NCBI GenBank assembly: GCA_943788815.1
Contig: CALSRS010000001.1
Span: 62,001 to 126,000 of the forward strand
Direction of reading: 5' to 3'
Length of the DNA stretch: 64,000 nt
Source: an uncultured Gammaproteobacteria bacterium
GTDB taxonomy: Bacteria; Pseudomonadota; Gammaproteobacteria; Eutrophobiales; Eutrophobiaceae
Shown here: in pieces, positions 1 through 64,000 of the stretch
How positions within the stretch are numbered: the stretch's first letter is position 1
Layout of the letters: the number at the start of each line of letters is the position of its first letter
The notes under the pieces: generated by a model
Told to the model about the DNA's origin: nothing
The model's database searches: none
What the model saw: the letters and a program-made list of their open reading frames with translations, nothing else
Translations under genes and position numbers: made by a program

Positions 1-206
1 TCAGAATCAGCCCATAGCTGAGCTCTATCAGTCATGATTTCAACTCCGGCTTCGCGGTAAGCCTCATCCGAGTAATTAGCCAACTTGCCTGCCCCCGCTT
101 CCATCGCGACGCTAAATCCAAGTTTATGTAATTGTTCAGAAACCTCAGGCGTTGTAGCTACACGTTTTTCACCCGCGTATAATTCTTTGGGCACACCAAT
201 GCGCAT
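1..206 (-). CDS. pntA: NAD(P) transhydrogenase alpha subunit, N-terminal part (runs off the window)
   Basis: The first 68 codons of a minus-strand gene are present and the rest lies beyond position 1. The protein starts MRIGVPKE and continues with the alanine dehydrogenase/PNT N-terminal pattern (KRVATTPEV, KLGFSVAMEAGAGK), which matches the start of PntA. The family couples hydride transfer between NAD(H) and NADP(H) to proton movement across the inner membrane and supplies NADPH. The ATG at 206-204 is the natural family start. It lies downstream of yccA on the same strand, separated from it by a terminator. Alanine dehydrogenase shares this fold, but the exact MRIGVPKE start and the spacing favour PntA. 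Confidence 0.85.
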   Translation of the reverse strand, partial: MRIGVPKELYAGEKRVATTPEVSEQLHKLGFSVAMEAGAGKLANYSDEAYREAGVEIMTDRAQLWADS

Positions 207-371
207 TATTTGTTCCCCTTCTTGTCGTTTATCAAGGATTTTCAATTTGCTTCAGACTGCAAGTGCAGGAGGGCAAAAAGCATTGGAATGCTACCATAAA
301 ACACGATTTAAGTTCAAAGTTATCATGTAGTTATCAATGGGGATCCAAGCAACACAGTTATCATTGTCGAT

Positions 372-403
372 ACAAAAAAAAAGCCCCGGTAAAAACCGGG
401 GCT
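372..403 (-). terminator. Rho-independent terminator after yccA
   Basis: Read on the minus strand, a perfect 9-bp GC-rich stem (395-403 with 382-390, AGCCCCGGT/ACCGGGGCT) with a TTTT loop is followed by a run of T (complement of the A run at 374-382). It begins about 20 bases after the yccA stop and separates yccA from pntA. Confidence 0.88.
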
Positions 404-424
404 CTTAGCTGATTTACTGCCTGA

Positions 425-1096
425 TCAATTTTCCCCTGACAAGGCACCTAATAGATGTAGCAAACTGGTAAATAAATTATATATGGAGATATATAGGGAG
501 ACTGTCGCCATGATGTAGTTAGTTTCATGACCATGTACCATTTCGCTGGTTTGATACAGTATAAATCCTGACATAAGTAAGATAAACATGGCCGAAACTG
601 CTAAAGACAGGGCCGGAATGCTGAATATTAATGCCCCGATTCCCGCCAAAAATGCGACCAGCACACCAACCATGATAAATCCACCCATAAAGCTAAAATC
701 CTTACGCGTAGTCAAGGCGTAGCCAGAAAGTCCCAGGAAAATTGTTCCTGTGCCACCCATGGCAAGCATCACCAGTTGTCCACCATTAGAAAAAGTCTGC
801 AAATAGGCATTTATCATGGGTCCTAGTGTCAACCCCATGAAGCCCGTTAATGCAAATACTGAAACCAATCCCCATGCGCTGTTTCGTAATTTCGTGGTAA
901 CAAACAACAAGCCAAAATAACCACCTAATGTTATGAGGGGACTCATAAACGGAAAATTAAACATCATGGATATCCCGGCTGTAACAGCACTGAATATCAA
1001 TGTCAGCGAAAGTAATGTATAGGTATTACGGATCAGTTTGTTCGTGGCAAGAACTGATTCCGGTCTACTTGTTATTACATTGGACTGTTGGTTCAT
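425..1096 (-). CDS. yccA: Bax inhibitor-1 family membrane protein, YccA type
   Basis: A 223-residue inner-membrane protein with about seven hydrophobic segments. It matches the YccA branch of the Bax inhibitor-1 family along its whole length: the N-terminal NKLIRNTYTLLSLTL stretch, the central ALTTRKDFSFMGGF and the C-terminal ETNYIMATVSLYISIYN are family hallmarks. In Escherichia coli YccA is a substrate and modulator of the FtsH protease, and that role is inferred here by homology. The gene has its own terminator downstream and about 270 bases of non-coding DNA upstream, so it is probably a single transcription unit. Confidence 0.9.
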   Translation of the reverse strand: MNQQSNVITSRPESVLATNKLIRNTYTLLSLTLIFSAVTAGISMMFNFPFMSPLITLGGYFGLLFVTTKLRNSAWGLVSVFALTGFMGLTLGPMINAYLQTFSNGGQLVMLAMGGTGTIFLGLSGYALTTRKDFSFMGGFIMVGVLVAFLAGIGALIFSIPALSLAVSAMFILLMSGFILYQTSEMVHGHETNYIMATVSLYISIYNLFTSLLHLLGALSGEN

Positions 1097-1301
1097 TATT
1101 TAAACATCCTCCATAAGTTAAGTTACTGAGTTATATATTGGTGTTTTTAAAGTGCCATTTCAAGCGACAATAATATAACATAATGAAATCTGATTTATTC
1201 CGATTTATCATCTAGTTGTGCTTGGCATTCCTTATTTATTGGACAGGTAATGAACAGAAAGTTCCTTCGCAGGCAGCTTATTGATTAAATTTGAACAGTT
1301 A

Positions 1302-1331
1302 TTACAGAAAATTATAAATTTAACTTATAAT
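1302..1331 (+). promoter_or_regulatory. Probable sigma-70 promoter of tRNA-Ser(UGA)
   Basis: A perfect TATAAT (1326-1331) lies 37 bases before the tRNA, with a weak TTACAG -35 candidate 18 bases upstream. The -10 is convincing; the -35 is not. Confidence 0.45.
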
Positions 1332-1368
1332 GCTCCGCTTGTATTTATAGGAGCTGTAAAAATTATCA

Positions 1369-1458
1369 GGAGGGATGGCAGAGTGGTTGAATGCACTGGT
1401 CTTGAAAACCAGCAACGAGGCGACTCGTTCGAGAGTTCGAATCTCTCTCCCTCCGCCA
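1369..1458 (+). tRNA. trnS(uga): tRNA-Ser (anticodon UGA)
   Basis: A 90-base tRNA with acceptor stem GGAGGGA/TCCCTCC, encoded CCA, anticodon stem CTGGT/ACCAG around loop CTTGAAA (anticodon TGA), the long variable arm of serine tRNAs and a GTTCGAATC T-loop. It has its own promoter and terminator. Confidence 0.97.
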
Positions 1459-1470
1459 TTAATTATAATA

Positions 1471-1495
1471 AAAGGCCATTGTCCGGCCTTTTTTA
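1471..1495 (+). terminator. Rho-independent terminator after tRNA-Ser(UGA)
   Basis: A 7-bp stem AAAGGCC/GGCCTTT (1471-1477 with 1485-1491) followed by a T run, 13 bases after the tRNA end. Confidence 0.85.
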
Positions 1496-1676
1496 TTTTA
1501 GTCTGATCGTAACTATCTACATAGGCTCATGGTTTTTTACGGATGAGATGTAGAGGAAGTATAGAAATAGAAAAAAGCTCAGATTAGGAATATTTAAACA
1601 TATAAAATCTATCCGCAGAATTTGCACCTTGCTTATTTGTTAAGAAAAACCTAATAAAGAACAGGGGGTTGAGCAG

Positions 1677-3038
1677 CTATATTTGTTTAATATTAGCAAG
1701 TATAGATGTGGTTTGTTTAAAACGGTCAATGACTGTATCGACAAATACTTTTAGAAATCGCAATTGTGTAGTTTCATCGGCACGATCCAAGGTTGACTTA
1801 TTTACACGTATGAGTGAAACATCTGTTTTTGCCGTGATAGTAGCTGTTCTCTCTGTGCTGGAAAGGAAGCCCATCTCTCCAAAACAATCACCTTCTTTTA
1901 ATGTATCTAAGGACTGACCATTTTTTTCTATACCAACCTGCCCAGCCAATATAATATAGAATGAATTGTCGCTTTCTCCTTCTTTGATTATCGTTTTGCC
2001 TGGCGGATAGCTATCCCAATTACTTGCCCTTACGAGGCTCCAAATTTCTGCATCATTGAATCCTTTGAAAAAGCCGAGACCTTGAAGTGATTCAAATTTT
2101 TCCTTTAGGTCATCTTGCGTTTCAATTTTTTCAAGGTCATCAAATATTAAAGCCAGATCCGCAGCTAAATCCAATCCTGATGAATATCGTTTAGAATTTT
2201 TCTTTTTCATCATTCTGGCAAGAATATATTCGAGCCCCTCTGGTATATCTGTTCGAAATTCAGAAAGAGACTGGGTGTTTTCATTGGTAATGTTGTTAGC
2301 TATTGAGGCAAGGCTATCGCCCTTGAAAGGGTGATGCCCTGTTAACATCTCATACATTACGGTACCAAGAGAAAAGATGTCAGTATTTGTCGATATATCC
2401 CATTCATTGATTTGTTCTGGGGACATATACAATGGCGACCCTAAAAAACCATCAAATTGAGTTGATGTTTGATCCGATCGGTTAATTCTGGCGATACTAA
2501 AATCAGAAACTTTTATATCACGGTCTTCGGTGAAGAGAAGATTGCTGGGTTTTATATCACGATGGATAATGCCTTGGCGATGAGCATAGTCTAGCGCTTT
2601 TGCACATTTATATATTATTCCAACTACTTCTCGTACGCTAAGCAAGGTGTTAGGTTTACTAAATAAATCCAGGGTTCGTGCGCCTGGAATAAATTCCATA
2701 ACTAAATAACAAATGTCACCATCAACACCAGCGTCAAATAGGCTTAAGATGCTGGGGTGAGAGAGTACACCGGCAGCATGGGCTTCATTAAAAAACAGTT
2801 TTCTGAATCATTTGCCGTCCTCATTTTCATTAATAAATTGAGGGTGGGCGACTTTGATTGCAACATGCTTGTTGGAAAAGGGATCATGAGCCTGGAATAC
2901 CGTTCCCATACTTCCTTTGCCCACTTGTTCAATGATTTCGTACTTACCTATAACCTCAGGTTGAGAAATGATAGTATGAAACGTACTATTGTAGTGGGTC
3001 TCTGTCTTGATATCATCCATATTTATACCGTTAATCAT
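1677..3038 (-). pseudogene. Ser/Thr protein kinase with C-terminal cyclic-nucleotide-binding domain, interrupted by an in-frame TGA
   Basis: Paralogue of the two intact kinases at 32652-35247. The first 76 codons hold the glycine-rich loop (GKGSMGTV) and the ATP-binding lysine (HVAIKVA). A TGA at 2810-2808 then stops translation, and the same frame continues without a shift through FFNEAH, HRDIKPSN, DFS in place of DFG, SPEQ and a CRP-like domain (GDCFGEMGF, ERTATITA) for 452 sense codons in total. At the stop position the two intact paralogues have Gln and Arg; CGA to TGA is a single transition. A downstream restart at an internal ATG (2699) would lack the nucleotide-binding half. It is a recent pseudogene, a sequencing error, or less likely read through. 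The minus-strand context (divergent from UDGb) is normal. Confidence 0.8.
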
Positions 3039-3174
3039 CCGGATTCTTCAGACTTTTAATCTGGATTTTTATAATTATGATTCATTTATCTATCAATCAA
3101 TTTCACAAGTCAAGTCTCCATTCAAACTTGCGCTGTAAATATGGGTAATAATCAATAAGATAGGATGTAGCCAC

Positions 3175-3816
3175 ATGAAGAAAATTTTTGATATCAATTG
3201 CCAAGCATGCCCTAGAATTTCAGACAATCTAAAACAGGTAAAATTAAAGCATCCTACATATCATTGCAGACCTGTCCCTGCATTTGGTAGCCAGCGCGCA
3301 TCCTTATTAGTCGTTGGTCTAGGCCCTGGAATGCATGGCGCGAATGCGACAGGCCGTCCTTTTACCGGTGATTTTGCTGGCATATTATTGTATGAAACAC
3401 TCTATGAATATGGATTTGCCAGTAAATCTGAATCAGTGTCAACGGACGATGGTTTGAAATTAATTGATTGTAGAATTACTAATGCAGTGAAATGCCTTCC
3501 GCCAGATAACAAACCATTAAATGAAGAAGTTGTAACTTGCAATAGATATCTGGCTGAAGAATTGAAATTGGACAAACATGCCAAAGTTATTCTCGCATTA
3601 GGTGGGATTGCTCATAAATCCATATTACGAGCATGTTCGCTGAAACAAAGTGATTATCCTTTTTCCCACAATGCTGCACACAAAATTGACAACAAAAGAA
3701 TTTTATTAGACTCATATCATTGCAGTCGATACAACACTCAGACAAAACGATTGACGACAAAAATGTTTCGGAACGTAATTAGAGATGCTAGAAAAATGAT
3801 CTATGGAAAAGTCTAG
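3175..3816 (+). CDS. Uracil-DNA glycosylase, family 5 (UDGb type)
   Basis: A 213-residue DNA repair enzyme that removes uracil and other deaminated bases from DNA. Motif A reads GLGPGMHGANATGRPFTGD, which is typical of UDGb because the catalytic polar residue of other UDG families is absent. The C-terminal motif HCSRYNTQTKRLT supplies the conserved histidine. Four cysteines (CxxC near the N-terminus, then VKCLPP and VTCNRYL) fit the 4Fe-4S ligands of families 4 and 5. It overlaps uvrC by 14 bases, which suggests translational coupling of two base- and nucleotide-repair genes. The start ATG follows an AGGATG sequence with moderate spacing. Confidence 0.88.
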   Translation: MKKIFDINCQACPRISDNLKQVKLKHPTYHCRPVPAFGSQRASLLVVGLGPGMHGANATGRPFTGDFAGILLYETLYEYGFASKSESVSTDDGLKLIDCRITNAVKCLPPDNKPLNEEVVTCNRYLAEELKLDKHAKVILALGGIAHKSILRACSLKQSDYPFSHNAAHKIDNKRILLDSYHCSRYNTQTKRLTTKMFRNVIRDARKMIYGKV

Positions 3817-5629
3817 TTTAAAAGAATTTTCACGCACACTGCCTAATAAGCCAGGTGTATACCAGATGAAAAATCTGTCAGGCAAGATTATTTATGTAGG
3901 CAAAGCAAGAAATCTTAAAAACAGAGTGTCCAGTTATTGGTCAGCAAGACAGGAATCTGCAAAAACGATTGCCATGGTCAAGAATATTGCCACCATTGAT
4001 TATATTGTGACAAATTCTGAATCAGAAGCCTTGTTACTGGAAAGCAACTTAATAAAAGAATATAAGCCGCGATACAACATTACATTTAGAGACGATAAGA
4101 GTTACCCCTATCTTTATTTGTCTACGGACAATAGCTATCCAAAGTTAAGCTTCTACCGAGGGGCACGTAAAAAAAATGGCCGGTATTTTGGACCATACCC
4201 AAGCGCGGGCGCATCCAGAAAAACATTAAATATCGTCCAGAAGCTATTTAAATTGAGGCAATGTGATGATTCTTTTTTTAAAAATCGCAATCGACCATGT
4301 TTGCAATATCAAATAAACCGTTGTAGCGCACCGTGTGTTGGACTGATAAATCAATCAGATTACGCAGATGACATTGCAATGGCAGTATTATTCATGGAAG
4401 GTAAAAATGAACGAATATTAAATTTGCTAACAGAGCAAATGGTATCGGCTTCAGAAAAACTTGAGTATGAAAAAGCAGCAAAAACCAGGGACCAGATAGC
4501 AATGTTACGTGCTTTTCAGGAATCTCAGCATATTATTGCTGACAAGGGTGAAGCAGACTATATCGCCTGTGCTGTGAATTCGGGGCAGGCATGCGTGCAA
4601 GTGTTCATTATTCGTGGAGGAAGAAATCTGGGCAATAAAACTTATTACCCCTCAATAAAATTACAACAAGGACCGGCGGAAATTATTACGGCCTTTATCA
4701 ATCAGTACTATTTAGATCAGGAAAAATATTTTGAGATACCCGAGAATATATATACTAGCCATAAGTTAAAAGATATTGGTTTGTTTGAAAAGATTTTGAA
4801 AAGTAACAGGGGTGCAAAAAAAATAAAATTCAATGACAAACCCCGGGGTGAACGAGCAAAGATACTTAAACTTGCAAATCATAACGCTGAATTAACATTG
4901 AAGCAGAGGTTGTCAAAAAAGCTTAAATTTGAACAGCAATTTGAAAGCTTAAGTAAGGCTTTGGAACGTGATGAAACTATTTCACGAATTGAGTGTTTTG
5001 ATATTAGTCACCATTCGGGAAAAGTTACAATCGGATCGTGCGTAGTCTTTGGTAGAGATGGTACAATTAAATCCGATTACCGAAAATATAATGTGTACGG
5101 CGTGCCCCCAGGTGATGATTATCAAGCAATGGAACAGGTGATTAAACGACATTATTCAAAGTTACAAAAGCAAGAAAAAGCCTTGCCCGATATTATATTG
5201 ATTGATGGAGGAAGAGGGCAGTTGTCCACAACAGCTAAAATAGTAAATGAATTACAGATAGACAATGCCATGCAGTTACTTGGAATCGCTAAAGGCCCTG
5301 GCAGAAAACCAGGCCTGGAAAAATTATATGTGATGTCCGAAGACTCCTTTATTAAATTGCAAGTCAAACTGTCTGTATTACTTTTGCTTCAAGAGATCCG
5401 AGATGAAGCACATCGTTTTGCAATTTCAGGACACCGTAACAAAAGTCGAAAAGAGCTTACAAAATCTACTCTGGATAATATAGAGGGAATTGGGAATAAG
5501 CGTAAACAATGCCTTATTCTTCATTTTGGGGGGATTCAAGGCATTATTTCAGCAAGTGTAGATGAGATTGTGAAAGTGCCAGGAATTAGTGAAAAACTGG
5601 CGGAACGAATATATACCAGCTTACATTAA
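3803..5629 (+). CDS. uvrC: Excinuclease ABC subunit C
   Basis: A 608-residue protein, the normal UvrC length. It has the N-terminal GIY-YIG nuclease domain (GVYQMKN and IIYVGKARNLKNRV, residues about 15-45), the UvrB-contacting segment around EYEKAAKTRDQI, the central RNase H-like endonuclease domain (IECFDISH, IDGGRGQL) and tandem helix-hairpin-helix motifs at the C-terminus (LDNIEGIGNKRK, VPGISEKLAERIY). It makes both incisions in UvrABC nucleotide excision repair. The start lies inside the end of the UDGb gene and pgsA begins 2 bases after its stop, so the three form one transcription unit. Confidence 0.97.
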   Translation: MEKSSLKEFSRTLPNKPGVYQMKNLSGKIIYVGKARNLKNRVSSYWSARQESAKTIAMVKNIATIDYIVTNSESEALLLESNLIKEYKPRYNITFRDDKSYPYLYLSTDNSYPKLSFYRGARKKNGRYFGPYPSAGASRKTLNIVQKLFKLRQCDDSFFKNRNRPCLQYQINRCSAPCVGLINQSDYADDIAMAVLFMEGKNERILNLLTEQMVSASEKLEYEKAAKTRDQIAMLRAFQESQHIIADKGEADYIACAVNSGQACVQVFIIRGGRNLGNKTYYPSIKLQQGPAEIITAFINQYYLDQEKYFEIPENIYTSHKLKDIGLFEKILKSNRGAKKIKFNDKPRGERAKILKLANHNAELTLKQRLSKKLKFEQQFESLSKALERDETISRIECFDISHHSGKVTIGSCVVFGRDGTIKSDYRKYNVYGVPPGDDYQAMEQVIKRHYSKLQKQEKALPDIILIDGGRGQLSTTAKIVNELQIDNAMQLLGIAKGPGRKPGLEKLYVMSEDSFIKLQVKLSVLLLLQEIRDEAHRFAISGHRNKSRKELTKSTLDNIEGIGNKRKQCLILHFGGIQGIISASVDEIVKVPGISEKLAERIYTSLH

Positions 5630-5630
5630 T

Positions 5631-6194
5631 ATGAATATTCCTAATTCATTAACCATTTTCCGCATTATCTTAATTCCGGTATTTGTCATCGTTTTTTATC
5701 TCCCTGCGTCCTGGTCAAATATAATTGCTTGCATAATATTTAGCCTCGCGGCCATTACAGACCTATTAGACGGATACTTAGCGAGAAAACTGGGGCAGAT
5801 TTCGAAACTGGGGGAATTTCTGGATCCTGTTGCTGACAAGTTAATGGTTGCCGTTGTGCTGGTATTGCTGGTGGCAAAAGATCCAAGGATAATTATGGTT
5901 ATCCCTGCTGCAGTTATTATTGGCAGGGAAATCACTGTCTCTGCATTACGCGAGTGGATGGCAGAACTTGGGGCAAGAAGCAAAGTCGCCGTATCTGTCT
6001 ATGGTAAAATCAAGACCATTGCACAAATGATTGCCTTAATATTGCTTGTTTTCAAACAAGATTTGTTTGGTTTGCCTGTTTATAATATTGGTATGGTTTG
6101 TCTTTATATCGCTACAATATTAACTTTATTATCGATGTTTCAGTATATAAGTAGTGCTTTGCCTAGACTGATAGAAACAAATACAAAACAGTAG
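5631..6194 (+). CDS. pgsA: CDP-diacylglycerol-glycerol-3-phosphate 3-phosphatidyltransferase
   Basis: A 187-residue integral membrane enzyme that makes phosphatidylglycerophosphate, the committed step to phosphatidylglycerol and cardiolipin. The CDP-alcohol phosphatidyltransferase signature DGYLARKLG...GEFLDPVADKL is complete (DG-x2-AR-x8-G-x3-D-x3-D). The start at 5631 was chosen because it gives the family N-terminus MNIPNSLTIFRI and lies just after the uvrC stop; an upstream in-frame start would overlap uvrC and add 14 unrelated residues. uvrC-pgsA adjacency is common in gammaproteobacteria, and a tRNA-Gly follows as it often does there. Confidence 0.95.
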   Translation: MNIPNSLTIFRIILIPVFVIVFYLPASWSNIIACIIFSLAAITDLLDGYLARKLGQISKLGEFLDPVADKLMVAVVLVLLVAKDPRIIMVIPAAVIIGREITVSALREWMAELGARSKVAVSVYGKIKTIAQMIALILLVFKQDLFGLPVYNIGMVCLYIATILTLLSMFQYISSALPRLIETNTKQ

Positions 6195-6211
6195 CTTACG
6201 TTAACTAATCA

Positions 6212-6239
6212 TTGACAGTTATACTGGCATAGCTACAAT
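6212..6239 (+). promoter_or_regulatory. Sigma-70 promoter for the tRNA-Gly gene
   Basis: A consensus TTGACA (6212-6217) and a TACAAT (6234-6239) are separated by 16 bases, 34 bases before the tRNA-Gly 5' end. This is the best promoter match noticed in the window. Confidence 0.72.
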
Positions 6240-6273
6240 GTGCGTGCTTTCAGGGACTGATAAAATGATCCAG

Positions 6274-6348
6274 GCGGGAATAGCTCAGTGGTAGAGCACC
6301 TCGTTGCCAACGAGGATGTCGCGAGTTCAAATCTCGTTTCCCGCTCCA
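6274..6348 (+). tRNA. trnG(gcc): tRNA-Gly (anticodon GCC)
   Basis: Acceptor stem GCGGGAA/TTCCCGC, encoded CCA, anticodon stem CCTCG/CGAGG around loop TTGCCAA, and GTTCAAATC T-loop. First tRNA of a Gly-Cys-Leu cluster downstream of pgsA. Confidence 0.97.
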
Positions 6349-6359
6349 TATTGTAATAA

Positions 6360-6385
6360 AGCCCCGGGCAAAACCTGGGGCTTTT
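6360..6385 (+). terminator. Hairpin with T run between tRNA-Gly and tRNA-Cys
   Basis: An inverted repeat AGCCCCGGG/CCTGGGGCT with an AAA-rich loop and a TTT after the stem. It may end the tRNA-Gly transcript or be partly read through into the Cys and Leu tRNAs. Confidence 0.6.
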
Positions 6386-6415
6386 ACTTTATACTGATAT
6401 TTGCAGAAGTTATAA

Positions 6416-6489
6416 GGCTGGGTGGCAGAGTGGTTATGCAGCGGCCTGCAAAGCCGTGGACGCCGGTTCGATTCCGACCCCAGCCTCCA
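6416..6489 (+). tRNA. trnC(gca): tRNA-Cys (anticodon GCA)
   Basis: Acceptor stem GGCTGGG/CCCAGCC with encoded CCA, anticodon loop CTGCAAA closed by CGGC/GCCG, and a GTTCGATTC T-loop. Confidence 0.97.
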
Positions 6490-6527
6490 TTTATTAGATT
6501 AATGGAAAATTATAAATAATCACCATT

Positions 6528-6614
6528 GCCCGGGTGGTGGAATTGGTAGACACAAGGGACTTAAAATCCCTCGGTAGCAATACCGTGCCGGTTCGAGTCC
6601 GGCTCCGGGCACCA
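6528..6614 (+). tRNA. trnL(uaa): tRNA-Leu (anticodon UAA)
   Basis: Acceptor stem GCCCGGG/CTCCGGGC region with encoded CCA, anticodon stem AGGGA/TCCCT around CTTAAAA (anticodon TAA), and a long variable arm as in leucine tRNAs. About 185 bases without a gene follow. Confidence 0.97.
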
Positions 6615-6799
6615 TTTAATAAAAACAATGACTTACAAGCATTATCTATAGTATATTCTATTATAATATCTATTGTTTTTTCAGCTTTCAATCTATTTAC
6701 ATTTTATTCATTAATTAGTGCGTTAGATTGGAACTATTAAATGAAAACGATTAATTCAAAGTGAAACTTACTGAAGTACGGATATGGGTACCTTAAAAG

Positions 6800-8935
6800 A
6801 TGGAAAATCTAATTAAATCATTTCTTAAATTCAGTAATAGTCTGGTTATTCCACTGTTGATTGCCAGTTTTCAAATTATCGCCCAGCAGGGAGGAGAGTC
6901 AGCAAATCCAGAACGCATAGAACGTGACCTGGTTTCATATCCGGCAATATTTTTTGACCGATACCAGCCAATAACGGCACTGGATATGGTTAACCAGGTA
7001 CCAGGTTTTCAGTTAGACAGCAGTAATAATAATTTTCTTGAGGTGCGGGGGTTCAGTGAATCAGCGGGCAATATGTTGATCAATGACCGGCGCCCAAGCA
7101 CAAAATCGGATTCATTATCTAATATGCTGGCTCGTATTCCAGCATCATCAGTAGAAAAAATTGAATTAATACGTGGTCAGGTACGAAATATCGATATGCG
7201 TGGACAGTCCGTGGTTGCTAATCTTATATTGCTTGAGGGAATTCCTGCATCCATACAATGGCAAGCGACTGCAAGACAGACGTTTGGTCATGGTCCAGTC
7301 ACACCGGCATTAAACGTATCCTACGCTGACACGTGGGAAGGTGTAGATATAAACATCGGGGTAAATGGCAGGAAGAATGGGGTGGGGAGGGAAGGGACTG
7401 AAGATATCTTTGACGGAAACGGCAATCTGCTTGAAAGCAGGTATGACGATCGTGTTAACCGAAATGATTTTATCACTCCTAACCTCAATGCAGCATTCTG
7501 GATGGGAAATACACTAGTCCAGATTAATTCTAATTATACATATGGCATACGCTCAACTGACACAGTTTCCGACAGAACAGATGTAACAATAAATAGACGG
7601 GAATTTATTTCATTTGAACATGATGAAACTGAAGAGACTGTCGAGTTTAGTCTGGATTTAGAGCGTGATTTCAGCACATCATTTCAAGCTAAGGCGATAT
7701 TTTTATATAACGACGGCAGTGAAGACTTTGAGGATTTGCAAACGGATGTAGATGGCTCAGGCAGCCAGACTTTGTTTCGAGTTGCTGATGGGGTATTTAA
7801 TTCATCTGAATTAATTGGCAGACTTGAGTTCGACTGGGCAGGTTTTGACAATCACATCATTCAGGTAAACGCAGAACGTGCCCATAATATTCTCGACAGT
7901 AATCTTATTCAAACCGATGATGTCGGGGCGGGCCCGGTTACTGTAGACGTCCCTGGCGCCAATTCTCGCGTAGAAGAAACTCGTTGGGATTTTCTGGTTA
8001 AAGATAACTGGCGATTAGAGAGATTTGAGCTTGAATATGGTTTAGGTGCAGAGGCTTCCAGAATAACTCAGACAGGGGATGCAGAACTGGTGAGGGATTT
8101 CTTTTTCCTCAAACCTCAGATGATATTGAATTATTCCTCAATGGATCGCAATCAGACACGATTACGTGCAGCAAGAGAGATTGCCCAGTTAAACCTTGAA
8201 GACTTTGTTAGTGCGACAGAATTCCTCGATGATGATGTGGCACTGGGCAATCCAAATATTAAACCAGATGCAACATGGAAACTGGAACTTAGTCACGAAA
8301 AGCGTTTCGGCCAGACAGGGATTATCAAAGTAAGCCTGTTTCATGACTGGATTTCTGATGTTCTCGATTTGCTCCCTCTAACAGCGGATTTCGAAGCCCC
8401 GGGAAACATAGGAAATGGCAGACGCTGGGGCGTAATAGGCGAAGGCACTCTACCTCTTGAGTGGTTGGGTCTAACAGCCGCAAAACTCGATTTTAAAGTT
8501 AGAATTCAGGATTCTACGGTTGTAGACCCGGTAACAGGTGAGAACCGTTCTCTTTCCATACCCAGTCTATCTGGAGGACCGGTCACCTTTGATATAGAAA
8601 ATAAATATGCCTACACACTGGATTTCAGGCAGGATATCCGTAGTCAGCAGTGGGCCTGGGGATGGGGTCTTTGGGAAAGGGGAAAACAGTTAAGGTTTAA
8701 AGTTAATGAACTGGAAATTTACGATGAAGGTGCGGAATTCAGGTTTTTCATTGAGACCACTCGCTGGTTTGGTATAAAGCTTCGGTTACAAGGTGAAAAT
8801 ATTCTCAATTTTGCTGATATCAGAGAGAGAAATATATTTACTGGAGAACGTAATCTCTCACCAATTGATTCAAGACAGTACAGAGACCGTACCCGAGGAG
8901 CAAGATTAAGCATCACCTTAAGTGGTAATTTCTAA
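6800..8935 (+). CDS. TonB-dependent outer-membrane receptor
   Basis: A 711-residue protein with an N-terminal signal peptide (hydrophobic residues about 13-28, cut probably near IIAQQ), a plug domain at residues about 45-150 (ALDMVNQVPGF, VRGFSES, SVEKIELIRGQ) and a long beta-barrel ending in the terminal phenylalanine (SGNF) expected of outer-membrane barrels. It would take up a large or scarce ligand using TonB energy; the ligand cannot be told. The classical TonB box is not obvious. The DUF4159 protein and a small lipoprotein follow on the same strand (57- and 16-base gaps), so a three-gene unit is likely. Confidence 0.85.
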   Translation: MENLIKSFLKFSNSLVIPLLIASFQIIAQQGGESANPERIERDLVSYPAIFFDRYQPITALDMVNQVPGFQLDSSNNNFLEVRGFSESAGNMLINDRRPSTKSDSLSNMLARIPASSVEKIELIRGQVRNIDMRGQSVVANLILLEGIPASIQWQATARQTFGHGPVTPALNVSYADTWEGVDINIGVNGRKNGVGREGTEDIFDGNGNLLESRYDDRVNRNDFITPNLNAAFWMGNTLVQINSNYTYGIRSTDTVSDRTDVTINRREFISFEHDETEETVEFSLDLERDFSTSFQAKAIFLYNDGSEDFEDLQTDVDGSGSQTLFRVADGVFNSSELIGRLEFDWAGFDNHIIQVNAERAHNILDSNLIQTDDVGAGPVTVDVPGANSRVEETRWDFLVKDNWRLERFELEYGLGAEASRITQTGDAELVRDFFFLKPQMILNYSSMDRNQTRLRAAREIAQLNLEDFVSATEFLDDDVALGNPNIKPDATWKLELSHEKRFGQTGIIKVSLFHDWISDVLDLLPLTADFEAPGNIGNGRRWGVIGEGTLPLEWLGLTAAKLDFKVRIQDSTVVDPVTGENRSLSIPSLSGGPVTFDIENKYAYTLDFRQDIRSQQWAWGWGLWERGKQLRFKVNELEIYDEGAEFRFFIETTRWFGIKLRLQGENILNFADIRERNIFTGERNLSPIDSRQYRDRTRGARLSITLSGNF

Positions 8936-8992
8936 TATACTAGTTGCAACTGTCATAAATTTAGTCAAAATTCTCAATATTGAGAAAAACTA

Positions 8993-9766
8993 ATGCTAGA
9001 GAAATACCTTGGTTTTATTATAACCATTTCGATTTACGTAAGCGTAAATCTTCCTGTTGATTCGCTTGCTCAGGGCACATATATTGAAGCTGTATCCTTG
9101 GATTCGGAATTGCATTTTACCCGTCTTGCCTTTGGAGTAGACGGTCATCCATTTTCAAATTATCCGGGTGAGCCCTGGCTACGAGACTGGCCTGATGCAG
9201 AGTATCATCTCCTCCAGGGAGTCAGGAGGCTGACTCGTATTGATGCAGGAGAGTACAGGCAAGTTAGCTTGCTTAATGATGCTATTTTTGATTATCCCAT
9301 TGTCTATGCTGTTAAAGTAGGACTCTGGCATCTTAATAATCGAGAAGTCTCAAGATTAAGAGAATATCTATTAAAAGGTGGCCTGTTAATAGTCGATGAT
9401 TTTCATGGCCCCAATGAATGGGCACAATTTATCGCTTCAGTTCGAAAAGTATTCCCTAATAAAACTATAGTTGATATCCCCGATGAACATGAAATCTTTC
9501 ATGTCCTGTATGATCTCGATGATCGTCAGCAAATACCAGGTAGAAATGCGGTCTATAATGGGGTCACATGGGAACATCCATTAGGCATGCCTGAACACTG
9601 GCGAGGGGTTTATGATGAAGATGGAAGGATTTTAATGGCTATTAATTTTAATATGGACCTGGGGGACGCCTGGGAACATGCTGATGATGCATTTTATCCT
9701 CAACCGATGACTGCATTGGCCTATAGGATTGGGATTAACTATATTATTTACTCCATGACACATTGA
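8993..9766 (+). CDS. DUF4159 family protein, exported
   Basis: A 257-residue protein with an N-terminal signal sequence (residues about 8-27, probable cleavage after DSLA). The mature part carries the DUF4159 pattern: FTRLAFG, a YHLLQGVRRLTRI block, EYLLKGGLLIVDDFHG, and a GDAWEHADD motif near the end. The domain is usually described as a glutamine-amidotransferase-like fold without a settled function, and it is often found near MoxR/DUF58 genes; such a pair is 6 kb away here rather than adjacent. Position after a TonB receptor suggests an envelope role. The biochemical function is unknown. Confidence 0.8.
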   Translation: MLEKYLGFIITISIYVSVNLPVDSLAQGTYIEAVSLDSELHFTRLAFGVDGHPFSNYPGEPWLRDWPDAEYHLLQGVRRLTRIDAGEYRQVSLLNDAIFDYPIVYAVKVGLWHLNNREVSRLREYLLKGGLLIVDDFHGPNEWAQFIASVRKVFPNKTIVDIPDEHEIFHVLYDLDDRQQIPGRNAVYNGVTWEHPLGMPEHWRGVYDEDGRILMAINFNMDLGDAWEHADDAFYPQPMTALAYRIGINYIIYSMTH

Positions 9767-9782
9767 TTAACAGGGGCATTAA

Positions 9783-9968
9783 ATGAAAAATATTTTTGGG
9801 ATTATAACGTGCTGTTTTTTAGTAATGGGCTGCAGTGATACTGGTACGAATTCAAACGTTTTCGAATCCCAGGTAGAATCCATAGATAAGGCAGAAGAAG
9901 TCGAGCAACAAATTCTAGATGCCGCTGCAAAGCAAAGGCAGGCGATAGAAGAGAATGTTAATCCTTAA
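9783..9968 (+). CDS. Small lipoprotein
   Basis: A 61-residue protein with a signal peptide and a clear lipobox (LVMGC, lipidated cysteine at about residue 17), followed by a short polar, glutamate- and glutamine-rich helix. It starts 16 bases after the DUF4159 gene and has an AGGGG ribosome-binding site. No family is recognised. It is probably a membrane-anchored accessory of the receptor/DUF4159 unit. Confidence 0.65.
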   Translation: MKNIFGIITCCFLVMGCSDTGTNSNVFESQVESIDKAEEVEQQILDAAAKQRQAIEENVNP

Positions 9969-9998
9969 CTATCCCTTTGTGATAGTTAATTAGGATTG

Positions 9999-12029
9999 TT
10001 ATCTACCAAATAGCCCTTTTATAGTACTTTTCACATCATCAACCACATCTGTGTTACCGGCATTTTCTTCTATGGCTTGTGATTCGGCTCCCTGACTCTG
10101 ACTGGGTTGTGCGCTAGTCTGAGGAGCGATACCCAAAGCTGTATTGCAAGGTGCAGGATCTGTGCCTGCCTTACTGAATAAGCCTTGTGCAAGCAATGAT
10201 AAGCCACCAGTTGCAACCGCGGCACCAGCAGAAAGACCTGTTTTAACTGCATTAGCAGCATCAAATTCAGCTTGTGGATTTGCCAGGGTGCCACCAATTT
10301 TTGCAGCACCTGCGATACTACTTAAATTCAATCCAACGCCTTCCTTTGCATATGGTCTGACACCAATATTTATTTCTTCATTTTTCAGGTTTATTTCACC
10401 GCTACCTACCATGTACATCTTGCTGGTTTGTATTGCAATCTGGCGGTCTAGGTTAATCATGCCATCGTTAACAGACAAATTTACAACTGCGCATTCAAGC
10501 AAACTGGTATCTTCCTGAGAGGAAAGTGGATTTAATTTATTAATAGTTGAAAAGATGATATCTGCACCAAACATCTCGATGTTTGAGTTGGGCATAGTGG
10601 CTTCACCAATATTCACTAAGAAGCTTCCATTAAAAGACCCCATAATTTCAGCCACCGTTGTGCCGCTGCCACTACCATTGATGGACATATTAGTAGCACC
10701 TCCGGTAAACCAGAGGTCTTGTTCATGCGGTAATAGCTCAAGCATAATATCTTCACCCGTAATACGGGTTGTTAGTTTTACCTGATTATTATTAATGGCA
10801 TCCAGGTTCAATGCTGCAGCAAGATTACCACCGGCTACCACAGCACGATTGCTCAGCTCAAGATTGCCATTGTTCAAGTTTATGCTTAGTTTATTCTCGG
10901 ACAGTTCAATGGAAGGTGTCACTATGCGTGATGTAATGTAGTTTATATGAGCATTGATACTGGACAATGTTTCCAGGGGGAGGGCATCTCGAGAAAATAG
11001 GAACTCCACCTCCTCTTTATTCTCTTCTCCCATAAATGGTGTCAGATCAAGCACGTCAGATTGCAGATTTGCAGTAATCTGGGGAATTTCGGAGGCAGTA
11101 GATACTCCTATCGTTCCGGTTATCTTCAAATCACCCAATAACAGGTTAATATCATCAATATTTATCTTATCCAGACCGGAAAGTGTAAGTGTGCCAGCAA
11201 TCTTCAACGGGCCTTGATCTGGAAGTTGAGCGTCTGCAAGGGAATTCATATCGGCTAATGAATCAATTTGGAGGTCAAACGCGATGGAACCACTAGGAGA
11301 ATCCGGTAAATTTGTAAGAGAGCCATTTGAATTAAATATCAATTCACCCAGATTACCTGAGATATCAATGGGAAAATCAGCACCGGATGTCAAAGAATCA
11401 AGAGAACCTATCGTTCCAGATATTGATAATGGTACTTCGTTATAGTTGGCTTCCATACCAAAACTCAGTGGAGAATCAAGGCCTGTTACGGATGTTGTAA
11501 ATTCTCTTAGCCTGAACTCAACAAGTGATTCATCTGTTAACTCACGGTAGCTAACGAGTACATTTTGTATTTCGACATCCTCAATACTAATCGGTGGCAG
11601 GGTAGTCTCGTCTGTTTCCTGAGTGCCTGTTGTGCTCTGATTTGATTCAAATATCCAATTCCCATGACCATCATCATTTTTCTCCAGAAATACGCTGGTA
11701 TCGTGCAAAATAAAGTTATTTACCTGGATTTTTCCACTTAACAGTGGAATCAACGATACTTTTGCTTCAATTCTACCAACATCTAACAAGTTATTGTTTG
11801 TACCCCAATTCGCATTACCTAAGGTTATACCTGTCATTGCAATTGTAGGGCTTAGCGATGGAATTACTTCCAGGTCACCCTCAATATTAAATTCTCTGCC
11901 TGTGTGCTCACTGACTTTATCTATGAGAATTGGTTTATATTGATTAACTTCTAGTGTAGCTATGAAACCCACTAAACCTATTACAGTAAGAAAGGATAGT
12001 AAGCCTATAATATATATTAACTTTTTCAT
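9999..12029 (-). CDS. AsmA family envelope protein
   Basis: A protein of about 676 residues with an N-terminal membrane anchor (MKKLIYIIGLLSFLTVIG) followed by the AsmA N-terminal domain (YKPILIDKVSEHTGREF, SPTIAMTGITLGNANWG) and a long beta-rich periplasmic region ending in the AsmA C-terminal domain (VGSGEINLKNEEINIGVRPYAKEGVG). AsmA-like proteins act in phospholipid transport to, or assembly of, the outer membrane. The start at 12029 places the anchor at the terminus; an in-frame start at 12068 would add 13 residues. It is convergent with the lipoprotein gene, separated by a small hairpin (9967-9987), and divergent from the Pht5-like gene. Confidence 0.88.
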   Translation of the reverse strand: MKKLIYIIGLLSFLTVIGLVGFIATLEVNQYKPILIDKVSEHTGREFNIEGDLEVIPSLSPTIAMTGITLGNANWGTNNNLLDVGRIEAKVSLIPLLSGKIQVNNFILHDTSVFLEKNDDGHGNWIFESNQSTTGTQETDETTLPPISIEDVEIQNVLVSYRELTDESLVEFRLREFTTSVTGLDSPLSFGMEANYNEVPLSISGTIGSLDSLTSGADFPIDISGNLGELIFNSNGSLTNLPDSPSGSIAFDLQIDSLADMNSLADAQLPDQGPLKIAGTLTLSGLDKINIDDINLLLGDLKITGTIGVSTASEIPQITANLQSDVLDLTPFMGEENKEEVEFLFSRDALPLETLSSINAHINYITSRIVTPSIELSENKLSINLNNGNLELSNRAVVAGGNLAAALNLDAINNNQVKLTTRITGEDIMLELLPHEQDLWFTGGATNMSINGSGSGTTVAEIMGSFNGSFLVNIGEATMPNSNIEMFGADIIFSTINKLNPLSSQEDTSLLECAVVNLSVNDGMINLDRQIAIQTSKMYMVGSGEINLKNEEINIGVRPYAKEGVGLNLSSIAGAAKIGGTLANPQAEFDAANAVKTGLSAGAAVATGGLSLLAQGLFSKAGTDPAPCNTALGIAPQTSAQPSQSQGAESQAIEENAGNTDVVDDVKSTIKGLFGR

Positions 12030-12204
12030 ATTAATCCCGATTGATCTCCAGAGCTTAAATATACTCAAAGGGTGTTATGGTCATAAACAATACCTTAAGC
12101 ACCAACTGACACTAGTTCATATTTAACATAATATACATTATACGAACCCATGTAGGTGTGCAGGTCTATATTACCACGTATTACCAGTACTGTTAGTGGT
12201 CAAC

Positions 12205-12236
12205 ATCTCATATTAAATATCTAATTAATATGAGAT
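12205..12236. promoter_or_regulatory. Perfect 12-bp inverted repeat in a divergent intergenic region
   Basis: The 12-base arms ATCTCATATTAA (12205-12216) and TTAATATGAGAT (12225-12236) are exact inverted copies with an 8-base spacer. It lies between the divergent AsmA-like gene and the Pht5-like gene, 51 bases before the latter's start. It may be an operator for a dimeric regulator; an RNA hairpin is also possible, since a T-rich stretch follows. Confidence 0.45.
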
Positions 12237-12287
12237 TATTTTATTAACCCATTCAATTTTAACATTAAGCACCTGCTTGGAGAGAAA

Positions 12288-13271
12288 TTGTCAAATAAAA
12301 TTAAACTCACCGTTGCCCTGGACCGATATGACAGACATTTTCCATTTTTTGATGGTACTGTGCCAGTTCATCACAACATTGAGCTGGATGTAAAACAAGT
12401 TGGTCAGAGTGTTAAATTAAAAGACGGTAAAGATCGACATGGGCGGATGTTGCACAAACAGGCCTATGACGTTTGTGAGTTTTCCATGTCCACATTTTTG
12501 ATGGCCAAGGCCAGGAATATACCAATATCAGGAATTCCGGTTTTTCCAAGGAGATTATTTAGCCAGAGTCAAATGTGGGTCCACCCTGATTCAGGTTTTT
12601 ACCACCCACGCGATCTAATAGGAAAAAAAGTCGCGTTAAGCTCCTTTCAGACCACGCTATCCTTACTGGCCAAAGGAGATTTGAAATTTCATTATGATGT
12701 TCCCTGGGAAGAAATACATTGGATATTAACAACTAAGGAAAAGGTCGATTTTACAGTTAAACCAGGGGTTAAGGTGGATTTTATAGGTAATCACCAAGAT
12801 CTGGGAATAATGCTAAAAAAAAGAGATATTGATGCCTTTTTCTTACCTCATCCACCCATTTCAGTTATGCAAGGCAAAATACCTGCCAGAAGATTATTTG
12901 ACGACTGTCTGCAGGAAGAAAAATCCTACTATGACAGGCATGGTGACTTCCCTATTATGCACATAATCGCAATCAGGCAATCTTTGTTGGAACAAGAACC
13001 CTGGATTGCTAAAGCGGTGATGGAGATGTTCGATGCGTCAAAGGAGCTGTGCTCAAGTTACTATACGGACCCAAATTGGTCTAGCATGGTCTGGGGACGC
13101 CATTATTTTGAAAACGAACGTGGTTTCTTTAAAGATGACCCTTGGCAAAATGGATTTAAACGAAATTACAGAAATATCGAAAGGTTTATACATTATTCTT
13201 ATGATCAGGCAATGATAGACACGCCCTATTCTCCCGAGCTTTTATTTGCACCTCAGACCCTGTGTACTTAG
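12288..13271 (+). CDS. 4,5-dihydroxyphthalate decarboxylase (Pht5)-like / substrate-binding-like protein
   Basis: A 327-residue soluble protein without a signal peptide. It shows the pattern of the Pht5-like family, which has a periplasmic-binding-protein fold: LTVALDRYDRHFPFFDG at the start, the YDVCEFSMSTFLMAKA block, IPVFPRRLFSQSQMWV and DLIGKKVALSSFQTTLSL. Members include 4,5-dihydroxyphthalate decarboxylase, but many have unknown substrates. The start is a TTG preceded at good spacing by GGAGAG, and no ATG fits better. The stop overlaps by four bases the stop of the convergent flavin reductase gene, and both would fit aromatic compound metabolism. Confidence 0.72.
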   Translation: MSNKIKLTVALDRYDRHFPFFDGTVPVHHNIELDVKQVGQSVKLKDGKDRHGRMLHKQAYDVCEFSMSTFLMAKARNIPISGIPVFPRRLFSQSQMWVHPDSGFYHPRDLIGKKVALSSFQTTLSLLAKGDLKFHYDVPWEEIHWILTTKEKVDFTVKPGVKVDFIGNHQDLGIMLKKRDIDAFFLPHPPISVMQGKIPARRLFDDCLQEEKSYYDRHGDFPIMHIIAIRQSLLEQEPWIAKAVMEMFDASKELCSSYYTDPNWSSMVWGRHYFENERGFFKDDPWQNGFKRNYRNIERFIHYSYDQAMIDTPYSPELLFAPQTLCT

Positions 13272-14209
13272 TAATTCCAATCGATAATTTTTTGTAGATT
13301 CACCCTGAATTGTTGATATTCATCTTCACCAAGTAGCTGATTTATCTTCTCATCATGTTCGTGCAGTATAAGAAGTAGTTTATTGGATTTTTCTTTTCCG
13401 GACTGAGTTAATCTCAATGCATTATTTTCACTATTTGTGATAGTTTCTACCAAGCCACTGGATATTAATTCATGAATGATAATCTCAATCTCACTTTTAG
13501 GGATCTTGATTACCTTGTGCATCTCTGTAATCGTTGTGGAATTATAATGATTCAATACACATAATATTCGAGCTTTATAGTCAGACTCTATAATTTCATG
13601 CTGATGTTGTTCAAAATTTTCCTGATAGCTATGTATAGCCTGAAAAAGTAGTGAAAAATAACTTTCTGAATCTGAATGTAACAACTCACTTGGAGTGCCA
13701 GATTCATTATCATTTGCCGGCAAAGGCAACGAAATTGCATAATTACTTTGATTAAATATAAGGCCTTCTTTAGACGTAGTTTTCAACTCGACTACTTCAC
13801 CGATAAAAATCCAGTGATCGCCTTCTTCATACAACTTTACTGTTTTGCATTGCAGCCAAGTGACACAGCCCTGGAGCAATGGCGCATCACCAAGTCCGCG
13901 TTTAAATTTAATGTTATTGAATTTCCCCACCTGTTTTGTTGCGAAGTGATTAGATATATCGCGCTGACCTGATGCCAGAATATTTACTGCGAAATATTCT
14001 GCGGATCTAAAAATACTTAAACTATCTGATGTGGATGCAAGGCACCATAATATTAGTGGTGGAGACAGTGAGACGGAAGTAAAACTATTGACAGTTAATC
14101 CTGTCATCTCACCTTTATTAGAGCATGCAGTAAGCACTGTAACGCCAGTAGCAAACGTCCCGAGTGCTTTTCTAAGTTCACTGGAATTAACTAAAACATC
14201 TGATGTCAC
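13268..14209 (-). CDS. Flavin reductase with C-terminal MarR-like domain
   Basis: A 313-residue protein in two parts. Residues 1 to about 160 form a flavin reductase domain of the HpaC/two-component monooxygenase type (LRKALGTFATGVTVLT, GLTVNSFTSVSLSPPL, FAVNILASGQ, GDHWIFIGEV). Residues about 195-313 resemble a MarR winged helix (ITEMHKVIKIPKSEIEIIIHELISSGLVE, RLTQSGKE). The same architecture and length are known from the reductase component C1 of Acinetobacter p-hydroxyphenylacetate hydroxylase, where the tail senses the aromatic effector and controls the reductase. No oxygenase partner is in the window, so the substrate is unknown. Confidence 0.85.
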   Translation of the reverse strand: MTSDVLVNSSELRKALGTFATGVTVLTACSNKGEMTGLTVNSFTSVSLSPPLILWCLASTSDSLSIFRSAEYFAVNILASGQRDISNHFATKQVGKFNNIKFKRGLGDAPLLQGCVTWLQCKTVKLYEEGDHWIFIGEVVELKTTSKEGLIFNQSNYAISLPLPANDNESGTPSELLHSDSESYFSLLFQAIHSYQENFEQHQHEIIESDYKARILCVLNHYNSTTITEMHKVIKIPKSEIEIIIHELISSGLVETITNSENNALRLTQSGKEKSNKLLLILHEHDEKINQLLGEDEYQQFRVNLQKIIDWNY

Positions 14210-14415
14210 GCGATAAATATCCCAAAAATGAAAGATTTTTTATAAATTGAACAGGTAAAAAAGGCATGTCTAGTAACACAATCCCTAGTATGATCATGTA
14301 AATTCATATCTTATTCTCATATTCTATCAATTGTTTGAATTCAATGTCGCATCCTAATTTAGAAAACATTAAATAATGTGGACAGGTAGCAGTTGCATTC
14401 AGTAAGTTGGCAGCC

Positions 14416-15276
14416 ATGAAAAAACTCAGACATTTTTTGGAGTACTTCATTGCCAAGGTTTTATTGGCATTTTTTAGCACTCTTAGCTTTCAAATGGCGT
14501 CTGATGTCGGCGCCAAATTGTCAATTATTTTATTTTCCAAATCAAAACGTAATCAAATTGCCCGGAAAAATATTAGTTATGCAATGCCAGAATTATCAGC
14601 AAATCAGATAGACTGTATATTGACAGAGATGTGGGATAACCTCGGTCGTAATTTTGCAGAATTACCCCACATCAATAAATTATCCAGTGAGCATATACAA
14701 AAGTTAGTCGAAATAAGCGGCATTAACAATATCAGTACAACTAAAAAAGCAGCGCTCTATTTTACAGCACACCTTGGCAACTGGGAAATTGCCCCCAAAG
14801 TCTTTTTTGATCTAGGCAATCCTGTCAACATTGTTTATCGTCAAGCCAATAATCCAGGACTAGAAAAAATTATCCAGAAAATCAGGTCGAAATATGTAAT
14901 CAATACATTACCCAAAGGACCCGATGGTTCTCGGGAAGTAATCAAACAATTGAGGCAGGGAAATCCTATCGGGATGCTGGTAGATCAAAAAATGAATGAT
15001 GGCGTAAAAATTGATTTTTTTGGACACATGGCTATGACCGCGCCGGCTATTGCCAGGCTTGCGATAAAATATCAATGTCCGATTATTCCTGTTCGTGTTG
15101 TCAGACATAACAAACATAAATTTAAGGTGATTGTATTGCCACACATGGAGATTCCAGATACAAATAATAGGGATAATGATATTATTGAAGCGATGACTAA
15201 AATAAACCTAGTCCTAGAAGAGTGGATAAGAGATACCCCGGGGCAGTGGATATGGATGCATAATAGATGGCCATGA
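14416..15276 (+). CDS. Lysophospholipid/lipid A-type acyltransferase (LpxL/HtrB family)
   Basis: A 286-residue membrane-associated acyltransferase with an N-terminal hydrophobic helix (residues about 8-22) and the HX4E catalytic motif HLGNWE (His119, Glu124). A second conserved block, GMLVDQKMNDGVKIDFFG, and the C-terminal PGQWIWMHNRWP are typical of the LpxL/LpxM/HtrB family, which adds secondary acyl chains to lipid A or to related lipids. The ATG at 14416 is preferred over a TTG at 14407. The small two-helix protein and the host-attachment family gene follow on the same strand. The acceptor lipid is not deducible. Confidence 0.87.
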   Translation: MKKLRHFLEYFIAKVLLAFFSTLSFQMASDVGAKLSIILFSKSKRNQIARKNISYAMPELSANQIDCILTEMWDNLGRNFAELPHINKLSSEHIQKLVEISGINNISTTKKAALYFTAHLGNWEIAPKVFFDLGNPVNIVYRQANNPGLEKIIQKIRSKYVINTLPKGPDGSREVIKQLRQGNPIGMLVDQKMNDGVKIDFFGHMAMTAPAIARLAIKYQCPIIPVRVVRHNKHKFKVIVLPHMEIPDTNNRDNDIIEAMTKINLVLEEWIRDTPGQWIWMHNRWP

Positions 15277-15309
15277 ATTCCCGATCACATACATGACGGG
15301 GCATAGTAA

Positions 15310-15477
15310 ATGAAAACGCGGCATGAAAAATTAATAGCAATAATATTTTTTATGGGTGGCGCCAGCGTTATCCGCGCATTGATGCGTTCTGAAATCAACG
15401 GATTTTACCTTACACTAGGTTTTGTGCTCCTTATAATTTCGTTAGTAATGTTTGTAAAGCAAATAAAAAGTTTATAA
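15310..15477 (+). CDS. Small membrane protein of 55 residues
   Basis: An open frame of 55 codons starting at an ATG 34 bases after the acyltransferase stop and ending 24 bases before the next gene. It has a basic N-terminus (MKTRHEK) and two hydrophobic segments (LIAIIFFMGGASVI, then LTLGFVLLIISLVMF) followed by a lysine-bearing tail. This is a plausible two-helix inner-membrane protein. No family is recognised; the evidence is its position between two co-oriented genes and its membrane pattern. Confidence 0.5.
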   Translation: MKTRHEKLIAIIFFMGGASVIRALMRSEINGFYLTLGFVLLIISLVMFVKQIKSL

Positions 15478-15501
15478 TATTTTTTTCATGGAGATGTTTA
15501 G

Positions 15502-15936
15502 ATGGGAGACGCGACCTGGATACTTTTGACCGATGGTTATTATATAAAATTATTATTTAAATCAGATGACGATGCTGAATTACATACTTATAGAGAAGAA
15601 GACTTTGAAAAGAGTAGTGATATTACCTATGAGCTCATAACGCGTTACAAAAACAACAGAATCGCCGAGGAGAAACGTCTCTCCTCTTCTTCTGCGGACA
15701 TCCCGGCTTACACCTTCAGTAAGGTTGCGAATTTTTTAGAAGAAAAGCACAAAAGCAATATATTTAAATCACTCGTAATTGTCGCGCCACAAGATATTCT
15801 GGAAGTGGTAGAACAATCTTTTTCAGGTTCGCTGCTCAATGTTATTACAAATAAAATATCTGGAGATTACCTCAAGCTCTCTCAGGATAAATTGCAAAAT
15901 CTTCTTGCAAAAGAAATGGTGGCAACACAGCAATAG
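15502..15936 (+). CDS. Host-attachment protein family (PF10116/baeRF-like) small protein
   Basis: A 144-residue soluble protein. It begins with the family pattern of a strand and an exposed turn (ATWILLTDGYYIKLLF), and the second half shows the recognisable FSKVANFLEEKHKSN...LVIVAPQDILEVVE block followed by a KISGDYLKLSQDKLQNLL ending. The family was named from a protein required for attachment to host cells, but its fold relates it to bacterial eRF1-like (baeRF) proteins and its real role is not settled. It ends 10 bases from the convergent DUF58 gene. Confidence 0.7.
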   Translation: MGDATWILLTDGYYIKLLFKSDDDAELHTYREEDFEKSSDITYELITRYKNNRIAEEKRLSSSSADIPAYTFSKVANFLEEKHKSNIFKSLVIVAPQDILEVVEQSFSGSLLNVITNKISGDYLKLSQDKLQNLLAKEMVATQQ

Positions 15937-15946
15937 TGCCTTAGGC

Positions 15947-16858
15947 TTATCCTGCTCGGCCTGATCTGCGTCTAAAAAAGCCATCCACTTTTTTGATCAT
16001 CTGCTTTATGTCAGGGGAACTTAGATGTATCGAATGAGCGCCTGGAGTGCCAACTGATTCTATGAGTTCATCAAATCTTGCTTCATGAACGGACTTGATT
16101 TTCATGGCTTCAGATTTTGACATCCACACGTCTTCCCTGTCGCCAGTTTCTGGGTTAGAAAAAGAGATGAATGTGCCATGTTCAAGAACGGGGAATGAAG
16201 ACTCAAACTCATCCTGGATAATTATTGGAACAAAATCATATCGCTGTATTGAACGCTTGAGTGCAAGCAAATCCATAAGCCGACCGTCAGCTTGCATAAA
16301 ATCTGAACAATAGAGCATCATTGCATTAGGCGGTAGACACCTACTTAAATGTAACTTTCTGGATCCCTTTAAACTATTTTTATTCGGAGTAAACGTATCC
16401 CAGAGCTTTTGATAAAGATGATAGAAATGTCTTGAACCTATTCCCATGCCTAAACTGCGGATGCCATCTTCTGTATTCACCCCCAGACCAAATGTTGTCT
16501 CCGACTTCCATGCAGAATATAAAAGTGATGCAGTGATCCCAATTTGAATGTCAAGTTTTTCCCTGACCATCATGGAAGGAGAATTGTCGATAATTACCAT
16601 GATTTTAAAATCACGAAGTGCAACTCTTTCGACAATTGTCAGCTCTCCGCGGCGTGCACTAGCGGGGATATTAATCCGTCTGGGGTCATCTCCGATTTCA
16701 AAATCTCGATAACCTAGCGGCTCATAGCCTTTACCTTCAAATGGGCTGGTCCATTCTCCAGGAGCGGTGCTAACGACCTTCTTGCCTGGGACAAAATTGA
16801 CGGGGCGACTACGTATACCGTGGAGTAGTTCTTTGCTATCCATGACTGAATCTGTCAA
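15947..16858 (-). CDS. DUF58 domain protein
   Basis: A 303-residue protein with the DUF58 signature GYRDFEIGDDPRRINIPASAR and a von Willebrand A-like core (IMVIIDNSPSMMVREK, with the DxSxS metal-site pattern; MMLYCSDFMQ). DUF58 proteins pair with MoxR ATPases and are thought to act as metal-dependent adaptor or chaperone partners at the membrane. The gene follows moxR by 6 bases. The usual extra genes of longer MoxR operons (BatA-like, transglutaminase, TPR) are absent. Confidence 0.85.
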   Translation of the reverse strand: MTDSVMDSKELLHGIRSRPVNFVPGKKVVSTAPGEWTSPFEGKGYEPLGYRDFEIGDDPRRINIPASARRGELTIVERVALRDFKIMVIIDNSPSMMVREKLDIQIGITASLLYSAWKSETTFGLGVNTEDGIRSLGMGIGSRHFYHLYQKLWDTFTPNKNSLKGSRKLHLSRCLPPNAMMLYCSDFMQADGRLMDLLALKRSIQRYDFVPIIIQDEFESSFPVLEHGTFISFSNPETGDREDVWMSKSEAMKIKSVHEARFDELIESVGTPGAHSIHLSSPDIKQMIKKVDGFFRRRSGRAG

Positions 16859-16864
16859 TAATAA

Positions 16865-17866
16865 TTACAGAACCTTTTTTAGTATCGTATCGATGATTTC
16901 CTTCAGATATATTTCTTCCTCTCCTTCTTCAATTTCGCCTGGCTTAAATACCAGCCTGTGTCGAAGAATCGGATTTATTACACTGACTATGTCATTAGGG
17001 GTGACAAAATCATTCCCCTGCAAAACTGCATGCACCCGGGCAGCTTGGACTATGCTAATTCCTGCTCTTGGAGATACCCCGCCTGCCCGTTCAATAAACT
17101 TTGTAACAACATCAGTTGTCGTTCTTTCAGGACGAGTTTCGTTTAAAATTTGTTGTATTTTGGAAACAATGGAATCTTCTACATGGACTTTGTTTTTTAC
17201 AATATCTCTCGCGGTTAGAATTCCTTCTGCATCTATAACTGTTTCTACTGAAGGCATGCCACCGATCACGCCGTAGCGTTTGACTATCTCTTCTTCTTCA
17301 GCGGGCTTGGGGTATTCCAGAAGAATCTTCATCATAAATCGGTCAACCTCAGCTCGACCTAGACCATAAGTACCTTCGGACTCGACTGGATTTTGTGTTG
17401 CAATGACCATAAATAATTTTTCTAGTATATATGTCCCTCCCAGTTCCGTTGTCACCTGGCCTTCTTCCATTGGTTCGAGTACTGTGCCTTTTGAACTAGT
17501 CCTGGCTCGATTTAATTCATCCGTTAACAGAAAATTTGTATGTAATGGCCCTTTTACTACTAACTCAACTTTTTTGGTAACGGGGTCAAAATGCTCAATT
17601 CCTATCACATCCTTAGGCAATAAATCAGCCGCAAAGGAAATTCGTCTGAATTGGACATCAGCAGCTTCCGCCAGTGTTTTGTAAAACAGGGTCTTGGCCA
17701 GCCCAGGGACCCCTTCTAGTAAGACGTGTCCACCTGCAAAAAGGCAAATCAGGGTATATTTCATTTCATCGTCCATACCAATAATTCGCTTCCGGACTTC
17801 TGTTTCCAGCGATAACATTATTTTTTGGACATCTTCCAGTGAAGAAGAATTGATATCGAGTGACAT
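16865..17866 (-). CDS. MoxR family AAA+ ATPase
   Basis: A 333-residue AAA+ protein. Walker A is GVPGLAKT (residues 52-59), Walker B LLTDELNRA, sensor 1 VIATQNPVE, and the C-terminal lid carries GGVSPRAGISIVQAARVHA, the MoxR arginine-finger/sensor 2 region. MoxR ATPases are proposed to act as chaperones that mature protein complexes or insert metal cofactors, working with a DUF58/VWA partner; that partner is encoded directly downstream. The client is unknown. Confidence 0.9.
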   Translation of the reverse strand: MSLDINSSSLEDVQKIMLSLETEVRKRIIGMDDEMKYTLICLFAGGHVLLEGVPGLAKTLFYKTLAEAADVQFRRISFAADLLPKDVIGIEHFDPVTKKVELVVKGPLHTNFLLTDELNRARTSSKGTVLEPMEEGQVTTELGGTYILEKLFMVIATQNPVESEGTYGLGRAEVDRFMMKILLEYPKPAEEEEIVKRYGVIGGMPSVETVIDAEGILTARDIVKNKVHVEDSIVSKIQQILNETRPERTTTDVVTKFIERAGGVSPRAGISIVQAARVHAVLQGNDFVTPNDIVSVINPILRHRLVFKPGEIEEGEEEIYLKEIIDTILKKVL

Positions 17867-17946
17867 TAAATTATCTCCGATGTAATCGTGTTATTATTCA
17901 ATTTATCCAGTACTCAGCCATTCCCTATGGACATGGGTTAGATATC

Positions 17947-18037
17947 TGGCGGAGAGAGAGGGATTCGAACCCTCGATACGCTATTAACGTATACACACTT
18001 TCCAGGCGTGCGCCTTCAACCACTCGGCCATCTCTCC
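17947..18037 (-). tRNA. trnS(gga): tRNA-Ser (anticodon GGA)
   Basis: On the minus strand: acceptor GGAGAGA/TCTCTCC, encoded CCA, anticodon loop CTGGAAA (anticodon GGA) and a long variable arm. A perfect TATAAT on the same strand (18091-18086) about 49 bases upstream may be its -10; the -35 is unclear. Confidence 0.97.
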
Positions 18038-18307
18038 AGGGTAGGCGCGAAGGTTAAACAATCTACTAAATAAGTGCAAATCACTATTATAAGAGCCTGC
18101 CATAAATTTATTGTCAGTTATGATAGTTATCGGTAGTAAGCATAAATATGTGATATTTTCCCCAGACGCCCTCAATATTAGCATTATTGCCTTATACAAA
18201 TATAGTGAAGAATTTTGCAATAATTATGAATGGGCGATCACATTTTAGTGCTGTTTGGGATAAAATATTTCAACATAAATTGATATCAAATATACAAGTA
18301 ATTAAGC

Positions 18308-20531
18308 ATGAATGACGAACAAAATTTAAAACGAATTCTTATTTTCGATGATGATGCAGATCTAAGAAATCTTTTGCTCGTATATCTTGGCAAATTATTT
18401 ACTGGCGTTGAACTAGAAGAATATGACCCCCTAATACTTGGCGCGCCAGATGATTCGTTTGATTGGTCAAAATTTGATGTTTTGATTCTGGATTAATTTT
18501 TTATGTCTTCATGGTGTAACAGGATTGGATATACTGCATGCCAATCGCAAAAACCCTGATTTTCCTGCCACAATAATGTTGACAGGTGCTGGAAATGAAG
18601 AAGTTGCCGTGCGGGCATTAAAAGCAGGTGTGTATGATTATTTACGGAAACAATCACTGGATAAACAAGAATTAAAAGCGTCCATTCTTAAAGCATATTC
18701 CAATCATAATCAGGAAATAGAACGTAAAAAAGATGTCACCCAACAAGGCAAAGCATTTAATAAGTCCCTGTTTTATCAGCAACTTGAATTCCATAAGGAC
18801 ATACCTGGTTATAGAGACAGGGTACTGCTTTATCTTGAGCTTGATAACAATCAGGCAATTGTCGAACGAGAGGGAGTAATACTTCGCGACAATATCGTTA
18901 GGCATATTGCTAAACAAAGTTATGAAATTTTCAATTTTGGCGAATGCAACCCCAGTGTCACTCGTCTTGGCGATATCGCAATTGCATTACTTATAGATAT
19001 GCCTGACTCCAGAAAAACACTGGAATTCAATCTAAATGGCTTGCTAAATCATCTTAAAAAACATCCATTTAAATTTGATGGAAGGAGAATAGAATTTAAT
19101 ATCAATATTGGCGCAGTTGAACTGACTGGCGATGGTGAGTCAAAAGATATTGTTCTTGGCAGGGCAAAATCCTTAACACGCGAAGTGTCAGAAGCGATTG
19201 ATATATCTTATAAAATATATGATGCACACGCCCAAGAATTAATTTCGACACCTAGTGACGATACTCAAGGCAGACCTGATCTATCCGATGTGCCTGACAC
19301 GCCTGATGTGGCTAAAGCAGTTATTATACCAGAAGTGCCCGACAAATCTGATGAGGATATTGTAGCGCCAGAGCTTATAGTCAACACTCAAACATCGCCA
19401 TCGGCGCAAGCCCCGAAAATCTCCCAAACTGACTTGCAGGAAAAGACAATACCTGCAGATAAACCAGAATTGCAAACTAACGTGCCGTCATCACCACCTG
19501 CAAAACCTGTTGCTGCAAAGAAATTACAAACTAAACCATCTGTGACAAGCACGCATGCATCGCTTCAACCTGTAAAGCCCAGGAAAAGCCTTGATGAACT
19601 AAAAGCAGAACTTGAAAGGGCAAAAACAGATAGCATTACACAAAAAGCTGAAGATGCTACTATTGATGAAACGACTACTGCACCATCAAGCGCAACTGAA
19701 GTTACAAGCCTGGATATCTCCTCCCTGGATGATACAAGCAAAAATTTGTTTAAAGAATTTGAAGAAAAACGAATCATCCTGTCGTTCCAACCTGTAATTA
19801 CATTATTAAATGACGAAGTTGAAACTGATGATGAGATTCATTACGTTGGTTTACAACACGTCAATAATACAAATGAAAGGCCTGATGAATCATTACGTTC
19901 AAAAATTAATTCAAAAGAATTTCAAATGTATATCGATCGTTGGATATTACGAGAAATTATTGGCACATTATCAATTAAAAAGAATATAACTGACTCATTT
20001 ATTGTCAATATAAGTGATGCTTCCCTGGCTGATGCTAGTTTTTTCACCTGGTTTAGAACGATGTTGACAGGCTTAGATTCAAAAAATATCGGAAAATACA
20101 TATTGTTGGAAATTGATGCCAAAGATCTGGTGGTACTTGAAAAGCAGGCAAGTGCCCTCATTTCATATCTCAGGAAATCTCATCATTTCTCCTTCGTTCT
20201 GGGTACCGTGACAACAACAGAGGAGATTCTAAGCTATACAAATAAAATAAAATTTGACTTTCTTCGCTGCAATTCTATTCTTATCAAAGAGTTACAAGGT
20301 ATATCTGTAAGTGATGCAGAGGTTGCGGAAAACGATAATAATGCAACCCATTCCCAGCTTGATTTGCTAAAATCTAAAGGAACACGGTTAGTTGCTGATG
20401 ACATCATCGATTCGACAACTTTAACCGATGTGATCAGTCTCGGATCTGATTATGCCATGGGGGAATTCATAGGCGAACCGGTAACTCAGCTTGATGATGT
20501 TACTAATATAGAATCATTCGAAATCGTCTAA
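18308..20531 (+). pseudogene. FimX-like response regulator (REC, degenerate GGDEF, degenerate EAL), frameshifted
   Basis: Two frames together make one protein of about 740 residues. The first, ending at 18496, is the start of a receiver domain (ILIFDDDADLRN, phospho-acceptor Asp62 in DVLILD). Removing one A from TAAT at 18494-18497 restores Tyr and joins it in phase to LDILHANRKN, TIMLTGAG and AGVYDYLRK, the rest of the receiver. A degenerate GGDEF-like region (about 150-320), a Pro/Thr-rich linker (about 320-480) and a degenerate EAL domain (ILSFQPVITLL, GSDYAMGEFIGEP) follow; the EAL motif is YVGLQHV, so it is unlikely to be a phosphodiesterase. It resembles FimX-type c-di-GMP effectors. 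The frame break is a one-base insertion, real or an artefact; the downstream part could be expressed separately only from a weak TTG. Confidence 0.75.
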
Positions 20532-20557
20532 TTATTATGCATATGAAGAATATTTAA

Positions 20558-21172
20558 ATGGAATTGGAATCAAAAAAAATCGGAGTATATTTTCTCTGTT
20601 CTCCTGCTGTGATGCAAAATGCAGTTCAGCGACAAGGACAAACACTTAAAAGTGGTAACAAACCAAAACGATTAGGTGAGCTTTTACTTGAGGCAGGTAA
20701 TATTTCCCAGGACGAATTGGAAGTAGCTGTTCGAAAGCAACGTGTAGATAGATTGAGACTCAGCCCCGTATTTCACATGCTTTCAGATCCTGAACTGGCT
20801 GCAATCAGCAAGCGATTTGAAGAAGTATCAATAGAACCAAGCAAGCAATTTATTATTCAGGATGAGCCTGACCCCACCTTGTATATACTCGCCAGTGGTC
20901 GCGTAGAGGTATATCGAACCACATTGGATGGCCAACATATTCATATCGCTTTTGTGGAGCCGCCAGAACCGATTGGCGAAATGGGTTATTTCCAAGGCGG
21001 TATTAGAAATGCTTCAGTTAGAGCAGTTGGCAACGTTCAATTATTGCAAGCCAACTATTCTGATCTTACACATTATTTTGAATACGTACCTCGTGTAGCT
21101 CATGAGTTCATGAAAATAGTTGAGCACAGAAAATATGAAACAGAACAAATTTTTCAAAATAAACCTCAATAA
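20558..21172 (+). CDS. Cyclic-nucleotide-binding domain protein with a GspE-N/MshEN-like N-terminus
   Basis: A 204-residue protein. Residues about 37-60 (KRLGELLLEAGNISQDELEV) resemble the RLGxxLxxxG motif of GspE N-terminal/MshEN domains, some of which bind c-di-GMP. Residues about 70-190 form a CRP-like cyclic-nucleotide-binding domain (FIIQDEPDPTLYILASGRVEVY; the phosphate cassette reads IGEMGYF...IRNASVRA, keeping Glu and Arg). No DNA-binding helix-turn-helix follows. It starts 26 bases after the FimX-like gene and is probably co-transcribed. Ligand and target are unknown; only one MshEN-like half motif is seen, so c-di-GMP binding is a guess. Confidence 0.75.
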   Translation: MELESKKIGVYFLCSPAVMQNAVQRQGQTLKSGNKPKRLGELLLEAGNISQDELEVAVRKQRVDRLRLSPVFHMLSDPELAAISKRFEEVSIEPSKQFIIQDEPDPTLYILASGRVEVYRTTLDGQHIHIAFVEPPEPIGEMGYFQGGIRNASVRAVGNVQLLQANYSDLTHYFEYVPRVAHEFMKIVEHRKYETEQIFQNKPQ

Positions 21173-21255
21173 CATTTCATCTCTGTAATTCTGATATTTA
21201 TTTAGAATGCCAGGTATGATGCTACCTATACCTGTATTACAAGCTTGGAAATATA

Positions 21256-22476
21256 ATGCCTGCCGAACAATTAAAAATCAATAATTCTAATGGCGAGCTA
21301 TTGTCTGCCGCTTTAGATCTACCATCTAATCCACCAAAATTTTATGCTTTATTTGCACACTGTTTTACTTGTTCCAAGAATACTTTAGCAGCCACCTACA
21401 TTAGCAAGAAGCTAGTTGAGAAAGACATTGCCGTTTTGAGGTTTGATTTTACTGGCTTAGGCAATAGTGCCGGAGATTTTGCTGACACTAATTTTTCATC
21501 AAATCTAGAAGATATAATATTAATATCAAAATACCTACAAACAAACTATCAAGGGCCAGCATTACTTATTGGTCATAGCTTGGGAGGAGCTGCTGTTTTA
21601 TCTGCAGCTCAAAGTTTGGATTCAGTAAAGGCAGTAGTCACCATTGGGTCTCCAGCTACTGCCGATCATGTTCAACATCTATTTTCTGAAGCTGAAGGCA
21701 ATATATTAAATAATTCTGAGGCACTTGTTGATATTGGAGGCAGGAAATTCAAGATTAAAAAGCAGTTTATTGAAGATATATCCCGTCACAATACGACTGA
21801 GCACTTGGCCCAGCTGAACAAAGCATTACTCATATTTCATTCGCCAGCAGATAACATCGTATCTATAGATGAGGCAGCTAAAATCTACCAGGCCTCCAAA
21901 CATCCAAAAAGTTTTGTTTCCCTTGAAAACGCCGACCACCTCTTATCCAACAAAATGGACGCAATTTATGTCGCAGAAATAATTTCAAGCTGGGCTTCAC
22001 GCTATCTATACAGTGAGCAGGATATTGTTAAACCACGAGCAGAAATTCAAGCAGGCACTGTCGTTATTAATGAAGAAAATCAGCGGTTCACCAGAACAAT
22101 ATACACCAATGACCATAAACTTATCGCAGATGAGCCGGTTTCTGCTGGAGGCGATAATCTGGGACCTGATCCATATGAATTTTTACTTACGGCATTGGGC
22201 AGTTGCACATCAATGACAATCAGAATGTATGCAAATAAAAAAAACATCCCATTGAAAAATATTGAAATATCATTATCACATAAACGAATCCATGCGGAAG
22301 ATTGCGATGATTGCGAAAAACATGAAGGTATCGTTGATCTTATAGATAAACATATATGCCTTACTGGTGAGTTATCAGAGCAACAGCGCCAGAAATTAAT
22401 GGAAATTGCCAGCAAGTGCCCTGTACATAAAACGCTATTAAATGAAATTGTTATACATTCATATTTACAGGAATAG
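21256..22476 (+). CDS. Bifunctional alpha/beta hydrolase - OsmC-like fusion
   Basis: A 406-residue protein of two fused domains. The first (about 1-250) is an alpha/beta hydrolase with the nucleophile elbow GHSLGG, an acid in HSPADNIVS and a histidine in NADHLLS. The second (about 265-405) is an OsmC/Ohr-type domain with the two redox cysteines in LGSCTSMT and KCPVHKTL. OsmC domains reduce organic hydroperoxides with thiols; the hydrolase part may release the substrate from an ester, which is an inference. This fusion is widespread in bacteria. sfsA starts 10 bases downstream. Confidence 0.9.
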   Translation: MPAEQLKINNSNGELLSAALDLPSNPPKFYALFAHCFTCSKNTLAATYISKKLVEKDIAVLRFDFTGLGNSAGDFADTNFSSNLEDIILISKYLQTNYQGPALLIGHSLGGAAVLSAAQSLDSVKAVVTIGSPATADHVQHLFSEAEGNILNNSEALVDIGGRKFKIKKQFIEDISRHNTTEHLAQLNKALLIFHSPADNIVSIDEAAKIYQASKHPKSFVSLENADHLLSNKMDAIYVAEIISSWASRYLYSEQDIVKPRAEIQAGTVVINEENQRFTRTIYTNDHKLIADEPVSAGGDNLGPDPYEFLLTALGSCTSMTIRMYANKKNIPLKNIEISLSHKRIHAEDCDDCEKHEGIVDLIDKHICLTGELSEQQRQKLMEIASKCPVHKTLLNEIVIHSYLQE

Positions 22477-22486
22477 CTCCTAATTC

Positions 22487-23191
22487 ATGGAATTTCAAAC
22501 ACCTCTGATAGAGGGCGTGCTTATAAAACGCTATAAACGTTTTCTGGCGGATATTCAGCTAAGTAATAATGATATAGTTACTGCACATACATCAAATACT
22601 GGGGCCATGTTAGGTTGCAGTAGACCTGGATTAAAAACCTGGTTAAAAGATACTAAAAACCCTAAAAGGAAATACCCTTACAGTTGGGAGTTAGTACAAA
22701 CAGAATCGGGAACTACTGTTGGAATCAATACATTATTAGCTAACAAACTGGTATTAGAAGGCATGCGGCGCGGTATTATATCTGACACCAATAAATACAC
22801 CAGAATTCGAAGTGAAGTAAGGTATATTGATAAAAGCAGTAGAATTGATTTTCTGCTACAGTCTCCAGAACTTCCAGATTGTTTCCTGGAGGTCAAGAAT
22901 GTCACCCTGGTAAAAGATAATGCAGCCTATTTCCCTGATGCAGTAAGTCTGCGGGGGCTTAAACACCTCAGAGTGCTGATTGATAATGTGAAAAATGGCA
23001 ATAGAAGTATCATGCTTTATTGTATACAAAGAAACGATGCAAAGACATTCTCCCCTGCCCGGCATATACATCCTGAATACGCTAATTTATTAGGTGAGGC
23101 AGTTGATTCTGGAGTTGAAGCTTTAGCCTATCAATGTAATATCTCGCCAACAAATATTGACATCACAACTTCAGTGCCCATTGCGCTATAA
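22487..23191 (+). CDS. sfsA: Sugar fermentation stimulation protein A
   Basis: A 234-residue protein matching SfsA throughout: the N-terminal GVLIKRYKRFLADIQL, the TAHTSNTGAMLGCSRPG motif, DFLL...CFLEVKNVTLV with the nuclease-like D-E-K pattern, and a C-terminal ARHIHPEYANLL. The family fold combines an OB-like N-terminal domain with a PD-(D/E)XK nuclease-like domain and is thought to bind nucleic acid. The name comes from an old E. coli maltose phenotype and does not describe its activity. Confidence 0.95.
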   Translation: MEFQTPLIEGVLIKRYKRFLADIQLSNNDIVTAHTSNTGAMLGCSRPGLKTWLKDTKNPKRKYPYSWELVQTESGTTVGINTLLANKLVLEGMRRGIISDTNKYTRIRSEVRYIDKSSRIDFLLQSPELPDCFLEVKNVTLVKDNAAYFPDAVSLRGLKHLRVLIDNVKNGNRSIMLYCIQRNDAKTFSPARHIHPEYANLLGEAVDSGVEALAYQCNISPTNIDITTSVPIAL

Positions 23192-23252
23192 ATTCTCTTG
23201 GAATATTGCGCAACTTTAAAATATAAAATTCACCAAAAAGGTTGTAAATATT

Positions 23253-23777
23253 ATGAATCTAAAAGTAAATGAAGAAGTAACTATCATTCAGTCAGTTGCC
23301 ATTTTAATTGATGGTAATAATATGGAAAGAAGCATACATGAAGAAACTAATGATCAATATTCGATGCTAAATTTTGATGCATTAATTCCGGAACTATTGG
23401 GCAATCGTGGTTTAAACAGATTGATTTATTTCAGAGAAGGCACAAACATATCTTCAAAACTGACAGAAAGATTACATCAGAATTATCATGGTTCAGTTAG
23501 ACCATGCCATAAAAGTGCAGATATACCATTAACCATCACTGCCTCACAGCTTGCCAGCAAAGTAGACACCATAATTATTATGTCTGGAGATTCTGACTTC
23601 GTGGAATTGGTTCGTCATTTGAAAGGTGAAGGAGTTCGTGTGGAAATTGCATCAATCCCAAGGACTACTGCTCATGTACTAGTTGAAGAGGCAGATTATG
23701 CCCACGAAATCACTAAAGAGTTCTGGTTTAGCCTCCCTCAAGCAAAACCAAAGAAACGAAAGACTGCAAAGCGATAA
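23253..23777 (+). CDS. NYN (PIN-like) domain nuclease
   Basis: A 174-residue protein of the NYN/DUF88 (LabA-like) family. The acidic active-site residues are in VAILIDGNNMERS (Asp, Asn), the central RPCHKSADI and IIIMSGDSDFVELVRHLKGEGVRVEIA, which contains the hallmark SGDSDF. The C-terminus is lysine-rich (KPKKRKTAKR). NYN proteins are RNases or RNA-processing factors; the substrate is unknown. greB follows 34 bases downstream. Confidence 0.88.
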   Translation: MNLKVNEEVTIIQSVAILIDGNNMERSIHEETNDQYSMLNFDALIPELLGNRGLNRLIYFREGTNISSKLTERLHQNYHGSVRPCHKSADIPLTITASQLASKVDTIIIMSGDSDFVELVRHLKGEGVRVEIASIPRTTAHVLVEEADYAHEITKEFWFSLPQAKPKKRKTAKR

Positions 23778-23811
23778 TTAACATCAGATTTTAAGCGATT
23801 CCTCATAATTG

Positions 23812-24279
23812 ATGGCATCACCATACATTACACCTGAAGGCTTTGAGAAATTAAAAACAGATTACAAAAATATCTGGGATAAGCGTCGCATTGTTGTTAA
23901 TGCACTATCTGATGCAGCTGCAGAAGGAGATCGTTCAGAAAATGCTGAGTACATTTATAGGAAAAAAGAATTAAGGCACATAGATTCAAAAATTAGATAC
24001 CTGCAGAACAGACTCCATGAATTGCGTATAGTTGATAATATAAAAGATACAGAGCACATCTATTTCGGCGCATGGGTAACCTTGGAAGACTTATCAGCTA
24101 ATAATATACTTCGAAAGCGAATTGTCGGATATGACGAATTAGACTTTCACGAAGACTACATCAGCATAGATTCACCTCTGGCACGTTCATTACTAAATAA
24201 ATCAATCCAAGAAGTTATTGAATACACAATAAAAAATAGCCAAATTACTTATAAAATAATTAATATTACATACCCATAA
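23812..24279 (+). CDS. greB: Transcription elongation factor GreB
   Basis: A 155-residue factor with the N-terminal coiled coil (YITPEGFEKLKTDY, SDAAAEGDRSENAEYIYRKKEL), whose tip carries the acidic residues that help RNA polymerase cleave backtracked RNA, and a C-terminal FKBP-like domain (ISIDSPLARSLLNKS). RKKELRHIDSKIRYL is typical of GreB rather than GreA. The ATG at 23812 was chosen over an adjacent TTG at 23809. Confidence 0.92.
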   Translation: MASPYITPEGFEKLKTDYKNIWDKRRIVVNALSDAAAEGDRSENAEYIYRKKELRHIDSKIRYLQNRLHELRIVDNIKDTEHIYFGAWVTLEDLSANNILRKRIVGYDELDFHEDYISIDSPLARSLLNKSIQEVIEYTIKNSQITYKIINITYP

Positions 24280-24468
24280 TATAAAAGCTTTTCATGCTCC
24301 TGATATCAATAATATCAATTTAATCGAATTCTTATTCCTACTCAGTTATACTGGATTTCAGCATTAGGAAGGTAAGTTAACAGTTCAGTGTTTTTTTATT
24401 GCTTTCTGTAATTGACCTTCATGAAGTGCAGCATATTATTTTTTATTTTTTGACGAGGTTAATTGCAT

Positions 24469-24675
24469 ATGAGTAGCGGAACAGTTAAGTGGTTTAACGA
24501 ATCAAAAGGTTATGGATTTATAACGCCATCTGATGGCAGTCCAGATATATTTGTACATTACTCAGTAATTCAGGGTGATGGATTCAAGACCTTAAAGGAA
24601 GGCCAGAGTGTTGAGTTTGAAGCTCAGGACGGTCCAAAAGGACTCCAAGCAACTAAAGTGACAATGTCTGACTAA
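24469..24675 (+). CDS. Cold-shock domain protein (Csp family)
   Basis: A 68-residue single cold-shock domain with RNP1 KGYGFI and RNP2 DIFVHYS, binding single-stranded RNA and DNA. The start at 24469 gives the family N-terminus [16 protein letters not shown], with GAGG 10 bases upstream. The 190-base region before it, without another gene, is long enough for a structured 5' leader of the kind csp mRNAs use, but no known element was identified. A strong terminator follows. Confidence 0.95.
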
Positions 24676-25955
24676 TAGATTTTATCGTTCAATCCTCCTG
24701 ACTCACTCAGGAGGATTTTTTTAATTTCTATCCTTAACTTTACTAGCAACTGCTTTGCGTTGTTAATCTCATCATTTGACATCAATATTTCAAGTGCTTT
24801 ACATGCCTTTACTGCGGATTTATGATTGTTTTCGCCTGCAATTTTAAACCAGGCATATGCAAGAGACAGATCTTTTTCAACTCCTATGCCATCCTTATAA
24901 GACAAGCCTAACTTAAACTGGGCAGGTTGATGTCCAAGAAAAGCTGATTTATAAAACCAATGGTAGCTCTGCTCGCAGTCTTTCTCTTCACAACTATCAT
25001 CCATGAATATTTTCCCAAGCTGATATTGTGCAGGCGGATAATTTAATTCTGCTGCCTCAAGAAAATAATCAATAGAGTCGTGAATAGCACCTTTTTCATT
25101 AATATTAACAAGATATATTTTGCCAAGTTGATAACTTGCCTTTGCATATGGTTTTGCGCTGGCTTTTAATAAATAACTCACAGCAAGAGTCATATTCTGC
25201 CCAATACCATTACCATTCATATACAATAATCCAAGATTGTATTGCGCTCGATAATATCCATGGTCGGCTGCTTGCTCATACCATTTTACTGCTTCAGCAT
25301 AGTCCTTAGGCACGCCTTTGCCATGCTCATACATTCTTCCCAAATTGAATTGAGCTTTTGTATAATTTCTATCGGCTGCTTTTCTATACCATTCCGCTGC
25401 CTGTATTAAATCAATTTCATGACCGACGCCATTTTCATACATAAGACCAATATTCAATTGTGCTTTAAGATGCCCATCTATTGCTGCATCTAAATAAAAT
25501 TTAAATGCAGTAACATGGTCAATAATCCCAGATAATCCATTTTCGTATATATACCCCAGATTAAACTTGGAACTGACATGATCTAGTTTGGCAGCTTTTT
25601 CATAGCACTGAATGGCTTTGTGAATATCTTTATTAACTCCTAAGCCCTGCTGAAAACTCCACCCCATTTCGGCAATAGCGTTTGCACTATTTCTGCCCGC
25701 AGCTAACCTCAACCAATACATTGCTTTGTCATAGTTCTTCTCAATACCGTCACCATTCAAATATTTTGAACCTATACTTGCTTGTGCGGGGACAGAACCT
25801 TGATTTGCGGCTTCCAGATACCATTGGGCTGCTAGCCCCATGTCTTTGGCTATTCCATAACCATTCTCATACATATCTGCGAGTGTGAGCTGAGCAGAAA
25901 CATCACCTGTTTCTGCTTTGCCAATAAGGAATGTAACTTCTGTAGATTCAACCAT
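24672..25955 (-). CDS. Sel1-like repeat protein
   Basis: A 427-residue protein built from about ten Sel1-like repeats of about 36 residues (repeating pattern A-x2-LG-x-MYE-x-G-x-GV-x-KD-x2-A-x-KWY-x-A-A). Such solenoids act as protein-protein adaptors, often in signalling or envelope processes. No signal peptide or membrane segment is seen at the N-terminus ([18 protein letters not shown]), so it is probably cytoplasmic. It overlaps the convergent cold-shock gene by four bases, and its last codons also encode that gene's terminator. Partners are unknown. Confidence 0.92.
24691..24722 (+). terminator. Rho-independent terminator after the cold-shock gene
   Basis: A perfect 11-bp stem AATCCTCCTGA/TCAGGAGGATT (24691-24701 with 24707-24717), loop CTCAC, followed by a T run. 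It lies inside the last codons of the convergent Sel1-repeat gene. Confidence 0.9.
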
Positions 25956-26023
25956 GGTGTAAGAACAAATTATAGTCTGAACGACTATAAAGATTTAGCT
26001 CAGATCCTGCAATCAGAGGGTAT

Positions 26024-26554
26024 TCAAGATTTAACGCTATTCCTTGCTTTTTCCAGGTAATCTCTTCCTTTGGCAGTCTTTGCCATAGTGCTGGTATCAA
26101 ATTCCCAGAACATGGCCAATTCGCCGTTTACAGCTGTCCTGGCTTCTTCTTTAAGCCGGCTATAATACCCATCAACGATTTTATGGGTTGAACACAATTT
26201 CTCGATATCCTTGAGGTCTTGATTTGAGACAGGGTTTAATGCAGCAAGGCTATTTTTCAGTTCACCCAGTTTAATGTCAACGCTTCTAAAACCTGATGAT
26301 TTTGTTACTCCGATTAGTGAAAGCACAGTACCAAGAACAGGGGAAAATGTGACTGCACCACCAGCATAGTAGTAGTCTCCTGTTGTCCAAAAAACAACTG
26401 AGCCAGCCACAAGGCTTGTCAGTGTGATTAATATGAAAGTGATTAAGGTATCTCTAGCAGTAAGATGTTTTATTTCTGCAGATATGGATTTAATTTCCAG
26501 GTCTATGACTTCCTGGCTTGGTGGCTTGCTATCAATATTGAAATTCACAGGCAC
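26024..26554 (-). CDS. Membrane protein of unknown function
   Basis: A 176-residue protein with a polar N-terminus, two hydrophobic segments close together (TLITFILITLTSLVAGSVVFW, then GGAVTFSPVLGTVLSLIGV) and a charged, helical C-terminal half (KLGELKNSLAAL, YYSRLKEEARTAV) likely to lie in the cytoplasm. No family was recognised. It lies 68 bases upstream of the Sel1-repeat gene on the same strand and could be its partner. About 230 AT-rich bases without a gene lie upstream. Confidence 0.6.
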   Translation of the reverse strand: MPVNFNIDSKPPSQEVIDLEIKSISAEIKHLTARDTLITFILITLTSLVAGSVVFWTTGDYYYAGGAVTFSPVLGTVLSLIGVTKSSGFRSVDIKLGELKNSLAALNPVSNQDLKDIEKLCSTHKIVDGYYSRLKEEARTAVNGELAMFWEFDTSTMAKTAKGRDYLEKARNSVKS

Positions 26555-26783
26555 CCCTCTATAGAATTTAACCCCTCAACTATAAAGTTTAGGTGTAAAT
26601 TAACAACTTATATTTGATAATTAACAATAAAATTGTGACAGGGTTTGTATTAAATATTAATTACAGACATTATTTGTTTATTTTACTCTTTATTTTACTT
26701 AATTCTGGTATGCATACGGAATAAATTTTTAACTTCAGAAGTTTTATCGCAAATAAAAGAAATTTCAAAGAGAATTATAAGAA

Positions 26784-27407
26784 TTAAGTTGAACTTCGAG
26801 ACCTAAAATACCGATGAACATCATCAGGCATGTCAAGATCCCATTTTTGCTCTAGTTCAAATGATTTTAAATCATTTGAACTGATATGATTGCGTGTGTC
26901 ATCTAATACACTATCGCAGCCCCAATTTATATTCTCAAACACTTCGGGATGTGGCTCATGCATGCCAATCAGATAATAGCCTCCATCCTCGGCCGGTCCA
27001 ATCACGATATCGAATTCATTTTTCAACTTCTCATTTGCAATATTTATATCCTGAGAGTTCAGTTCGGGGCAGTCGCAGCCGACGATGATTGCATGTGAAT
27101 ATTGATTTAATATCTCTACAAATGCATTGTTCATTCTTTCTCCAAGATTACTGCCTCTTTGTAATACCAGGTCTATTTCATATTGCCGAGAACAAAATTG
27201 GAGATATGGGTTTTCTAGATCTGGAGTGCAATATATATAAATATGATCTATTTCAGACTGTTTGACGCTTTCAATCGTTTTTTTAAGAATGTCTTTATAG
27301 AGATGCAGTGCACCTTCTGTCCCCCACTCGGGAATCAATCGAGTTTTGACATGGCCTTCGACCGGGTTTTTGGTGAATATAATGATGGCACTATTTTCTT
27401 TATTCAT
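26784..27407 (-). CDS. TIGR04282-type glycosyltransferase (DUF2064)
   Basis: A 207-residue nucleotide-diphospho-sugar transferase-like protein. It begins IIIFTKNPVEGHVKTRLIP, the DUF2064/TIGR04282 signature, has GSNLGERMNNAF and the metal-binding VGCDCPEL, and ends with GPAEDGGYYLIGM and WDLDMPDDVHRY. The family is called rSAM/selenodomain-associated transferase 1 because it co-occurs with the radical SAM gene found two positions upstream. The start at 27407 gives an 8-base overlap with the preceding gene; an in-frame start 33 bases earlier is less likely. The sugar acceptor is unknown. Confidence 0.85.
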   Translation of the reverse strand: MNKENSAIIIFTKNPVEGHVKTRLIPEWGTEGALHLYKDILKKTIESVKQSEIDHIYIYCTPDLENPYLQFCSRQYEIDLVLQRGSNLGERMNNAFVEILNQYSHAIIVGCDCPELNSQDINIANEKLKNEFDIVIGPAEDGGYYLIGMHEPHPEVFENINWGCDSVLDDTRNHISSNDLKSFELEQKWDLDMPDDVHRYFRSRSST

Positions 27408-28068
27408 ATTGTTTTGCCAGTTCATCTGGCGATATGCCAAATGCGTATTTAAGTCGTAACATCCACATTAATAATATTGTCTTCAAAATGCCATTTTCTT
27501 CCCACCTGCGACTGGATGTCACCACATATCTTGGTATACACACAGGGGAACTAATTCTCTTCAACCTTTTGCTTAATGCAATGTCTTCCATCAAAGGAAT
27601 ATTAGGGTATCCACCTACCGTCTGAAATAGCTCTCTTGTCATAAATATTGCCTGATCACCTGTTGCAACTCCTGTAAATCTGGAGCGAGTATTGATCATC
27701 CATTCTATTAGCCTGAATATAGTCGATTCTCCTGACAGGCGTATATCAAACCGGCCCCAATAAGATTTTTTTCCTATCTTCATGAAAATGTCTTCTATAT
27801 TAGCTGGCAACGTGGTGTCTGAATGCAGAAAGATTAATATTGCTCCTGTTGCCAACCTTGCGCCAGTATTCATTTGCCTTGCCCTTCCAGGTTCACAAGT
27901 AATTAAACGGTCTACCTTTGATTTGGCAATAAAACACGTAGCATCTTTGCTGCCACCATCTACAATAATGATTTCATGGCCTGTTTTTCTTAAGTTTTGG
28001 AGTGAATCAAGAGTCTGAGATATGTTGTCTGCTTCATTTAATGCAGGAATGATAATAGATAACTTCAT
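27400..28068 (-). CDS. TIGR04283-type family 2 glycosyltransferase
   Basis: A 222-residue GT-A glycosyltransferase. The N-terminus is MKLSIIIPALNEADNI, followed by EIIIVDGGSKDATC, FLHSDTTLP as the metal-binding acidic motif, and GVATGDQAIFM. It fits the rSAM/selenodomain-associated transferase 2 family. It lies between the radical SAM gene (21-base gap) and the TIGR04282 gene (8-base overlap), which supports one operon acting on a common nucleoside- or sugar-linked product. Confidence 0.85.
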   Translation of the reverse strand: MKLSIIIPALNEADNISQTLDSLQNLRKTGHEIIIVDGGSKDATCFIAKSKVDRLITCEPGRARQMNTGARLATGAILIFLHSDTTLPANIEDIFMKIGKKSYWGRFDIRLSGESTIFRLIEWMINTRSRFTGVATGDQAIFMTRELFQTVGGYPNIPLMEDIALSKRLKRISSPVCIPRYVVTSSRRWEENGILKTILLMWMLRLKYAFGISPDELAKQYE

Positions 28069-28089
28069 TATTTATTCATAAATTCAATC

Positions 28090-29049
28090 TCAGTTTAATG
28101 CCCCACCACAACTGCTACCCTGCCCTGCTGTACATCCATAGCAATGATCAGCGACAGCAATCTGTGTGTTGTTTACATCTATTGTCATTAATTCGGATAT
28201 ATGCAACTTTTTATTATTGTTATTAATATTTAATCCCAGCATTTGATTGAAATCACAATCATAAACATGCCCCTCCCAATCCACACTGACCAGATTTTTA
28301 CACATAACATCATTTAGATTTTCATCGTTATGCGAATCTTTTAACAGTGTAATGTAATTCTCAAACTGATTTTTACTGACCAAAGTGCTTCCAAAGCGCT
28401 TGATGGGCATATTACATAGTGTATATAGCTTATTAAATTCTATACCGTAATCACTTTTTAGCTTTTGCTTGTAGGTGTTTTCAAGCTCATCCTGAGGAGG
28501 TGGTAAGTACGCTCCTAGAGGATTATAAACAAGGTTTAATTGTAAATCGGAATTTGATTTCCCATACCCCTGAGAATTTAATTTTAACAACCCATTAATG
28601 CTGTCATTAAACACACCTTTGCCTCGTTGTTCATCTACATTTTCTTCTGTATAACAGGGAAGCGAAGCAACTATTTCGACCTTATTCCTGGCCAGAAATT
28701 CAGCTAGATATTCATAAGTTTCAACTTCCAATATGGTCAAGTTGCATCGGTCAATTACATGTATTCCCATGTTGCTCGCCGTTTCAACAAGATAGTTGAA
28801 TTGAGGGTGCATTTCTGGCGCGCCACCTGTTATATCCAGGGTATGAAATTTATTTGATTTCAGGCACTCAATTACAGCATCAATCGTCTCTTCCGACATC
28901 TTTTCTTTTCGATAGGGGTTGGAATTAACGTGGCAATGCAAGCACGCGAGATTACATTTCAGACCAATATTTATTTGCAGAATTTCTAATTTATTTCTGC
29001 GTATACCAGGAAATGTTGTGGGCTTAAGTAGTGGTAATGTATCGTGCAT
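28090..29049 (-). CDS. arsS: ArsS-like radical SAM protein (rSAM/selenodomain family), Cys variant
   Basis: A 319-residue radical SAM enzyme. The cluster motif is CNLACLHCHVN (CxxxCxxC), with DITGGAPEMHPQF as the SAM-binding GGE-like motif. The C-terminus carries the cysteine-rich tail DHCYGCTAGQGSSCGGALN; in some relatives the cysteine after SS is selenocysteine, but here it is a normal TGC-type codon. ArsS in arsenosugar synthesis attaches a SAM-derived 5'-deoxyadenosyl group to dimethylarsenic. Assignment to arsenic is by homology only, since no arsM methyltransferase is in the window. It is the first gene of the three-gene minus-strand unit. Confidence 0.78.
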   Translation of the reverse strand: MHDTLPLLKPTTFPGIRRNKLEILQINIGLKCNLACLHCHVNSNPYRKEKMSEETIDAVIECLKSNKFHTLDITGGAPEMHPQFNYLVETASNMGIHVIDRCNLTILEVETYEYLAEFLARNKVEIVASLPCYTEENVDEQRGKGVFNDSINGLLKLNSQGYGKSNSDLQLNLVYNPLGAYLPPPQDELENTYKQKLKSDYGIEFNKLYTLCNMPIKRFGSTLVSKNQFENYITLLKDSHNDENLNDVMCKNLVSVDWEGHVYDCDFNQMLGLNINNNNKKLHISELMTIDVNNTQIAVADHCYGCTAGQGSSCGGALN

Positions 29050-29290
29050 TTTGCAAAGATTTCATTGATGTATAGAATCTATTTCGTCGTCTAATTATAT
29101 CAAGTTACTTAATTCTACTTTATTTCTCCTGATATAAGGGCTAAATATGAGACTGCGAATCAAATTATCGATAAACAAGCGAGTATTATGTGATGGTCAG
29201 GAGTTAGGCTCCTTCTGCTCAACCAGAATATTAAAACTTCTGAATTATCAAAAAAAGTAAAATACACAAACAAAGCAGGACAATTCTCAA

Positions 29291-29836
29291 ATGGATAAGA
29301 AATACATCACTGCAAATCAATTATTGACTGATTCCTTTAAATTGGGAGCAGCCGTTTATCATAGCGGGTTTAGACCTGATTTAATCATTGGTATTTGGCG
29401 CGGAGGAACTCCAGTAGCGATCGCAGTGCACGAATATTTTAAATATATGGGACACGCATCTGATCATATTGCTATTCGTGCTATCTCATATTCTGGCATT
29501 GCAAAAAGACATGATTATGTAGAAGTAGCCGGCCTTGAATATCTACAGAAAAATAATAACTATATAAATCTCTTAATCATTGATGATGTTTTTGATACTG
29601 GAAATAGTTTCAAAACCACATTGAACCTGATGAGGGAGATAAGTGATAACTTCAATATTAAAATTGCCTCCCCCTGGTATAAGCCTGTAAATAATCAAAC
29701 AGACTTATTACCTGATTTCTTTATACATCAGTCAGATCAATGGTTGGTCTTTCCGCATGAATTAGAAGGTCTCTCAATTGATGAGATTAAAATGTCTAAG
29801 CCTGAAATCTTTCAGATAATTACTGAAACAAATTAA
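29291..29836 (+). CDS. Phosphoribosyltransferase (COG2236-like)
   Basis: A 181-residue type I phosphoribosyltransferase. The PRPP-binding motif is LLIIDDVFDTGNSF, with the substrate-side IIGIWRGGTPVAIAVHEY. Size and the C-terminal WLVFPHE fit the hypoxanthine/xanthine-guanine group (COG2236), which salvages purine bases to nucleotides. It is divergent from the ArsS-like operon with 241 bases between them, and a tRNA-Arg follows 45 bases downstream. The exact base is not predictable from motifs alone. Confidence 0.8.
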   Translation: MDKKYITANQLLTDSFKLGAAVYHSGFRPDLIIGIWRGGTPVAIAVHEYFKYMGHASDHIAIRAISYSGIAKRHDYVEVAGLEYLQKNNNYINLLIIDDVFDTGNSFKTTLNLMREISDNFNIKIASPWYKPVNNQTDLLPDFFIHQSDQWLVFPHELEGLSIDEIKMSKPEIFQIITETN

Positions 29837-29881
29837 ATTCATTTGTAATATTAGTTTCAGTATTTTGTATAATACTTTTAT

Positions 29882-29957
29882 GCCCTGGTAGCTCAGTGGA
29901 TAGAGCACCCGCCTCCTAAGCGGGGGGTCGTAGGTTCAACTCCTACCCAGGGCACCA
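29882..29957 (+). tRNA. trnR(ccu): tRNA-Arg (anticodon CCU)
   Basis: Acceptor stem GCCCTGG/CCAGGGC, encoded CCA, anticodon stem CCCGC/GCGGG around loop CTCCTAA. A perfect TATAAT at 29868-29873 lies only 9 bases before the mature 5' end, so the transcript would have almost no leader if this is the promoter; read-through from the upstream gene is an alternative. Confidence 0.96.
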
Positions 29958-30128
29958 TTCATTTAGGTCTATAAATCCATGTATATTTAAACAATGCTGC
30001 TACATTTGACTGCTATTTTGGACTTATCTGCCAGTCTGCCGACAAATAAGTGTTTTTTCTGAGAAAATTAATTATTATTGGGACATTAATCATTGTTTTA
30101 GTTAATTTAATGACTGGAGGGTAATATC

Positions 30129-32603
30129 ATGTTCAACAAAACAACGGTGTTGATGTTTGGGATGATTTTGAATGCTAACCTAGTAGTGGCACAGGATAAT
30201 CAGCCGATACAAATAGAAGAAATTATAGTAACTGCCCAAAAAAGACCAGAAAATATTCAGGATGTCCCTATTTCTATATCCGCATTTTCGGGGGATTTTC
30301 TCGATGATTCCGGAGTTGATACGCTACAGGATCTAGGGGCCTATACACCAAACCTCACTTTTAGCCAGTCCAGTCAGGTTGCAAATCAGCGTATTATTAT
30401 GCGAGGCGTGGGTTCAGTAGGAAATAATGCCATTGAACCTAGTGTGGCTATATTTATCGATGGTGTTTATTACCCAAGGCCTTCATCTGTCGTCGGGACA
30501 TTGTCTGATATTGAAGCTATCGAAATCCTAAGAGGTCCTCAGGGAACTTTATTTGGGCGTAATGCCTCCATGGGTGCATTAAATATAAAAACAAGAAGAC
30601 CAAGTGAAGAATTAGAAGGCCAGATACGTGGCAGTTTTGGTAATTTTGATGCCATTAGACTGTCTGGAAATATCAGCAACAGTATTTCATCTGAGGCATC
30701 AGGCCGACTTTCCTTTCATTATTCCAATCGAGATGGGTATGGCAATAATACGTTTACCGGCAACGGAAACGACGGGAAGATTGGTGCTTGGGAAGATTTT
30801 GGTATACGCGGCAAGTTAAATTTCACCCCCAGTGATGTTGTGGACGTTAATGTAACACTCGATTACTCAGAGGTTAACAATGAAGGATCTATCATTGAAG
30901 TCCTCTCCGATACCGTCATTTCACCTACCTATGAAGGAACGATCTCTGCCGTTTTGAATCCAGTGGGCCTGACACCCGGTGGACCTGTCCCAGATACTAC
31001 AAATACATTTGACTACATAGTAAACCAGGACCATGCAGATACTGCTGATGACAAGCAATTCGGTGGCGTGATGGATATTACCTGGGACGTTGGCGATCAT
31101 GTTCTGAGGTCTATCACCAGTTATCGCAACTGGAAAAATGATACCTTTGAGTCAGCGTTAAGATTACCTGCGGATCTTTTGAACCGTGTCACTTCCTATG
31201 ATGCAGATACCATCTCTCATGAATTCCAAATACTTTCACCTACTGGGGACTATTTTGAATATGTGCTGGGATTTTATTTCTATGATGAAAATTACAATAT
31301 AGATCAGCAGTTTGATCTGGGGCCGGATTTTTGTGGGGCTGTCAGAAACTTGATTTATTCCAATGTATTTCAACAAGTATTTGATGGAGCGATAGCTTTA
31401 GGTGCTGATGCTGCTACAGCACTGGCTGCTGCTCAGGCTTCTCCACTTCCAGCAGGGGCAAGTGGCGCGGGGCAGGCACAGTGTACAGGAGGGCCACAGA
31501 CAGCAGCGATTGAATCTGATTTTTCCCAGGACCTCACCAGTTACGCCCTGTTCGGCCACTTTAAGGTTAACGTCAACGAATATTTAAGATTTACTGGCGG
31601 CCTAAGATGGACAGCAGACGGCAAAGACGGTAGCTATGAGCAACAGGTCCCTAATGTCATCCTGCTTCCATCATCACTAAATCCATTAGGGATAAGTTTA
31701 AGAACCATAGATAGTGTTCCAAGCATAGAATTTGATGATGACAAACTTACCTGGATGGCAAATGTCAGTTATGACGTTACTGAAAATGCCATGATTTTTG
31801 CTACTGCATCCACGGGCTTTAAATCTGGAGGTTTTAATTCCGATGGAGCTAATCGTATCATTCCCAGAGTATTCAATTCTGAGGAAGTAAATAATTATGA
31901 ACTGGGTATCAAGAGCTACCTGTTCGAGAACCGTATGATAGCTAATGTCACCGTTTTTAAGACAGAGATTGACAACTTTCAGGACAGACAGTTTGATGGA
32001 GTCAATTTTCTCGTTCAAAACGTAGGACAATTGACTCAAGACGGTGTTGAAGTAGATATCCAAATGCAACCAAACGAGAACTTCTATGGGATGATTGGCT
32101 TTTCCTATTTGGACTCTGAATTCGATTCATTTCCCAATGCCACTGCCCTGCCAGCCGTCATTGCTGGTGTATCAGGAGATAATCCACAAGATCTCACTGG
32201 ACAACGTAACCACTTTTCACCCAAACTCCAAATATCTGCCATGGGTGAATGGCGAGACCAGTTGGCTGATACCCCATACGGTTGGTACTTACGTGGTGAA
32301 TTTCAACATGTAGCCAGTCAAAATATCGGTGCTGAAACCAATCAGAACGTGCAATCAATTCAGGAGAGTTATGAGCTGGTAAATGCACGTGCAGCGATAA
32401 CCGGTCAGGATGAACAATGGGAAATTGCGGCTTTTGCAAAGAATCTCACCAATGAAGGTTACTGCCAGACTATATTTAATCAACCCATAGGCACCACCAT
32501 TGGCCTAGTTGATACTGATCCCAGTGGCACGCTTGGTGGAATGCAACGCTGTATACTGGGCACACCCAGAACCTATGGAATGGAAGCTGTATTTAGATTT
32601 TAA
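30129..32603 (+). CDS. TonB-dependent outer-membrane receptor
   Basis: An 824-residue receptor with a signal peptide (MFNKTTVLMFGMILNANLVVA), a good TonB box (EEIIVTAQKR), a plug domain (residues about 40-160; VPISISAF, MRGVGSVG, IEILRGPQGTLFGRNA) and a barrel ending in a terminal phenylalanine (EAVFRF). It belongs to the large group of receptors abundant in marine and oligotrophic bacteria that take up siderophores, vitamins or organic matter; the ligand is unknown. GGAGGG lies seven bases before the ATG, the strongest ribosome-binding site noticed here. Confidence 0.93.
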   Translation: MFNKTTVLMFGMILNANLVVAQDNQPIQIEEIIVTAQKRPENIQDVPISISAFSGDFLDDSGVDTLQDLGAYTPNLTFSQSSQVANQRIIMRGVGSVGNNAIEPSVAIFIDGVYYPRPSSVVGTLSDIEAIEILRGPQGTLFGRNASMGALNIKTRRPSEELEGQIRGSFGNFDAIRLSGNISNSISSEASGRLSFHYSNRDGYGNNTFTGNGNDGKIGAWEDFGIRGKLNFTPSDVVDVNVTLDYSEVNNEGSIIEVLSDTVISPTYEGTISAVLNPVGLTPGGPVPDTTNTFDYIVNQDHADTADDKQFGGVMDITWDVGDHVLRSITSYRNWKNDTFESALRLPADLLNRVTSYDADTISHEFQILSPTGDYFEYVLGFYFYDENYNIDQQFDLGPDFCGAVRNLIYSNVFQQVFDGAIALGADAATALAAAQASPLPAGASGAGQAQCTGGPQTAAIESDFSQDLTSYALFGHFKVNVNEYLRFTGGLRWTADGKDGSYEQQVPNVILLPSSLNPLGISLRTIDSVPSIEFDDDKLTWMANVSYDVTENAMIFATASTGFKSGGFNSDGANRIIPRVFNSEEVNNYELGIKSYLFENRMIANVTVFKTEIDNFQDRQFDGVNFLVQNVGQLTQDGVEVDIQMQPNENFYGMIGFSYLDSEFDSFPNATALPAVIAGVSGDNPQDLTGQRNHFSPKLQISAMGEWRDQLADTPYGWYLRGEFQHVASQNIGAETNQNVQSIQESYELVNARAAITGQDEQWEIAAFAKNLTNEGYCQTIFNQPIGTTIGLVDTDPSGTLGGMQRCILGTPRTYGMEAVFRF

Positions 32604-32618
32604 ACAGATGATATGAAC

Positions 32619-32646
32619 CTGGATGCACATAGCAAAGTGCATCCAG
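32619..32646. terminator. Possible bidirectional terminator hairpin between convergent genes
   Basis: A perfect 10-bp inverted repeat CTGGATGCAC/GTGCATCCAG with an 8-base loop lies between the convergent receptor and kinase stops. No strong T run follows on either strand, so the call is tentative. Confidence 0.45.
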
Positions 32647-32651
32647 ATTCA

Positions 32652-33944
32652 TCATATTTCCTGAGAAATGATTTCTGTTGTTGCAGACAATCTGTGAATC
32701 AAAGTCCTTAAAAACACCTTCAAAAATCTAACCTGACAGTTTAACGATACCTGGGAGATGACAGTTGAATTGATCTTCACGAGCGATGTAGGTTCTTCTG
32801 CGCTGATGGAAGCTGACCTTTTTGTCTTGGCCAAATAACCCATCTCCCCAAAACAGTCACCCAATTCCAAGGTGCGTATGACTGTGTTATTTTTCTTCAC
32901 AACAACTTTCCCAGATACGATAATATAAAAACAATCATCAAGATCGCCTTCGACTATGATACTTTCAGCTTCACTGTAGTTTTTCCAGGTGCTAGCATTA
33001 AGAATTTCCCAAACTTCAGCCTCTGGGAATCCATTAAAAAAATCCAGTGCACGCATCATATTAAATTTTTCTTCAGTATCAATTTCAGCTTCTGGTTTTT
33101 CCAGGCTTTCAAATGCATCGTTCAGATCAGTTGCCAGGTCCAGGCCACTTTGGTACCGATTTTTCTTATCTTTGCAAATAGCTTTTTTAACGATTTTGTC
33201 GAGCACATCGGGGACATCAGATCTCAATGACCTCATTGGAGCGGCTTCTTCATTCATAATTTTATTAACTAGATCTGAAAATTTACCTGCCGGAAAGGGA
33301 TATTGTCCTGTTAATAATTCGTAGATCACAATGCCAAGTGAATATATGTCAGTCTGGCCATCGACCTTCTCTTCTCTCAATTGTTCAGGGGACATGTACT
33401 TTGGCGACCCCATCACACCTGCATCTGGTTGAGTGTCTGTTACATCAGGTTTATTAATATGAGCTATACTGAAATCACACATTTTCACGTCTATTTCATT
33501 GGTCACCAAAATGTTAGATGGTTTAATATCACGATGTGTTACCCCCTGCCGATGAGCGTAGTCAAGAGCTTTGGCGCATTTGAAGGCAATCTCAATTACC
33601 TTATCTATAGGTAATAAATTGGATTTTTTAGAAAATTTTTTCAGTGTTTCACCACCTTCAATATATTCCATAACAATGTAACAATTATCATCATCGACAC
33701 CAGCATCGTAGATATTGACAATATTTGGATGGGTTAACTTACCAGCAGTATGGGCTTCATTGAAAAACAACTTTTTGTATTGCTCACCAGACTCCTGGTC
33801 GTTAAGTGATTCAGCCAACGCCAGCTTGATAGCTACCTGCCGGTCTATGTATGGGTCATGCCCTAGATAAACGATGCCCATACTGCCGCGATCAATTTCT
33901 CGTAAAACCTCATATTTACCTAGGTTTGTTATTTCTTCTGACAT
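32652..33944 (-). CDS. Ser/Thr protein kinase with C-terminal cyclic-nucleotide-binding domain (second of tandem pair)
   Basis: A 430-residue soluble kinase. The N-terminal kinase domain (about 10-275) has Lys40 (QVAIKLA), a helix C Glu in FFNEAH, the catalytic loop HRDIKPSNIL (His137, Arg138, Asp139), DFS instead of DFG (157-159), and SPKYMSPEQL. The glycine loop reads DRGSMG, with Asp where the first Gly is expected. The C-terminal CRP-like domain (about 310-430) keeps the phosphate-binding pattern DCFGEMGY...KRSASISA. This is a PKG-like pairing in reverse domain order. It follows its paralogue by 7 bases and faces a TonB receptor. Confidence 0.9.
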   Translation of the reverse strand: MSEEITNLGKYEVLREIDRGSMGIVYLGHDPYIDRQVAIKLALAESLNDQESGEQYKKLFFNEAHTAGKLTHPNIVNIYDAGVDDDNCYIVMEYIEGGETLKKFSKKSNLLPIDKVIEIAFKCAKALDYAHRQGVTHRDIKPSNILVTNEIDVKMCDFSIAHINKPDVTDTQPDAGVMGSPKYMSPEQLREEKVDGQTDIYSLGIVIYELLTGQYPFPAGKFSDLVNKIMNEEAAPMRSLRSDVPDVLDKIVKKAICKDKKNRYQSGLDLATDLNDAFESLEKPEAEIDTEEKFNMMRALDFFNGFPEAEVWEILNASTWKNYSEAESIIVEGDLDDCFYIIVSGKVVVKKNNTVIRTLELGDCFGEMGYLAKTKRSASISAEEPTSLVKINSTVISQVSLNCQVRFLKVFLRTLIHRLSATTEIISQEI

Positions 33945-33951
33945 CGTTGTT

Positions 33952-35247
33952 TCATCCTGCTTTTGATATTGCCATTAAATTTGTGTTTGACAGTCTTCTG
34001 ACCAAGGTGCGTAGAAATACTTTGCTAAATCTAAGCTGACATTCAATAGAAACCTGGTCGATCAAGGTGGCATTAATTTTAATTAGTTGCATTTTCTCTC
34101 TGGCACGAATTGTCGCTGTTCTTTCAGTCTTTTCAAGATAACCCATTTCGCCAAAACAATCTCCAGATACTAATTCACCTAAAATATGCCCTTCTTTACT
34201 GACCTCTGCACTGCCAGTTATTATGATGTAAAACGAATCATCAATATCACCTTCTATAATCACGTCATCTCCGGTATCACAGGTCTGCCAAATACAAGCT
34301 TGTATGATTTCCCAGACTTCAGATTCTGGGAAATCCTGGAAAAAATCAACTTCCTGCAGCATGTTGAAGATCTCCTGCTCATTGATATTCTCTTCTGGCT
34401 TCTCCAGATAATCAAAGGCAAGGCTCAGGTCAGCCGCCATATTTAATCCCATCGTATAACGATTAGATTTTGATTTTTGTAAGGCATGATGCACAATTCT
34501 TTCAAGGATATTAGGCAAATCAGATCGATAAGTAGATAAAGGCGGTTGTTGCTCATTAATAATGATATGAATTAATCTAGAAAAACTATCGGCGATAAAA
34601 GGATGTTTGCCAGTCAAAAGCTCATACATGACTATACCCAATGAAAACAAGTCTGTTTGATTAGAAATAGAATCTTCCTGAACTTGCTCAGGTGACATAT
34701 ACCTAGGCGATCCTATAAAACCCATAGGCATGGTATTCGTCGTATCCGACCCGATTACGTGAGCTATACTAAAATCACCGATTTTAATATCATTATCACC
34801 AGTAAGAAGAATATTTGTTGGTTTGATATCCCTGTGCACCACACCTTGCCTATGGGCATAATCCAGCGCTTTTGCGCATTTAAAAATTATTTCAACCACC
34901 TGCTCTACAGGCAGAAGATTATCTTGTTTGCAATGAGTTTTTAAAGTGTTGCCTCCTTCAACAAGCTCCATAACGATATAACATTCATCTTGGTCGACAC
35001 CCGCATCTAATATTCCGATAATATTCGGGTGCTTTAACATGCCCGCTGTATGCGCTTCGTTAAAGAACATCTTGCGATATCTTTGCCCGGAATCCGAATC
35101 TTTCAAAGAATCTGATATGGCGACTTTCACTGCAACAAGCTTGTCTGCAAAAGGGTCATAGCCCTGGTACACTACCCCCATACTTCCGCGTCCAATTTGC
35201 TTCTGTATGTCATACTTTCCAAGTTTTTCAGGTATCGTATTGCTCAT
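33952..35247 (-). CDS. Ser/Thr protein kinase with C-terminal cyclic-nucleotide-binding domain (first of tandem pair)
   Basis: A 431-residue soluble protein. The kinase domain shows an intact glycine loop (GRGSMG, residues 19-24), Lys41, Glu64 in FFNEAH, HRDIKPTNIL (138-140), DFS at 158-160 and SPRYMSPEQV. It is a Hanks-type kinase by these motifs; whether DFS supports normal metal binding is uncertain, since its Asp is kept. A CNB domain follows (about 310-425; DVIIEGDIDDSFYIIITG, DCFGEMGY...ERTATIRA), so a cyclic nucleotide may control it. It is divergent from the phosphonate operon (156 bases between). Targets are unknown. Confidence 0.9.
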   Translation of the reverse strand: MSNTIPEKLGKYDIQKQIGRGSMGVVYQGYDPFADKLVAVKVAISDSLKDSDSGQRYRKMFFNEAHTAGMLKHPNIIGILDAGVDQDECYIVMELVEGGNTLKTHCKQDNLLPVEQVVEIIFKCAKALDYAHRQGVVHRDIKPTNILLTGDNDIKIGDFSIAHVIGSDTTNTMPMGFIGSPRYMSPEQVQEDSISNQTDLFSLGIVMYELLTGKHPFIADSFSRLIHIIINEQQPPLSTYRSDLPNILERIVHHALQKSKSNRYTMGLNMAADLSLAFDYLEKPEENINEQEIFNMLQEVDFFQDFPESEVWEIIQACIWQTCDTGDDVIIEGDIDDSFYIIITGSAEVSKEGHILGELVSGDCFGEMGYLEKTERTATIRAREKMQLIKINATLIDQVSIECQLRFSKVFLRTLVRRLSNTNLMAISKAG

Positions 35248-35403
35248 CTCAAAATATTAATCGTTATTCACCATTGCTCTTAGATTATACTTATATACTC
35301 AGTATTATAATGTATTATTACCCTATTTCTGAGACTTGAATCATAATAACACTACAAAAATATACCGATTTAGTAATTCCTGTTTTTTATTAATCTAGCA
35401 ATC

Positions 35404-36150
35404 ATGAAAGTAATATTACTCGCCGCTGGTGTTGGCCAGCGACTAAAATCCAGCCATAGACTTCCCAAGTGCCTGCTTGAATTCAACGGGGAAACTTTAC
35501 TGTCCCGGCATATCCAAACTTTGGAACAATTTCCCGTGACAGAATTATTGATTGTCACTGGATTCATGGGCGAAATGGTAGAGAAAGAAATAAACGCACT
35601 AAGGAGTTCATTAAACATACACATGGTGTTTAATCCAAAGTATGAAAAAGGCAGTATTCTGAGTTTTCTGGCTGCATGTGGAAATATCAAAGCTGACAGC
35701 TCAGTCATATTAATGGACGCCGACGTTCTGTACTCCCCTGTCATGATCGATATATTATTTAAAAGTAATCATCTAAATACATTTCTATTGGATCAAAATT
35801 TTGAGCCTGGAGATGAACCTGTAAAACTTTGCGTCTATCAAAATGAAATAATAGAATTCAGGAAAAAGATACCGCAAAATATTAAATACGAATTAATTGG
35901 CGAGTCGGTTGGTTTTTTCAAGTTTTCAAATGTTGTATTTAAAAAACTGCATGAACAAGCCAATTTGTATTTTATATCAAACAACCACGAAGCAGCTTAC
36001 GAAGAAGCCATTAGAGATGTATTGCTGGACAACCCTGAATTATTTAATTACGAAGATATCACTGGGATTCCATGGATAGAAATAGACTTTCCAGAAGACA
36101 TAATAAATGCAGAAAAAACTTTAAACCAAATAAATAATAGTAATCAATGA
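35404..36150 (+). CDS. Nucleotidyltransferase, probable phosphonate (AEP) cytidylyltransferase
   Basis: A 248-residue NTP transferase of the phosphocholine-cytidylyltransferase type: [14 protein letters not shown] signature, [10 protein letters not shown], the metal-binding ILMDADVLY and the C-terminal [15 protein letters not shown]. It is the first gene of the phosphonate operon and overlaps pepM by four bases (ATGA). Such enzymes in phosphonate clusters form CMP-aminoethylphosphonate (PntC role), activating the phosphonate for transfer to lipid or glycan. The specificity is inferred from context; a separate nucleotidyltransferase domain is also fused to PepM. Confidence 0.8.
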
Positions 36151-37790
36151 ATAACATCACCTCTCGTCAGACAAAGCTTAAAGATATCCTCAACTCCAGC
36201 AATCTGGAATTCATACTTGAGGCACACAATGGCATTTCCGCCAGGTTAGTTGAACAGGCTGGGTTTAAAGGCATTTGGGCAAGTGGGCTTGCACTATCAG
36301 CTCAGTTTGGCGTGCGAGATAGTAATGAAGCAAGCTGGACTCAAATTGTAGACATGCTCGAATTTATGACTGATGTCACGTCCATTCCCATTTTACTGGA
36401 TGGTGATACTGGTTATGGTAATTTCAATAATATGCGACGTCTGGTTAGAAAACTTGAGCAGCGTAATATCGCTGGTGTTTGTATTGAAGACAAGCAGTTC
36501 CCCAAAACCAACAGCTTTCTGGATAGTGATCGTCAAGCATTAGCTGATGTTGATGAATTTTGCGGAAAAATTAAGGCCGGAAAAGATAGCCAGTCGATAG
36601 ATGATTTTTGCATCGTTGCAAGAGTAGAAGCTCTGATTGCCGGATGGGGAATGCGAGAAGCCATTACCCGCGCTGAGGCTTATTTCGATGCTGGAGCAGA
36701 TGCGATTTTAATTCATAGTAAAAACTCAGATCCTGGTGAAGTCCTTGAATTTTCCAGTATATGGGGAAATAGATGTCCACTTGTGATTGTTCCAACAAAA
36801 TATTACAGCACTCCCACGAGTGTATTTGCTGATGCTGATATAAGCCTGGTTATTTGGGCCAATCATATGATTAGGGCATCAATATACGCGATGGAATCAG
36901 TCAGTCAGGAAATCTATCAAAATGAATCAATAGTAGACGTGGAAGACAAAATTTCTCAAATTAATAAAATATTTTCACTACAAGGTGCTGATGAACTTGA
37001 TGAGGCTAATAAAAAATACCTAACACCAACATCAAAATATAGCGCCATTATTCTGGCAGCAAGTCGAGGCAGCCAATTTAAAGAACTCACAAAAGATAAG
37101 CCCAAAGCGATGCTGAATATCAATGGCGTTCCATTGCTACAAAGATTAACGACAGAATTCAAAGAACAGGGAGTGAATGATATAAACGTTGTTGCCGGTT
37201 ACAAGTCCGACATGATCAATATTAACGGCGTTAAAATAACTAAAAATCAAGAATATGATAGTAGCAATGAACTTGTATCACTTTTTTGCGCCGTCAACTC
37301 CTTTACTGACAACATGATTATCATTTATGGCGATTTACTTTTTAGAAGTTATATCTTAAACGATTTTATTGAAGCTAAAGGCAATATAACGATAGTTGTT
37401 GATTCGGCTAACATTGACAAAGACATTTCAGGCATGCCTGATTTTGTATATTGTGACAAAAATGATGACCGTTCCTTATTCAGGCAGGATGCAAACTTAA
37501 AGCACATATCGGAATTACGGAATGAATCGAATGAATTACCTTCAGGAAGATGGATAGGTATGTTAAAAGTCAACAAGATCGGCAGGCAAATATTAGACAA
37601 TGCTTTAACGGAATTATCTTCACAGGAAAACTTTAAAGACTTGACTATACCTGATCTGATAAACCATATTCTTTCCAATGGTCATGAGATAAAAGTACAT
37701 TACATTAATGGCCACTGGCTGGACGTCAACGATCTTGTTGATATAGAGCGCGCTGGTGACTTTATTAGCACATCGGCATCAACAACTTAA
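36147..37790 (+). CDS. pepM: Phosphoenolpyruvate phosphomutase fused to a C-terminal nucleotidyltransferase
   Basis: A 547-residue fusion. Residues about 10-290 are Pep[31 protein letters not shown], and the diagnostic [10 protein letters not shown], which distinguishes PEP mutase from isocitrate lyase relatives. It converts phosphoenolpyruvate to phosphonopyruvate, creating the C-P bond. Residues about 296-545 are a nucleotidyltransferase whose signature reads [10 protein letters not shown] instead of the usual LAAGxGxR, followed by [18 protein letters not shown], the acidic IIYGDLLF and [17 protein letters not shown]. Phosphonopyruvate decarboxylase follows after 16 bases. Confidence 0.93.
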
Positions 37791-37806
37791 AAGCGGCGGA
37801 TAATAT

Positions 37807-38961
37807 ATGATAGAAGCCGATAAATTTATAACAGCAGCAAAATCTCATTCTTTTTTTTCATACACAGGCGTGCCTTGCTCTTTCCTAACGCCATTTATAA
37901 ATAACGTCATCAATGATAATGAACTAGATTACATTTGTTCCGCCAATGAAGGTGATGCAATTGCAACTGCTGCAGGGATGGCAATTGCCGGAAAGAAAAC
38001 TATCGTCATGCTGCAGAACTCTGGACTAGGTAACGCAGTAAGCCCAATCACATCTTTACTTTACACATTCAAAATTCCCGTATTACTTATTATTACTCTG
38101 CGCGGTGATCCAGCGTCTAACGATGAACTACAACATGAATTAATGGGAAGGATAACTGAAGACCTTTTGAATCTAATGGAAATAGGCTGGGAATACTTCC
38201 CTGATGATTCAGAAAACATCATTCCAGCACTTGGCAGGGCTGTAAATCATATGGCCGATAAAAATCAATCATATGCTTTTATTATGAAAAAAGGCAGTGT
38301 TAAGTCAGACCAATTGAGCACACCCTTAGTCTCTAAAAATAAACTGGATAATGAACTATATATAGAATCACTGACTTCACTAGATAAACAGCCTTCAAGA
38401 CAAGAAGTTTTGTCTTTTTTGCAAAGCAAAACCAATCAGCAAAATAGCATATTGCTTGCTAGCACAGGTTATACTGGAAGAGAACTATACGCATTAGGCG
38501 ATAGAAAAAATCAGTTATACATGGTTGGTTCCATGGGCTGTGCAAGTTCTCTCGGTCTTGGACTTGCGATAGCAAAACCAGATAAGTCTGTTGTCGTGAT
38601 AGAAGGCGATGGTGCTGCAATTATGAGAATGGGGAATATAGCGACAGTAGGCCATTATGGTGATAAAAATTATTTTCATATCATTCTCGACAATGAACAA
38701 CATGATTCAACCGGTGGGCAATCTACTGTCAGCGCAGGCATGAATTTTGCTAAGATCGCACAGGCGTGTGGCTATCCCGTCACATACTTTGGGAATTCGA
38801 TAGAAATGGTGAACAGGCTGCTTATTGAGAATCAGAATATTGGTCCAAAACTTATCCATTTAAAAATTAAACCGGGAACGATGTCTAAATTACCTCGTCC
38901 CAGTGATCCACCTCATCAAGTAGTGAGACGACTCATGACACAACTATCTTCGTCGCTATAA
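37807..38961 (+). CDS. ppd: Phosphonopyruvate decarboxylase
   Basis: A 384-residue ThDP enzyme that makes phosphonoacetaldehyde from phosphonopyruvate and pulls the unfavourable PepM reaction forward. The N-terminal half has SYTGVPCSFLTPFINN and ICSANEGDAIATAAGMAIAG (catalytic Glu). The C-terminal half has the ThDP/Mg motif VVVIEGDGAAIMRMG...LDNEQHDSTGGQ. The length is normal for the family. phnW starts 3 bases after its stop. Confidence 0.94.
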   Translation: MIEADKFITAAKSHSFFSYTGVPCSFLTPFINNVINDNELDYICSANEGDAIATAAGMAIAGKKTIVMLQNSGLGNAVSPITSLLYTFKIPVLLIITLRGDPASNDELQHELMGRITEDLLNLMEIGWEYFPDDSENIIPALGRAVNHMADKNQSYAFIMKKGSVKSDQLSTPLVSKNKLDNELYIESLTSLDKQPSRQEVLSFLQSKTNQQNSILLASTGYTGRELYALGDRKNQLYMVGSMGCASSLGLGLAIAKPDKSVVVIEGDGAAIMRMGNIATVGHYGDKNYFHIILDNEQHDSTGGQSTVSAGMNFAKIAQACGYPVTYFGNSIEMVNRLLIENQNIGPKLIHLKIKPGTMSKLPRPSDPPHQVVRRLMTQLSSSL

Positions 38962-38964
38962 AAA

Positions 38965-40042
38965 ATGGAAATTTTACTTAATCCAGGACCTGTTAATATC
39001 AGTGACAGGGTGAGAAACGCCTTGCTCAAACCTGACATATGCCACAGAGAAGAAGATTTTTCCAGGCTGCAAAATTCAATTCGAGAAAAGTTGATTCAAA
39101 TTTACAACCTGAATTCGCACTGGGCTGCGGTTCTGCTCACCGGATCAGGCACTGCCGCAGTAGAGGCAATGCTTACCAGTCTGATTGGTTTTGAGGACCA
39201 TATTCTCATACTGGAAAATGGTATTTATGGGGAACGCATGACAAAAATTTGTGAGATATACGACATTCCTCACACAGTCCAGTCCCATGGATGGGGTGAA
39301 CCGATAAATATCGAATTATTAGCTGAAAACTTAAATAAAGGAATTACGAAAATTGCCTTGGTTCACCATGAAACCACAACAGGAAGATTGAATAACTTAG
39401 ATGAAATATCGGACATTGCGAAAAAAACATAATGTAGCTTTATTGCTGGATGCAGTGAGCAGTTTTGGAGCTGAAGAAATTCAATTTGATAACTGGAATA
39501 TTTCAGGATGTGCAGCAACTGCAAATAAATGTCTGCATGGTGTCCCGGGGATATCATTCTCGATTCTACGCCGAGATTGTATTAATGAACATCATCAAGC
39601 TAAATCTCTCTATTTGGATCTAGGAAATTATTTAAAGCAACAGGATATTGGAGGTACACCATTCACCCAGTCTGTTCAGGTGCTCTATGCCTTAGATGAG
39701 GCACTTAATGAACATGCAGATATGGGTGGATGGGAGTCGCGCCGAAATGATTATAGATTGAAAATGGAGCTATTAAACAAAAGTTTCAAGTCCATAAAAA
39801 TCAAACCGTACATAAATCCTTTAGATTCTTCCTGCGTTTTGTCGACATACTATCTGCCAGAAGGTAAAACCTATCACGAATTACATGACTACCTCAAACA
39901 TAATGGCTTTGTCATTTATTCTGGCCAGGGAGATCTTGCTGCAAAAGTATTCAGGATATCTTTAATGGGTGCAGTTACAAAAATAGATATAGAACGACTT
40001 ATAGATTTAATACGTAATTTTGCGAATGGACAACTGCCTTAG
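38965..40042 (+). pseudogene. phnW: 2-aminoethylphosphonate:pyruvate aminotransferase, with a +1 frameshift in an A7 run
   Basis: Two frames form one 358-residue PLP enzyme once one A is removed from the run of seven A at 39421-39427 (six A would read KKHNVALLLDAVSS). The N-terminal part has LLNPGPVNISDRV, HREEDFS and LLTGSGTAAVEAM; the C-terminal part has DAVSSFGAE, the PLP-binding lysine in TANKCLHGVPG, and DIGGTPFTQSV. The enzyme would make 2-aminoethylphosphonate by transamination, the last step of the cassette. The break may be a homopolymer sequencing error, a slippery or phase-variable tract, or a pseudogene. The stop overlaps the convergent dxs stop by four bases. Confidence 0.85.
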
Positions 40043-41934
40043 GCAGTTTTTACTGCGTCAGTTATTACGCTTAGATTAATATGAGATTCAATAAAGCTCA
40101 AAATACCCTCTTTTGTTAAACCGGCATCTTCAAGCATATCGTCTTGAGAGCCGTGAGGAATAAGTCTATCTGGCAATCCAAAATTATATACATTCACATC
40201 GATATCATTTTCGGCAATAAATTCGTTTATGGCGCTCCCAGCCCCACCTTGGATAACATTTTCTTCAACTGTGACAATAAATTCATGTTCAGCACAAAGA
40301 CTTTTTATCATGAGTTCATCTAAAGGTTTAACAAAGCGCATATTAACCACTGTTGCATCAATTATATCTCCAACTTCCTGACATGCATAAACCACAGATC
40401 CAAAAGCAAGAATTGCAATAGACTTACCTTCGCGTTTAATTTCTGCTTTTCCTACTGGTATGGCTTCCATCTGCTTCACCACATCAACACCCGTTCCCGT
40501 TCCTCTCGGATATCTAACGGCTGCAGGTTGATCTAAAATAAATCCGGTATAGAGCATTTGTCGACATTCGTTTTCGTCAGATGGAGCCATAATTACCATA
40601 TCTGGCAGGCATCTCAAAAATGTCAGATCAAAACTGCCATTATGCGTAGGCCCATCTGCGCCAACCAAACCAGCTCGGTCTATCGCAAATAGTACGGGGA
40701 GCTTTTGATTAACAACATCATTGATAAGTTGGTCGTAAGCGCGTTGAAGAAAAGTTGAATAGATAGCCACGACCGGTTTCAATCCATCACAGGCCATGCC
40801 TGCTGCCAGTGTGACACTATGTTGCTCTGCTATAGCAACGTCAAAATATCTGTCAGGAAATTCCTTTTCAAAACGAATCAAATCTGACCCCTCTCGCATG
40901 GCAGGAGTAATTGCAACCAGGCGTTGATCCAATCTGGCCATGTCACATATCCATTCCCCAAATATATTGCTATATGTTAGTTTGGATTTTTTATCAGACG
41001 GCATCATCCCCTGCTTTGGGTCAAATGGTTTTGAAACAGCGTGATATTTTACAGGGTCTGCCTCTGCTGGAGCATATCCCTTACCTTTTCTGGTAATGAC
41101 ATGAAGAAACTGAGGACCATCTAGTTCATGAATATTTTTCATGGTTTCTAATAAAGTAGGCATATGATGTCCATCGATAGGACCAATGTAGTTAAATCCC
41201 AACTCTTCAAATAATGTGCCAGGCACGACAAGCCCTTTGATATGCTCTTCAGCTCGCTTAGCGATCTCCCATACTGGTGGCATATTAGACAGGACTTTTT
41301 TCCCTTTCTCCCTGACATAGGTATAGAGTTTCCCCGATAGAATTTGAGCCACGCGATTCGACAGGGCACCTACATTAGGAGATATAGACATATTATTATC
41401 ATTCAATATAACCAGAAGGTTATTTTTCAAATCACCTGCATGGTTTAATGCTTCAAAGGCCATGCCAGCAGTAATGCCTCCATCGCCAATTATCGCAACG
41501 ACTTTTCTATCATTACCTAATCTGTCATTTGCTACAGCCATACCTAGAGCAGCACTGATAGATGTACTTGAATGCCCCACACCAAATGTATCGTATTCAC
41601 TTTCTTCTCGTTTTGGAAAAGGAGCCAGACCTCCACGTTTTCGGATACTATGAAGTTGGTTTTTCCTGCCCGTCAGCACTTTATGTACATAAGCCTGGTG
41701 CCCCACATCCCAGACTAGTCTATCCTCAGGTGTGTTGTATATATAATGTAATGCAATTGTGAGTTCAACCGCCCCCAAGCTTGCAGCAAAATGACCACTG
41801 TTTTTGCTAGCCCAATGCAACAAAAACTCACGACACTCCTTAGCCAAAGGCTCAAGATCAGATTCCTTAAGTCGTCGCAGATCGTTAGGGGACTCGATTT
41901 TATCTAGAATTGGTTTGAAAATTGTGTCTGTCAT
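40039..41934 (-). CDS. dxs: 1-deoxy-D-xylulose-5-phosphate synthase
   Basis: A 631-residue ThDP enzyme condensing pyruvate and glyceraldehyde 3-phosphate, the entry step of the MEP isoprenoid pathway. The features are the N-terminal [22 protein letters not shown], the ThDP/Mg motif [16 protein letters not shown]...NDNNMSIS, and the transketolase pyrimidine domain ([30 protein letters not shown]). Length and motifs are normal. Its neighbour across 185 bases is the divergent hopanoid gene hpnH, which needs isoprenoid-derived substrate. Confidence 0.97.
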
Positions 41935-42119
41935 TGAATTATTATAATTGTTATCTGTATTTGCAGTGACGGCTAATTACCGCAGTGCTGGGTCTAATGT
42001 TATGATGTTTATCAATTCTGTACATTTATTATATCATGCTGTATCTTACTAATTTTAGTAATTATTATACTAATTCATTTTTTCTGTTCTAGCCTGATTA
42101 TTTTTCGGAGTTTATTTCA

Positions 42120-43247
42120 ATGGGAGTGCCATTAAAACAGCAATACAGTATTGCGAAATATCTTATTGGAAACAAGTTGAAAGGCGTAAAACGCTATCCT
42201 CTTGTTCTTATGTTGGAGCCATTATTTAGATGCAATCTGGCCTGTTCAGGTTGTGGAAAAATTGATTACCCGGAAGATATCCTGGATAAACGTTTAAGTT
42301 ACAAAGATTGCATGGATGCAATTGATGAATGCGGAGCCCCTGTTGTCTCCATCGCTGGTGGCGAACCACTAATACACAAGGAAATGCAAGAGATAATTAA
42401 AGGATATATCGCGAAAAAGAAGTACGTATATCTTTGCACTAATGCACTGTTGCTCGATAAAAAGATGGATGAATATTCCCCCTCCCCCTATCTCACTTTC
42501 TCAATACATCTGGATGGCAATAAGGATCGACACGATGCATCTGTCTGTCGAGATGGCGTCTATGAGAAATGTGTCGAAGTAATCAAAAAAGCAATAAGCC
42601 GAGGATTCAGGGTCACGATTAATTGCACCTTATTCCAGGGAGAGGATGCTGATGAAGTTGCAGAGTTTATGGATACTGCAATGTCTCTTGGTGTCGAAGG
42701 CGTCACCATCTCGCCTGGATACAGTTATGAACGTGCTCCCAAGCAAGATGTTTTTCTGAAACGAAAAGAAAGCAAAGATTTATTCAGAAATATTTTCAAA
42801 CTCGGCAAAGGGAAAAAATGGCGTTTTAACCAGTCATCACTTTACCTGGACTTTCTGGCTGGCAATCAAACTTATGAGTGTATGCCCTGGGGAAACCCCA
42901 CTAGAAATGTTTTTGGTTGGCAAAAACCCTGTTATTTGCTCGTAGGTGAAGGCTATGCAAATACATTTAAAGAATTAATGGAAGATACAGAATGGGATAA
43001 CTATGGAACAGGGAAAAATCCAAAGTGTGCCAATTGCATGGTTCATTGTGGATATGAAGCGACTGCAGTGGACGATGCCTTCAGTAACCCTTTTAAGGCA
43101 CTTAAAGTTTCAATGTTAGGCCCCAAGCTAACAGGCTCAATGGCACCCGAACTACCTATTCAATATGCCGACCCTAAAACCCCTGACCTGAAAGTCATTA
43201 ACATTAATAATCAAGAACAAAAAGATTCAAACAAACAAGTTGCCTGA
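42120..43247 (+). CDS. hpnH: Adenosyl-hopene transferase (radical SAM, HpnH)
   Basis: A 375-residue radical SAM enzyme with the cluster motif CNLACSGC (CxxxCxxC) and the GGE-type motif SIAGGEPLIHKEM, followed by YLCTNALLLDKKM and SIHLDGNKDRHD. The N-terminal RYPLVLMLEPLFRCNLACSGC is characteristic of HpnH. It joins the 5'-deoxyadenosyl group to hopene, the first step of extended hopanoid side-chain synthesis. The HpnH stop and the hpnB start share a base (TGATG), implying translational coupling. No squalene-hopene cyclase is in this window. Confidence 0.93.
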   Translation: MGVPLKQQYSIAKYLIGNKLKGVKRYPLVLMLEPLFRCNLACSGCGKIDYPEDILDKRLSYKDCMDAIDECGAPVVSIAGGEPLIHKEMQEIIKGYIAKKKYVYLCTNALLLDKKMDEYSPSPYLTFSIHLDGNKDRHDASVCRDGVYEKCVEVIKKAISRGFRVTINCTLFQGEDADEVAEFMDTAMSLGVEGVTISPGYSYERAPKQDVFLKRKESKDLFRNIFKLGKGKKWRFNQSSLYLDFLAGNQTYECMPWGNPTRNVFGWQKPCYLLVGEGYANTFKELMEDTEWDNYGTGKNPKCANCMVHCGYEATAVDDAFSNPFKALKVSMLGPKLTGSMAPELPIQYADPKTPDLKVININNQEQKDSNKQVA

Positions 43248-44359
43248 TGCCGGAAATTTGGATTGCCCTGCCCGGCTTGGCTTTTTGGATTATTGTTTTT
43301 CTATTACCCTGGCGCCCCTGGAGCACACGAGAATCCCTGGACGGAAAAATTGGTCTAGACCGTGATTTATCAAATGTCACGGTGTTGATACCCGCTCGTA
43401 ACGAAGCCACTACAATTTCTAAAACCCTGACTTCTATACAACATCAGGGTAATATTTTTAAAATTCTGTTAGTTGACGATCAATCAAGTGATGGCACTGC
43501 TGAAATTGCGTCTAATCTCAAACTTGAGAATTTGCAAATTATTCAAGGTGACAAATTACCCGCGGACTGGAGTGGCAAATTATGGGCGCTTGAACAGGGT
43601 TTGTCGCATGTTAAAACCGACTATACGCTGTTACTTGATGCAGATATTGAATTACTCCCGGGCACGCTGGCAATACTAATTGAAAAATCACAAAATGATA
43701 ATTGTGACCTGGTCTCACTTATGGCCAGTTTGCGCATGCAAACACTCTGGGAAAAAATGCTAATGCCTGCATTTATCTATTTTTTCAAATTGCTTTATCC
43801 CTTTTCTATATCAAATACTAACAAGACATTAATTGCTGCGGCAGCTGGCGGATGCATATTGATAAAAACCGATAAATTAAGGGCAATAGACGGCTTCCAG
43901 ACACTAAAGCATGAACTAATAGATGATTGTTCACTTGCCAGAAAAATAAAACAAAATCACGGAAAAACCTGGATTGGATTGACGCATAGCGCAGTCAGTC
44001 ACAGGGAATATACCCAAATCTCCATGATTTGGGATATGGTAACTCGCACAGCATTTACTCAGTTGTATTACTCCATCACCTTACTAGCGCTATGCAGTAT
44101 TTTGATGACAATTGCATTTATTCTGCCATTTGTCGCCGTTCTGAGTAATGACCAGTCTAATACATTACTAGGAACGGTAACTTTTCTTCTTATCTGGGGA
44201 ACTTATATACCAATTGTGAGGTATTATTCTTTAAACCCCTTGTGGATACTGACACTACCATTTGCAGGAATTTTATATTTACTTATGACCTGGGATTCTG
44301 CAATACAACATTGGAAGGGCAAAAGTGCCATCTGGAAAGACCGAACATATAGCAGATAA
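43247..44359 (+). CDS. hpnB: Hopene-associated glycosyltransferase HpnB
   Basis: A 370-residue family 2 glycosyltransferase with an N-terminal membrane segment (IWIALPGLAFWIIVFLL), the GT-A core (VTVLIPARNEATTI, ILLVDDQSSDGTAEIA, LLLDADIEL) and at least two further membrane segments near the C-terminus (SILMTIAFILPFVAVL, ILTLPFAGILYLLM). The pattern and position directly after hpnH identify it as HpnB. Its exact step in hopanoid metabolism is not certain in the family. Confidence 0.88.
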   Translation: MPEIWIALPGLAFWIIVFLLPWRPWSTRESLDGKIGLDRDLSNVTVLIPARNEATTISKTLTSIQHQGNIFKILLVDDQSSDGTAEIASNLKLENLQIIQGDKLPADWSGKLWALEQGLSHVKTDYTLLLDADIELLPGTLAILIEKSQNDNCDLVSLMASLRMQTLWEKMLMPAFIYFFKLLYPFSISNTNKTLIAAAAGGCILIKTDKLRAIDGFQTLKHELIDDCSLARKIKQNHGKTWIGLTHSAVSHREYTQISMIWDMVTRTAFTQLYYSITLLALCSILMTIAFILPFVAVLSNDQSNTLLGTVTFLLIWGTYIPIVRYYSLNPLWILTLPFAGILYLLMTWDSAIQHWKGKSAIWKDRTYSR

Positions 44360-44374
44360 TATTGAGACTATGCC

Positions 44375-44980
44375 ATGAGAATACTATTAAAAATAATATT
44401 GCTTTTTATATTATCGACGATGCTTAGTGTTAATGCTGACACGAAAATAACGCAATCACCTGACAATGTCATTGAAGCATTTCATGATAGCTTGATCAGC
44501 GTGATGAAAAATTCAACCGAGCTTGGTTATCAAGGAAGAGTAAAAGCATTATCAAGCACTATCCCGAACAGCTTTAATATACCTTTAATCTCACAGGTCA
44601 TATTAGGAAGATATTGGTCTGAGCTCGACACTAGTCAAAAGTCTGATTTCATCTCTTTATATGAAGATCTAATTACAGCAACCTATGCAGACAGGTTTAA
44701 TAACTTTGATGGAGAGACCTTTCAAACTGACTCTGTAGAAGAGCTAAATCGCGGTCGTATGTTGGTAAAAACATTATTAACTACCACTAATGGGGAGACA
44801 GTAAGCCTGGATTATCTGATGTCAAAACATGATGATAACTGGATGATTATAAGTGTCATTGCAAATGGTGCTAATGACATATCTATTAAAAGAGGAGAGT
44901 ATTCAGACGTAATCAAAATACATGGTTTTGATAAACTAATTGAGCAAATAAGAAATAAAATTAACGAAGCCTCTAGTTAA
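44375..44980 (+). CDS. hpnM: Hopanoid-associated MlaC-like periplasmic protein HpnM
   Basis: A 201-residue protein with a signal peptide (IILLFILSTMLSVNA) and an MlaC/Ttg2D fold pattern: SPDNVIEAFHDSLISVMKN, IPLISQVILGRYWSELD, FISLYEDLITATYADRF. In hopanoid clusters this family is called HpnM and is thought to carry lipids, possibly hopanoids, across the periplasm. It starts 15 bases after hpnB. Confidence 0.87.
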   Translation: MRILLKIILLFILSTMLSVNADTKITQSPDNVIEAFHDSLISVMKNSTELGYQGRVKALSSTIPNSFNIPLISQVILGRYWSELDTSQKSDFISLYEDLITATYADRFNNFDGETFQTDSVEELNRGRMLVKTLLTTTNGETVSLDYLMSKHDDNWMIISVIANGANDISIKRGEYSDVIKIHGFDKLIEQIRNKINEASS

Positions 44981-45044
44981 TTGAGAACTTCAATTTTCAC
45001 CAGGATTAAGGAATAATAGTTTTACTTAGAATTAAGGAAATTGA

Positions 45045-45815
45045 ATGACACAAGGTTTAACTAAATTAAAGCGTTTGTTAGTTCTCGTATTACTGTACAG
45101 CTCCCTTATTGCATGCACCTCAATGCAGCATATAGATGATGCACGAGTAATCGATACTAGTGACCCCTGGGAGTCAACAAATCGAACTATTTATAATTTT
45201 AACGATGGGCTTGATAAAAAATTCTTTAAACCAATCGCATCTTCCTATGTAAAGGTCACTCCTGAGCCATTTAGAATTGGTGCAACCAATTTCTTCAATA
45301 ATCTCCACTATTTAAATGTCATTTTAAATAATTCATTGCAAGGTAAAATTGACCAGAGTGTTTCAGATATATTTCGATTTGTTTTCAATTCCACATTAGG
45401 TATTGGGGGGCTATTCGACGTGGCGACACCAATGGGGCTAGAAGCGCACAAAGAAGATGTCGGTCAAACTCTGGCAGTCTGGGGTAGCGCTCAGGGTCCA
45501 TACCTAAATATTCCTGCTATGGGTCCGAATACCACGAGAAATTTGCCGGATTATGCAACAAAATACTTATTGAACCCATTTACATATCTCGCCTTTACTA
45601 TTGCCCTGCCCGTTCAACTTCTGGAAATTGTTAATACCCGTGCCAATCTGTTAAATGCCAGTAATTTTCGAGATTCAGCGGCTATAGACGGATATTCTTT
45701 TACTCGTGAGGCCTATCTACAATCACGAAAAAATCTCATCTATGACGGTAATCCACCTGCTGAAAATTTTGATGATATCTTTGAAGATATCGATTTAGAT
45801 GAGGAACCACTGTAA
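45045..45815 (+). CDS. mlaA: MlaA/VacJ family outer-membrane lipoprotein
   Basis: A 256-residue lipoprotein with lipobox SSLIACTS (cysteine at about residue 24). The VacJ/MlaA signature DPWESTNRTIYNFNDGLDKKFFKP is near the mature start, with later GIGGLFDVATPMGLEAHKEDVGQTL and WGSAQGPYLNIP. MlaA forms the outer-membrane pore that removes mislocalised phospholipids in the Mla system, working with MlaC. Here its neighbour is HpnM, suggesting a dedicated pair; the inner-membrane ABC parts (MlaFEDB) are absent. A good AAGGAA site precedes the ATG. Confidence 0.93.
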   Translation: MTQGLTKLKRLLVLVLLYSSLIACTSMQHIDDARVIDTSDPWESTNRTIYNFNDGLDKKFFKPIASSYVKVTPEPFRIGATNFFNNLHYLNVILNNSLQGKIDQSVSDIFRFVFNSTLGIGGLFDVATPMGLEAHKEDVGQTLAVWGSAQGPYLNIPAMGPNTTRNLPDYATKYLLNPFTYLAFTIALPVQLLEIVNTRANLLNASNFRDSAAIDGYSFTREAYLQSRKNLIYDGNPPAENFDDIFEDIDLDEEPL

Positions 45816-46039
45816 ACAACCCGCCTTTAAAACGCATATCCACTTGTTTTTATTGAATATTATCTCGCTGCTACAGTTCGCATACAATATTACAGCACGA
45901 CTACTCATTTTCAGGTCAGGACATTAGTCTGAATATTCCTGTAGAATATGGTGTCCCAATATCACGTCATAACTGAACGGTCCGGTACACCTTTTCACAT
46001 CTACATCAAGATCGTATATGGTTAATTTATCTATTGAAA

Positions 46040-46048
46040 TGCTATACT
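46040..46048 (+). promoter_or_regulatory. Possible extended -10 promoter before rng
   Basis: TGCTATACT (extended -10 TGn plus TATACT) lies about 30 bases before the first candidate rng start, in the 260-base gap after mlaA. No clear -35 was found. Confidence 0.35.
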
Positions 46049-46087
46049 TATGAGAATAAATTCACCTAATTTTTCATGACTTATCAC

Positions 46088-47641
46088 ATGAGTGAAGAAA
46101 TTCTAATCAATGTTAGTCCTCAAGAAACTCGAGTCGCTGTCGTGGAAAACGGTATTCTTCAGGAAGTCCTCATTGAAAGGAAGAATAAGCGTGGATTAGT
46201 AGGAAATATCTTCAAAGCTCGGGTATCTAGGGTACTACCTGGAATGCAATCGGCATTTATTGATATCGGTCTTGATAGGACGGGGTTTCTTCATATTTCA
46301 GACATCATAGATAATGAAGCTGAGACGCAAGATTCAGATAAGGTGGTGACCACTCTTCAGAATACATCTATAAGGGCAGTTCTGCAGGAAGGTCAAAACA
46401 TCATGGTGCAGGTAATAAAAGATCCCTTGGGAACTAAGGGAGCCCGATTAACGACACGGATATCTATTCCCTCTCGTTATCTGGTGTATTTACCAGGACA
46501 TCCCATGCTGGCTGTGTCACAACGAATCGAAGATGTAGAAGAACGCGATAGATTGCAAAGGATTATCCTGGACCATCACAGGAATTCAAAAAAAATAACT
46601 GTAAACTCCGATATGGATATTCAAGAAAATATCGATATTCTTGATACTGCGGGGGTGTTAAATAATGGTGGATTTATAATCAGAACTGCAGCCGAAGGTG
46701 CTAGCGCTGTAGACCTTCAAAAAGACATTGAATACCTATATAAACTCTGGAATGAAACTCAAATAGCAGGAAATGACACCAAAACACCTGAAATATTATA
46801 TGAAGATCTTTCTCTTGAACTCAGAACTATGCGCGATTATGTACATCACGGAGTAGAAAGAGTACGAATAGATTCAAAAACAAGCTATGAAAATGCAGTT
46901 AATTTTTCCGCCAAATTTTTACCTGAGTTCCTGGGTAGAATTGAACACTATTCAGCCGAAAGACCACTATTAGAATTATATTCAGTGGAAGATGAAATTC
47001 AAAAATCCCTGAATAGTAAAATACAATTAAAATCAGGTGGTCATTTGGTGATTGACCAAACCGAAGCAATGACAACAATTGACGTCAATACCGGAGCATT
47101 TGTTGGACATAAAATACATGAAGAAACCATATACAAAACAAATCTGGAAGCAACTCAAACAATATGTCGCCAACTAAGATTAAGAAACCTGGGTGGCATT
47201 ATAGTTATTGATTTTATAGATATGGCATCATCAGAGCATCAAAGGCAAGTATTACGCTCTTTAGAAAAACACCTCGAGCGCGACACCTCTAAATTTATCA
47301 TCAGTGAATTAACTTCCCTGGGATTGGTACAACTGACCAGAAAACGCACGCGAGAAAGTTTGGAACATATATTATGCGAAACTTGTCCAACATGTGATGG
47401 CCGAGGAAAATTAAAAACTACTGAAACAGTATGTTATGAAATATTTCGTGAAATTATTCGGGATTCAAGGCAATTTGATGCTGAGAAATTATTGATTGTT
47501 GCTTCCCAACAAGTCATAGATATGTTGATGGATGACGAATCAATCAACCTGGCAGAGTTAGAGGAAACTCTGGGCAAACCAATTACATTCCAGGTGGAAC
47601 CTTATTATTCACAGCAACAATACGAAATAGTCCCTTTGTAA
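46088..47641 (+). CDS. rng: Ribonuclease G
   Basis: A 517-residue protein of the RNase E/G family, slightly longer than the E. coli enzyme. It has an S1 domain near the N-terminus (GNIFKARVSRVLPGMQSAFIDIG), the DNase I-like catalytic core with Mg-binding acids (TTIDVNTGAFVG, VIDFIDM), and a zinc-link motif (CPTCDGRGK). RNase G trims the 16S rRNA 5' end and degrades some mRNAs. The start at 46088 (MSEEILIN) aligns with known N-termini, while an ATG at 46076 would add four residues. yhdP begins 6 bases downstream, as in the E. coli gene order. Confidence 0.96.
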   Translation: MSEEILINVSPQETRVAVVENGILQEVLIERKNKRGLVGNIFKARVSRVLPGMQSAFIDIGLDRTGFLHISDIIDNEAETQDSDKVVTTLQNTSIRAVLQEGQNIMVQVIKDPLGTKGARLTTRISIPSRYLVYLPGHPMLAVSQRIEDVEERDRLQRIILDHHRNSKKITVNSDMDIQENIDILDTAGVLNNGGFIIRTAAEGASAVDLQKDIEYLYKLWNETQIAGNDTKTPEILYEDLSLELRTMRDYVHHGVERVRIDSKTSYENAVNFSAKFLPEFLGRIEHYSAERPLLELYSVEDEIQKSLNSKIQLKSGGHLVIDQTEAMTTIDVNTGAFVGHKIHEETIYKTNLEATQTICRQLRLRNLGGIIVIDFIDMASSEHQRQVLRSLEKHLERDTSKFIISELTSLGLVQLTRKRTRESLEHILCETCPTCDGRGKLKTTETVCYEIFREIIRDSRQFDAEKLLIVASQQVIDMLMDDESINLAELEETLGKPITFQVEPYYSQQQYEIVPL

Positions 47642-47647
47642 AACAGG

Positions 47648-50600
47648 TTGCTATCATTGTCTACACACTTCATAAAGAAACTCTATAACTTTTCAATTTA
47701 CCTGATTGGTTTCATTGTTCTGATATCTGCTTTATTTGCGACCCTAATACGAGTTTTTCTGCCCGATTTTGGAATGTATAGAAGCGAAGTGGAGGTATGG
47801 GTCAGCAACTATATGGAACTACCAGTCGCTATACATTCAATTTCTGCCGAATGGGTTGGCTGGACGCCACATCTACGCCTTGAACAAATAGATTTGATGG
47901 ACAGCACAGGTACCAACCCAATTTTATTTATCGGCAATGCTCATATTAGTATTAACCTTGGCGCGTCAATTATAAATAGACAAATTATACCAGAAGAGCT
48001 TGTTGTCGCTGGACTGGACATGACTATATCAAGATTAAAAGATGGCTCAATTAATATCCAGGGGCTAGAAACAGAAAGTGATTCTGGAAGTATTGAAAGC
48101 AATAATGAGTTAGACAATTGGTTGTTAAGCCAAAATACTATTAGAATCGAAAGTGCAAATATACAGTGGCATGATATTTTACATGACCAGCCTATTCTCC
48201 CCTTAATAAATGTAAATTTAAATCTACAGTCAAACCTGGACAAAATATTTATTGATGGAAACACCAAGCTGCCATCTGAATATGGTGACGCCATGGAATT
48301 CACAATCAATGTCATCGGTGATTTGTTGTCTTCGAATTGGTCAGCTGAAGTTTTTTTAAAGACCCAAAATGTTAAACCTGAAAATTGGTACAAGCAATAT
48401 TGGCCGAGCTCTCTCTCACTTTCTGATGGTGATACTACACTCTCCCTGTGGAGCACATTTAAAGATGCACAAATAGATAATTTTCGAGGTGAATTAAAGG
48501 CGGATGATTACAATCTGTATACACAAGATAAGATTGTTGCCAAAATTATAACCCTGGATGCTGATATATCAGGAAAACACGACCCTGCTGGCAATTGGAT
48601 ATTCAATATAGATTTAAATTCGCTGGAAACAGAAAATGGCTTATGGCCATCCTCAATTTATAGCGTATCAGTCAAGTCATTAGAGGGTAAAACTCATAAG
48701 ATTATTGATATAGAATATGATTATTTAAAATTAAACGATATATTCCCCGTGCTTAGTAATTTCATTACACCCCACAAGCCATTAATTGAAAACTTAACGG
48801 GAGATTTGATTAACGGAACTGTCACATATAACTCAAACGAAAGGCCTGACAATAAACTTCATTTCGATACCACTTTCCAAAATATCACTCCTACAGTAAA
48901 TAATTTTTCCTCAACATTAACAGGCATTAGCGGCAAACTGTCTGGAGGAATTACTGAAGGAAACATTAGTTTTCATGATAACCAAGCAAGATTAAATTAT
49001 TTGGAAGGAGAAGATTTAATAAATCTAAATGGAGTTATTGAATGGGAAAAACCACTTGACACATATAAAATCCGAACGAGAGACTTCTCATTAAAGAATA
49101 ACCATATCAATGTTTCACTAGATACTAATATCTCGTGGGAACCTGAATTATTTGTTGGTTTGAATTTGACAATTTTGGATAGTGATATTATGCATGCAAT
49201 TAATTACATGCCATATACAAATTCATTTCGCGCAAGAGATTGGTTGAAGCGCTCAATAAATTCAGGCCTGCTCCGTAACTTTCAACTGGACTTTAAAGGC
49301 AAACCCAGTCAATTCCTACATGGCAATGAAATTGTTGATTTTAACGCGAAAGCAAATATTGAAAATGTGGATATGAATTTTTCAGATCGCTATCCTGAAA
49401 TCACAAATATTGATGCGAATGTTGAATTCAACGGTCTTGAAATGTTAATGAAAATAAATCATGGCCAGATTTTCGAGGCAAATATAAATTCAGCAACAGC
49501 ACGCATTCCCAATCTTTATTTAAGAGAAAAAATATTGTCTATATCAGGGACAATTGACGGCAAGCCACAGGACTTGAAATATTTTATTGACCAGAGTCCG
49601 CTAAGTAACGATACGATGATTTCAACAATCAATCATTCACTCATGCCCGAAGGGAATATCTCTTTGGCACTAGACATGTTGATACCCATTAGAAACCCTG
49701 AGCGCAAATTAAAAATAGAAGGAAATATGAATTTCCAGGACGCTTCCATTCAATCTAATGAAGTAGATCTTGTATTGTCAAAATTATCTGGAGATATCCT
49801 CTTTACAGAATCCAGCTTAACTGCAAATGACTTAGATGCTGTTTATGAAGGAGCGACAGTAACATTAGATATTTCAGGCTCCAAGTTCAACAATACTTTT
49901 CCCGCAAATATCACATTGTCAGGCAAAGCAGACAATATTTTTATTAGCAAACAGCTGAATAAATATCTGCCAAATTCATCTGAAGTCATAGAGAATATAA
50001 CGACTAAATTATCTGGCAATACTAACTGGAATGCCTCGATACTTTACAGTAAAAATTCTGACAATAATGAATTAAGACGCCAACTTATTATTAAATCTAA
50101 TTTAATCGGATTGGAATTAAATTTACCCAAGCCATTGGCCAAGAAAGGATATGAGTCTACGTCCTTATATTTCTCTAAACATCTTGGGAGTGGGAACGAC
50201 AACGACATCACATTCAGTTTAGGCAATATAAATACTACATTCGCATATAAAAACTCACCGTCTCGAGAATTGCAAAACTTAAGCATATCGACAAATCATA
50301 GTAATACACAATCATACGATGAAGCAGGAATTTATATCTCTGGCAATTACGATTCAATTGATACGGAAGAATTACTGTCTCTATTTATTCCAAACAATCT
50401 AAAAAATGATAAAAAAGCATCATTACCTGTTAATGTGGATATTAAGGCCAGCAAGCTATGGTACCTCGGGCAGTTATTCAAGGACATATCTATTAAAGGC
50501 CAAACTGATCAGAATTACGACTGGGATTATGTCCTTGATTCAGAAGCAATTAAAGGGACTTTGAAAGTAGCAAAATTTCCGAATGAAGGTACTCACGTAA

Positions 50601-51505
50601 TTGCAGATCTAGATCACCTGCTACTAACAAGCAATGATAGTGAAAATAAATCCAGTGTCGACCCTTCTCAGTTGCCGACACTTTTTGCAAATGTGAAAAA
50701 ATTTAATTACAACACGCTGGACCTTGGCACACTGTCATTAACTGCTTTACCTTCTGAAAATGGCTTGCTTATTGAAGAGTTCACTTTTAGAAAACCAAAA
50801 TTAAAAATTCAGGCTGCTGGGAAGTGGAGTAAAAATAGATACACAGGCAGCATGTCAAATTTCTTCATCAACGTTCACAGTAGTGAATTCAAAGAAATAC
50901 TAAATACATTCAAATTTGATGACAATTTTATATCAAAAGCAGAAACGAATATAATAATTGACGCTAACTGGTCTGGAGGTCCGACCGAATTTTCTCTTGC
51001 CAATTTAAACGGTACGATAAATCTGGATATTAATAAAGGTCATATGCTAGACATACAACCAGCCGCTGGTCGCTTATTTGGTTTATTAAGCTTGCAAGCA
51101 TTACCAAGGCGTATGGTTCTCGATTTCAGTGATCTATTTGGAGAAGGAATGGCATTTGACAATATAAGAGGGCTATTCAATATTAAAGAAGGAAATGCCT
51201 ATACAGACAATCTAACCATGCGAGGTCCTTCAGTAAAAGTTGATATTTCTGGCCGCGCAGGGTTATCTACACAAGATTATGATCAAACCGCAATGGTAAC
51301 ACCACAAATCTCTGACAGCCTTGCCGTCGCAAGTGGATTTCTTGGGCCTGTAGGCATTGGTCTTGGTACTGTATTATACCTTGCAGGCAATATGTTTGAA
51401 CCTCTTCAGGACAGCATAAATAAAATATTAAAAATAGAATATACAATCAAAGGTAGCTGGAGCGACCCTGTAATAGAGCGTGCTATAGTAAATAAAGATT
51501 CCTGA
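47648..51505 (+). CDS. yhdP: YhdP family AsmA-like envelope protein
   Basis: A 1285-residue protein with an N-terminal membrane anchor (FSIYLIGFIVLISALFATLI) and a long periplasmic beta-rich region matching the YhdP/TIGR02099 family: VSNYMELPVAIHSISAEWVGWTPHL near the start and DIQPAAGRLFGLLSLQALPRRM near the end. YhdP with TamB and YdbH bridges the periplasm and moves phospholipids to the outer membrane. The start is TTG at 47648, since no ATG lies near the anchor; a TTG at 47657 is also possible. It follows rng as in E. coli, but tldD is not next. Confidence 0.93.
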   Translation: MLSLSTHFIKKLYNFSIYLIGFIVLISALFATLIRVFLPDFGMYRSEVEVWVSNYMELPVAIHSISAEWVGWTPHLRLEQIDLMDSTGTNPILFIGNAHISINLGASIINRQIIPEELVVAGLDMTISRLKDGSINIQGLETESDSGSIESNNELDNWLLSQNTIRIESANIQWHDILHDQPILPLINVNLNLQSNLDKIFIDGNTKLPSEYGDAMEFTINVIGDLLSSNWSAEVFLKTQNVKPENWYKQYWPSSLSLSDGDTTLSLWSTFKDAQIDNFRGELKADDYNLYTQDKIVAKIITLDADISGKHDPAGNWIFNIDLNSLETENGLWPSSIYSVSVKSLEGKTHKIIDIEYDYLKLNDIFPVLSNFITPHKPLIENLTGDLINGTVTYNSNERPDNKLHFDTTFQNITPTVNNFSSTLTGISGKLSGGITEGNISFHDNQARLNYLEGEDLINLNGVIEWEKPLDTYKIRTRDFSLKNNHINVSLDTNISWEPELFVGLNLTILDSDIMHAINYMPYTNSFRARDWLKRSINSGLLRNFQLDFKGKPSQFLHGNEIVDFNAKANIENVDMNFSDRYPEITNIDANVEFNGLEMLMKINHGQIFEANINSATARIPNLYLREKILSISGTIDGKPQDLKYFIDQSPLSNDTMISTINHSLMPEGNISLALDMLIPIRNPERKLKIEGNMNFQDASIQSNEVDLVLSKLSGDILFTESSLTANDLDAVYEGATVTLDISGSKFNNTFPANITLSGKADNIFISKQLNKYLPNSSEVIENITTKLSGNTNWNASILYSKNSDNNELRRQLIIKSNLIGLELNLPKPLAKKGYESTSLYFSKHLGSGNDNDITFSLGNINTTFAYKNSPSRELQNLSISTNHSNTQSYDEAGIYISGNYDSIDTEELLSLFIPNNLKNDKKASLPVNVDIKASKLWYLGQLFKDISIKGQTDQNYDWDYVLDSEAIKGTLKVAKFPNEGTHVIADLDHLLLTSNDSENKSSVDPSQLPTLFANVKKFNYNTLDLGTLSLTALPSENGLLIEEFTFRKPKLKIQAAGKWSKNRYTGSMSNFFINVHSSEFKEILNTFKFDDNFISKAETNIIIDANWSGGPTEFSLANLNGTINLDINKGHMLDIQPAAGRLFGLLSLQALPRRMVLDFSDLFGEGMAFDNIRGLFNIKEGNAYTDNLTMRGPSVKVDISGRAGLSTQDYDQTAMVTPQISDSLAVASGFLGPVGIGLGTVLYLAGNMFEPLQDSINKILKIEYTIKGSWSDPVIERAIVNKDS

Positions 51506-51514
51506 TTACTGATC

Positions 51515-51970
51515 ATGATGGAATGGAAACCACATATTACCGTCGCTGCTGTCATATGTAGAGAAAAAAAATACCTGTTTGTCGAAGAAAAGATCAATAA
51601 CAATATTGTTATTAATCAACCTGCGGGGCATCTTGAAGAAGGTGAATCACTTAGTCATGCAATCATACGTGAAGTACATGAAGAAACCGGCGGGCACTTT
51701 TCACCTTCCGGACTTGTCGGAATCTACCATTATTGGAATAACGCCGAAAAAATAACTTATATCAGATTCTGTTTTCATGGCGAATGTTTAAACTTTGACA
51801 CCAATGCAAAACTAGACAAAGAAATAATAAAAGTCATTTGGCTGACAAAAGAAGAATTAAAAAATCCAGCGTATTACAAAAGAAGTCCAATAGTCACCCA
51901 ATGCCTTGATGATTATGAAGCAGGAAATCTACTTCCCCTGGAATTAATAAAATCTAATTTTGCTTATTAA
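51515..51970 (+). CDS. nudJ: Nudix hydrolase, NudJ type
   Basis: A 151-residue Nudix enzyme with the full Nudix box GHLEEGESLSHAIIREVHEE followed by TG. The N-terminus (WKPHITVAAVI) and the C-terminal QCLDDYEAGNLLPLELI match NudJ. E. coli NudJ hydrolyses nucleoside di- and triphosphates and hydroxymethylpyrimidine pyrophosphate. Location beside mnmA is conserved in gammaproteobacteria. An ATG three bases further on (51518) is equally possible. Confidence 0.9.
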   Translation: MMEWKPHITVAAVICREKKYLFVEEKINNNIVINQPAGHLEEGESLSHAIIREVHEETGGHFSPSGLVGIYHYWNNAEKITYIRFCFHGECLNFDTNAKLDKEIIKVIWLTKEELKNPAYYKRSPIVTQCLDDYEAGNLLPLELIKSNFAY

Positions 51971-51980
51971 ATAATAGAAA

Positions 51981-53060
51981 ATGAAAGTAATAATTGGCAT
52001 GTCAGGAGGAGTGGATTCATCAGTTTCAGCATTTTTATTGAAACAACAGGGATATGATGTCGAGGCCTTGTTCATGAAAAATTGGAATGAGACTGAAAAT
52101 GATGATAATTGCGTCTGGGAAAAGGATGTGGAAGACGCATTAAATGTATGTGAAAAACTTAAAATACCAATTAATACGATAGATTTATCTGAGGACTATT
52201 GGGGCCAGGTATTTACTTCCATGATTAAGGACTTTGAAGCCGGCCTTACACCTAACCCTGACATCTTATGTAACCAGGAAATAAAATTCACTGCATTTAT
52301 GAAACATGCGATAAATCTTGGTGCAGAAAAAATTGCGACTGGACATTATGCAAGAATTCAAGAGAGCAACAACAGTTTTACGCTAAAAAAAGGAGCGGAT
52401 AATAATAAAGATCAATCTTATTTTTTGTGCCGTTTAACGCAACAACAATTATCACGCGCTATTTTTCCTATTGGAGATATGAATAAGGATACAGTAAGAC
52501 AAATTGCAAAAGATATTGGCTTCTCTATACATAACAAAAAAGATAGCACAGGAATTTGTTTTATTGGCGAACGCCCCTTTAAAGAATTCCTCTCCAAATA
52601 CATTCCTGTAAAACCTGGACTTATAAAAACATTGGAAGGCTTAGTGTTGGGACAACATGACGGGGTTTATTTTTACACCATTGGACAACGCCACGGACTG
52701 GGAATAGGAGGTATGCAAGGAGGGTCAAATGCTCCATGGTATGTAGTAAATAAAGATATCTCCTCAAATACCTTGTATGTAATTCAAGGCAACAAAAGCC
52801 CTGAATTATATAGTTCAGGACTTACCGCCAGAAATGTGCACTGGATAGAAAATAACACCCCGAAATACCCCGTTGAATGTGCTGCCAAAACGAGATATCG
52901 GCAACCAGATCAGACTTGCCTGATAACTATGCAAATTGATAATTCAATTCAAGTGCTATTTGACACCCCTCAAAAAGCAATCGCCCCAGGACAATATGTC
53001 GTTTTTTATGACCATGATAGATGCCTGGGGGGCGGGATAATCACATCCGCCTTAAATTAA
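51981..53060 (+). CDS. mnmA: tRNA-specific 2-thiouridylase
   Basis: A 359-residue enzyme that puts sulphur on U34 of tRNA Lys, Glu and Gln. The PP-loop SGGVDSSV is at the N-terminus, the first catalytic cysteine is in NPDILCNQEIKF and the second in STGICFIGE, and the C-terminal beta-barrel carries GQYVVFYDHDRCLGGGII. It starts 10 bases after nudJ. Confidence 0.97.
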   Translation: MKVIIGMSGGVDSSVSAFLLKQQGYDVEALFMKNWNETENDDNCVWEKDVEDALNVCEKLKIPINTIDLSEDYWGQVFTSMIKDFEAGLTPNPDILCNQEIKFTAFMKHAINLGAEKIATGHYARIQESNNSFTLKKGADNNKDQSYFLCRLTQQQLSRAIFPIGDMNKDTVRQIAKDIGFSIHNKKDSTGICFIGERPFKEFLSKYIPVKPGLIKTLEGLVLGQHDGVYFYTIGQRHGLGIGGMQGGSNAPWYVVNKDISSNTLYVIQGNKSPELYSSGLTARNVHWIENNTPKYPVECAAKTRYRQPDQTCLITMQIDNSIQVLFDTPQKAIAPGQYVVFYDHDRCLGGGIITSALN

Positions 53061-53155
53061 TCTAAAACAATATTACAATATAATCTGTCTTCTTTTAGCT
53101 AAATAAAGCATAATATGCGTCGTTTCTTTTCAATAAAAAGTTGGAGTGTTTTTTA

Positions 53156-55828
53156 ATGAGTAATAGTTTTAATTCGAAATCCACATTGGATGTTAATGGA
53201 GAAAAGTTTCAATATCATTCACTAGAATCTCTTAAAAATATTGGAGATATCTCGACCCTGCCATTCTCACTAAAGATACTACTTGAAAATCTTCTAAGGC
53301 ATGAAGACGGTGAAAATATCACCAGGGATGATATTCAGGCAATGGTTAATTGGGATCCAACTGCAATACCTGAAATAGAAATCGCATTTACACCCGCGCG
53401 TGTTTTGATGCAAGATTTCACAGGCGTCCCGGCTGTTGTCGACCTTGCCGCAATGCGTGATGCCATGAAATCGCTTGGCGGTGACCCAGATAAAATCAAC
53501 CCACTCTCACCTGCCGAACTTGTTATAGACCATTCTGTTCAAGTGGATGTTTATGGCTCAGTAGATGCACTAGAAAGAAATGCTTCAATTGAATTTGACA
53601 GAAATAAAGAACGATATGAATTTCTAAGATGGGGGCAAACAGCATTTTCAAACTTCAAGGTTGTGCCACCTGACACAGGTATAGTTCATCAGGTTAATCT
53701 GGAATATCTAGCTCGAACAATATTCACAAGAGAAATTAATGGTGAAGTATATGCCTATCCGGACACACTGGTAGGAACCGATTCTCATACCACGATGATA
53801 AATGGCCTTGGAGTATTGGGTTGGGGTGTGGGAGGTATAGAAGCTGAAGCCGCCATGTTAGGTCAGCCAATAACCATGTTGATACCTCACGTGGTCGGAT
53901 TCAAGTTAACAGGAAATATAACTGAAGGGGTAACGGCAACCGACCTGGTTTTAACTGTAGTAGAAATGCTAAGAGAAAAAGGCGTCGTTGGAAAATTTGT
54001 TGAATTTTTTGGACCAGGTCTTGATAATTTACCACTTGCTGACAGGGCTACGATTGCAAATATGGCACCAGAATATGGTGCGACCTGTGGCATTTTCCCT
54101 ATTGATCTTGAAACCCTTAATTATTTGAAATTATCTGGAAGACCAGACCAACAAATAGCAGTAGTTGAATCCTATGCTCGCAAACAAGGATTATGGAGAG
54201 ACGAAAATAGCATTGATGCAAGATATTCAGATCTCCTGGAGCTGGATATGTCTACAGTCGTGCCCAGTATTGCCGGCCCCAAACGACCTCAGGATCGTAT
54301 TGAGTTATCCAGCGCAAAAGAATCTGTTCAATCACATCTTAAAGAAATGAGTCCATCCGGCCCTTCTTCTGATGGTAGCACCAAGGTCAAACTGGATGGC
54401 CATGAAGAATTTGAATTGACTGATGGTGATATTGTCATCGCCGCAATTACTTCATGCACAAACACTTCTAATCCAGCAGTTATGATTGGAGCAGGTCTAT
54501 TAGCAAAAAATGCAGCCGAAAAGGGTTTGAATGTGAAACCATGGGTAAAGACCAGCCTTGCCCCAGGTTCATTAGTTGTCACAAACTACCTGGAGAAAGC
54601 CGGTTTGATAAATTATCTGAATAATCTAGGTTTCAATGTTGTTGGATATGGCTGTACTACTTGTATAGGCAATTCCGGACCGTTAAAAGAACCTATCAGC
54701 AATGCTATTAAGAAATCTAACGTGATAGCCTGTTCAGTACTTTCTGGCAACAGAAATTTTGAAGGCCGAGTACATGCGGAAGTTAAGATGAATTTTCTTG
54801 CATCACCACCACTGGTTGTCGCTTATGCTATTGCTGGCACGATGAATATTGATTTAACTTCAGATCCGATTGGATATGATAATGACGGAAATGATGTTTA
54901 TATGAAGGATATTTGGCCCACCCAACGACAAATTGCCGATATCATCGCAAGTTCAATTGATTCAAATATGTTCAAGGACAGCTATGAAAAGGTTTTTACT
55001 GGGGACGCCCGCTGGACGAGCTTGTCAGTACCAGACTCAAATCTTTATAAGTGGAATGATAATTCCACTTATATTCAAAATCCGCCATATTTTAATGGGA
55101 TGTCTAAACAAGCTGAGCCACCAAAACCTGTAGATAAGGCAAGAGTCCTGGCTCTTCTTGGCGATAGTATTACAACAGATCATATATCTCCTGCCGGTGC
55201 AATTAAGTCAGACAGCCCTGCAGGAAAGTACCTTATTGATAATGGCGTAGACCCGGTAGACTTTAATTCCTATGGATCCAGAAGAGGAAATCATGAAGTC
55301 ATGATGAGAGGGACCTTCGCAAATATTAGACTTAAAAACATCATGGCAAATGGCAAGGAGGGTAACTGGACAGTACACCAACCCAGTAATAATCTAATGT
55401 CGATTTATGATGCGGCCATGCAATATCAGAAAGAATCTGTTCCTCTTGTAATCATTGCGGGCAAGGAATACGGCACTGGTTCATCTCGTGACTGGGCAGC
55501 GAAAGGCACTAACCTTTTAGGAATTCGAGCAGTTATTGCTGAAAGCTTTGAACGTATACACAGATCTAACCTGGTTGGAATGGGCGTGCTGCCATTAACT
55601 TTCAAAGCTGGTGAAAATGCTGATAAATTTAATCTAAATGGCTCGGAAATAATATCTATTAATCATATTAATTCTGGTGACAAGGAAGCCACAGTAATTG
55701 TAAATCCAGGAGCGAGCAATGTATATTCATTTAATGTCATAGTCCGCGTTGATACACCTAAGGAGTGGGAATACTATAATAATGGAGGCATTTTACATTA
55801 TGTTCTTAGACAACTTGCAGGCGAGTAA
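53156..55828 (+). CDS. acnA: Aconitate hydratase A
   Basis: An 890-residue TCA-cycle enzyme. The 4Fe-4S cysteines are in [10 protein letters not shown] and [13 protein letters not shown], the substrate-binding serine/arginine region is in [14 protein letters not shown], and [11 protein letters not shown]-type pattern is present ([16 protein letters not shown]). The ATG at 53156 was chosen because GGAG lies nine bases upstream and the protein then starts MSNSFNSKS; an in-frame TTG at 53141 is unlikely. It belongs to the AcnA/IRP1 type, which is more oxidant-resistant than AcnB. Confidence 0.97.
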
Positions 55829-55841
55829 TATTAGGATTTAA

Positions 55842-56321
55842 TTAGTGTATGTTTTTTTCTGATGGAGAATTTTCTATTAACTTCCATCCCGACTGTGAGC
55901 AGCCTTGTGCCAGAAGATTATAGAACATAAACAACAAGGTTTTATTTAGGTTAAGATTTATTCCCTTACCTTTTTCGGGTAGTATCTCAAGTGCCAAAAC
56001 GCCCTCTTCTGTTGATTTATAGTTAATTTTACTAGCAAGAAATCCTGCTTCCCCCAGAGGATAATTAATTATCTTCTCCTCTTCATAAGGTTTTTCCATT
56101 GCTCCCTGCTTAAATAATTTTTTTGTCTCAGGTGTTGAAGCCAAAGTTGGAATACCACCGTGCTTGTCAATTTCCTTGCTCAACAATTCTACTAATAAGC
56201 CTGTAAATCGTCTAGTTAACCAGACTCTGTATTCATCGCCAGCCTGAGTATTCATTCTTAGCATCAATCTGTCTTCTGCTGCCACATAATTCATATTCAA
56301 CTGATGTAACTGGTCTGTCAT
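55842..56321 (-). CDS. Conserved protein of unknown function
   Basis: A 159-residue soluble protein, without signal peptide or membrane segment. The first part, LNMNYVAAEDRLMLRMNTQ...EYRVWLTRRFTGLLVELL, reads like a beta-strand-rich domain followed by a helix and resembles short proteins I have seen as hypotheticals in gammaproteobacteria; I cannot name a family. It lies 42 bases downstream of the interrupted receiver gene on the same strand and may be its partner. It ends 13 bases from the convergent acnA. Confidence 0.7.
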   Translation of the reverse strand: MTDQLHQLNMNYVAAEDRLMLRMNTQAGDEYRVWLTRRFTGLLVELLSKEIDKHGGIPTLASTPETKKLFKQGAMEKPYEEEKIINYPLGEAGFLASKINYKSTEEGVLALEILPEKGKGINLNLNKTLLFMFYNLLAQGCSQSGWKLIENSPSEKNIH

Positions 56322-56363
56322 AACAAAATATTATTTTTATTTATTAAGTTAATTGATTAAATT

Positions 56364-56726
56364 TTATTGGAATTCTAATAACTTATACACCGCTGATTCA
56401 AGGCCACTCATTTCCATGGTTTTAATGACATAGTCATTACACCCAAGTTCCATAGCCCTCTTTTTATCATCTGGCGACTCTGATGCGGTAAGAACAATAA
56501 TAGGATTCTCAAACCCATTTTTTCGAAGTGATGCTATTGCAGTAAATCCATCCATGTCCGGCATGTTCAAATCCATAATTACCAGATCGGGAGGTGACTC
56601 CTAGCAAAAATTAATGGCATCTTTACCATTTTTTGCTTTATTAAATTGATAACCTAGTTTAGATAGAATAAGTTCAACTAATTCTATGATATCCTCATTA
56701 TCATCTGTTAATAATACTGTTTTCAT
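56364..56726 (-). pseudogene. CheY-like response regulator receiver, interrupted by an in-frame TAG
   Basis: A single receiver domain of 120 codons. Codons 1-41 start MKTVLLTDDNEDIIELVELI (acidic pair at 8-9). Codon 42 is TAG (56603-56601). The same frame then continues ESPPDLVIMDLNMPDMDG (phospho-acceptor Asp52), IIVLTASE and NDYVIK (conserved Lys). CAG to TAG is one change, and a glutamine there would be unremarkable. The domain has no output module. Either the gene is a recent pseudogene or the base is an error; a restart at the internal ATG would miss the acidic pocket. Confidence 0.82.
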
Positions 56727-56801
56727 AATCACCTCCATTCCAGAAAAGACTTATCATTAAGAATGATTATACGAGCGAACCCCATCTTATGGCATTATCT
56801 T

Positions 56802-57758
56802 TCAAAAATGTAAATATCCCAAACTATTTAAAAATTCATCGCTTAAATCATATTTGCTGTTCCAGACAATACCAGGCGTTTCTTTTATAGTCCCAATTCT
56901 GGTAATTTCACAATTAAATTCTTTTCTTATATTATCAATCTCCACTGAAAACTTATTATTTAATGTAAAACATAGCTCATAATCATCTCCACTGAGCATG
57001 CCTAGTGATAGTCTTAGGTCACTATCCACATCGTTTAATTTGTTATAAAAAGGAATTTGTTCGATTTCAATTTCAGCTCCAGCCATACTTGCAGATAGAA
57101 GATGTGAAAGATCTGATTTCAAACCATCAGAGATATCTATACAAGCCGTTGCCTTATTTCTAAGAGAAATGCCAATATCAAGACGCGGCTCAGGCCTATT
57201 CAAACGCTGTAGACACAATTTATCTATATTGTCATTGCCTTCGTTTAGCATATGCAAACCGTATGCCGCCATACCAAGTTTCCCGGTTACATAGATTGTA
57301 TCTCCCGGCATCGCACCGGAGCGCATAATTTGCTGCCCTTTAGGCACAACACCAAATATTTGCACTGTAATTGATAATGGCCCTCGAGACACATCACCGC
57401 CTATCAATTCAATTGAATACTTATTTGCAATAGAAAAAAATCCATTTGCAAAATCCTCTAACCATTTATCATCATTGTGTTCTAGAGTAATCGCCAAGGT
57501 GACATATAGTGGTTCAGCACCCATTGCTGCCATATCACTTATATTTACAGCAAGTGATTTATAAGCAATATCAAATGGCTTTGTTATTTTTGGAAAATGC
57601 ACTCCTGAAACAAGAGTATCTGTTGATACCGCCATAAATTTATCTGACGGCATTTCAACAATAGCGGCATCATCACCTATCCCCGCTATAATTGAAGTGT
57701 TGTGCTTATATTTTTTCTTAAAGTATTGACTAATTATGTCAAATTCAGACAAAGCCAT
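56802..57758 (-). CDS. thiL: Thiamine-monophosphate kinase
   Basis: A 318-residue ATP-dependent kinase making thiamine pyrophosphate. It has GIGDDAAIVEMPSDKFM, the metal-binding DMAAMGAEPLYVTLAI, GGDVSRGPLSITVQIFG and CIDISDGLKSDLSHLL, all ThiL hallmarks. It is the last intact gene of the riboflavin/nusB run, starting 11 bases after nusB. The usual pgpA is not next to it. Confidence 0.95.
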   Translation of the reverse strand: MALSEFDIISQYFKKKYKHNTSIIAGIGDDAAIVEMPSDKFMAVSTDTLVSGVHFPKITKPFDIAYKSLAVNISDMAAMGAEPLYVTLAITLEHNDDKWLEDFANGFFSIANKYSIELIGGDVSRGPLSITVQIFGVVPKGQQIMRSGAMPGDTIYVTGKLGMAAYGLHMLNEGNDNIDKLCLQRLNRPEPRLDIGISLRNKATACIDISDGLKSDLSHLLSASMAGAEIEIEQIPFYNKLNDVDSDLRLSLGMLSGDDYELCFTLNNKFSVEIDNIRKEFNCEITRIGTIKETPGIVWNSKYDLSDEFLNSLGYLHF

Positions 57759-57769
57759 ATTTACTTTTC

Positions 57770-58210
57770 TTATTTTTCCGCTGATTTACGTATTATTTTC
57801 GTCAGTTTATCCATAACGCCATTTATGTATTTATGCGATTCCTCTGCACCAAAGAGTTTTGCGAGTTCAATTGATTCATTAATAATGACTTTTTCAGGAA
57901 TGTCTTTTAAGAATAATAGCTCATAAGTTCCCAGGTGTAATATGGCACACTCAACTGGGTCAAGTTCAGATTCGGGTCGATCCAAGATTTGAATTAATAC
58001 TGATTTAATACTTTCTGATTCATTTATAATCCCGGCCAGTACGCTCTCAAAATATTCTAAATCGGCATTTTGAAGCTCATTTCTATCATTTTTGAACTCA
58101 TGTATTATCTCCGACACCGGTTGCTTATTTAATAACCATTGATAATAAGCTTGAATAATATTTCGACGCGACCTGATCCTTGCCTTTTTAGAATACAAAA
58201 CCTCTTTCAT
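57770..58210 (-). CDS. nusB: Transcription antitermination factor NusB
   Basis: A 146-residue all-helical RNA-binding protein that works with NusE in rRNA antitermination. Family features: KARIRSRRNIIQAYYQWLLN, ECAILHLGTYELLFLKDIPEKVIINESIELAKLFGAEESHKYINGVMD. The ATG at 58210 lies one base after the ribH stop; an in-frame TTG at 58225 would extend into ribH. Confidence 0.96.
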   Translation of the reverse strand: MKEVLYSKKARIRSRRNIIQAYYQWLLNKQPVSEIIHEFKNDRNELQNADLEYFESVLAGIINESESIKSVLIQILDRPESELDPVECAILHLGTYELLFLKDIPEKVIINESIELAKLFGAEESHKYINGVMDKLTKIIRKSAEK

Positions 58211-58211
58211 C

Positions 58212-58670
58212 CTATAATGAATCAATTGACCGCATCACATTAGCCATTTTAATAGCTGCTAACGCAGATTCTGAACCTTTGTTACTTTCTTGTTCTCCGG
58301 ATCGATCTTGTGCTTGTTGTACAGTATCTACAGTCAAAACACCGAATATTACTGGAACTAAAGTTGCCGCACTGATTCTGGCAATTTCCGTACTTACACT
58401 ATTCGAAATAAACTCAAAATGTGGCGTTTCTCCTTTTATAATTGCACCCAGAGTAATTATTGCATCTGGTTTTTTTGACATAATAAGTTTATTTACTACC
58501 ACTGGTATTTCAAATGCACCTGGCACTTCAATGACGGGAAGTTCTTTTCTATCCAACCCCTGTTTCTGGAGTGTTGCCAGGCAACCACTAAGTAAGCGTT
58601 CTACAATGTATGGATTATACTGGCTAACAACTATTACCAGCTTAGGTTTAAACTCTTGAGTATCATTCAT
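58212..58670 (-). CDS. ribH: 6,7-dimethyl-8-ribityllumazine synthase
   Basis: A 152-residue lumazine synthase, the penultimate riboflavin step. Substrate-binding motifs: VVSQYNPYI, PGAFEIPVV, GAIIKGETPHFEFI and PVIFGVLTVDTVQQAQDR. It lies between ribB(A) and nusB, the standard gammaproteobacterial order. Confidence 0.96.
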   Translation of the reverse strand: MNDTQEFKPKLVIVVSQYNPYIVERLLSGCLATLQKQGLDRKELPVIEVPGAFEIPVVVNKLIMSKKPDAIITLGAIIKGETPHFEFISNSVSTEIARISAATLVPVIFGVLTVDTVQQAQDRSGEQESNKGSESALAAIKMANVMRSIDSL

Positions 58671-58700
58671 TTTAAATATTCATTATTTGATGTAATTAAA

Positions 58701-59804
58701 TCAATTCGTCATGTAATCAACAATTTCTAGCCCAAAGCCTGAGATTGCGTGATATCGCTTTGGGGAACTCATTACAATCATCTTTTGCACGCCTAAATCA
58801 GATAATATCTGAGAGCCAAGACCAATGGTTCTGAAATCTCGACTTGAATTATTTGTCTCATTACTATTTTCAGATAACTCATTTAATTCTTCTAGTTGCG
58901 CAAGTACAGTATCAGGCTCTACCTGATTACAAAGTATTACAGCAATGCCGCTATCTTCCTTAGATAGCCTTGCAAGCACATCCTTTATTGGCCAACTACT
59001 ACGCTTAGTATTGCCCGTTAAATCAAATATTGGATTCACTAGATGCACCCTAACTGGAGTAGGAACATCTGGCCGTATATCGCCTTTAACCAATGCGTAA
59101 TGTAAATCATTCTTAAGCTGGTCTCTAAATGAAAACAATCTAAACTCACCAAATTCTGTTGAAAATTCTGATTCAGACACACGATCTATCGTTCTTTCGT
59201 GCTCTATCCTGTAACGTATGAGATCTGCAATGGTGCCTATTTTAATACCGTATTTTACTGATAGCTTTTCAAGGTCAGAACGTCTAGCCATACTCCCATC
59301 ATCATTTAGAATTTCAACTATCACAGCTGCTGAACTTAAGCCTGCTAATCTTGCCAAATCACATCCTGCCTCAGTATGCCCAGCACGAGATAATACTCCC
59401 CCTGGATGCGCCATGAGTGGAAAAATATGTCCCGGTTGCACAAGATCAGACGGTTTCGCATTTTTTGACACTGCCTTTTGAATTGTTAGTGCACGATCTG
59501 CAGCTGAAATCCCCGTCGTAACACCTTCGGCAGCTTCAATTGAAACGGTGAAATTTGTAGTAATTCCAGACTGGGTATTTCGCGCCATTAATGGCAAGTT
59601 AAGTCGATGGCAATGATCGCGACTTAGTGGAAGACAGATCAATCCTCGACCATTTGTAGCCATAAAGTTTATATCTTCTGGACGTACACAATCAGCCGCA
59701 AGAATAAAATCACCTTCGTTTTCTCTATCCTCATCATCCATTAGAATGACCATCTTGCCATTCTTTATTTCATCAATAAGTTCTTCTGTTGTATTAAGTT
59801 CCAT
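58701..59804 (-). CDS. ribB: 3,4-dihydroxy-2-butanone-4-phosphate synthase with a degenerate GTP cyclohydrolase II domain
   Basis: A 367-residue protein. The N-terminal RibB domain is complete (ILMDDEDRENEGDF, the AGHTEAGCDLARLAGL motif). The C-terminal half has the outline of RibA (EFRLFSF, HYALVKGDI, PVRVHLVNP, IGLGSQILSDLGVQ) but lacks the three zinc cysteines and the RQEGRG motif, so GTP cyclohydrolase activity is unlikely; a separate ribA should lie elsewhere. This arrangement is known in pseudomonads and relatives. The start ATG at 59804 is preferred to a TTG nine bases earlier. No FMN riboswitch fits in the 63-base gap upstream. Confidence 0.93.
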   Translation of the reverse strand: MELNTTEELIDEIKNGKMVILMDDEDRENEGDFILAADCVRPEDINFMATNGRGLICLPLSRDHCHRLNLPLMARNTQSGITTNFTVSIEAAEGVTTGISAADRALTIQKAVSKNAKPSDLVQPGHIFPLMAHPGGVLSRAGHTEAGCDLARLAGLSSAAVIVEILNDDGSMARRSDLEKLSVKYGIKIGTIADLIRYRIEHERTIDRVSESEFSTEFGEFRLFSFRDQLKNDLHYALVKGDIRPDVPTPVRVHLVNPIFDLTGNTKRSSWPIKDVLARLSKEDSGIAVILCNQVEPDTVLAQLEELNELSENSNETNNSSRDFRTIGLGSQILSDLGVQKMIVMSSPKRYHAISGFGLEIVDYMTN

Positions 59805-59867
59805 AAATATCAATAAGTTAAGGATGTTGAGTTTATTTTATTATATCCTTAATATGGTGTTTTGTAT

Positions 59868-60464
59868 CTAGTGGGATTTTTGAACTAGCCGTTCCAGGTA
59901 TCGTGAGATGAGATCAACCTCAATATTGACTTTACTACCAATTGAATAATTTTCAAATAAGGTTTGATGCAAGGTATGAGGAATTATATTTACACTAAAA
60001 TTTTTACTATGTACCGAATTTACAGTAAGACTGACGCCATCGATACATACAGATCCTTTTTTACAAATATATTTACTGAATTCTTCAGATATTTCAACTT
60101 CAAACCTTTTAGAGCTACCATCATCATTTATTGAAATGATATTACCAACTGTATCGACATGACCACTAACAATATGTCCATCCAGCCTATCTGACAATTG
60201 CATAGCAAGCTCTATATTAACTCGCGATTCTATGCCCAGTGTTCCAAATGTAGTACAAGATTGTGTTTCTTTTGAGACGTCAAAAGAAATGATATTTTCC
60301 GTCACACTGATAACAGTAAGGCACACACCATTAACACACACGCTGTCACCGATATGAATACTCGAAATATCAATATCGTCAAGCACGACAGATATTCTCA
60401 TGTCGTCTCCATTGTGCAGCATCTCTTTTATAAATCCAGATGCCTGGACTATCCCCGTAAACAT
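59868..60464 (-). CDS. ribE: Riboflavin synthase alpha chain
   Basis: A 198-residue protein of two lumazine-binding repeats, as shown by MFTGIVQASGF, VNGVCLTV in the first and IDGVSLTVN in the second, with SGHVDTVG between. It makes riboflavin from two lumazine molecules. It starts 5 bases after ribD. Confidence 0.96.
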   Translation of the reverse strand: MFTGIVQASGFIKEMLHNGDDMRISVVLDDIDISSIHIGDSVCVNGVCLTVISVTENIISFDVSKETQSCTTFGTLGIESRVNIELAMQLSDRLDGHIVSGHVDTVGNIISINDDGSSKRFEVEISEEFSKYICKKGSVCIDGVSLTVNSVHSKNFSVNIIPHTLHQTLFENYSIGSKVNIEVDLISRYLERLVQKSH

Positions 60465-60469
60465 ATGAT

Positions 60470-61579
60470 TTATTTCAATTGACTGGAATTACAGACTTTA
60501 TATGTCATACGTATATCATCACCGATATTTCGAATCTCATTCAGTTTTAATATAATCTTGTTATTCATCTTTTCTATATCACCTATATTCACCATAGCAC
60601 GTCCCTTATCACCAAGAATTATGGGTGCCTGATAGAGTATGAATTCATCTACAAGATGATTATCGAGTAATGCACCTGATAATGTTGCACCAGCCTCTAC
60701 TAATATGTCATTAACATGATATTCTTTTGCGAGTATTTTCATGGAGGAAGAAAGAAAATCGACACCTTTATCTGGTAATAATACATCAACATCCATATTG
60801 CCAAGTTTACTTATCTTCTCATGCTTATCCGATGAGGTGAAAATTATGACTTTTCCTGGGTGATTGAATAATTCAGCATTTAAAGGGATATCCAGTTGCC
60901 TGTCAATCACGACCCGCAACGGAGTTCTTCCATGTAATTCTATTTCTCTCACAGTCAATCTGGGGTCATCAGAAAGGATCGTTCCTATACCCGTCAGTAA
61001 TGCGCTGGATTCCGCCCTAAGTCTCTGTACATCATGTCTTGCCTGTTCATTGGTAATCCATTTGCTTTCACCGGATGCCAATGCTGTTTTACCATCTGTG
61101 CTTATAGCTAATTTGCAACGAATATAGGGAATCCCCGTGCACATACGCTTAACATAGCCTTTATTGATTTCTTTAGCTTCAGTTTCAAGAAGGCCAATTG
61201 AAGTATTAATGCCATGTTCTTTAAGTTTGTTCAAACCATTGCCATTGACCATAGGATTAGGATCAACCATAGATGCAACAACCTGCCCCAATTCCGCGGA
61301 AATCAGGTCTTGTGTACACGGCGGGGTTCTACCAGTATGGACGCACGGTTCAAGCGTAACATAACATGTTGCTCCACGAGCATGGTCCCCTGCCTGCTTC
61401 AAGGCATTAATTTCTGCATGTTCTTTCCCGGTTTGGATATGACTACCTTCGCCAATAATTTTATTATCTTTAACCAGTACGCACCCAACTCGTGGATTAG
61501 GGTGACTCGTATACAAGCCTTGCCTTGCAAGCTGCATGGCTCTGGCCATGTATGTGTAATCATCAGTCGACCAGCTCAA
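60470..61579 (-). CDS. ribD: Riboflavin biosynthesis deaminase/reductase RibD
   Basis: A 369-residue bifunctional enzyme. The N-terminal deaminase has the zinc motif HAEINAL and [11 protein letters not shown]; the C-terminal reductase has [24 protein letters not shown] and DDPRLTVRE. It overlaps nrdR by four bases (ATGA), a typical coupling. Confidence 0.96.
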
Positions 61580-62088
61580 TTTTCGTCACTATCTACATTA
61601 AGGAGATTTAGTTGATTTTCTCTTATGTCTGGAGGCAAGTCATTCTCTAACTTTTCAACTTCATCTAGAAAGGCGCGAACATCTTCAAAACTTCGATACA
61701 CTGATGCAAATCTTACGTATGCCACCTGATCCATCTCTCGCAATTCTTCCATTGCCCATTCGCCCAATTTTCTTGATTTAACTTCCCTGACCCCTAGCGC
61801 CCTTAGTTTGTGGGAAACATGTCCAATGGCAATATCAATCATTTCCATAGCAACAGGCCTTTTTTCCAGGGCCCTTAAAAAGCTCGAACGCAATTTGTCT
61901 TCGATGTATTTCTGTCGTCTCCCGTCAGATTTAATAATTCTTGGGTAATTTAATTCCGCAGATTCATAAGTCGTAAATCTTTCCTTACAATCCTGACACT
62001 CACGACGTCGCCTTACCTTATCTCCTTCACCTATCAAGCGAGAGTCAATAACTTTTGTGTCATCAGCTGAACAAAATGGACAATGCAT
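61576..62088 (-). CDS. nrdR: Transcriptional repressor NrdR
   Basis: A 170-residue repressor of ribonucleotide reductase genes. The zinc ribbon is CPFC...CQDC, with the DNA-binding [17 protein letters not shown], and an ATP-cone domain follows ([16 protein letters not shown]). It lies between glyA and ribD in the conserved order. Confidence 0.97.
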
Positions 62089-62108
62089 CAGGTTAGCACC
62101 ATATTTCT

Positions 62109-63365
62109 TTAATATTCATACATGGGATATAGCTTACATAGATCACTAACTTTAGATTTGATATCACTTATTACTTGCTTGCTATCCATATCATCAATTA
62201 AAGCTGTGATTAGAGCAGCAACCTCGCGAGATTCTGCTTCCTTAAAACCACGCGTTGTAATTGAGGGTGTGCCTACCCGTATACCTGAAGTCACAAATGG
62301 TGATTCTGGGTCATTAGGCACAGCATTTTTATTTACGGTAATGTGAACCGAATTTAACTTAGCATCGAGTTCCTTGCCTGTAATACCTTTGTCTCGCAAA
62401 TCCACGAGAAAGAGATGATTATCAGTCCCTCCTGATACAATATTCACACCTCGATTAATAAATTCATCCGCCATAAAACTCGCATTTTCTTTCACCTGCA
62501 ATTGATAATCTTTAAATTCAGGCTGCATTGCTTCTTTAAAGGCAACAGCTTTGGCTGCAATAGCATGCATCATTGGGCCACCCTGATAGCCTGGGAAAAC
62601 CATAAAATTGATTTTTTTCTCTATATCTTCATTTTTACGCCCTAGAATCAAACCCGACCTGGGTCCTCTTAAAGTTTTATGTGTTGTAGTCGTTGTCACA
62701 TCAGCAATATCAACAGGACTAGGATAAAAACCAGTCGCGACCAGGCCTGCAACATGTGCAATATCTGCCACCAGGTAAGCTCCCACCTTATCCGCAATAT
62801 CACGAAATCTCTGCCAATCAACTATTCGTGAATAGGCAGAAAAACCAGTCATAATAAGTTTTGGCTTGTGTTCAAGTGCCAACTTCTCTGCCTTATCGTA
62901 GTCAATTTCACCGTTGGCGGGATCCAATCCATATTGAACAGCCTTGTATATACGCCCCGTAACATTAACTGACGAGCCATGGGTCAAATGTCCACCATCT
63001 GCAAGACTCATTCCCATAATGGTATCCCCAGGTTCACACAGGGCAAGATACACAGCCCCATTAGCTTGCGAGCCCGAATGCGGTTGAACATTTGCAAAAC
63101 CAGCGCCAAACAAGGTTTTTGCTCTATCTATAGCTAGTTGTTCAATTATATCTACGTGCTCACAACCCCCATAGTATCTTTTACCTGGATAGCCTTCCGC
63201 ATATTTGTTTGTCAATACTGAACCAGTCGCTTCAAGAACACGCGGGCTAACGTTATTTTCCGATGCAATTAATTCTATGTGCTCTTCCTGCCGATGCATT
63301 TCACCCTGCATCGCATTCCATACTTCATCATCGAAACCTTTTATCTTCATGTCCTTGCTAAACAT
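62109..63365 (-). CDS. glyA: Serine hydroxymethyltransferase
   Basis: A 418-residue PLP enzyme converting serine to glycine and feeding one-carbon units to folate. Motifs: [41 protein letters not shown], the PLP lysine in [12 protein letters not shown], and HVAGLVATG. Length is normal. It is the first gene of the minus-strand operon, and 196 bases separate it from the divergent DUF815 gene; no glycine riboswitch pattern was seen there. Confidence 0.97.
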
Positions 63366-63561
63366 TACTTTTCCTCAAATAGTTAATTGCACAGATTCAA
63401 ACATTGAAATTTGATAGATTACCAGATTCACCATCTGCTGGCTAAAAATGACTGATTTTCCCACAAAATACACCTTATAATCACACTATCGTCTACATAT
63501 TTCATCTACCCTCACAGGGAGCATATAATTACGACAAATTTAAGCATAAGGACAACGATGT

Positions 63562-64000
63562 ATGTCAGATACGGAAAAATTTTTTACTCGAGCCAACGAA
63601 ATACTTGACAGGTTAGAAGGAATTATACCTGCCAATAACTGTCTCTATTTTAACACAAAAAATGCTAATTGCTGGAGCTATAATTCCACCAGTAATAAAC
63701 TGGAGGCAATCACCAGACATTCAGAAATTTCACTTGATGATCTCTTATGTATCGACAATCAAAAAAAGCAGCTTTTACTAAATACACGGCAATTTTTGAA
63801 TGGCCTGCCTGCAAATAATGTACTGTTATGGGGTCCCCGGGGTACTGGCAAATCTTCATTGATAAAGGCACTGTTTAATCAATATCAAGCTGATGGCTTA
63901 AAGATTATTGAAATCCAGCGAGATGATATGAAGAAGTTACCTGAAATATGTGATTTGTTATATGAGTTACAACATCGATTCATCTTATATTGTGATGATC
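63562..64000 (+). CDS. DUF815 family ATPase, N-terminal part (runs off the window)
   Basis: The first 146 codons of a plus-strand gene are present. The protein begins MSDTEKFFTRANEILDRLE, has Walker A WGPRGTGKSSLIKAL after about 95 residues, and ends at the window edge in FILYCDD, the start of Walker B. This is the DUF815 AAA+ family of unknown function, common in gammaproteobacteria. AAGGA lies ten bases before the ATG; a nearby ATG at 63558 is out of frame. Confidence 0.82.
   Translation, partial: MSDTEKFFTRANEILDRLEGIIPANNCLYFNTKNANCWSYNSTSNKLEAITRHSEISLDDLLCIDNQKKQLLLNTRQFLNGLPANNVLLWGPRGTGKSSLIKALFNQYQADGLKIIEIQRDDMKKLPEICDLLYELQHRFILYCDD

Follow-up and report, generated by a model that had tools for sequence, protein, structure and literature searches.

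A widespread family of bacterial PknB-like kinases with a C-terminal cyclic-nucleotide-binding domain, probably under cyclic-nucleotide control

Within a 64,000-nucleotide stretch of an uncultured gammaproteobacterial genome (hereafter the window), two adjacent genes encode PknB-like (Hanks-type) serine/threonine kinases, each continued in the same chain by a C-terminal cyclic-nucleotide-binding (CNB) domain. The kinase-CNB architecture is widespread, and the family that carries it, apparently unstudied, is probably controlled by cyclic nucleotides, a mode of regulation generally associated with eukaryotes. With a probability of roughly 0.55, we infer that the window proteins are soluble PknB-type kinases which bind cAMP through a CRP-like C-terminal sensor and are switched by it.

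Gene A (minus strand, 33952..35247; protein P0002, 431 aa; ORF and Pfam) and gene B (minus strand, 32652..33944; protein P0001, 430 aa; ORF, Pfam and BLASTP) are separated by a 7 bp gap, with B starting after A ends, and BLASTP aligns their products at 57% identity across 415 residues. The kinase domain spans positions 34450..35214 in A (residues 12-266; PF00069, 9.6e-54) and 33153..33914 in B (residues 11-264; PF00069, 7.4e-52), both on the minus strand. Because Pfam places Pkinase first and cNMP_binding C-terminal to it in both proteins (6.7e-15 in P0001, 4.3e-15 in P0002), the kinase-then-CNB order is real, and PF00027 scores of 55.3 and 55.9 bits, against a cut-off of 27.5, put both C-terminal parts in the CNB superfamily. 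In A this part (minus strand, 33955..34395; residues 285-431; PF00027 and structure model) comprises helices, a beta barrel, the phosphate-binding cassette and a 30-residue C-helix; P0002 ends past that helix in the models, and no helix-turn-helix match follows the CNB in P0001 or P0002 in Pfam. The cassettes (minus strand, 34102..34164 in A and, from sequence and alignment, 32799..32861 in B; residues 362-382 in both) read GDCFGEMGYLxKTxR(S/T)A and keep both the Glu (E367) and the Arg (R376). A third paralogue lies about 30 kb from the pair (minus strand, 1677..3038), with one in-frame TGA at 2808-2810 and open pieces at 1677-2699 and 2808-3038 in the ORF listing; its orthologues in three congeners (G001, G002 and G003) are uninterrupted. 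The initial annotation had described the kinase-first order, the 7-base spacing, the cassette Glu and Arg and a broken third copy 30 kb away, and on these points Pfam, the ORF coordinates, the two protein sequences and the in-frame stop codon bear it out.

Searching for the same domain pair, as had been proposed at the outset, recovered kinase-CNB proteins in at least 73 of 369 genomes of the class. In a phylum-wide draw of 398 genomes, 5 matched at E<=1e-108, a lower share than in the class, so that prevalence is strongly sampling-dependent. The contig scan covered the best 80 loci and may have missed fusions to unrelated kinase domains; a 57-genome comparison, from which G008 and G034, whose kinase matches were partial, had been dropped, gave 31/31 vs 14/24. 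In the FastTree phylogeny the kinase domains of the sampled kinase-CNB proteins group in a single clade (support 0.999), made up of 93 CNB kinases (window copies included) and 2 incomplete copies; this monophyly holds for the sampled proteobacterial set, whose control kinases were picked by likeness to the query. Residue conservation was read in a class-wide set, covering 60 of the 73 both-domain genomes (the other 13 being 9 already sampled plus G209, G218, G225 and G263), in a set of 27 named kinase-CNB proteins, and in a near set of 60 distinct proteins from the retrieved loci, each covering more than 330 residues of P0002 and including the three window copies.

Among solved structures the best sequence match to the kinase is PknB (8.3e-44), bacterial PknB/StkP chains coming first and PKG chains reaching 3.2e-39, and the best Foldseek match of its fold is again PknB (5u94, TM-score 0.94 by target length). 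With bacterial PknB/StkP as best matches, the window kinases fall outside the AGC group that includes PKG. They resemble PknB/StkP-type Hanks kinases in the sequence and fold of the kinase domain, but differ in scoring below the cut-off of the PASTA-kinase model NF033483 (Stk1/PknB equivalog; 290.1 and 279 bits vs 450), in their C-terminal CNB and in a DFS motif. Both proteins contain the VAIK Lys, alpha-C Glu, HRD Asp, catalytic Asn and DFx Asp, and the two intact copies share a TxT in the activation loop. Serine replaces glycine at the DFG site in both intact genes (minus strand, 34768..34776 in A, residues 158-160; 33468..33476 in B, residues 157-159; read from the sequence) and in the third copy. 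Such a replacement could mark pseudokinases that have lost catalysis, a reading we regard as very improbable and reject, since all 60/60 class-wide proteins retain the catalytic Lys, Glu, Asp and Asn, since these four and the DFx Asp are intact wherever a near-set row covers them, and since the trypanosome DFS kinase TbDYRK (Trypanosoma brucei) is described as active, with an S-to-G change to DFG lowering its activity (PMC7136023). TbDYRK shares DFS with the window kinases but belongs to the eukaryotic DYRKs and has different control regions.

The serine had been proposed as a family trait, which proved right for close relatives and too broad for the family. DFS is conserved in 58/60 near proteins, the window's three copies counted, which excludes a chance change; kinase-CNB proteins at large are mixed, with 38 DFG and 22 DFS class-wide (n=60) and 22 DFG, 3 DFS and 2 DLG in the named set (n=27). 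With DFG in 22/27 named and 38/60 class-wide proteins, DFS is not a hallmark of the architecture; one carrier of the DFG type is the cultivable relative Azonexus hydrophilus. It is instead an inherited trait of one part of the kinase-CNB family. Kinases without a CNB match at the same named loci (n=63) comprise 56 DFG, 1 DLG, 1 DFS and 5 unread sites, and the sole DFS among them is the interrupted B copy of locus L102.

Structure prediction, a check suggested from the start, returned a CNB fold for the C-terminal part. The full-length AlphaFold2 model of P0002 has a pLDDT of 87.0 and a pTM of 0.66, the latter making the arrangement of its domains uncertain, and the CNB part modelled alone reaches a pLDDT of 92.9. 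In VIA-align, Z falls from 18.2 to 15.7 over the best 50 matches, headed by an uncharacterised bacterial CNB domain (3gyd, Z 18.2) and including CRP-type and PKG/PKA domains, several of them solved with cAMP or cGMP bound. Cyclic AMP-bound GlxR (3r6s) scores 17.9 and a cUMP-bound CNB (8jsk) 17.6, level with cAMP-bound structures; by sequence, the best match to the CNB part among solved chains is Plasmodium PKG.

The residues expected to anchor a ligand are broadly retained. Cassette Glu is found in 60/60 and Arg in 51/60 class-wide proteins, both occur in 27/27 named proteins, and among readable near-set rows Arg is kept in 58/59 and Glu in 57/59, Arg being replaced by Lys in L060 only (L093 is masked). 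In the 27-row CNB alignment (A3), three of the six invariant columns are the cassette Gly, Glu and Arg. On the C-helix, near-set proteins carry a Thr-Thr/Asn pair whose RLxxT(T/N) aligns to RLxxTS of the genome's CRP, T422-N423 of A (minus strand, 33979..33984) aligning to the Thr-Ser pair at the position where CRP contacts adenine. The first Thr is present in 54/60 near proteins and in just 5/27 named proteins, so the ligand may vary across the family. Class-wide, it is found in 0/9 proteins without the cassette Arg vs 28/50 with it (p 0.002, ancestry uncorrected; the class-wide stretches end near the pair, one of them before it). Near-set exceptions to this link are L060, with Thr and no Arg, and five rows with Arg and no Thr. 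Joint absence of Arg and Thr class-wide would fit minority lineages having lost the ability to bind ligand.

These patterns bear on whether the CNB binds a ligand at all. It could instead be a ligand-free structural or dimerisation module, leaving the kinase constitutive or controlled by a partner, a possibility we consider unlikely. The 9/60 class-wide proteins that lack the cassette Arg while keeping all four catalytic residues point this way, as do the long C-helix and the 6/73 family-bearing genomes with no class III or I cyclase detected; against it, few CNB positions are as well conserved as the cassette Glu and Arg, both across the near set and in A3, and the nine Arg-less class-wide proteins also lack the C-helix Thr (L060 being the near-set exception).

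Cyclase genes, which had been proposed as something to look for, are present in the genome. It encodes a CRP equivalog (317 bits, cut-off 266), PP2C genes and five class III cyclase domains, at least two of which (L033 and L034) show by eye a Lys and an Asp that we take to be ATP-selecting. Across the class draw, a class III or I cyclase was found in 67/73 family-bearing vs 183/296 other genomes, a comparison uncorrected for ancestry or genome size; cyclases are frequent even outside the family (62% of those 296 genomes), and the 296 may themselves include carriers, family matches having been drawn from the best listed. Cyclic-nucleotide control, which the initial annotation had called possible, is thus plausible from the cassette, the CNB fold and the CRP and cyclase genes. 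A ligand other than cAMP (cGMP, cUMP, cCMP or another small molecule) exerting the same control over the kinase seems rather unlikely, given the CRP equivalog, the presumably ATP-selecting residues of L033 and L034 and the CRP-like C-helix pair of the window proteins. In its favor, PKG and cUMP-bound CNB structures score close to cAMP-bound ones, C-helix contact residues differ across the wider family, and the cassette Arg is followed by Thr in 40/60 and by Ser in 15/60 near proteins, Thr being the one in the PKG consensus cassette (PMC2246266).

Divergent from gene A (plus strand, 35404..40042; Pfam/NCBIfam for the first three genes) lie an NTP transferase, a PEP mutase-NTP transferase, a phosphonopyruvate decarboxylase and a 2-aminoethylphosphonate aminotransferase split across two frames, the last with no Pfam match by itself and named via its cluster-mate L069:14415-15503. 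There is no support for kinase A being devoted to phosphonate regulation: the L068, L078 and L079 stretches have no phosphonate neighbors. The window has 35 sites of the form TGTGA-N6-TCACA with no more than 2 mismatches vs 35.3 expected, an absence of excess that makes the two-mismatch CRP site lying between kinase A and its phosphonate neighbors uninformative. Listed PADLOC matches to the defence kinases PD-T4-6 and MAD6 fall on the kinase part, ending before about residue 335, and no defence genes were found among the Pfam-scanned window neighbors.

From the observed domain order, the conserved catalytic and ligand-anchor residues, the predicted fold and the CRP, cyclase and PP2C genes, we infer a ligand, a mode of dimerisation, a direction of regulation and a role for DFS. 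A cyclic nucleotide, most likely cAMP from the cell's class III cyclases, would occupy the CNB pocket, with E367 and R376 holding ribose and phosphate and T422-N423 of the long C-helix resting on the adenine. Binding would rearrange the C-helix, which probably pairs two subunits as in CRP, and so reposition the paired kinase domains, allowing them to trans-autophosphorylate at the activation loop and raising kinase activity; ligand release or a PP2C phosphatase would lower it. The DFS serine probably favors a pre-set DFG-in state, in which case control would fall to the sensor rather than to a DFG flip. The sequences leave the sign of control unfixed, and the unliganded CNB might instead permit activity that cAMP shuts off; cyclic nucleotides activate PKA, PKG and CRP, and by that analogy inhibition is quite unlikely. 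More tentatively, and in our view doubtfully, the family may represent a single ancient proteobacterial invention of a cAMP-dependent kinase, monophyletic and independent of PKA/PKG, in which every soluble PknB-type member has a CRP-like cAMP switch of its own at the C-terminus, forming a cAMP-to-phosphorylation pathway beside CRP, with DFS fixed in large branches as a pre-set active state and the sensor alone gating activity.

In PKG, tandem CNB domains stand at the N-terminus and an AGC kinase at the C-terminus. The "PKG-like" label first given to the window proteins hence holds by analogy, kinase and CNB sharing one chain, but not in detail, as the order is reversed, the CNB is single and the kinase is of PknB type. 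With CRP, Vfr and GlxR the window proteins share the CNB fold, the long C-helix, the cassette Glu and Arg and the C-helix Thr pair, but they have no DNA-binding domain and their output is a kinase. A table row of Kannan et al. 2007 has CNB domains of an "Other_bacterial" group attached to kinases, as well as to other domains, and this row is silent on the class of these kinases, their domain order, DFS, phylogeny and function (PMC2246266). Some Planctomycetota Ser/Thr kinases apparently carry a CNB domain too, by implication of a source whose relevant portion does not state domain order or relation to the window clade (PMC11032199). We found no functional study of the bacterial kinase-CNB family in the literature searched, which agrees with the early remark that this is not a standard bacterial scheme; the architecture is nonetheless widespread, and bacterial CNB domains joined to kinases were noted in 2007, at least in that table (PMC2246266).

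The natural DFS/DFG split within one clade offers a chance to learn what that glycine does, and a common family with conserved anchors makes cAMP control of bacterial protein kinases directly testable. CRP-type transcription factors account for most of what is known of cAMP in bacteria. If the window kinases are indeed cAMP-switched, bacterial cAMP would act by protein phosphorylation too, and not just through transcription factors, and the logic of PKA and PKG would have evolved separately, with the opposite domain order.

Two complete genes on the reverse strand (32652-35247), gene A (33952-35247) and gene B (32652-33944), are separated by 7 bases and encode proteins of 431 and 430 aa with 57% identity. 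The initial annotation had described a kinase followed by a cyclic-nucleotide-binding (CNB) domain at this spacing, together with a third, broken paralogue, and all of these were recovered: in both proteins (P0002 from gene A, P0001 from gene B), Pfam matches a protein kinase domain between residues 11 and 266 and a cNMP_binding domain between residues 321 and 398, and a single in-frame TGA interrupts the paralogue at 1677-3038. Its orthologues in three congeners (G001, G002, and G003) are uninterrupted. A long C-helix lies C-terminal to the CNB core, and neither protein displayed a helix-turn-helix or further accessory domain above the Pfam cut-off. The source genome (3.23 Mb, 3 contigs) is 99% complete, and the closest named relatives among the matches listed are mostly proteobacterial MAGs, many from Gammaproteobacteria. 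The kinase-CNB pair is real, conserved, and likely functional.

By both sequence and fold, the nearest solved relatives of the kinase are M. tuberculosis PknB, then StkP. All 60 class-wide proteins (one per genome) keep the b3 Lys, alpha-C Glu, HRD Asp, and catalytic Asn, as do all rows covering each position of a near set of 60 proteins (>330 residues of P0002 covered, window copies included). In the near set, the b3 Lys is missing from a single row, the open fragment of the interrupted window copy. To judge from these residues, the proteins are most likely active kinases. An activation-loop T-x-T is present in 41 near-set proteins (16 with Thr without T-x-T, 2 without Thr, 1 unread), 17 of the 60 class-wide proteins (27, 12, and 4, respectively), and 2 of 27 named proteins (19, 6, and 0), and is thus not a general feature. 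Ser replaces the Gly of DFG in all three window copies, which had been proposed as a family trait. This holds as inheritance within part of the family (DFS in 58/60 near-set proteins, DFG in two) but not family-wide, as DFG occurs in 38/60 class-wide proteins (DFS in 22) and in 22 of the named set (n = 27, one a fragment; DFS in 3, DLG in 2). In the kinase tree, many DFS proteins fall into mostly-DFS branches (21/24 and 4/5) with some DFG within; DFS is thus passed on by descent, having either reverted or arisen more than once. A T. brucei DFS kinase is described in part of PMC7136023 as active, with S-to-A retaining ~70% activity and S-to-G lowering it, a behaviour its authors interpret as a pre-activated state; by analogy, DFS may confer a similar state here.

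A kinase-domain tree including kinase-only controls gathered all 93 CNB kinases, along with two incomplete copies, into a single clade (support 0.999), as did an earlier, smaller tree with 44 CNB kinases and the same two copies (0.995). Because the controls came from loci picked by likeness to the query, and Planctomycetota CNB-bearing kinases, implied by a portion of PMC11032199, lie outside the sample, independent fusions elsewhere are possible. In an even draw from the class, both domains were matched in at least 73/369 genomes from 35 families, own genome counted, and in 5/398 genomes of a phylum-wide draw at a stricter threshold. Named carriers among the matches listed include Woeseiaceae, Chromatiales, Rhodocyclaceae, Azonexus, Acidovorax, Gallionellaceae, and Sideroxydans, along with a few MAGs labelled, as deposited, Deltaproteobacteria, Nitrospirae, Mycobacteriaceae, and Planktophila.

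Gene A and a phosphonate gene set run in divergent directions; the set comprises an NTP transferase, PEP mutase, phosphonopyruvate decarboxylase, and an aminotransferase gene split over two frames (38965-39432 and 39401-40042). The latter (38965-40042) clusters with 2-aminoethylphosphonate aminotransferases and is in one piece in relatives (e.g., L069:14415-15503). PEP mutase and/or NTP transferase are neighbours at 7 other fetched loci, and the decarboxylase likewise at 7. Glucose-6-phosphate isomerase and a CBS-domain protein, at 9 and 7 fetched loci respectively, share this neighbourhood in relatives, where they typically lie between A and B. The isomerase separates two kinase-CNB genes in L067, L069, L070, L077, and L081, mostly with the CBS-domain protein. 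The third paralogue adjoins uvrC, pgsA, and a uracil-DNA glycosylase-like gene (named by eye), an arrangement that recurs in relatives. Neighbours vary between branches, so the substrate is not identifiable from them. A DFG-type kinase-CNB gene follows a rib/nusB/thiL run (named by eye) in L072, L106, and L107, with dxs downstream in L072 and L107; in the window, ~15 kb lies between dxs (40039-41934) and a run from thiL to ribD (56802-61579). Elsewhere in the window, a 204-aa protein whose sole domain match is a CNB (20558-21172) follows an EAL-domain gene (18525-20531), and a radical SAM/DUF3641 gene (28090-29049) with two smaller glycosyltransferase-like genes (by eye; 26784-29049 overall) may be involved in arsenosugar synthesis.

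A table row in PMC2246266 names kinases, without further detail, among domains attached to bacterial CNB domains, the term "cyclic nucleotide" is absent from the main text of PMC1262709 and PMC1821047, and our search of the open-licence literature found no functional study of a bacterial CNB-bearing kinase. The proposal of a cyclic-nucleotide-controlled, PKG-like kinase survives in its logic, which on our reading would be that of PKG turned round, but these proteins are not PKG: domain order, CNB number, and kinase group all differ.

The CNB domain, modelled by itself from 27 alignment rows (mean pLDDT 92.9), aligned best to 3gyd, an uncharacterised bacterial CNB domain (Z 18.2), cAMP-bound GlxR (3r6s, Z 17.9), and the cUMP-bound PycTIR domain (8jsk, Z 17.6), with CRPs alongside and PKG and PKA domains ranking after these, differences of up to 1 Z being ties. 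Six columns are invariant across the 27 rows (F22, G61, G82, E83, R92, and R134), of which G82, E83, and R92 correspond to G366, E367, and R376 of P0002; the phosphate-binding cassette has kept its Glu and Arg, as initially noted. Among 59 readable near-set rows, the Glu position holds Glu in 57 and Asp in 2, and Arg is kept in 58; class-wide, Glu is found in 60/60 and Arg in 51/60. A C-helix motif, RLxxT(T/N), aligns opposite RLxxTS of the genome's own CRP, its last two positions (T422-N423 of P0002) falling where CRP contacts adenine. Near-set proteins carry Thr at the first of these in 54/60, and the second is Thr or Asn in all but one (59/60); beyond this set, the first Thr occurs in 28/59 class-wide and 5/27 named proteins.

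The genome itself has a CRP equivalog, scoring 317.4 bits against a cut-off of 266, and, answering the suggestion to look for cyclases, five class III cyclase domains, with HAMP, CHASE2, or FHA partner domains in the three cyclases scanned. Class III cyclases were found in 31/31 relatives with kinase-CNB vs 14/24 without (57 relatives minus two partial matches) and, over the class, in 65/73 kinase-CNB genomes among the matches listed vs 166/296 others (67/73 vs 183/296 for class III or I), comparisons that disregard ancestry and genome size. Neither cyclase class was found in six family-bearing genomes; post hoc, all six were seen to carry DFG-type proteins lacking the full CRP-like pair, two of them with C-helix Thr followed by Arg. 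Cyclic-nucleotide control, with cAMP as the favoured putative ligand, is our best reading, at somewhat better than even odds (about 0.55). Separately, an FHA-fused class III cyclase adjoins a PP2C phosphatase and a kinase of the Hanks type in this genome (G000:C2:72543-75754; L035, L245, and L006), a second hint that cyclic nucleotides may be wired to Ser/Thr phosphorylation. In several relatives, long kinases (open frames of ~840-905 aa; kinase part 42-44% identical to P0002) adjoin long class III cyclases (G013:C14:164040-167440, G006:C104, G033:C142, and G011:C40).

Class-wide, the C-helix Thr occurs in 0/9 proteins without the cassette Arg vs 28/50 with it (Fisher p 0.002, ancestry uncorrected); near-set exceptions are L060, where the Thr is present and Lys replaces the Arg, and five rows with Arg without Thr. 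DFG-type kinase-CNB proteins at seven loci (L233, L234, L235, L237, L239, L240, and L241) have Ser or Glu for the cassette Arg and keep the catalytic residues. These Arg-less proteins provide natural test cases for putative ligand-free versions of the kinase-CNB architecture.
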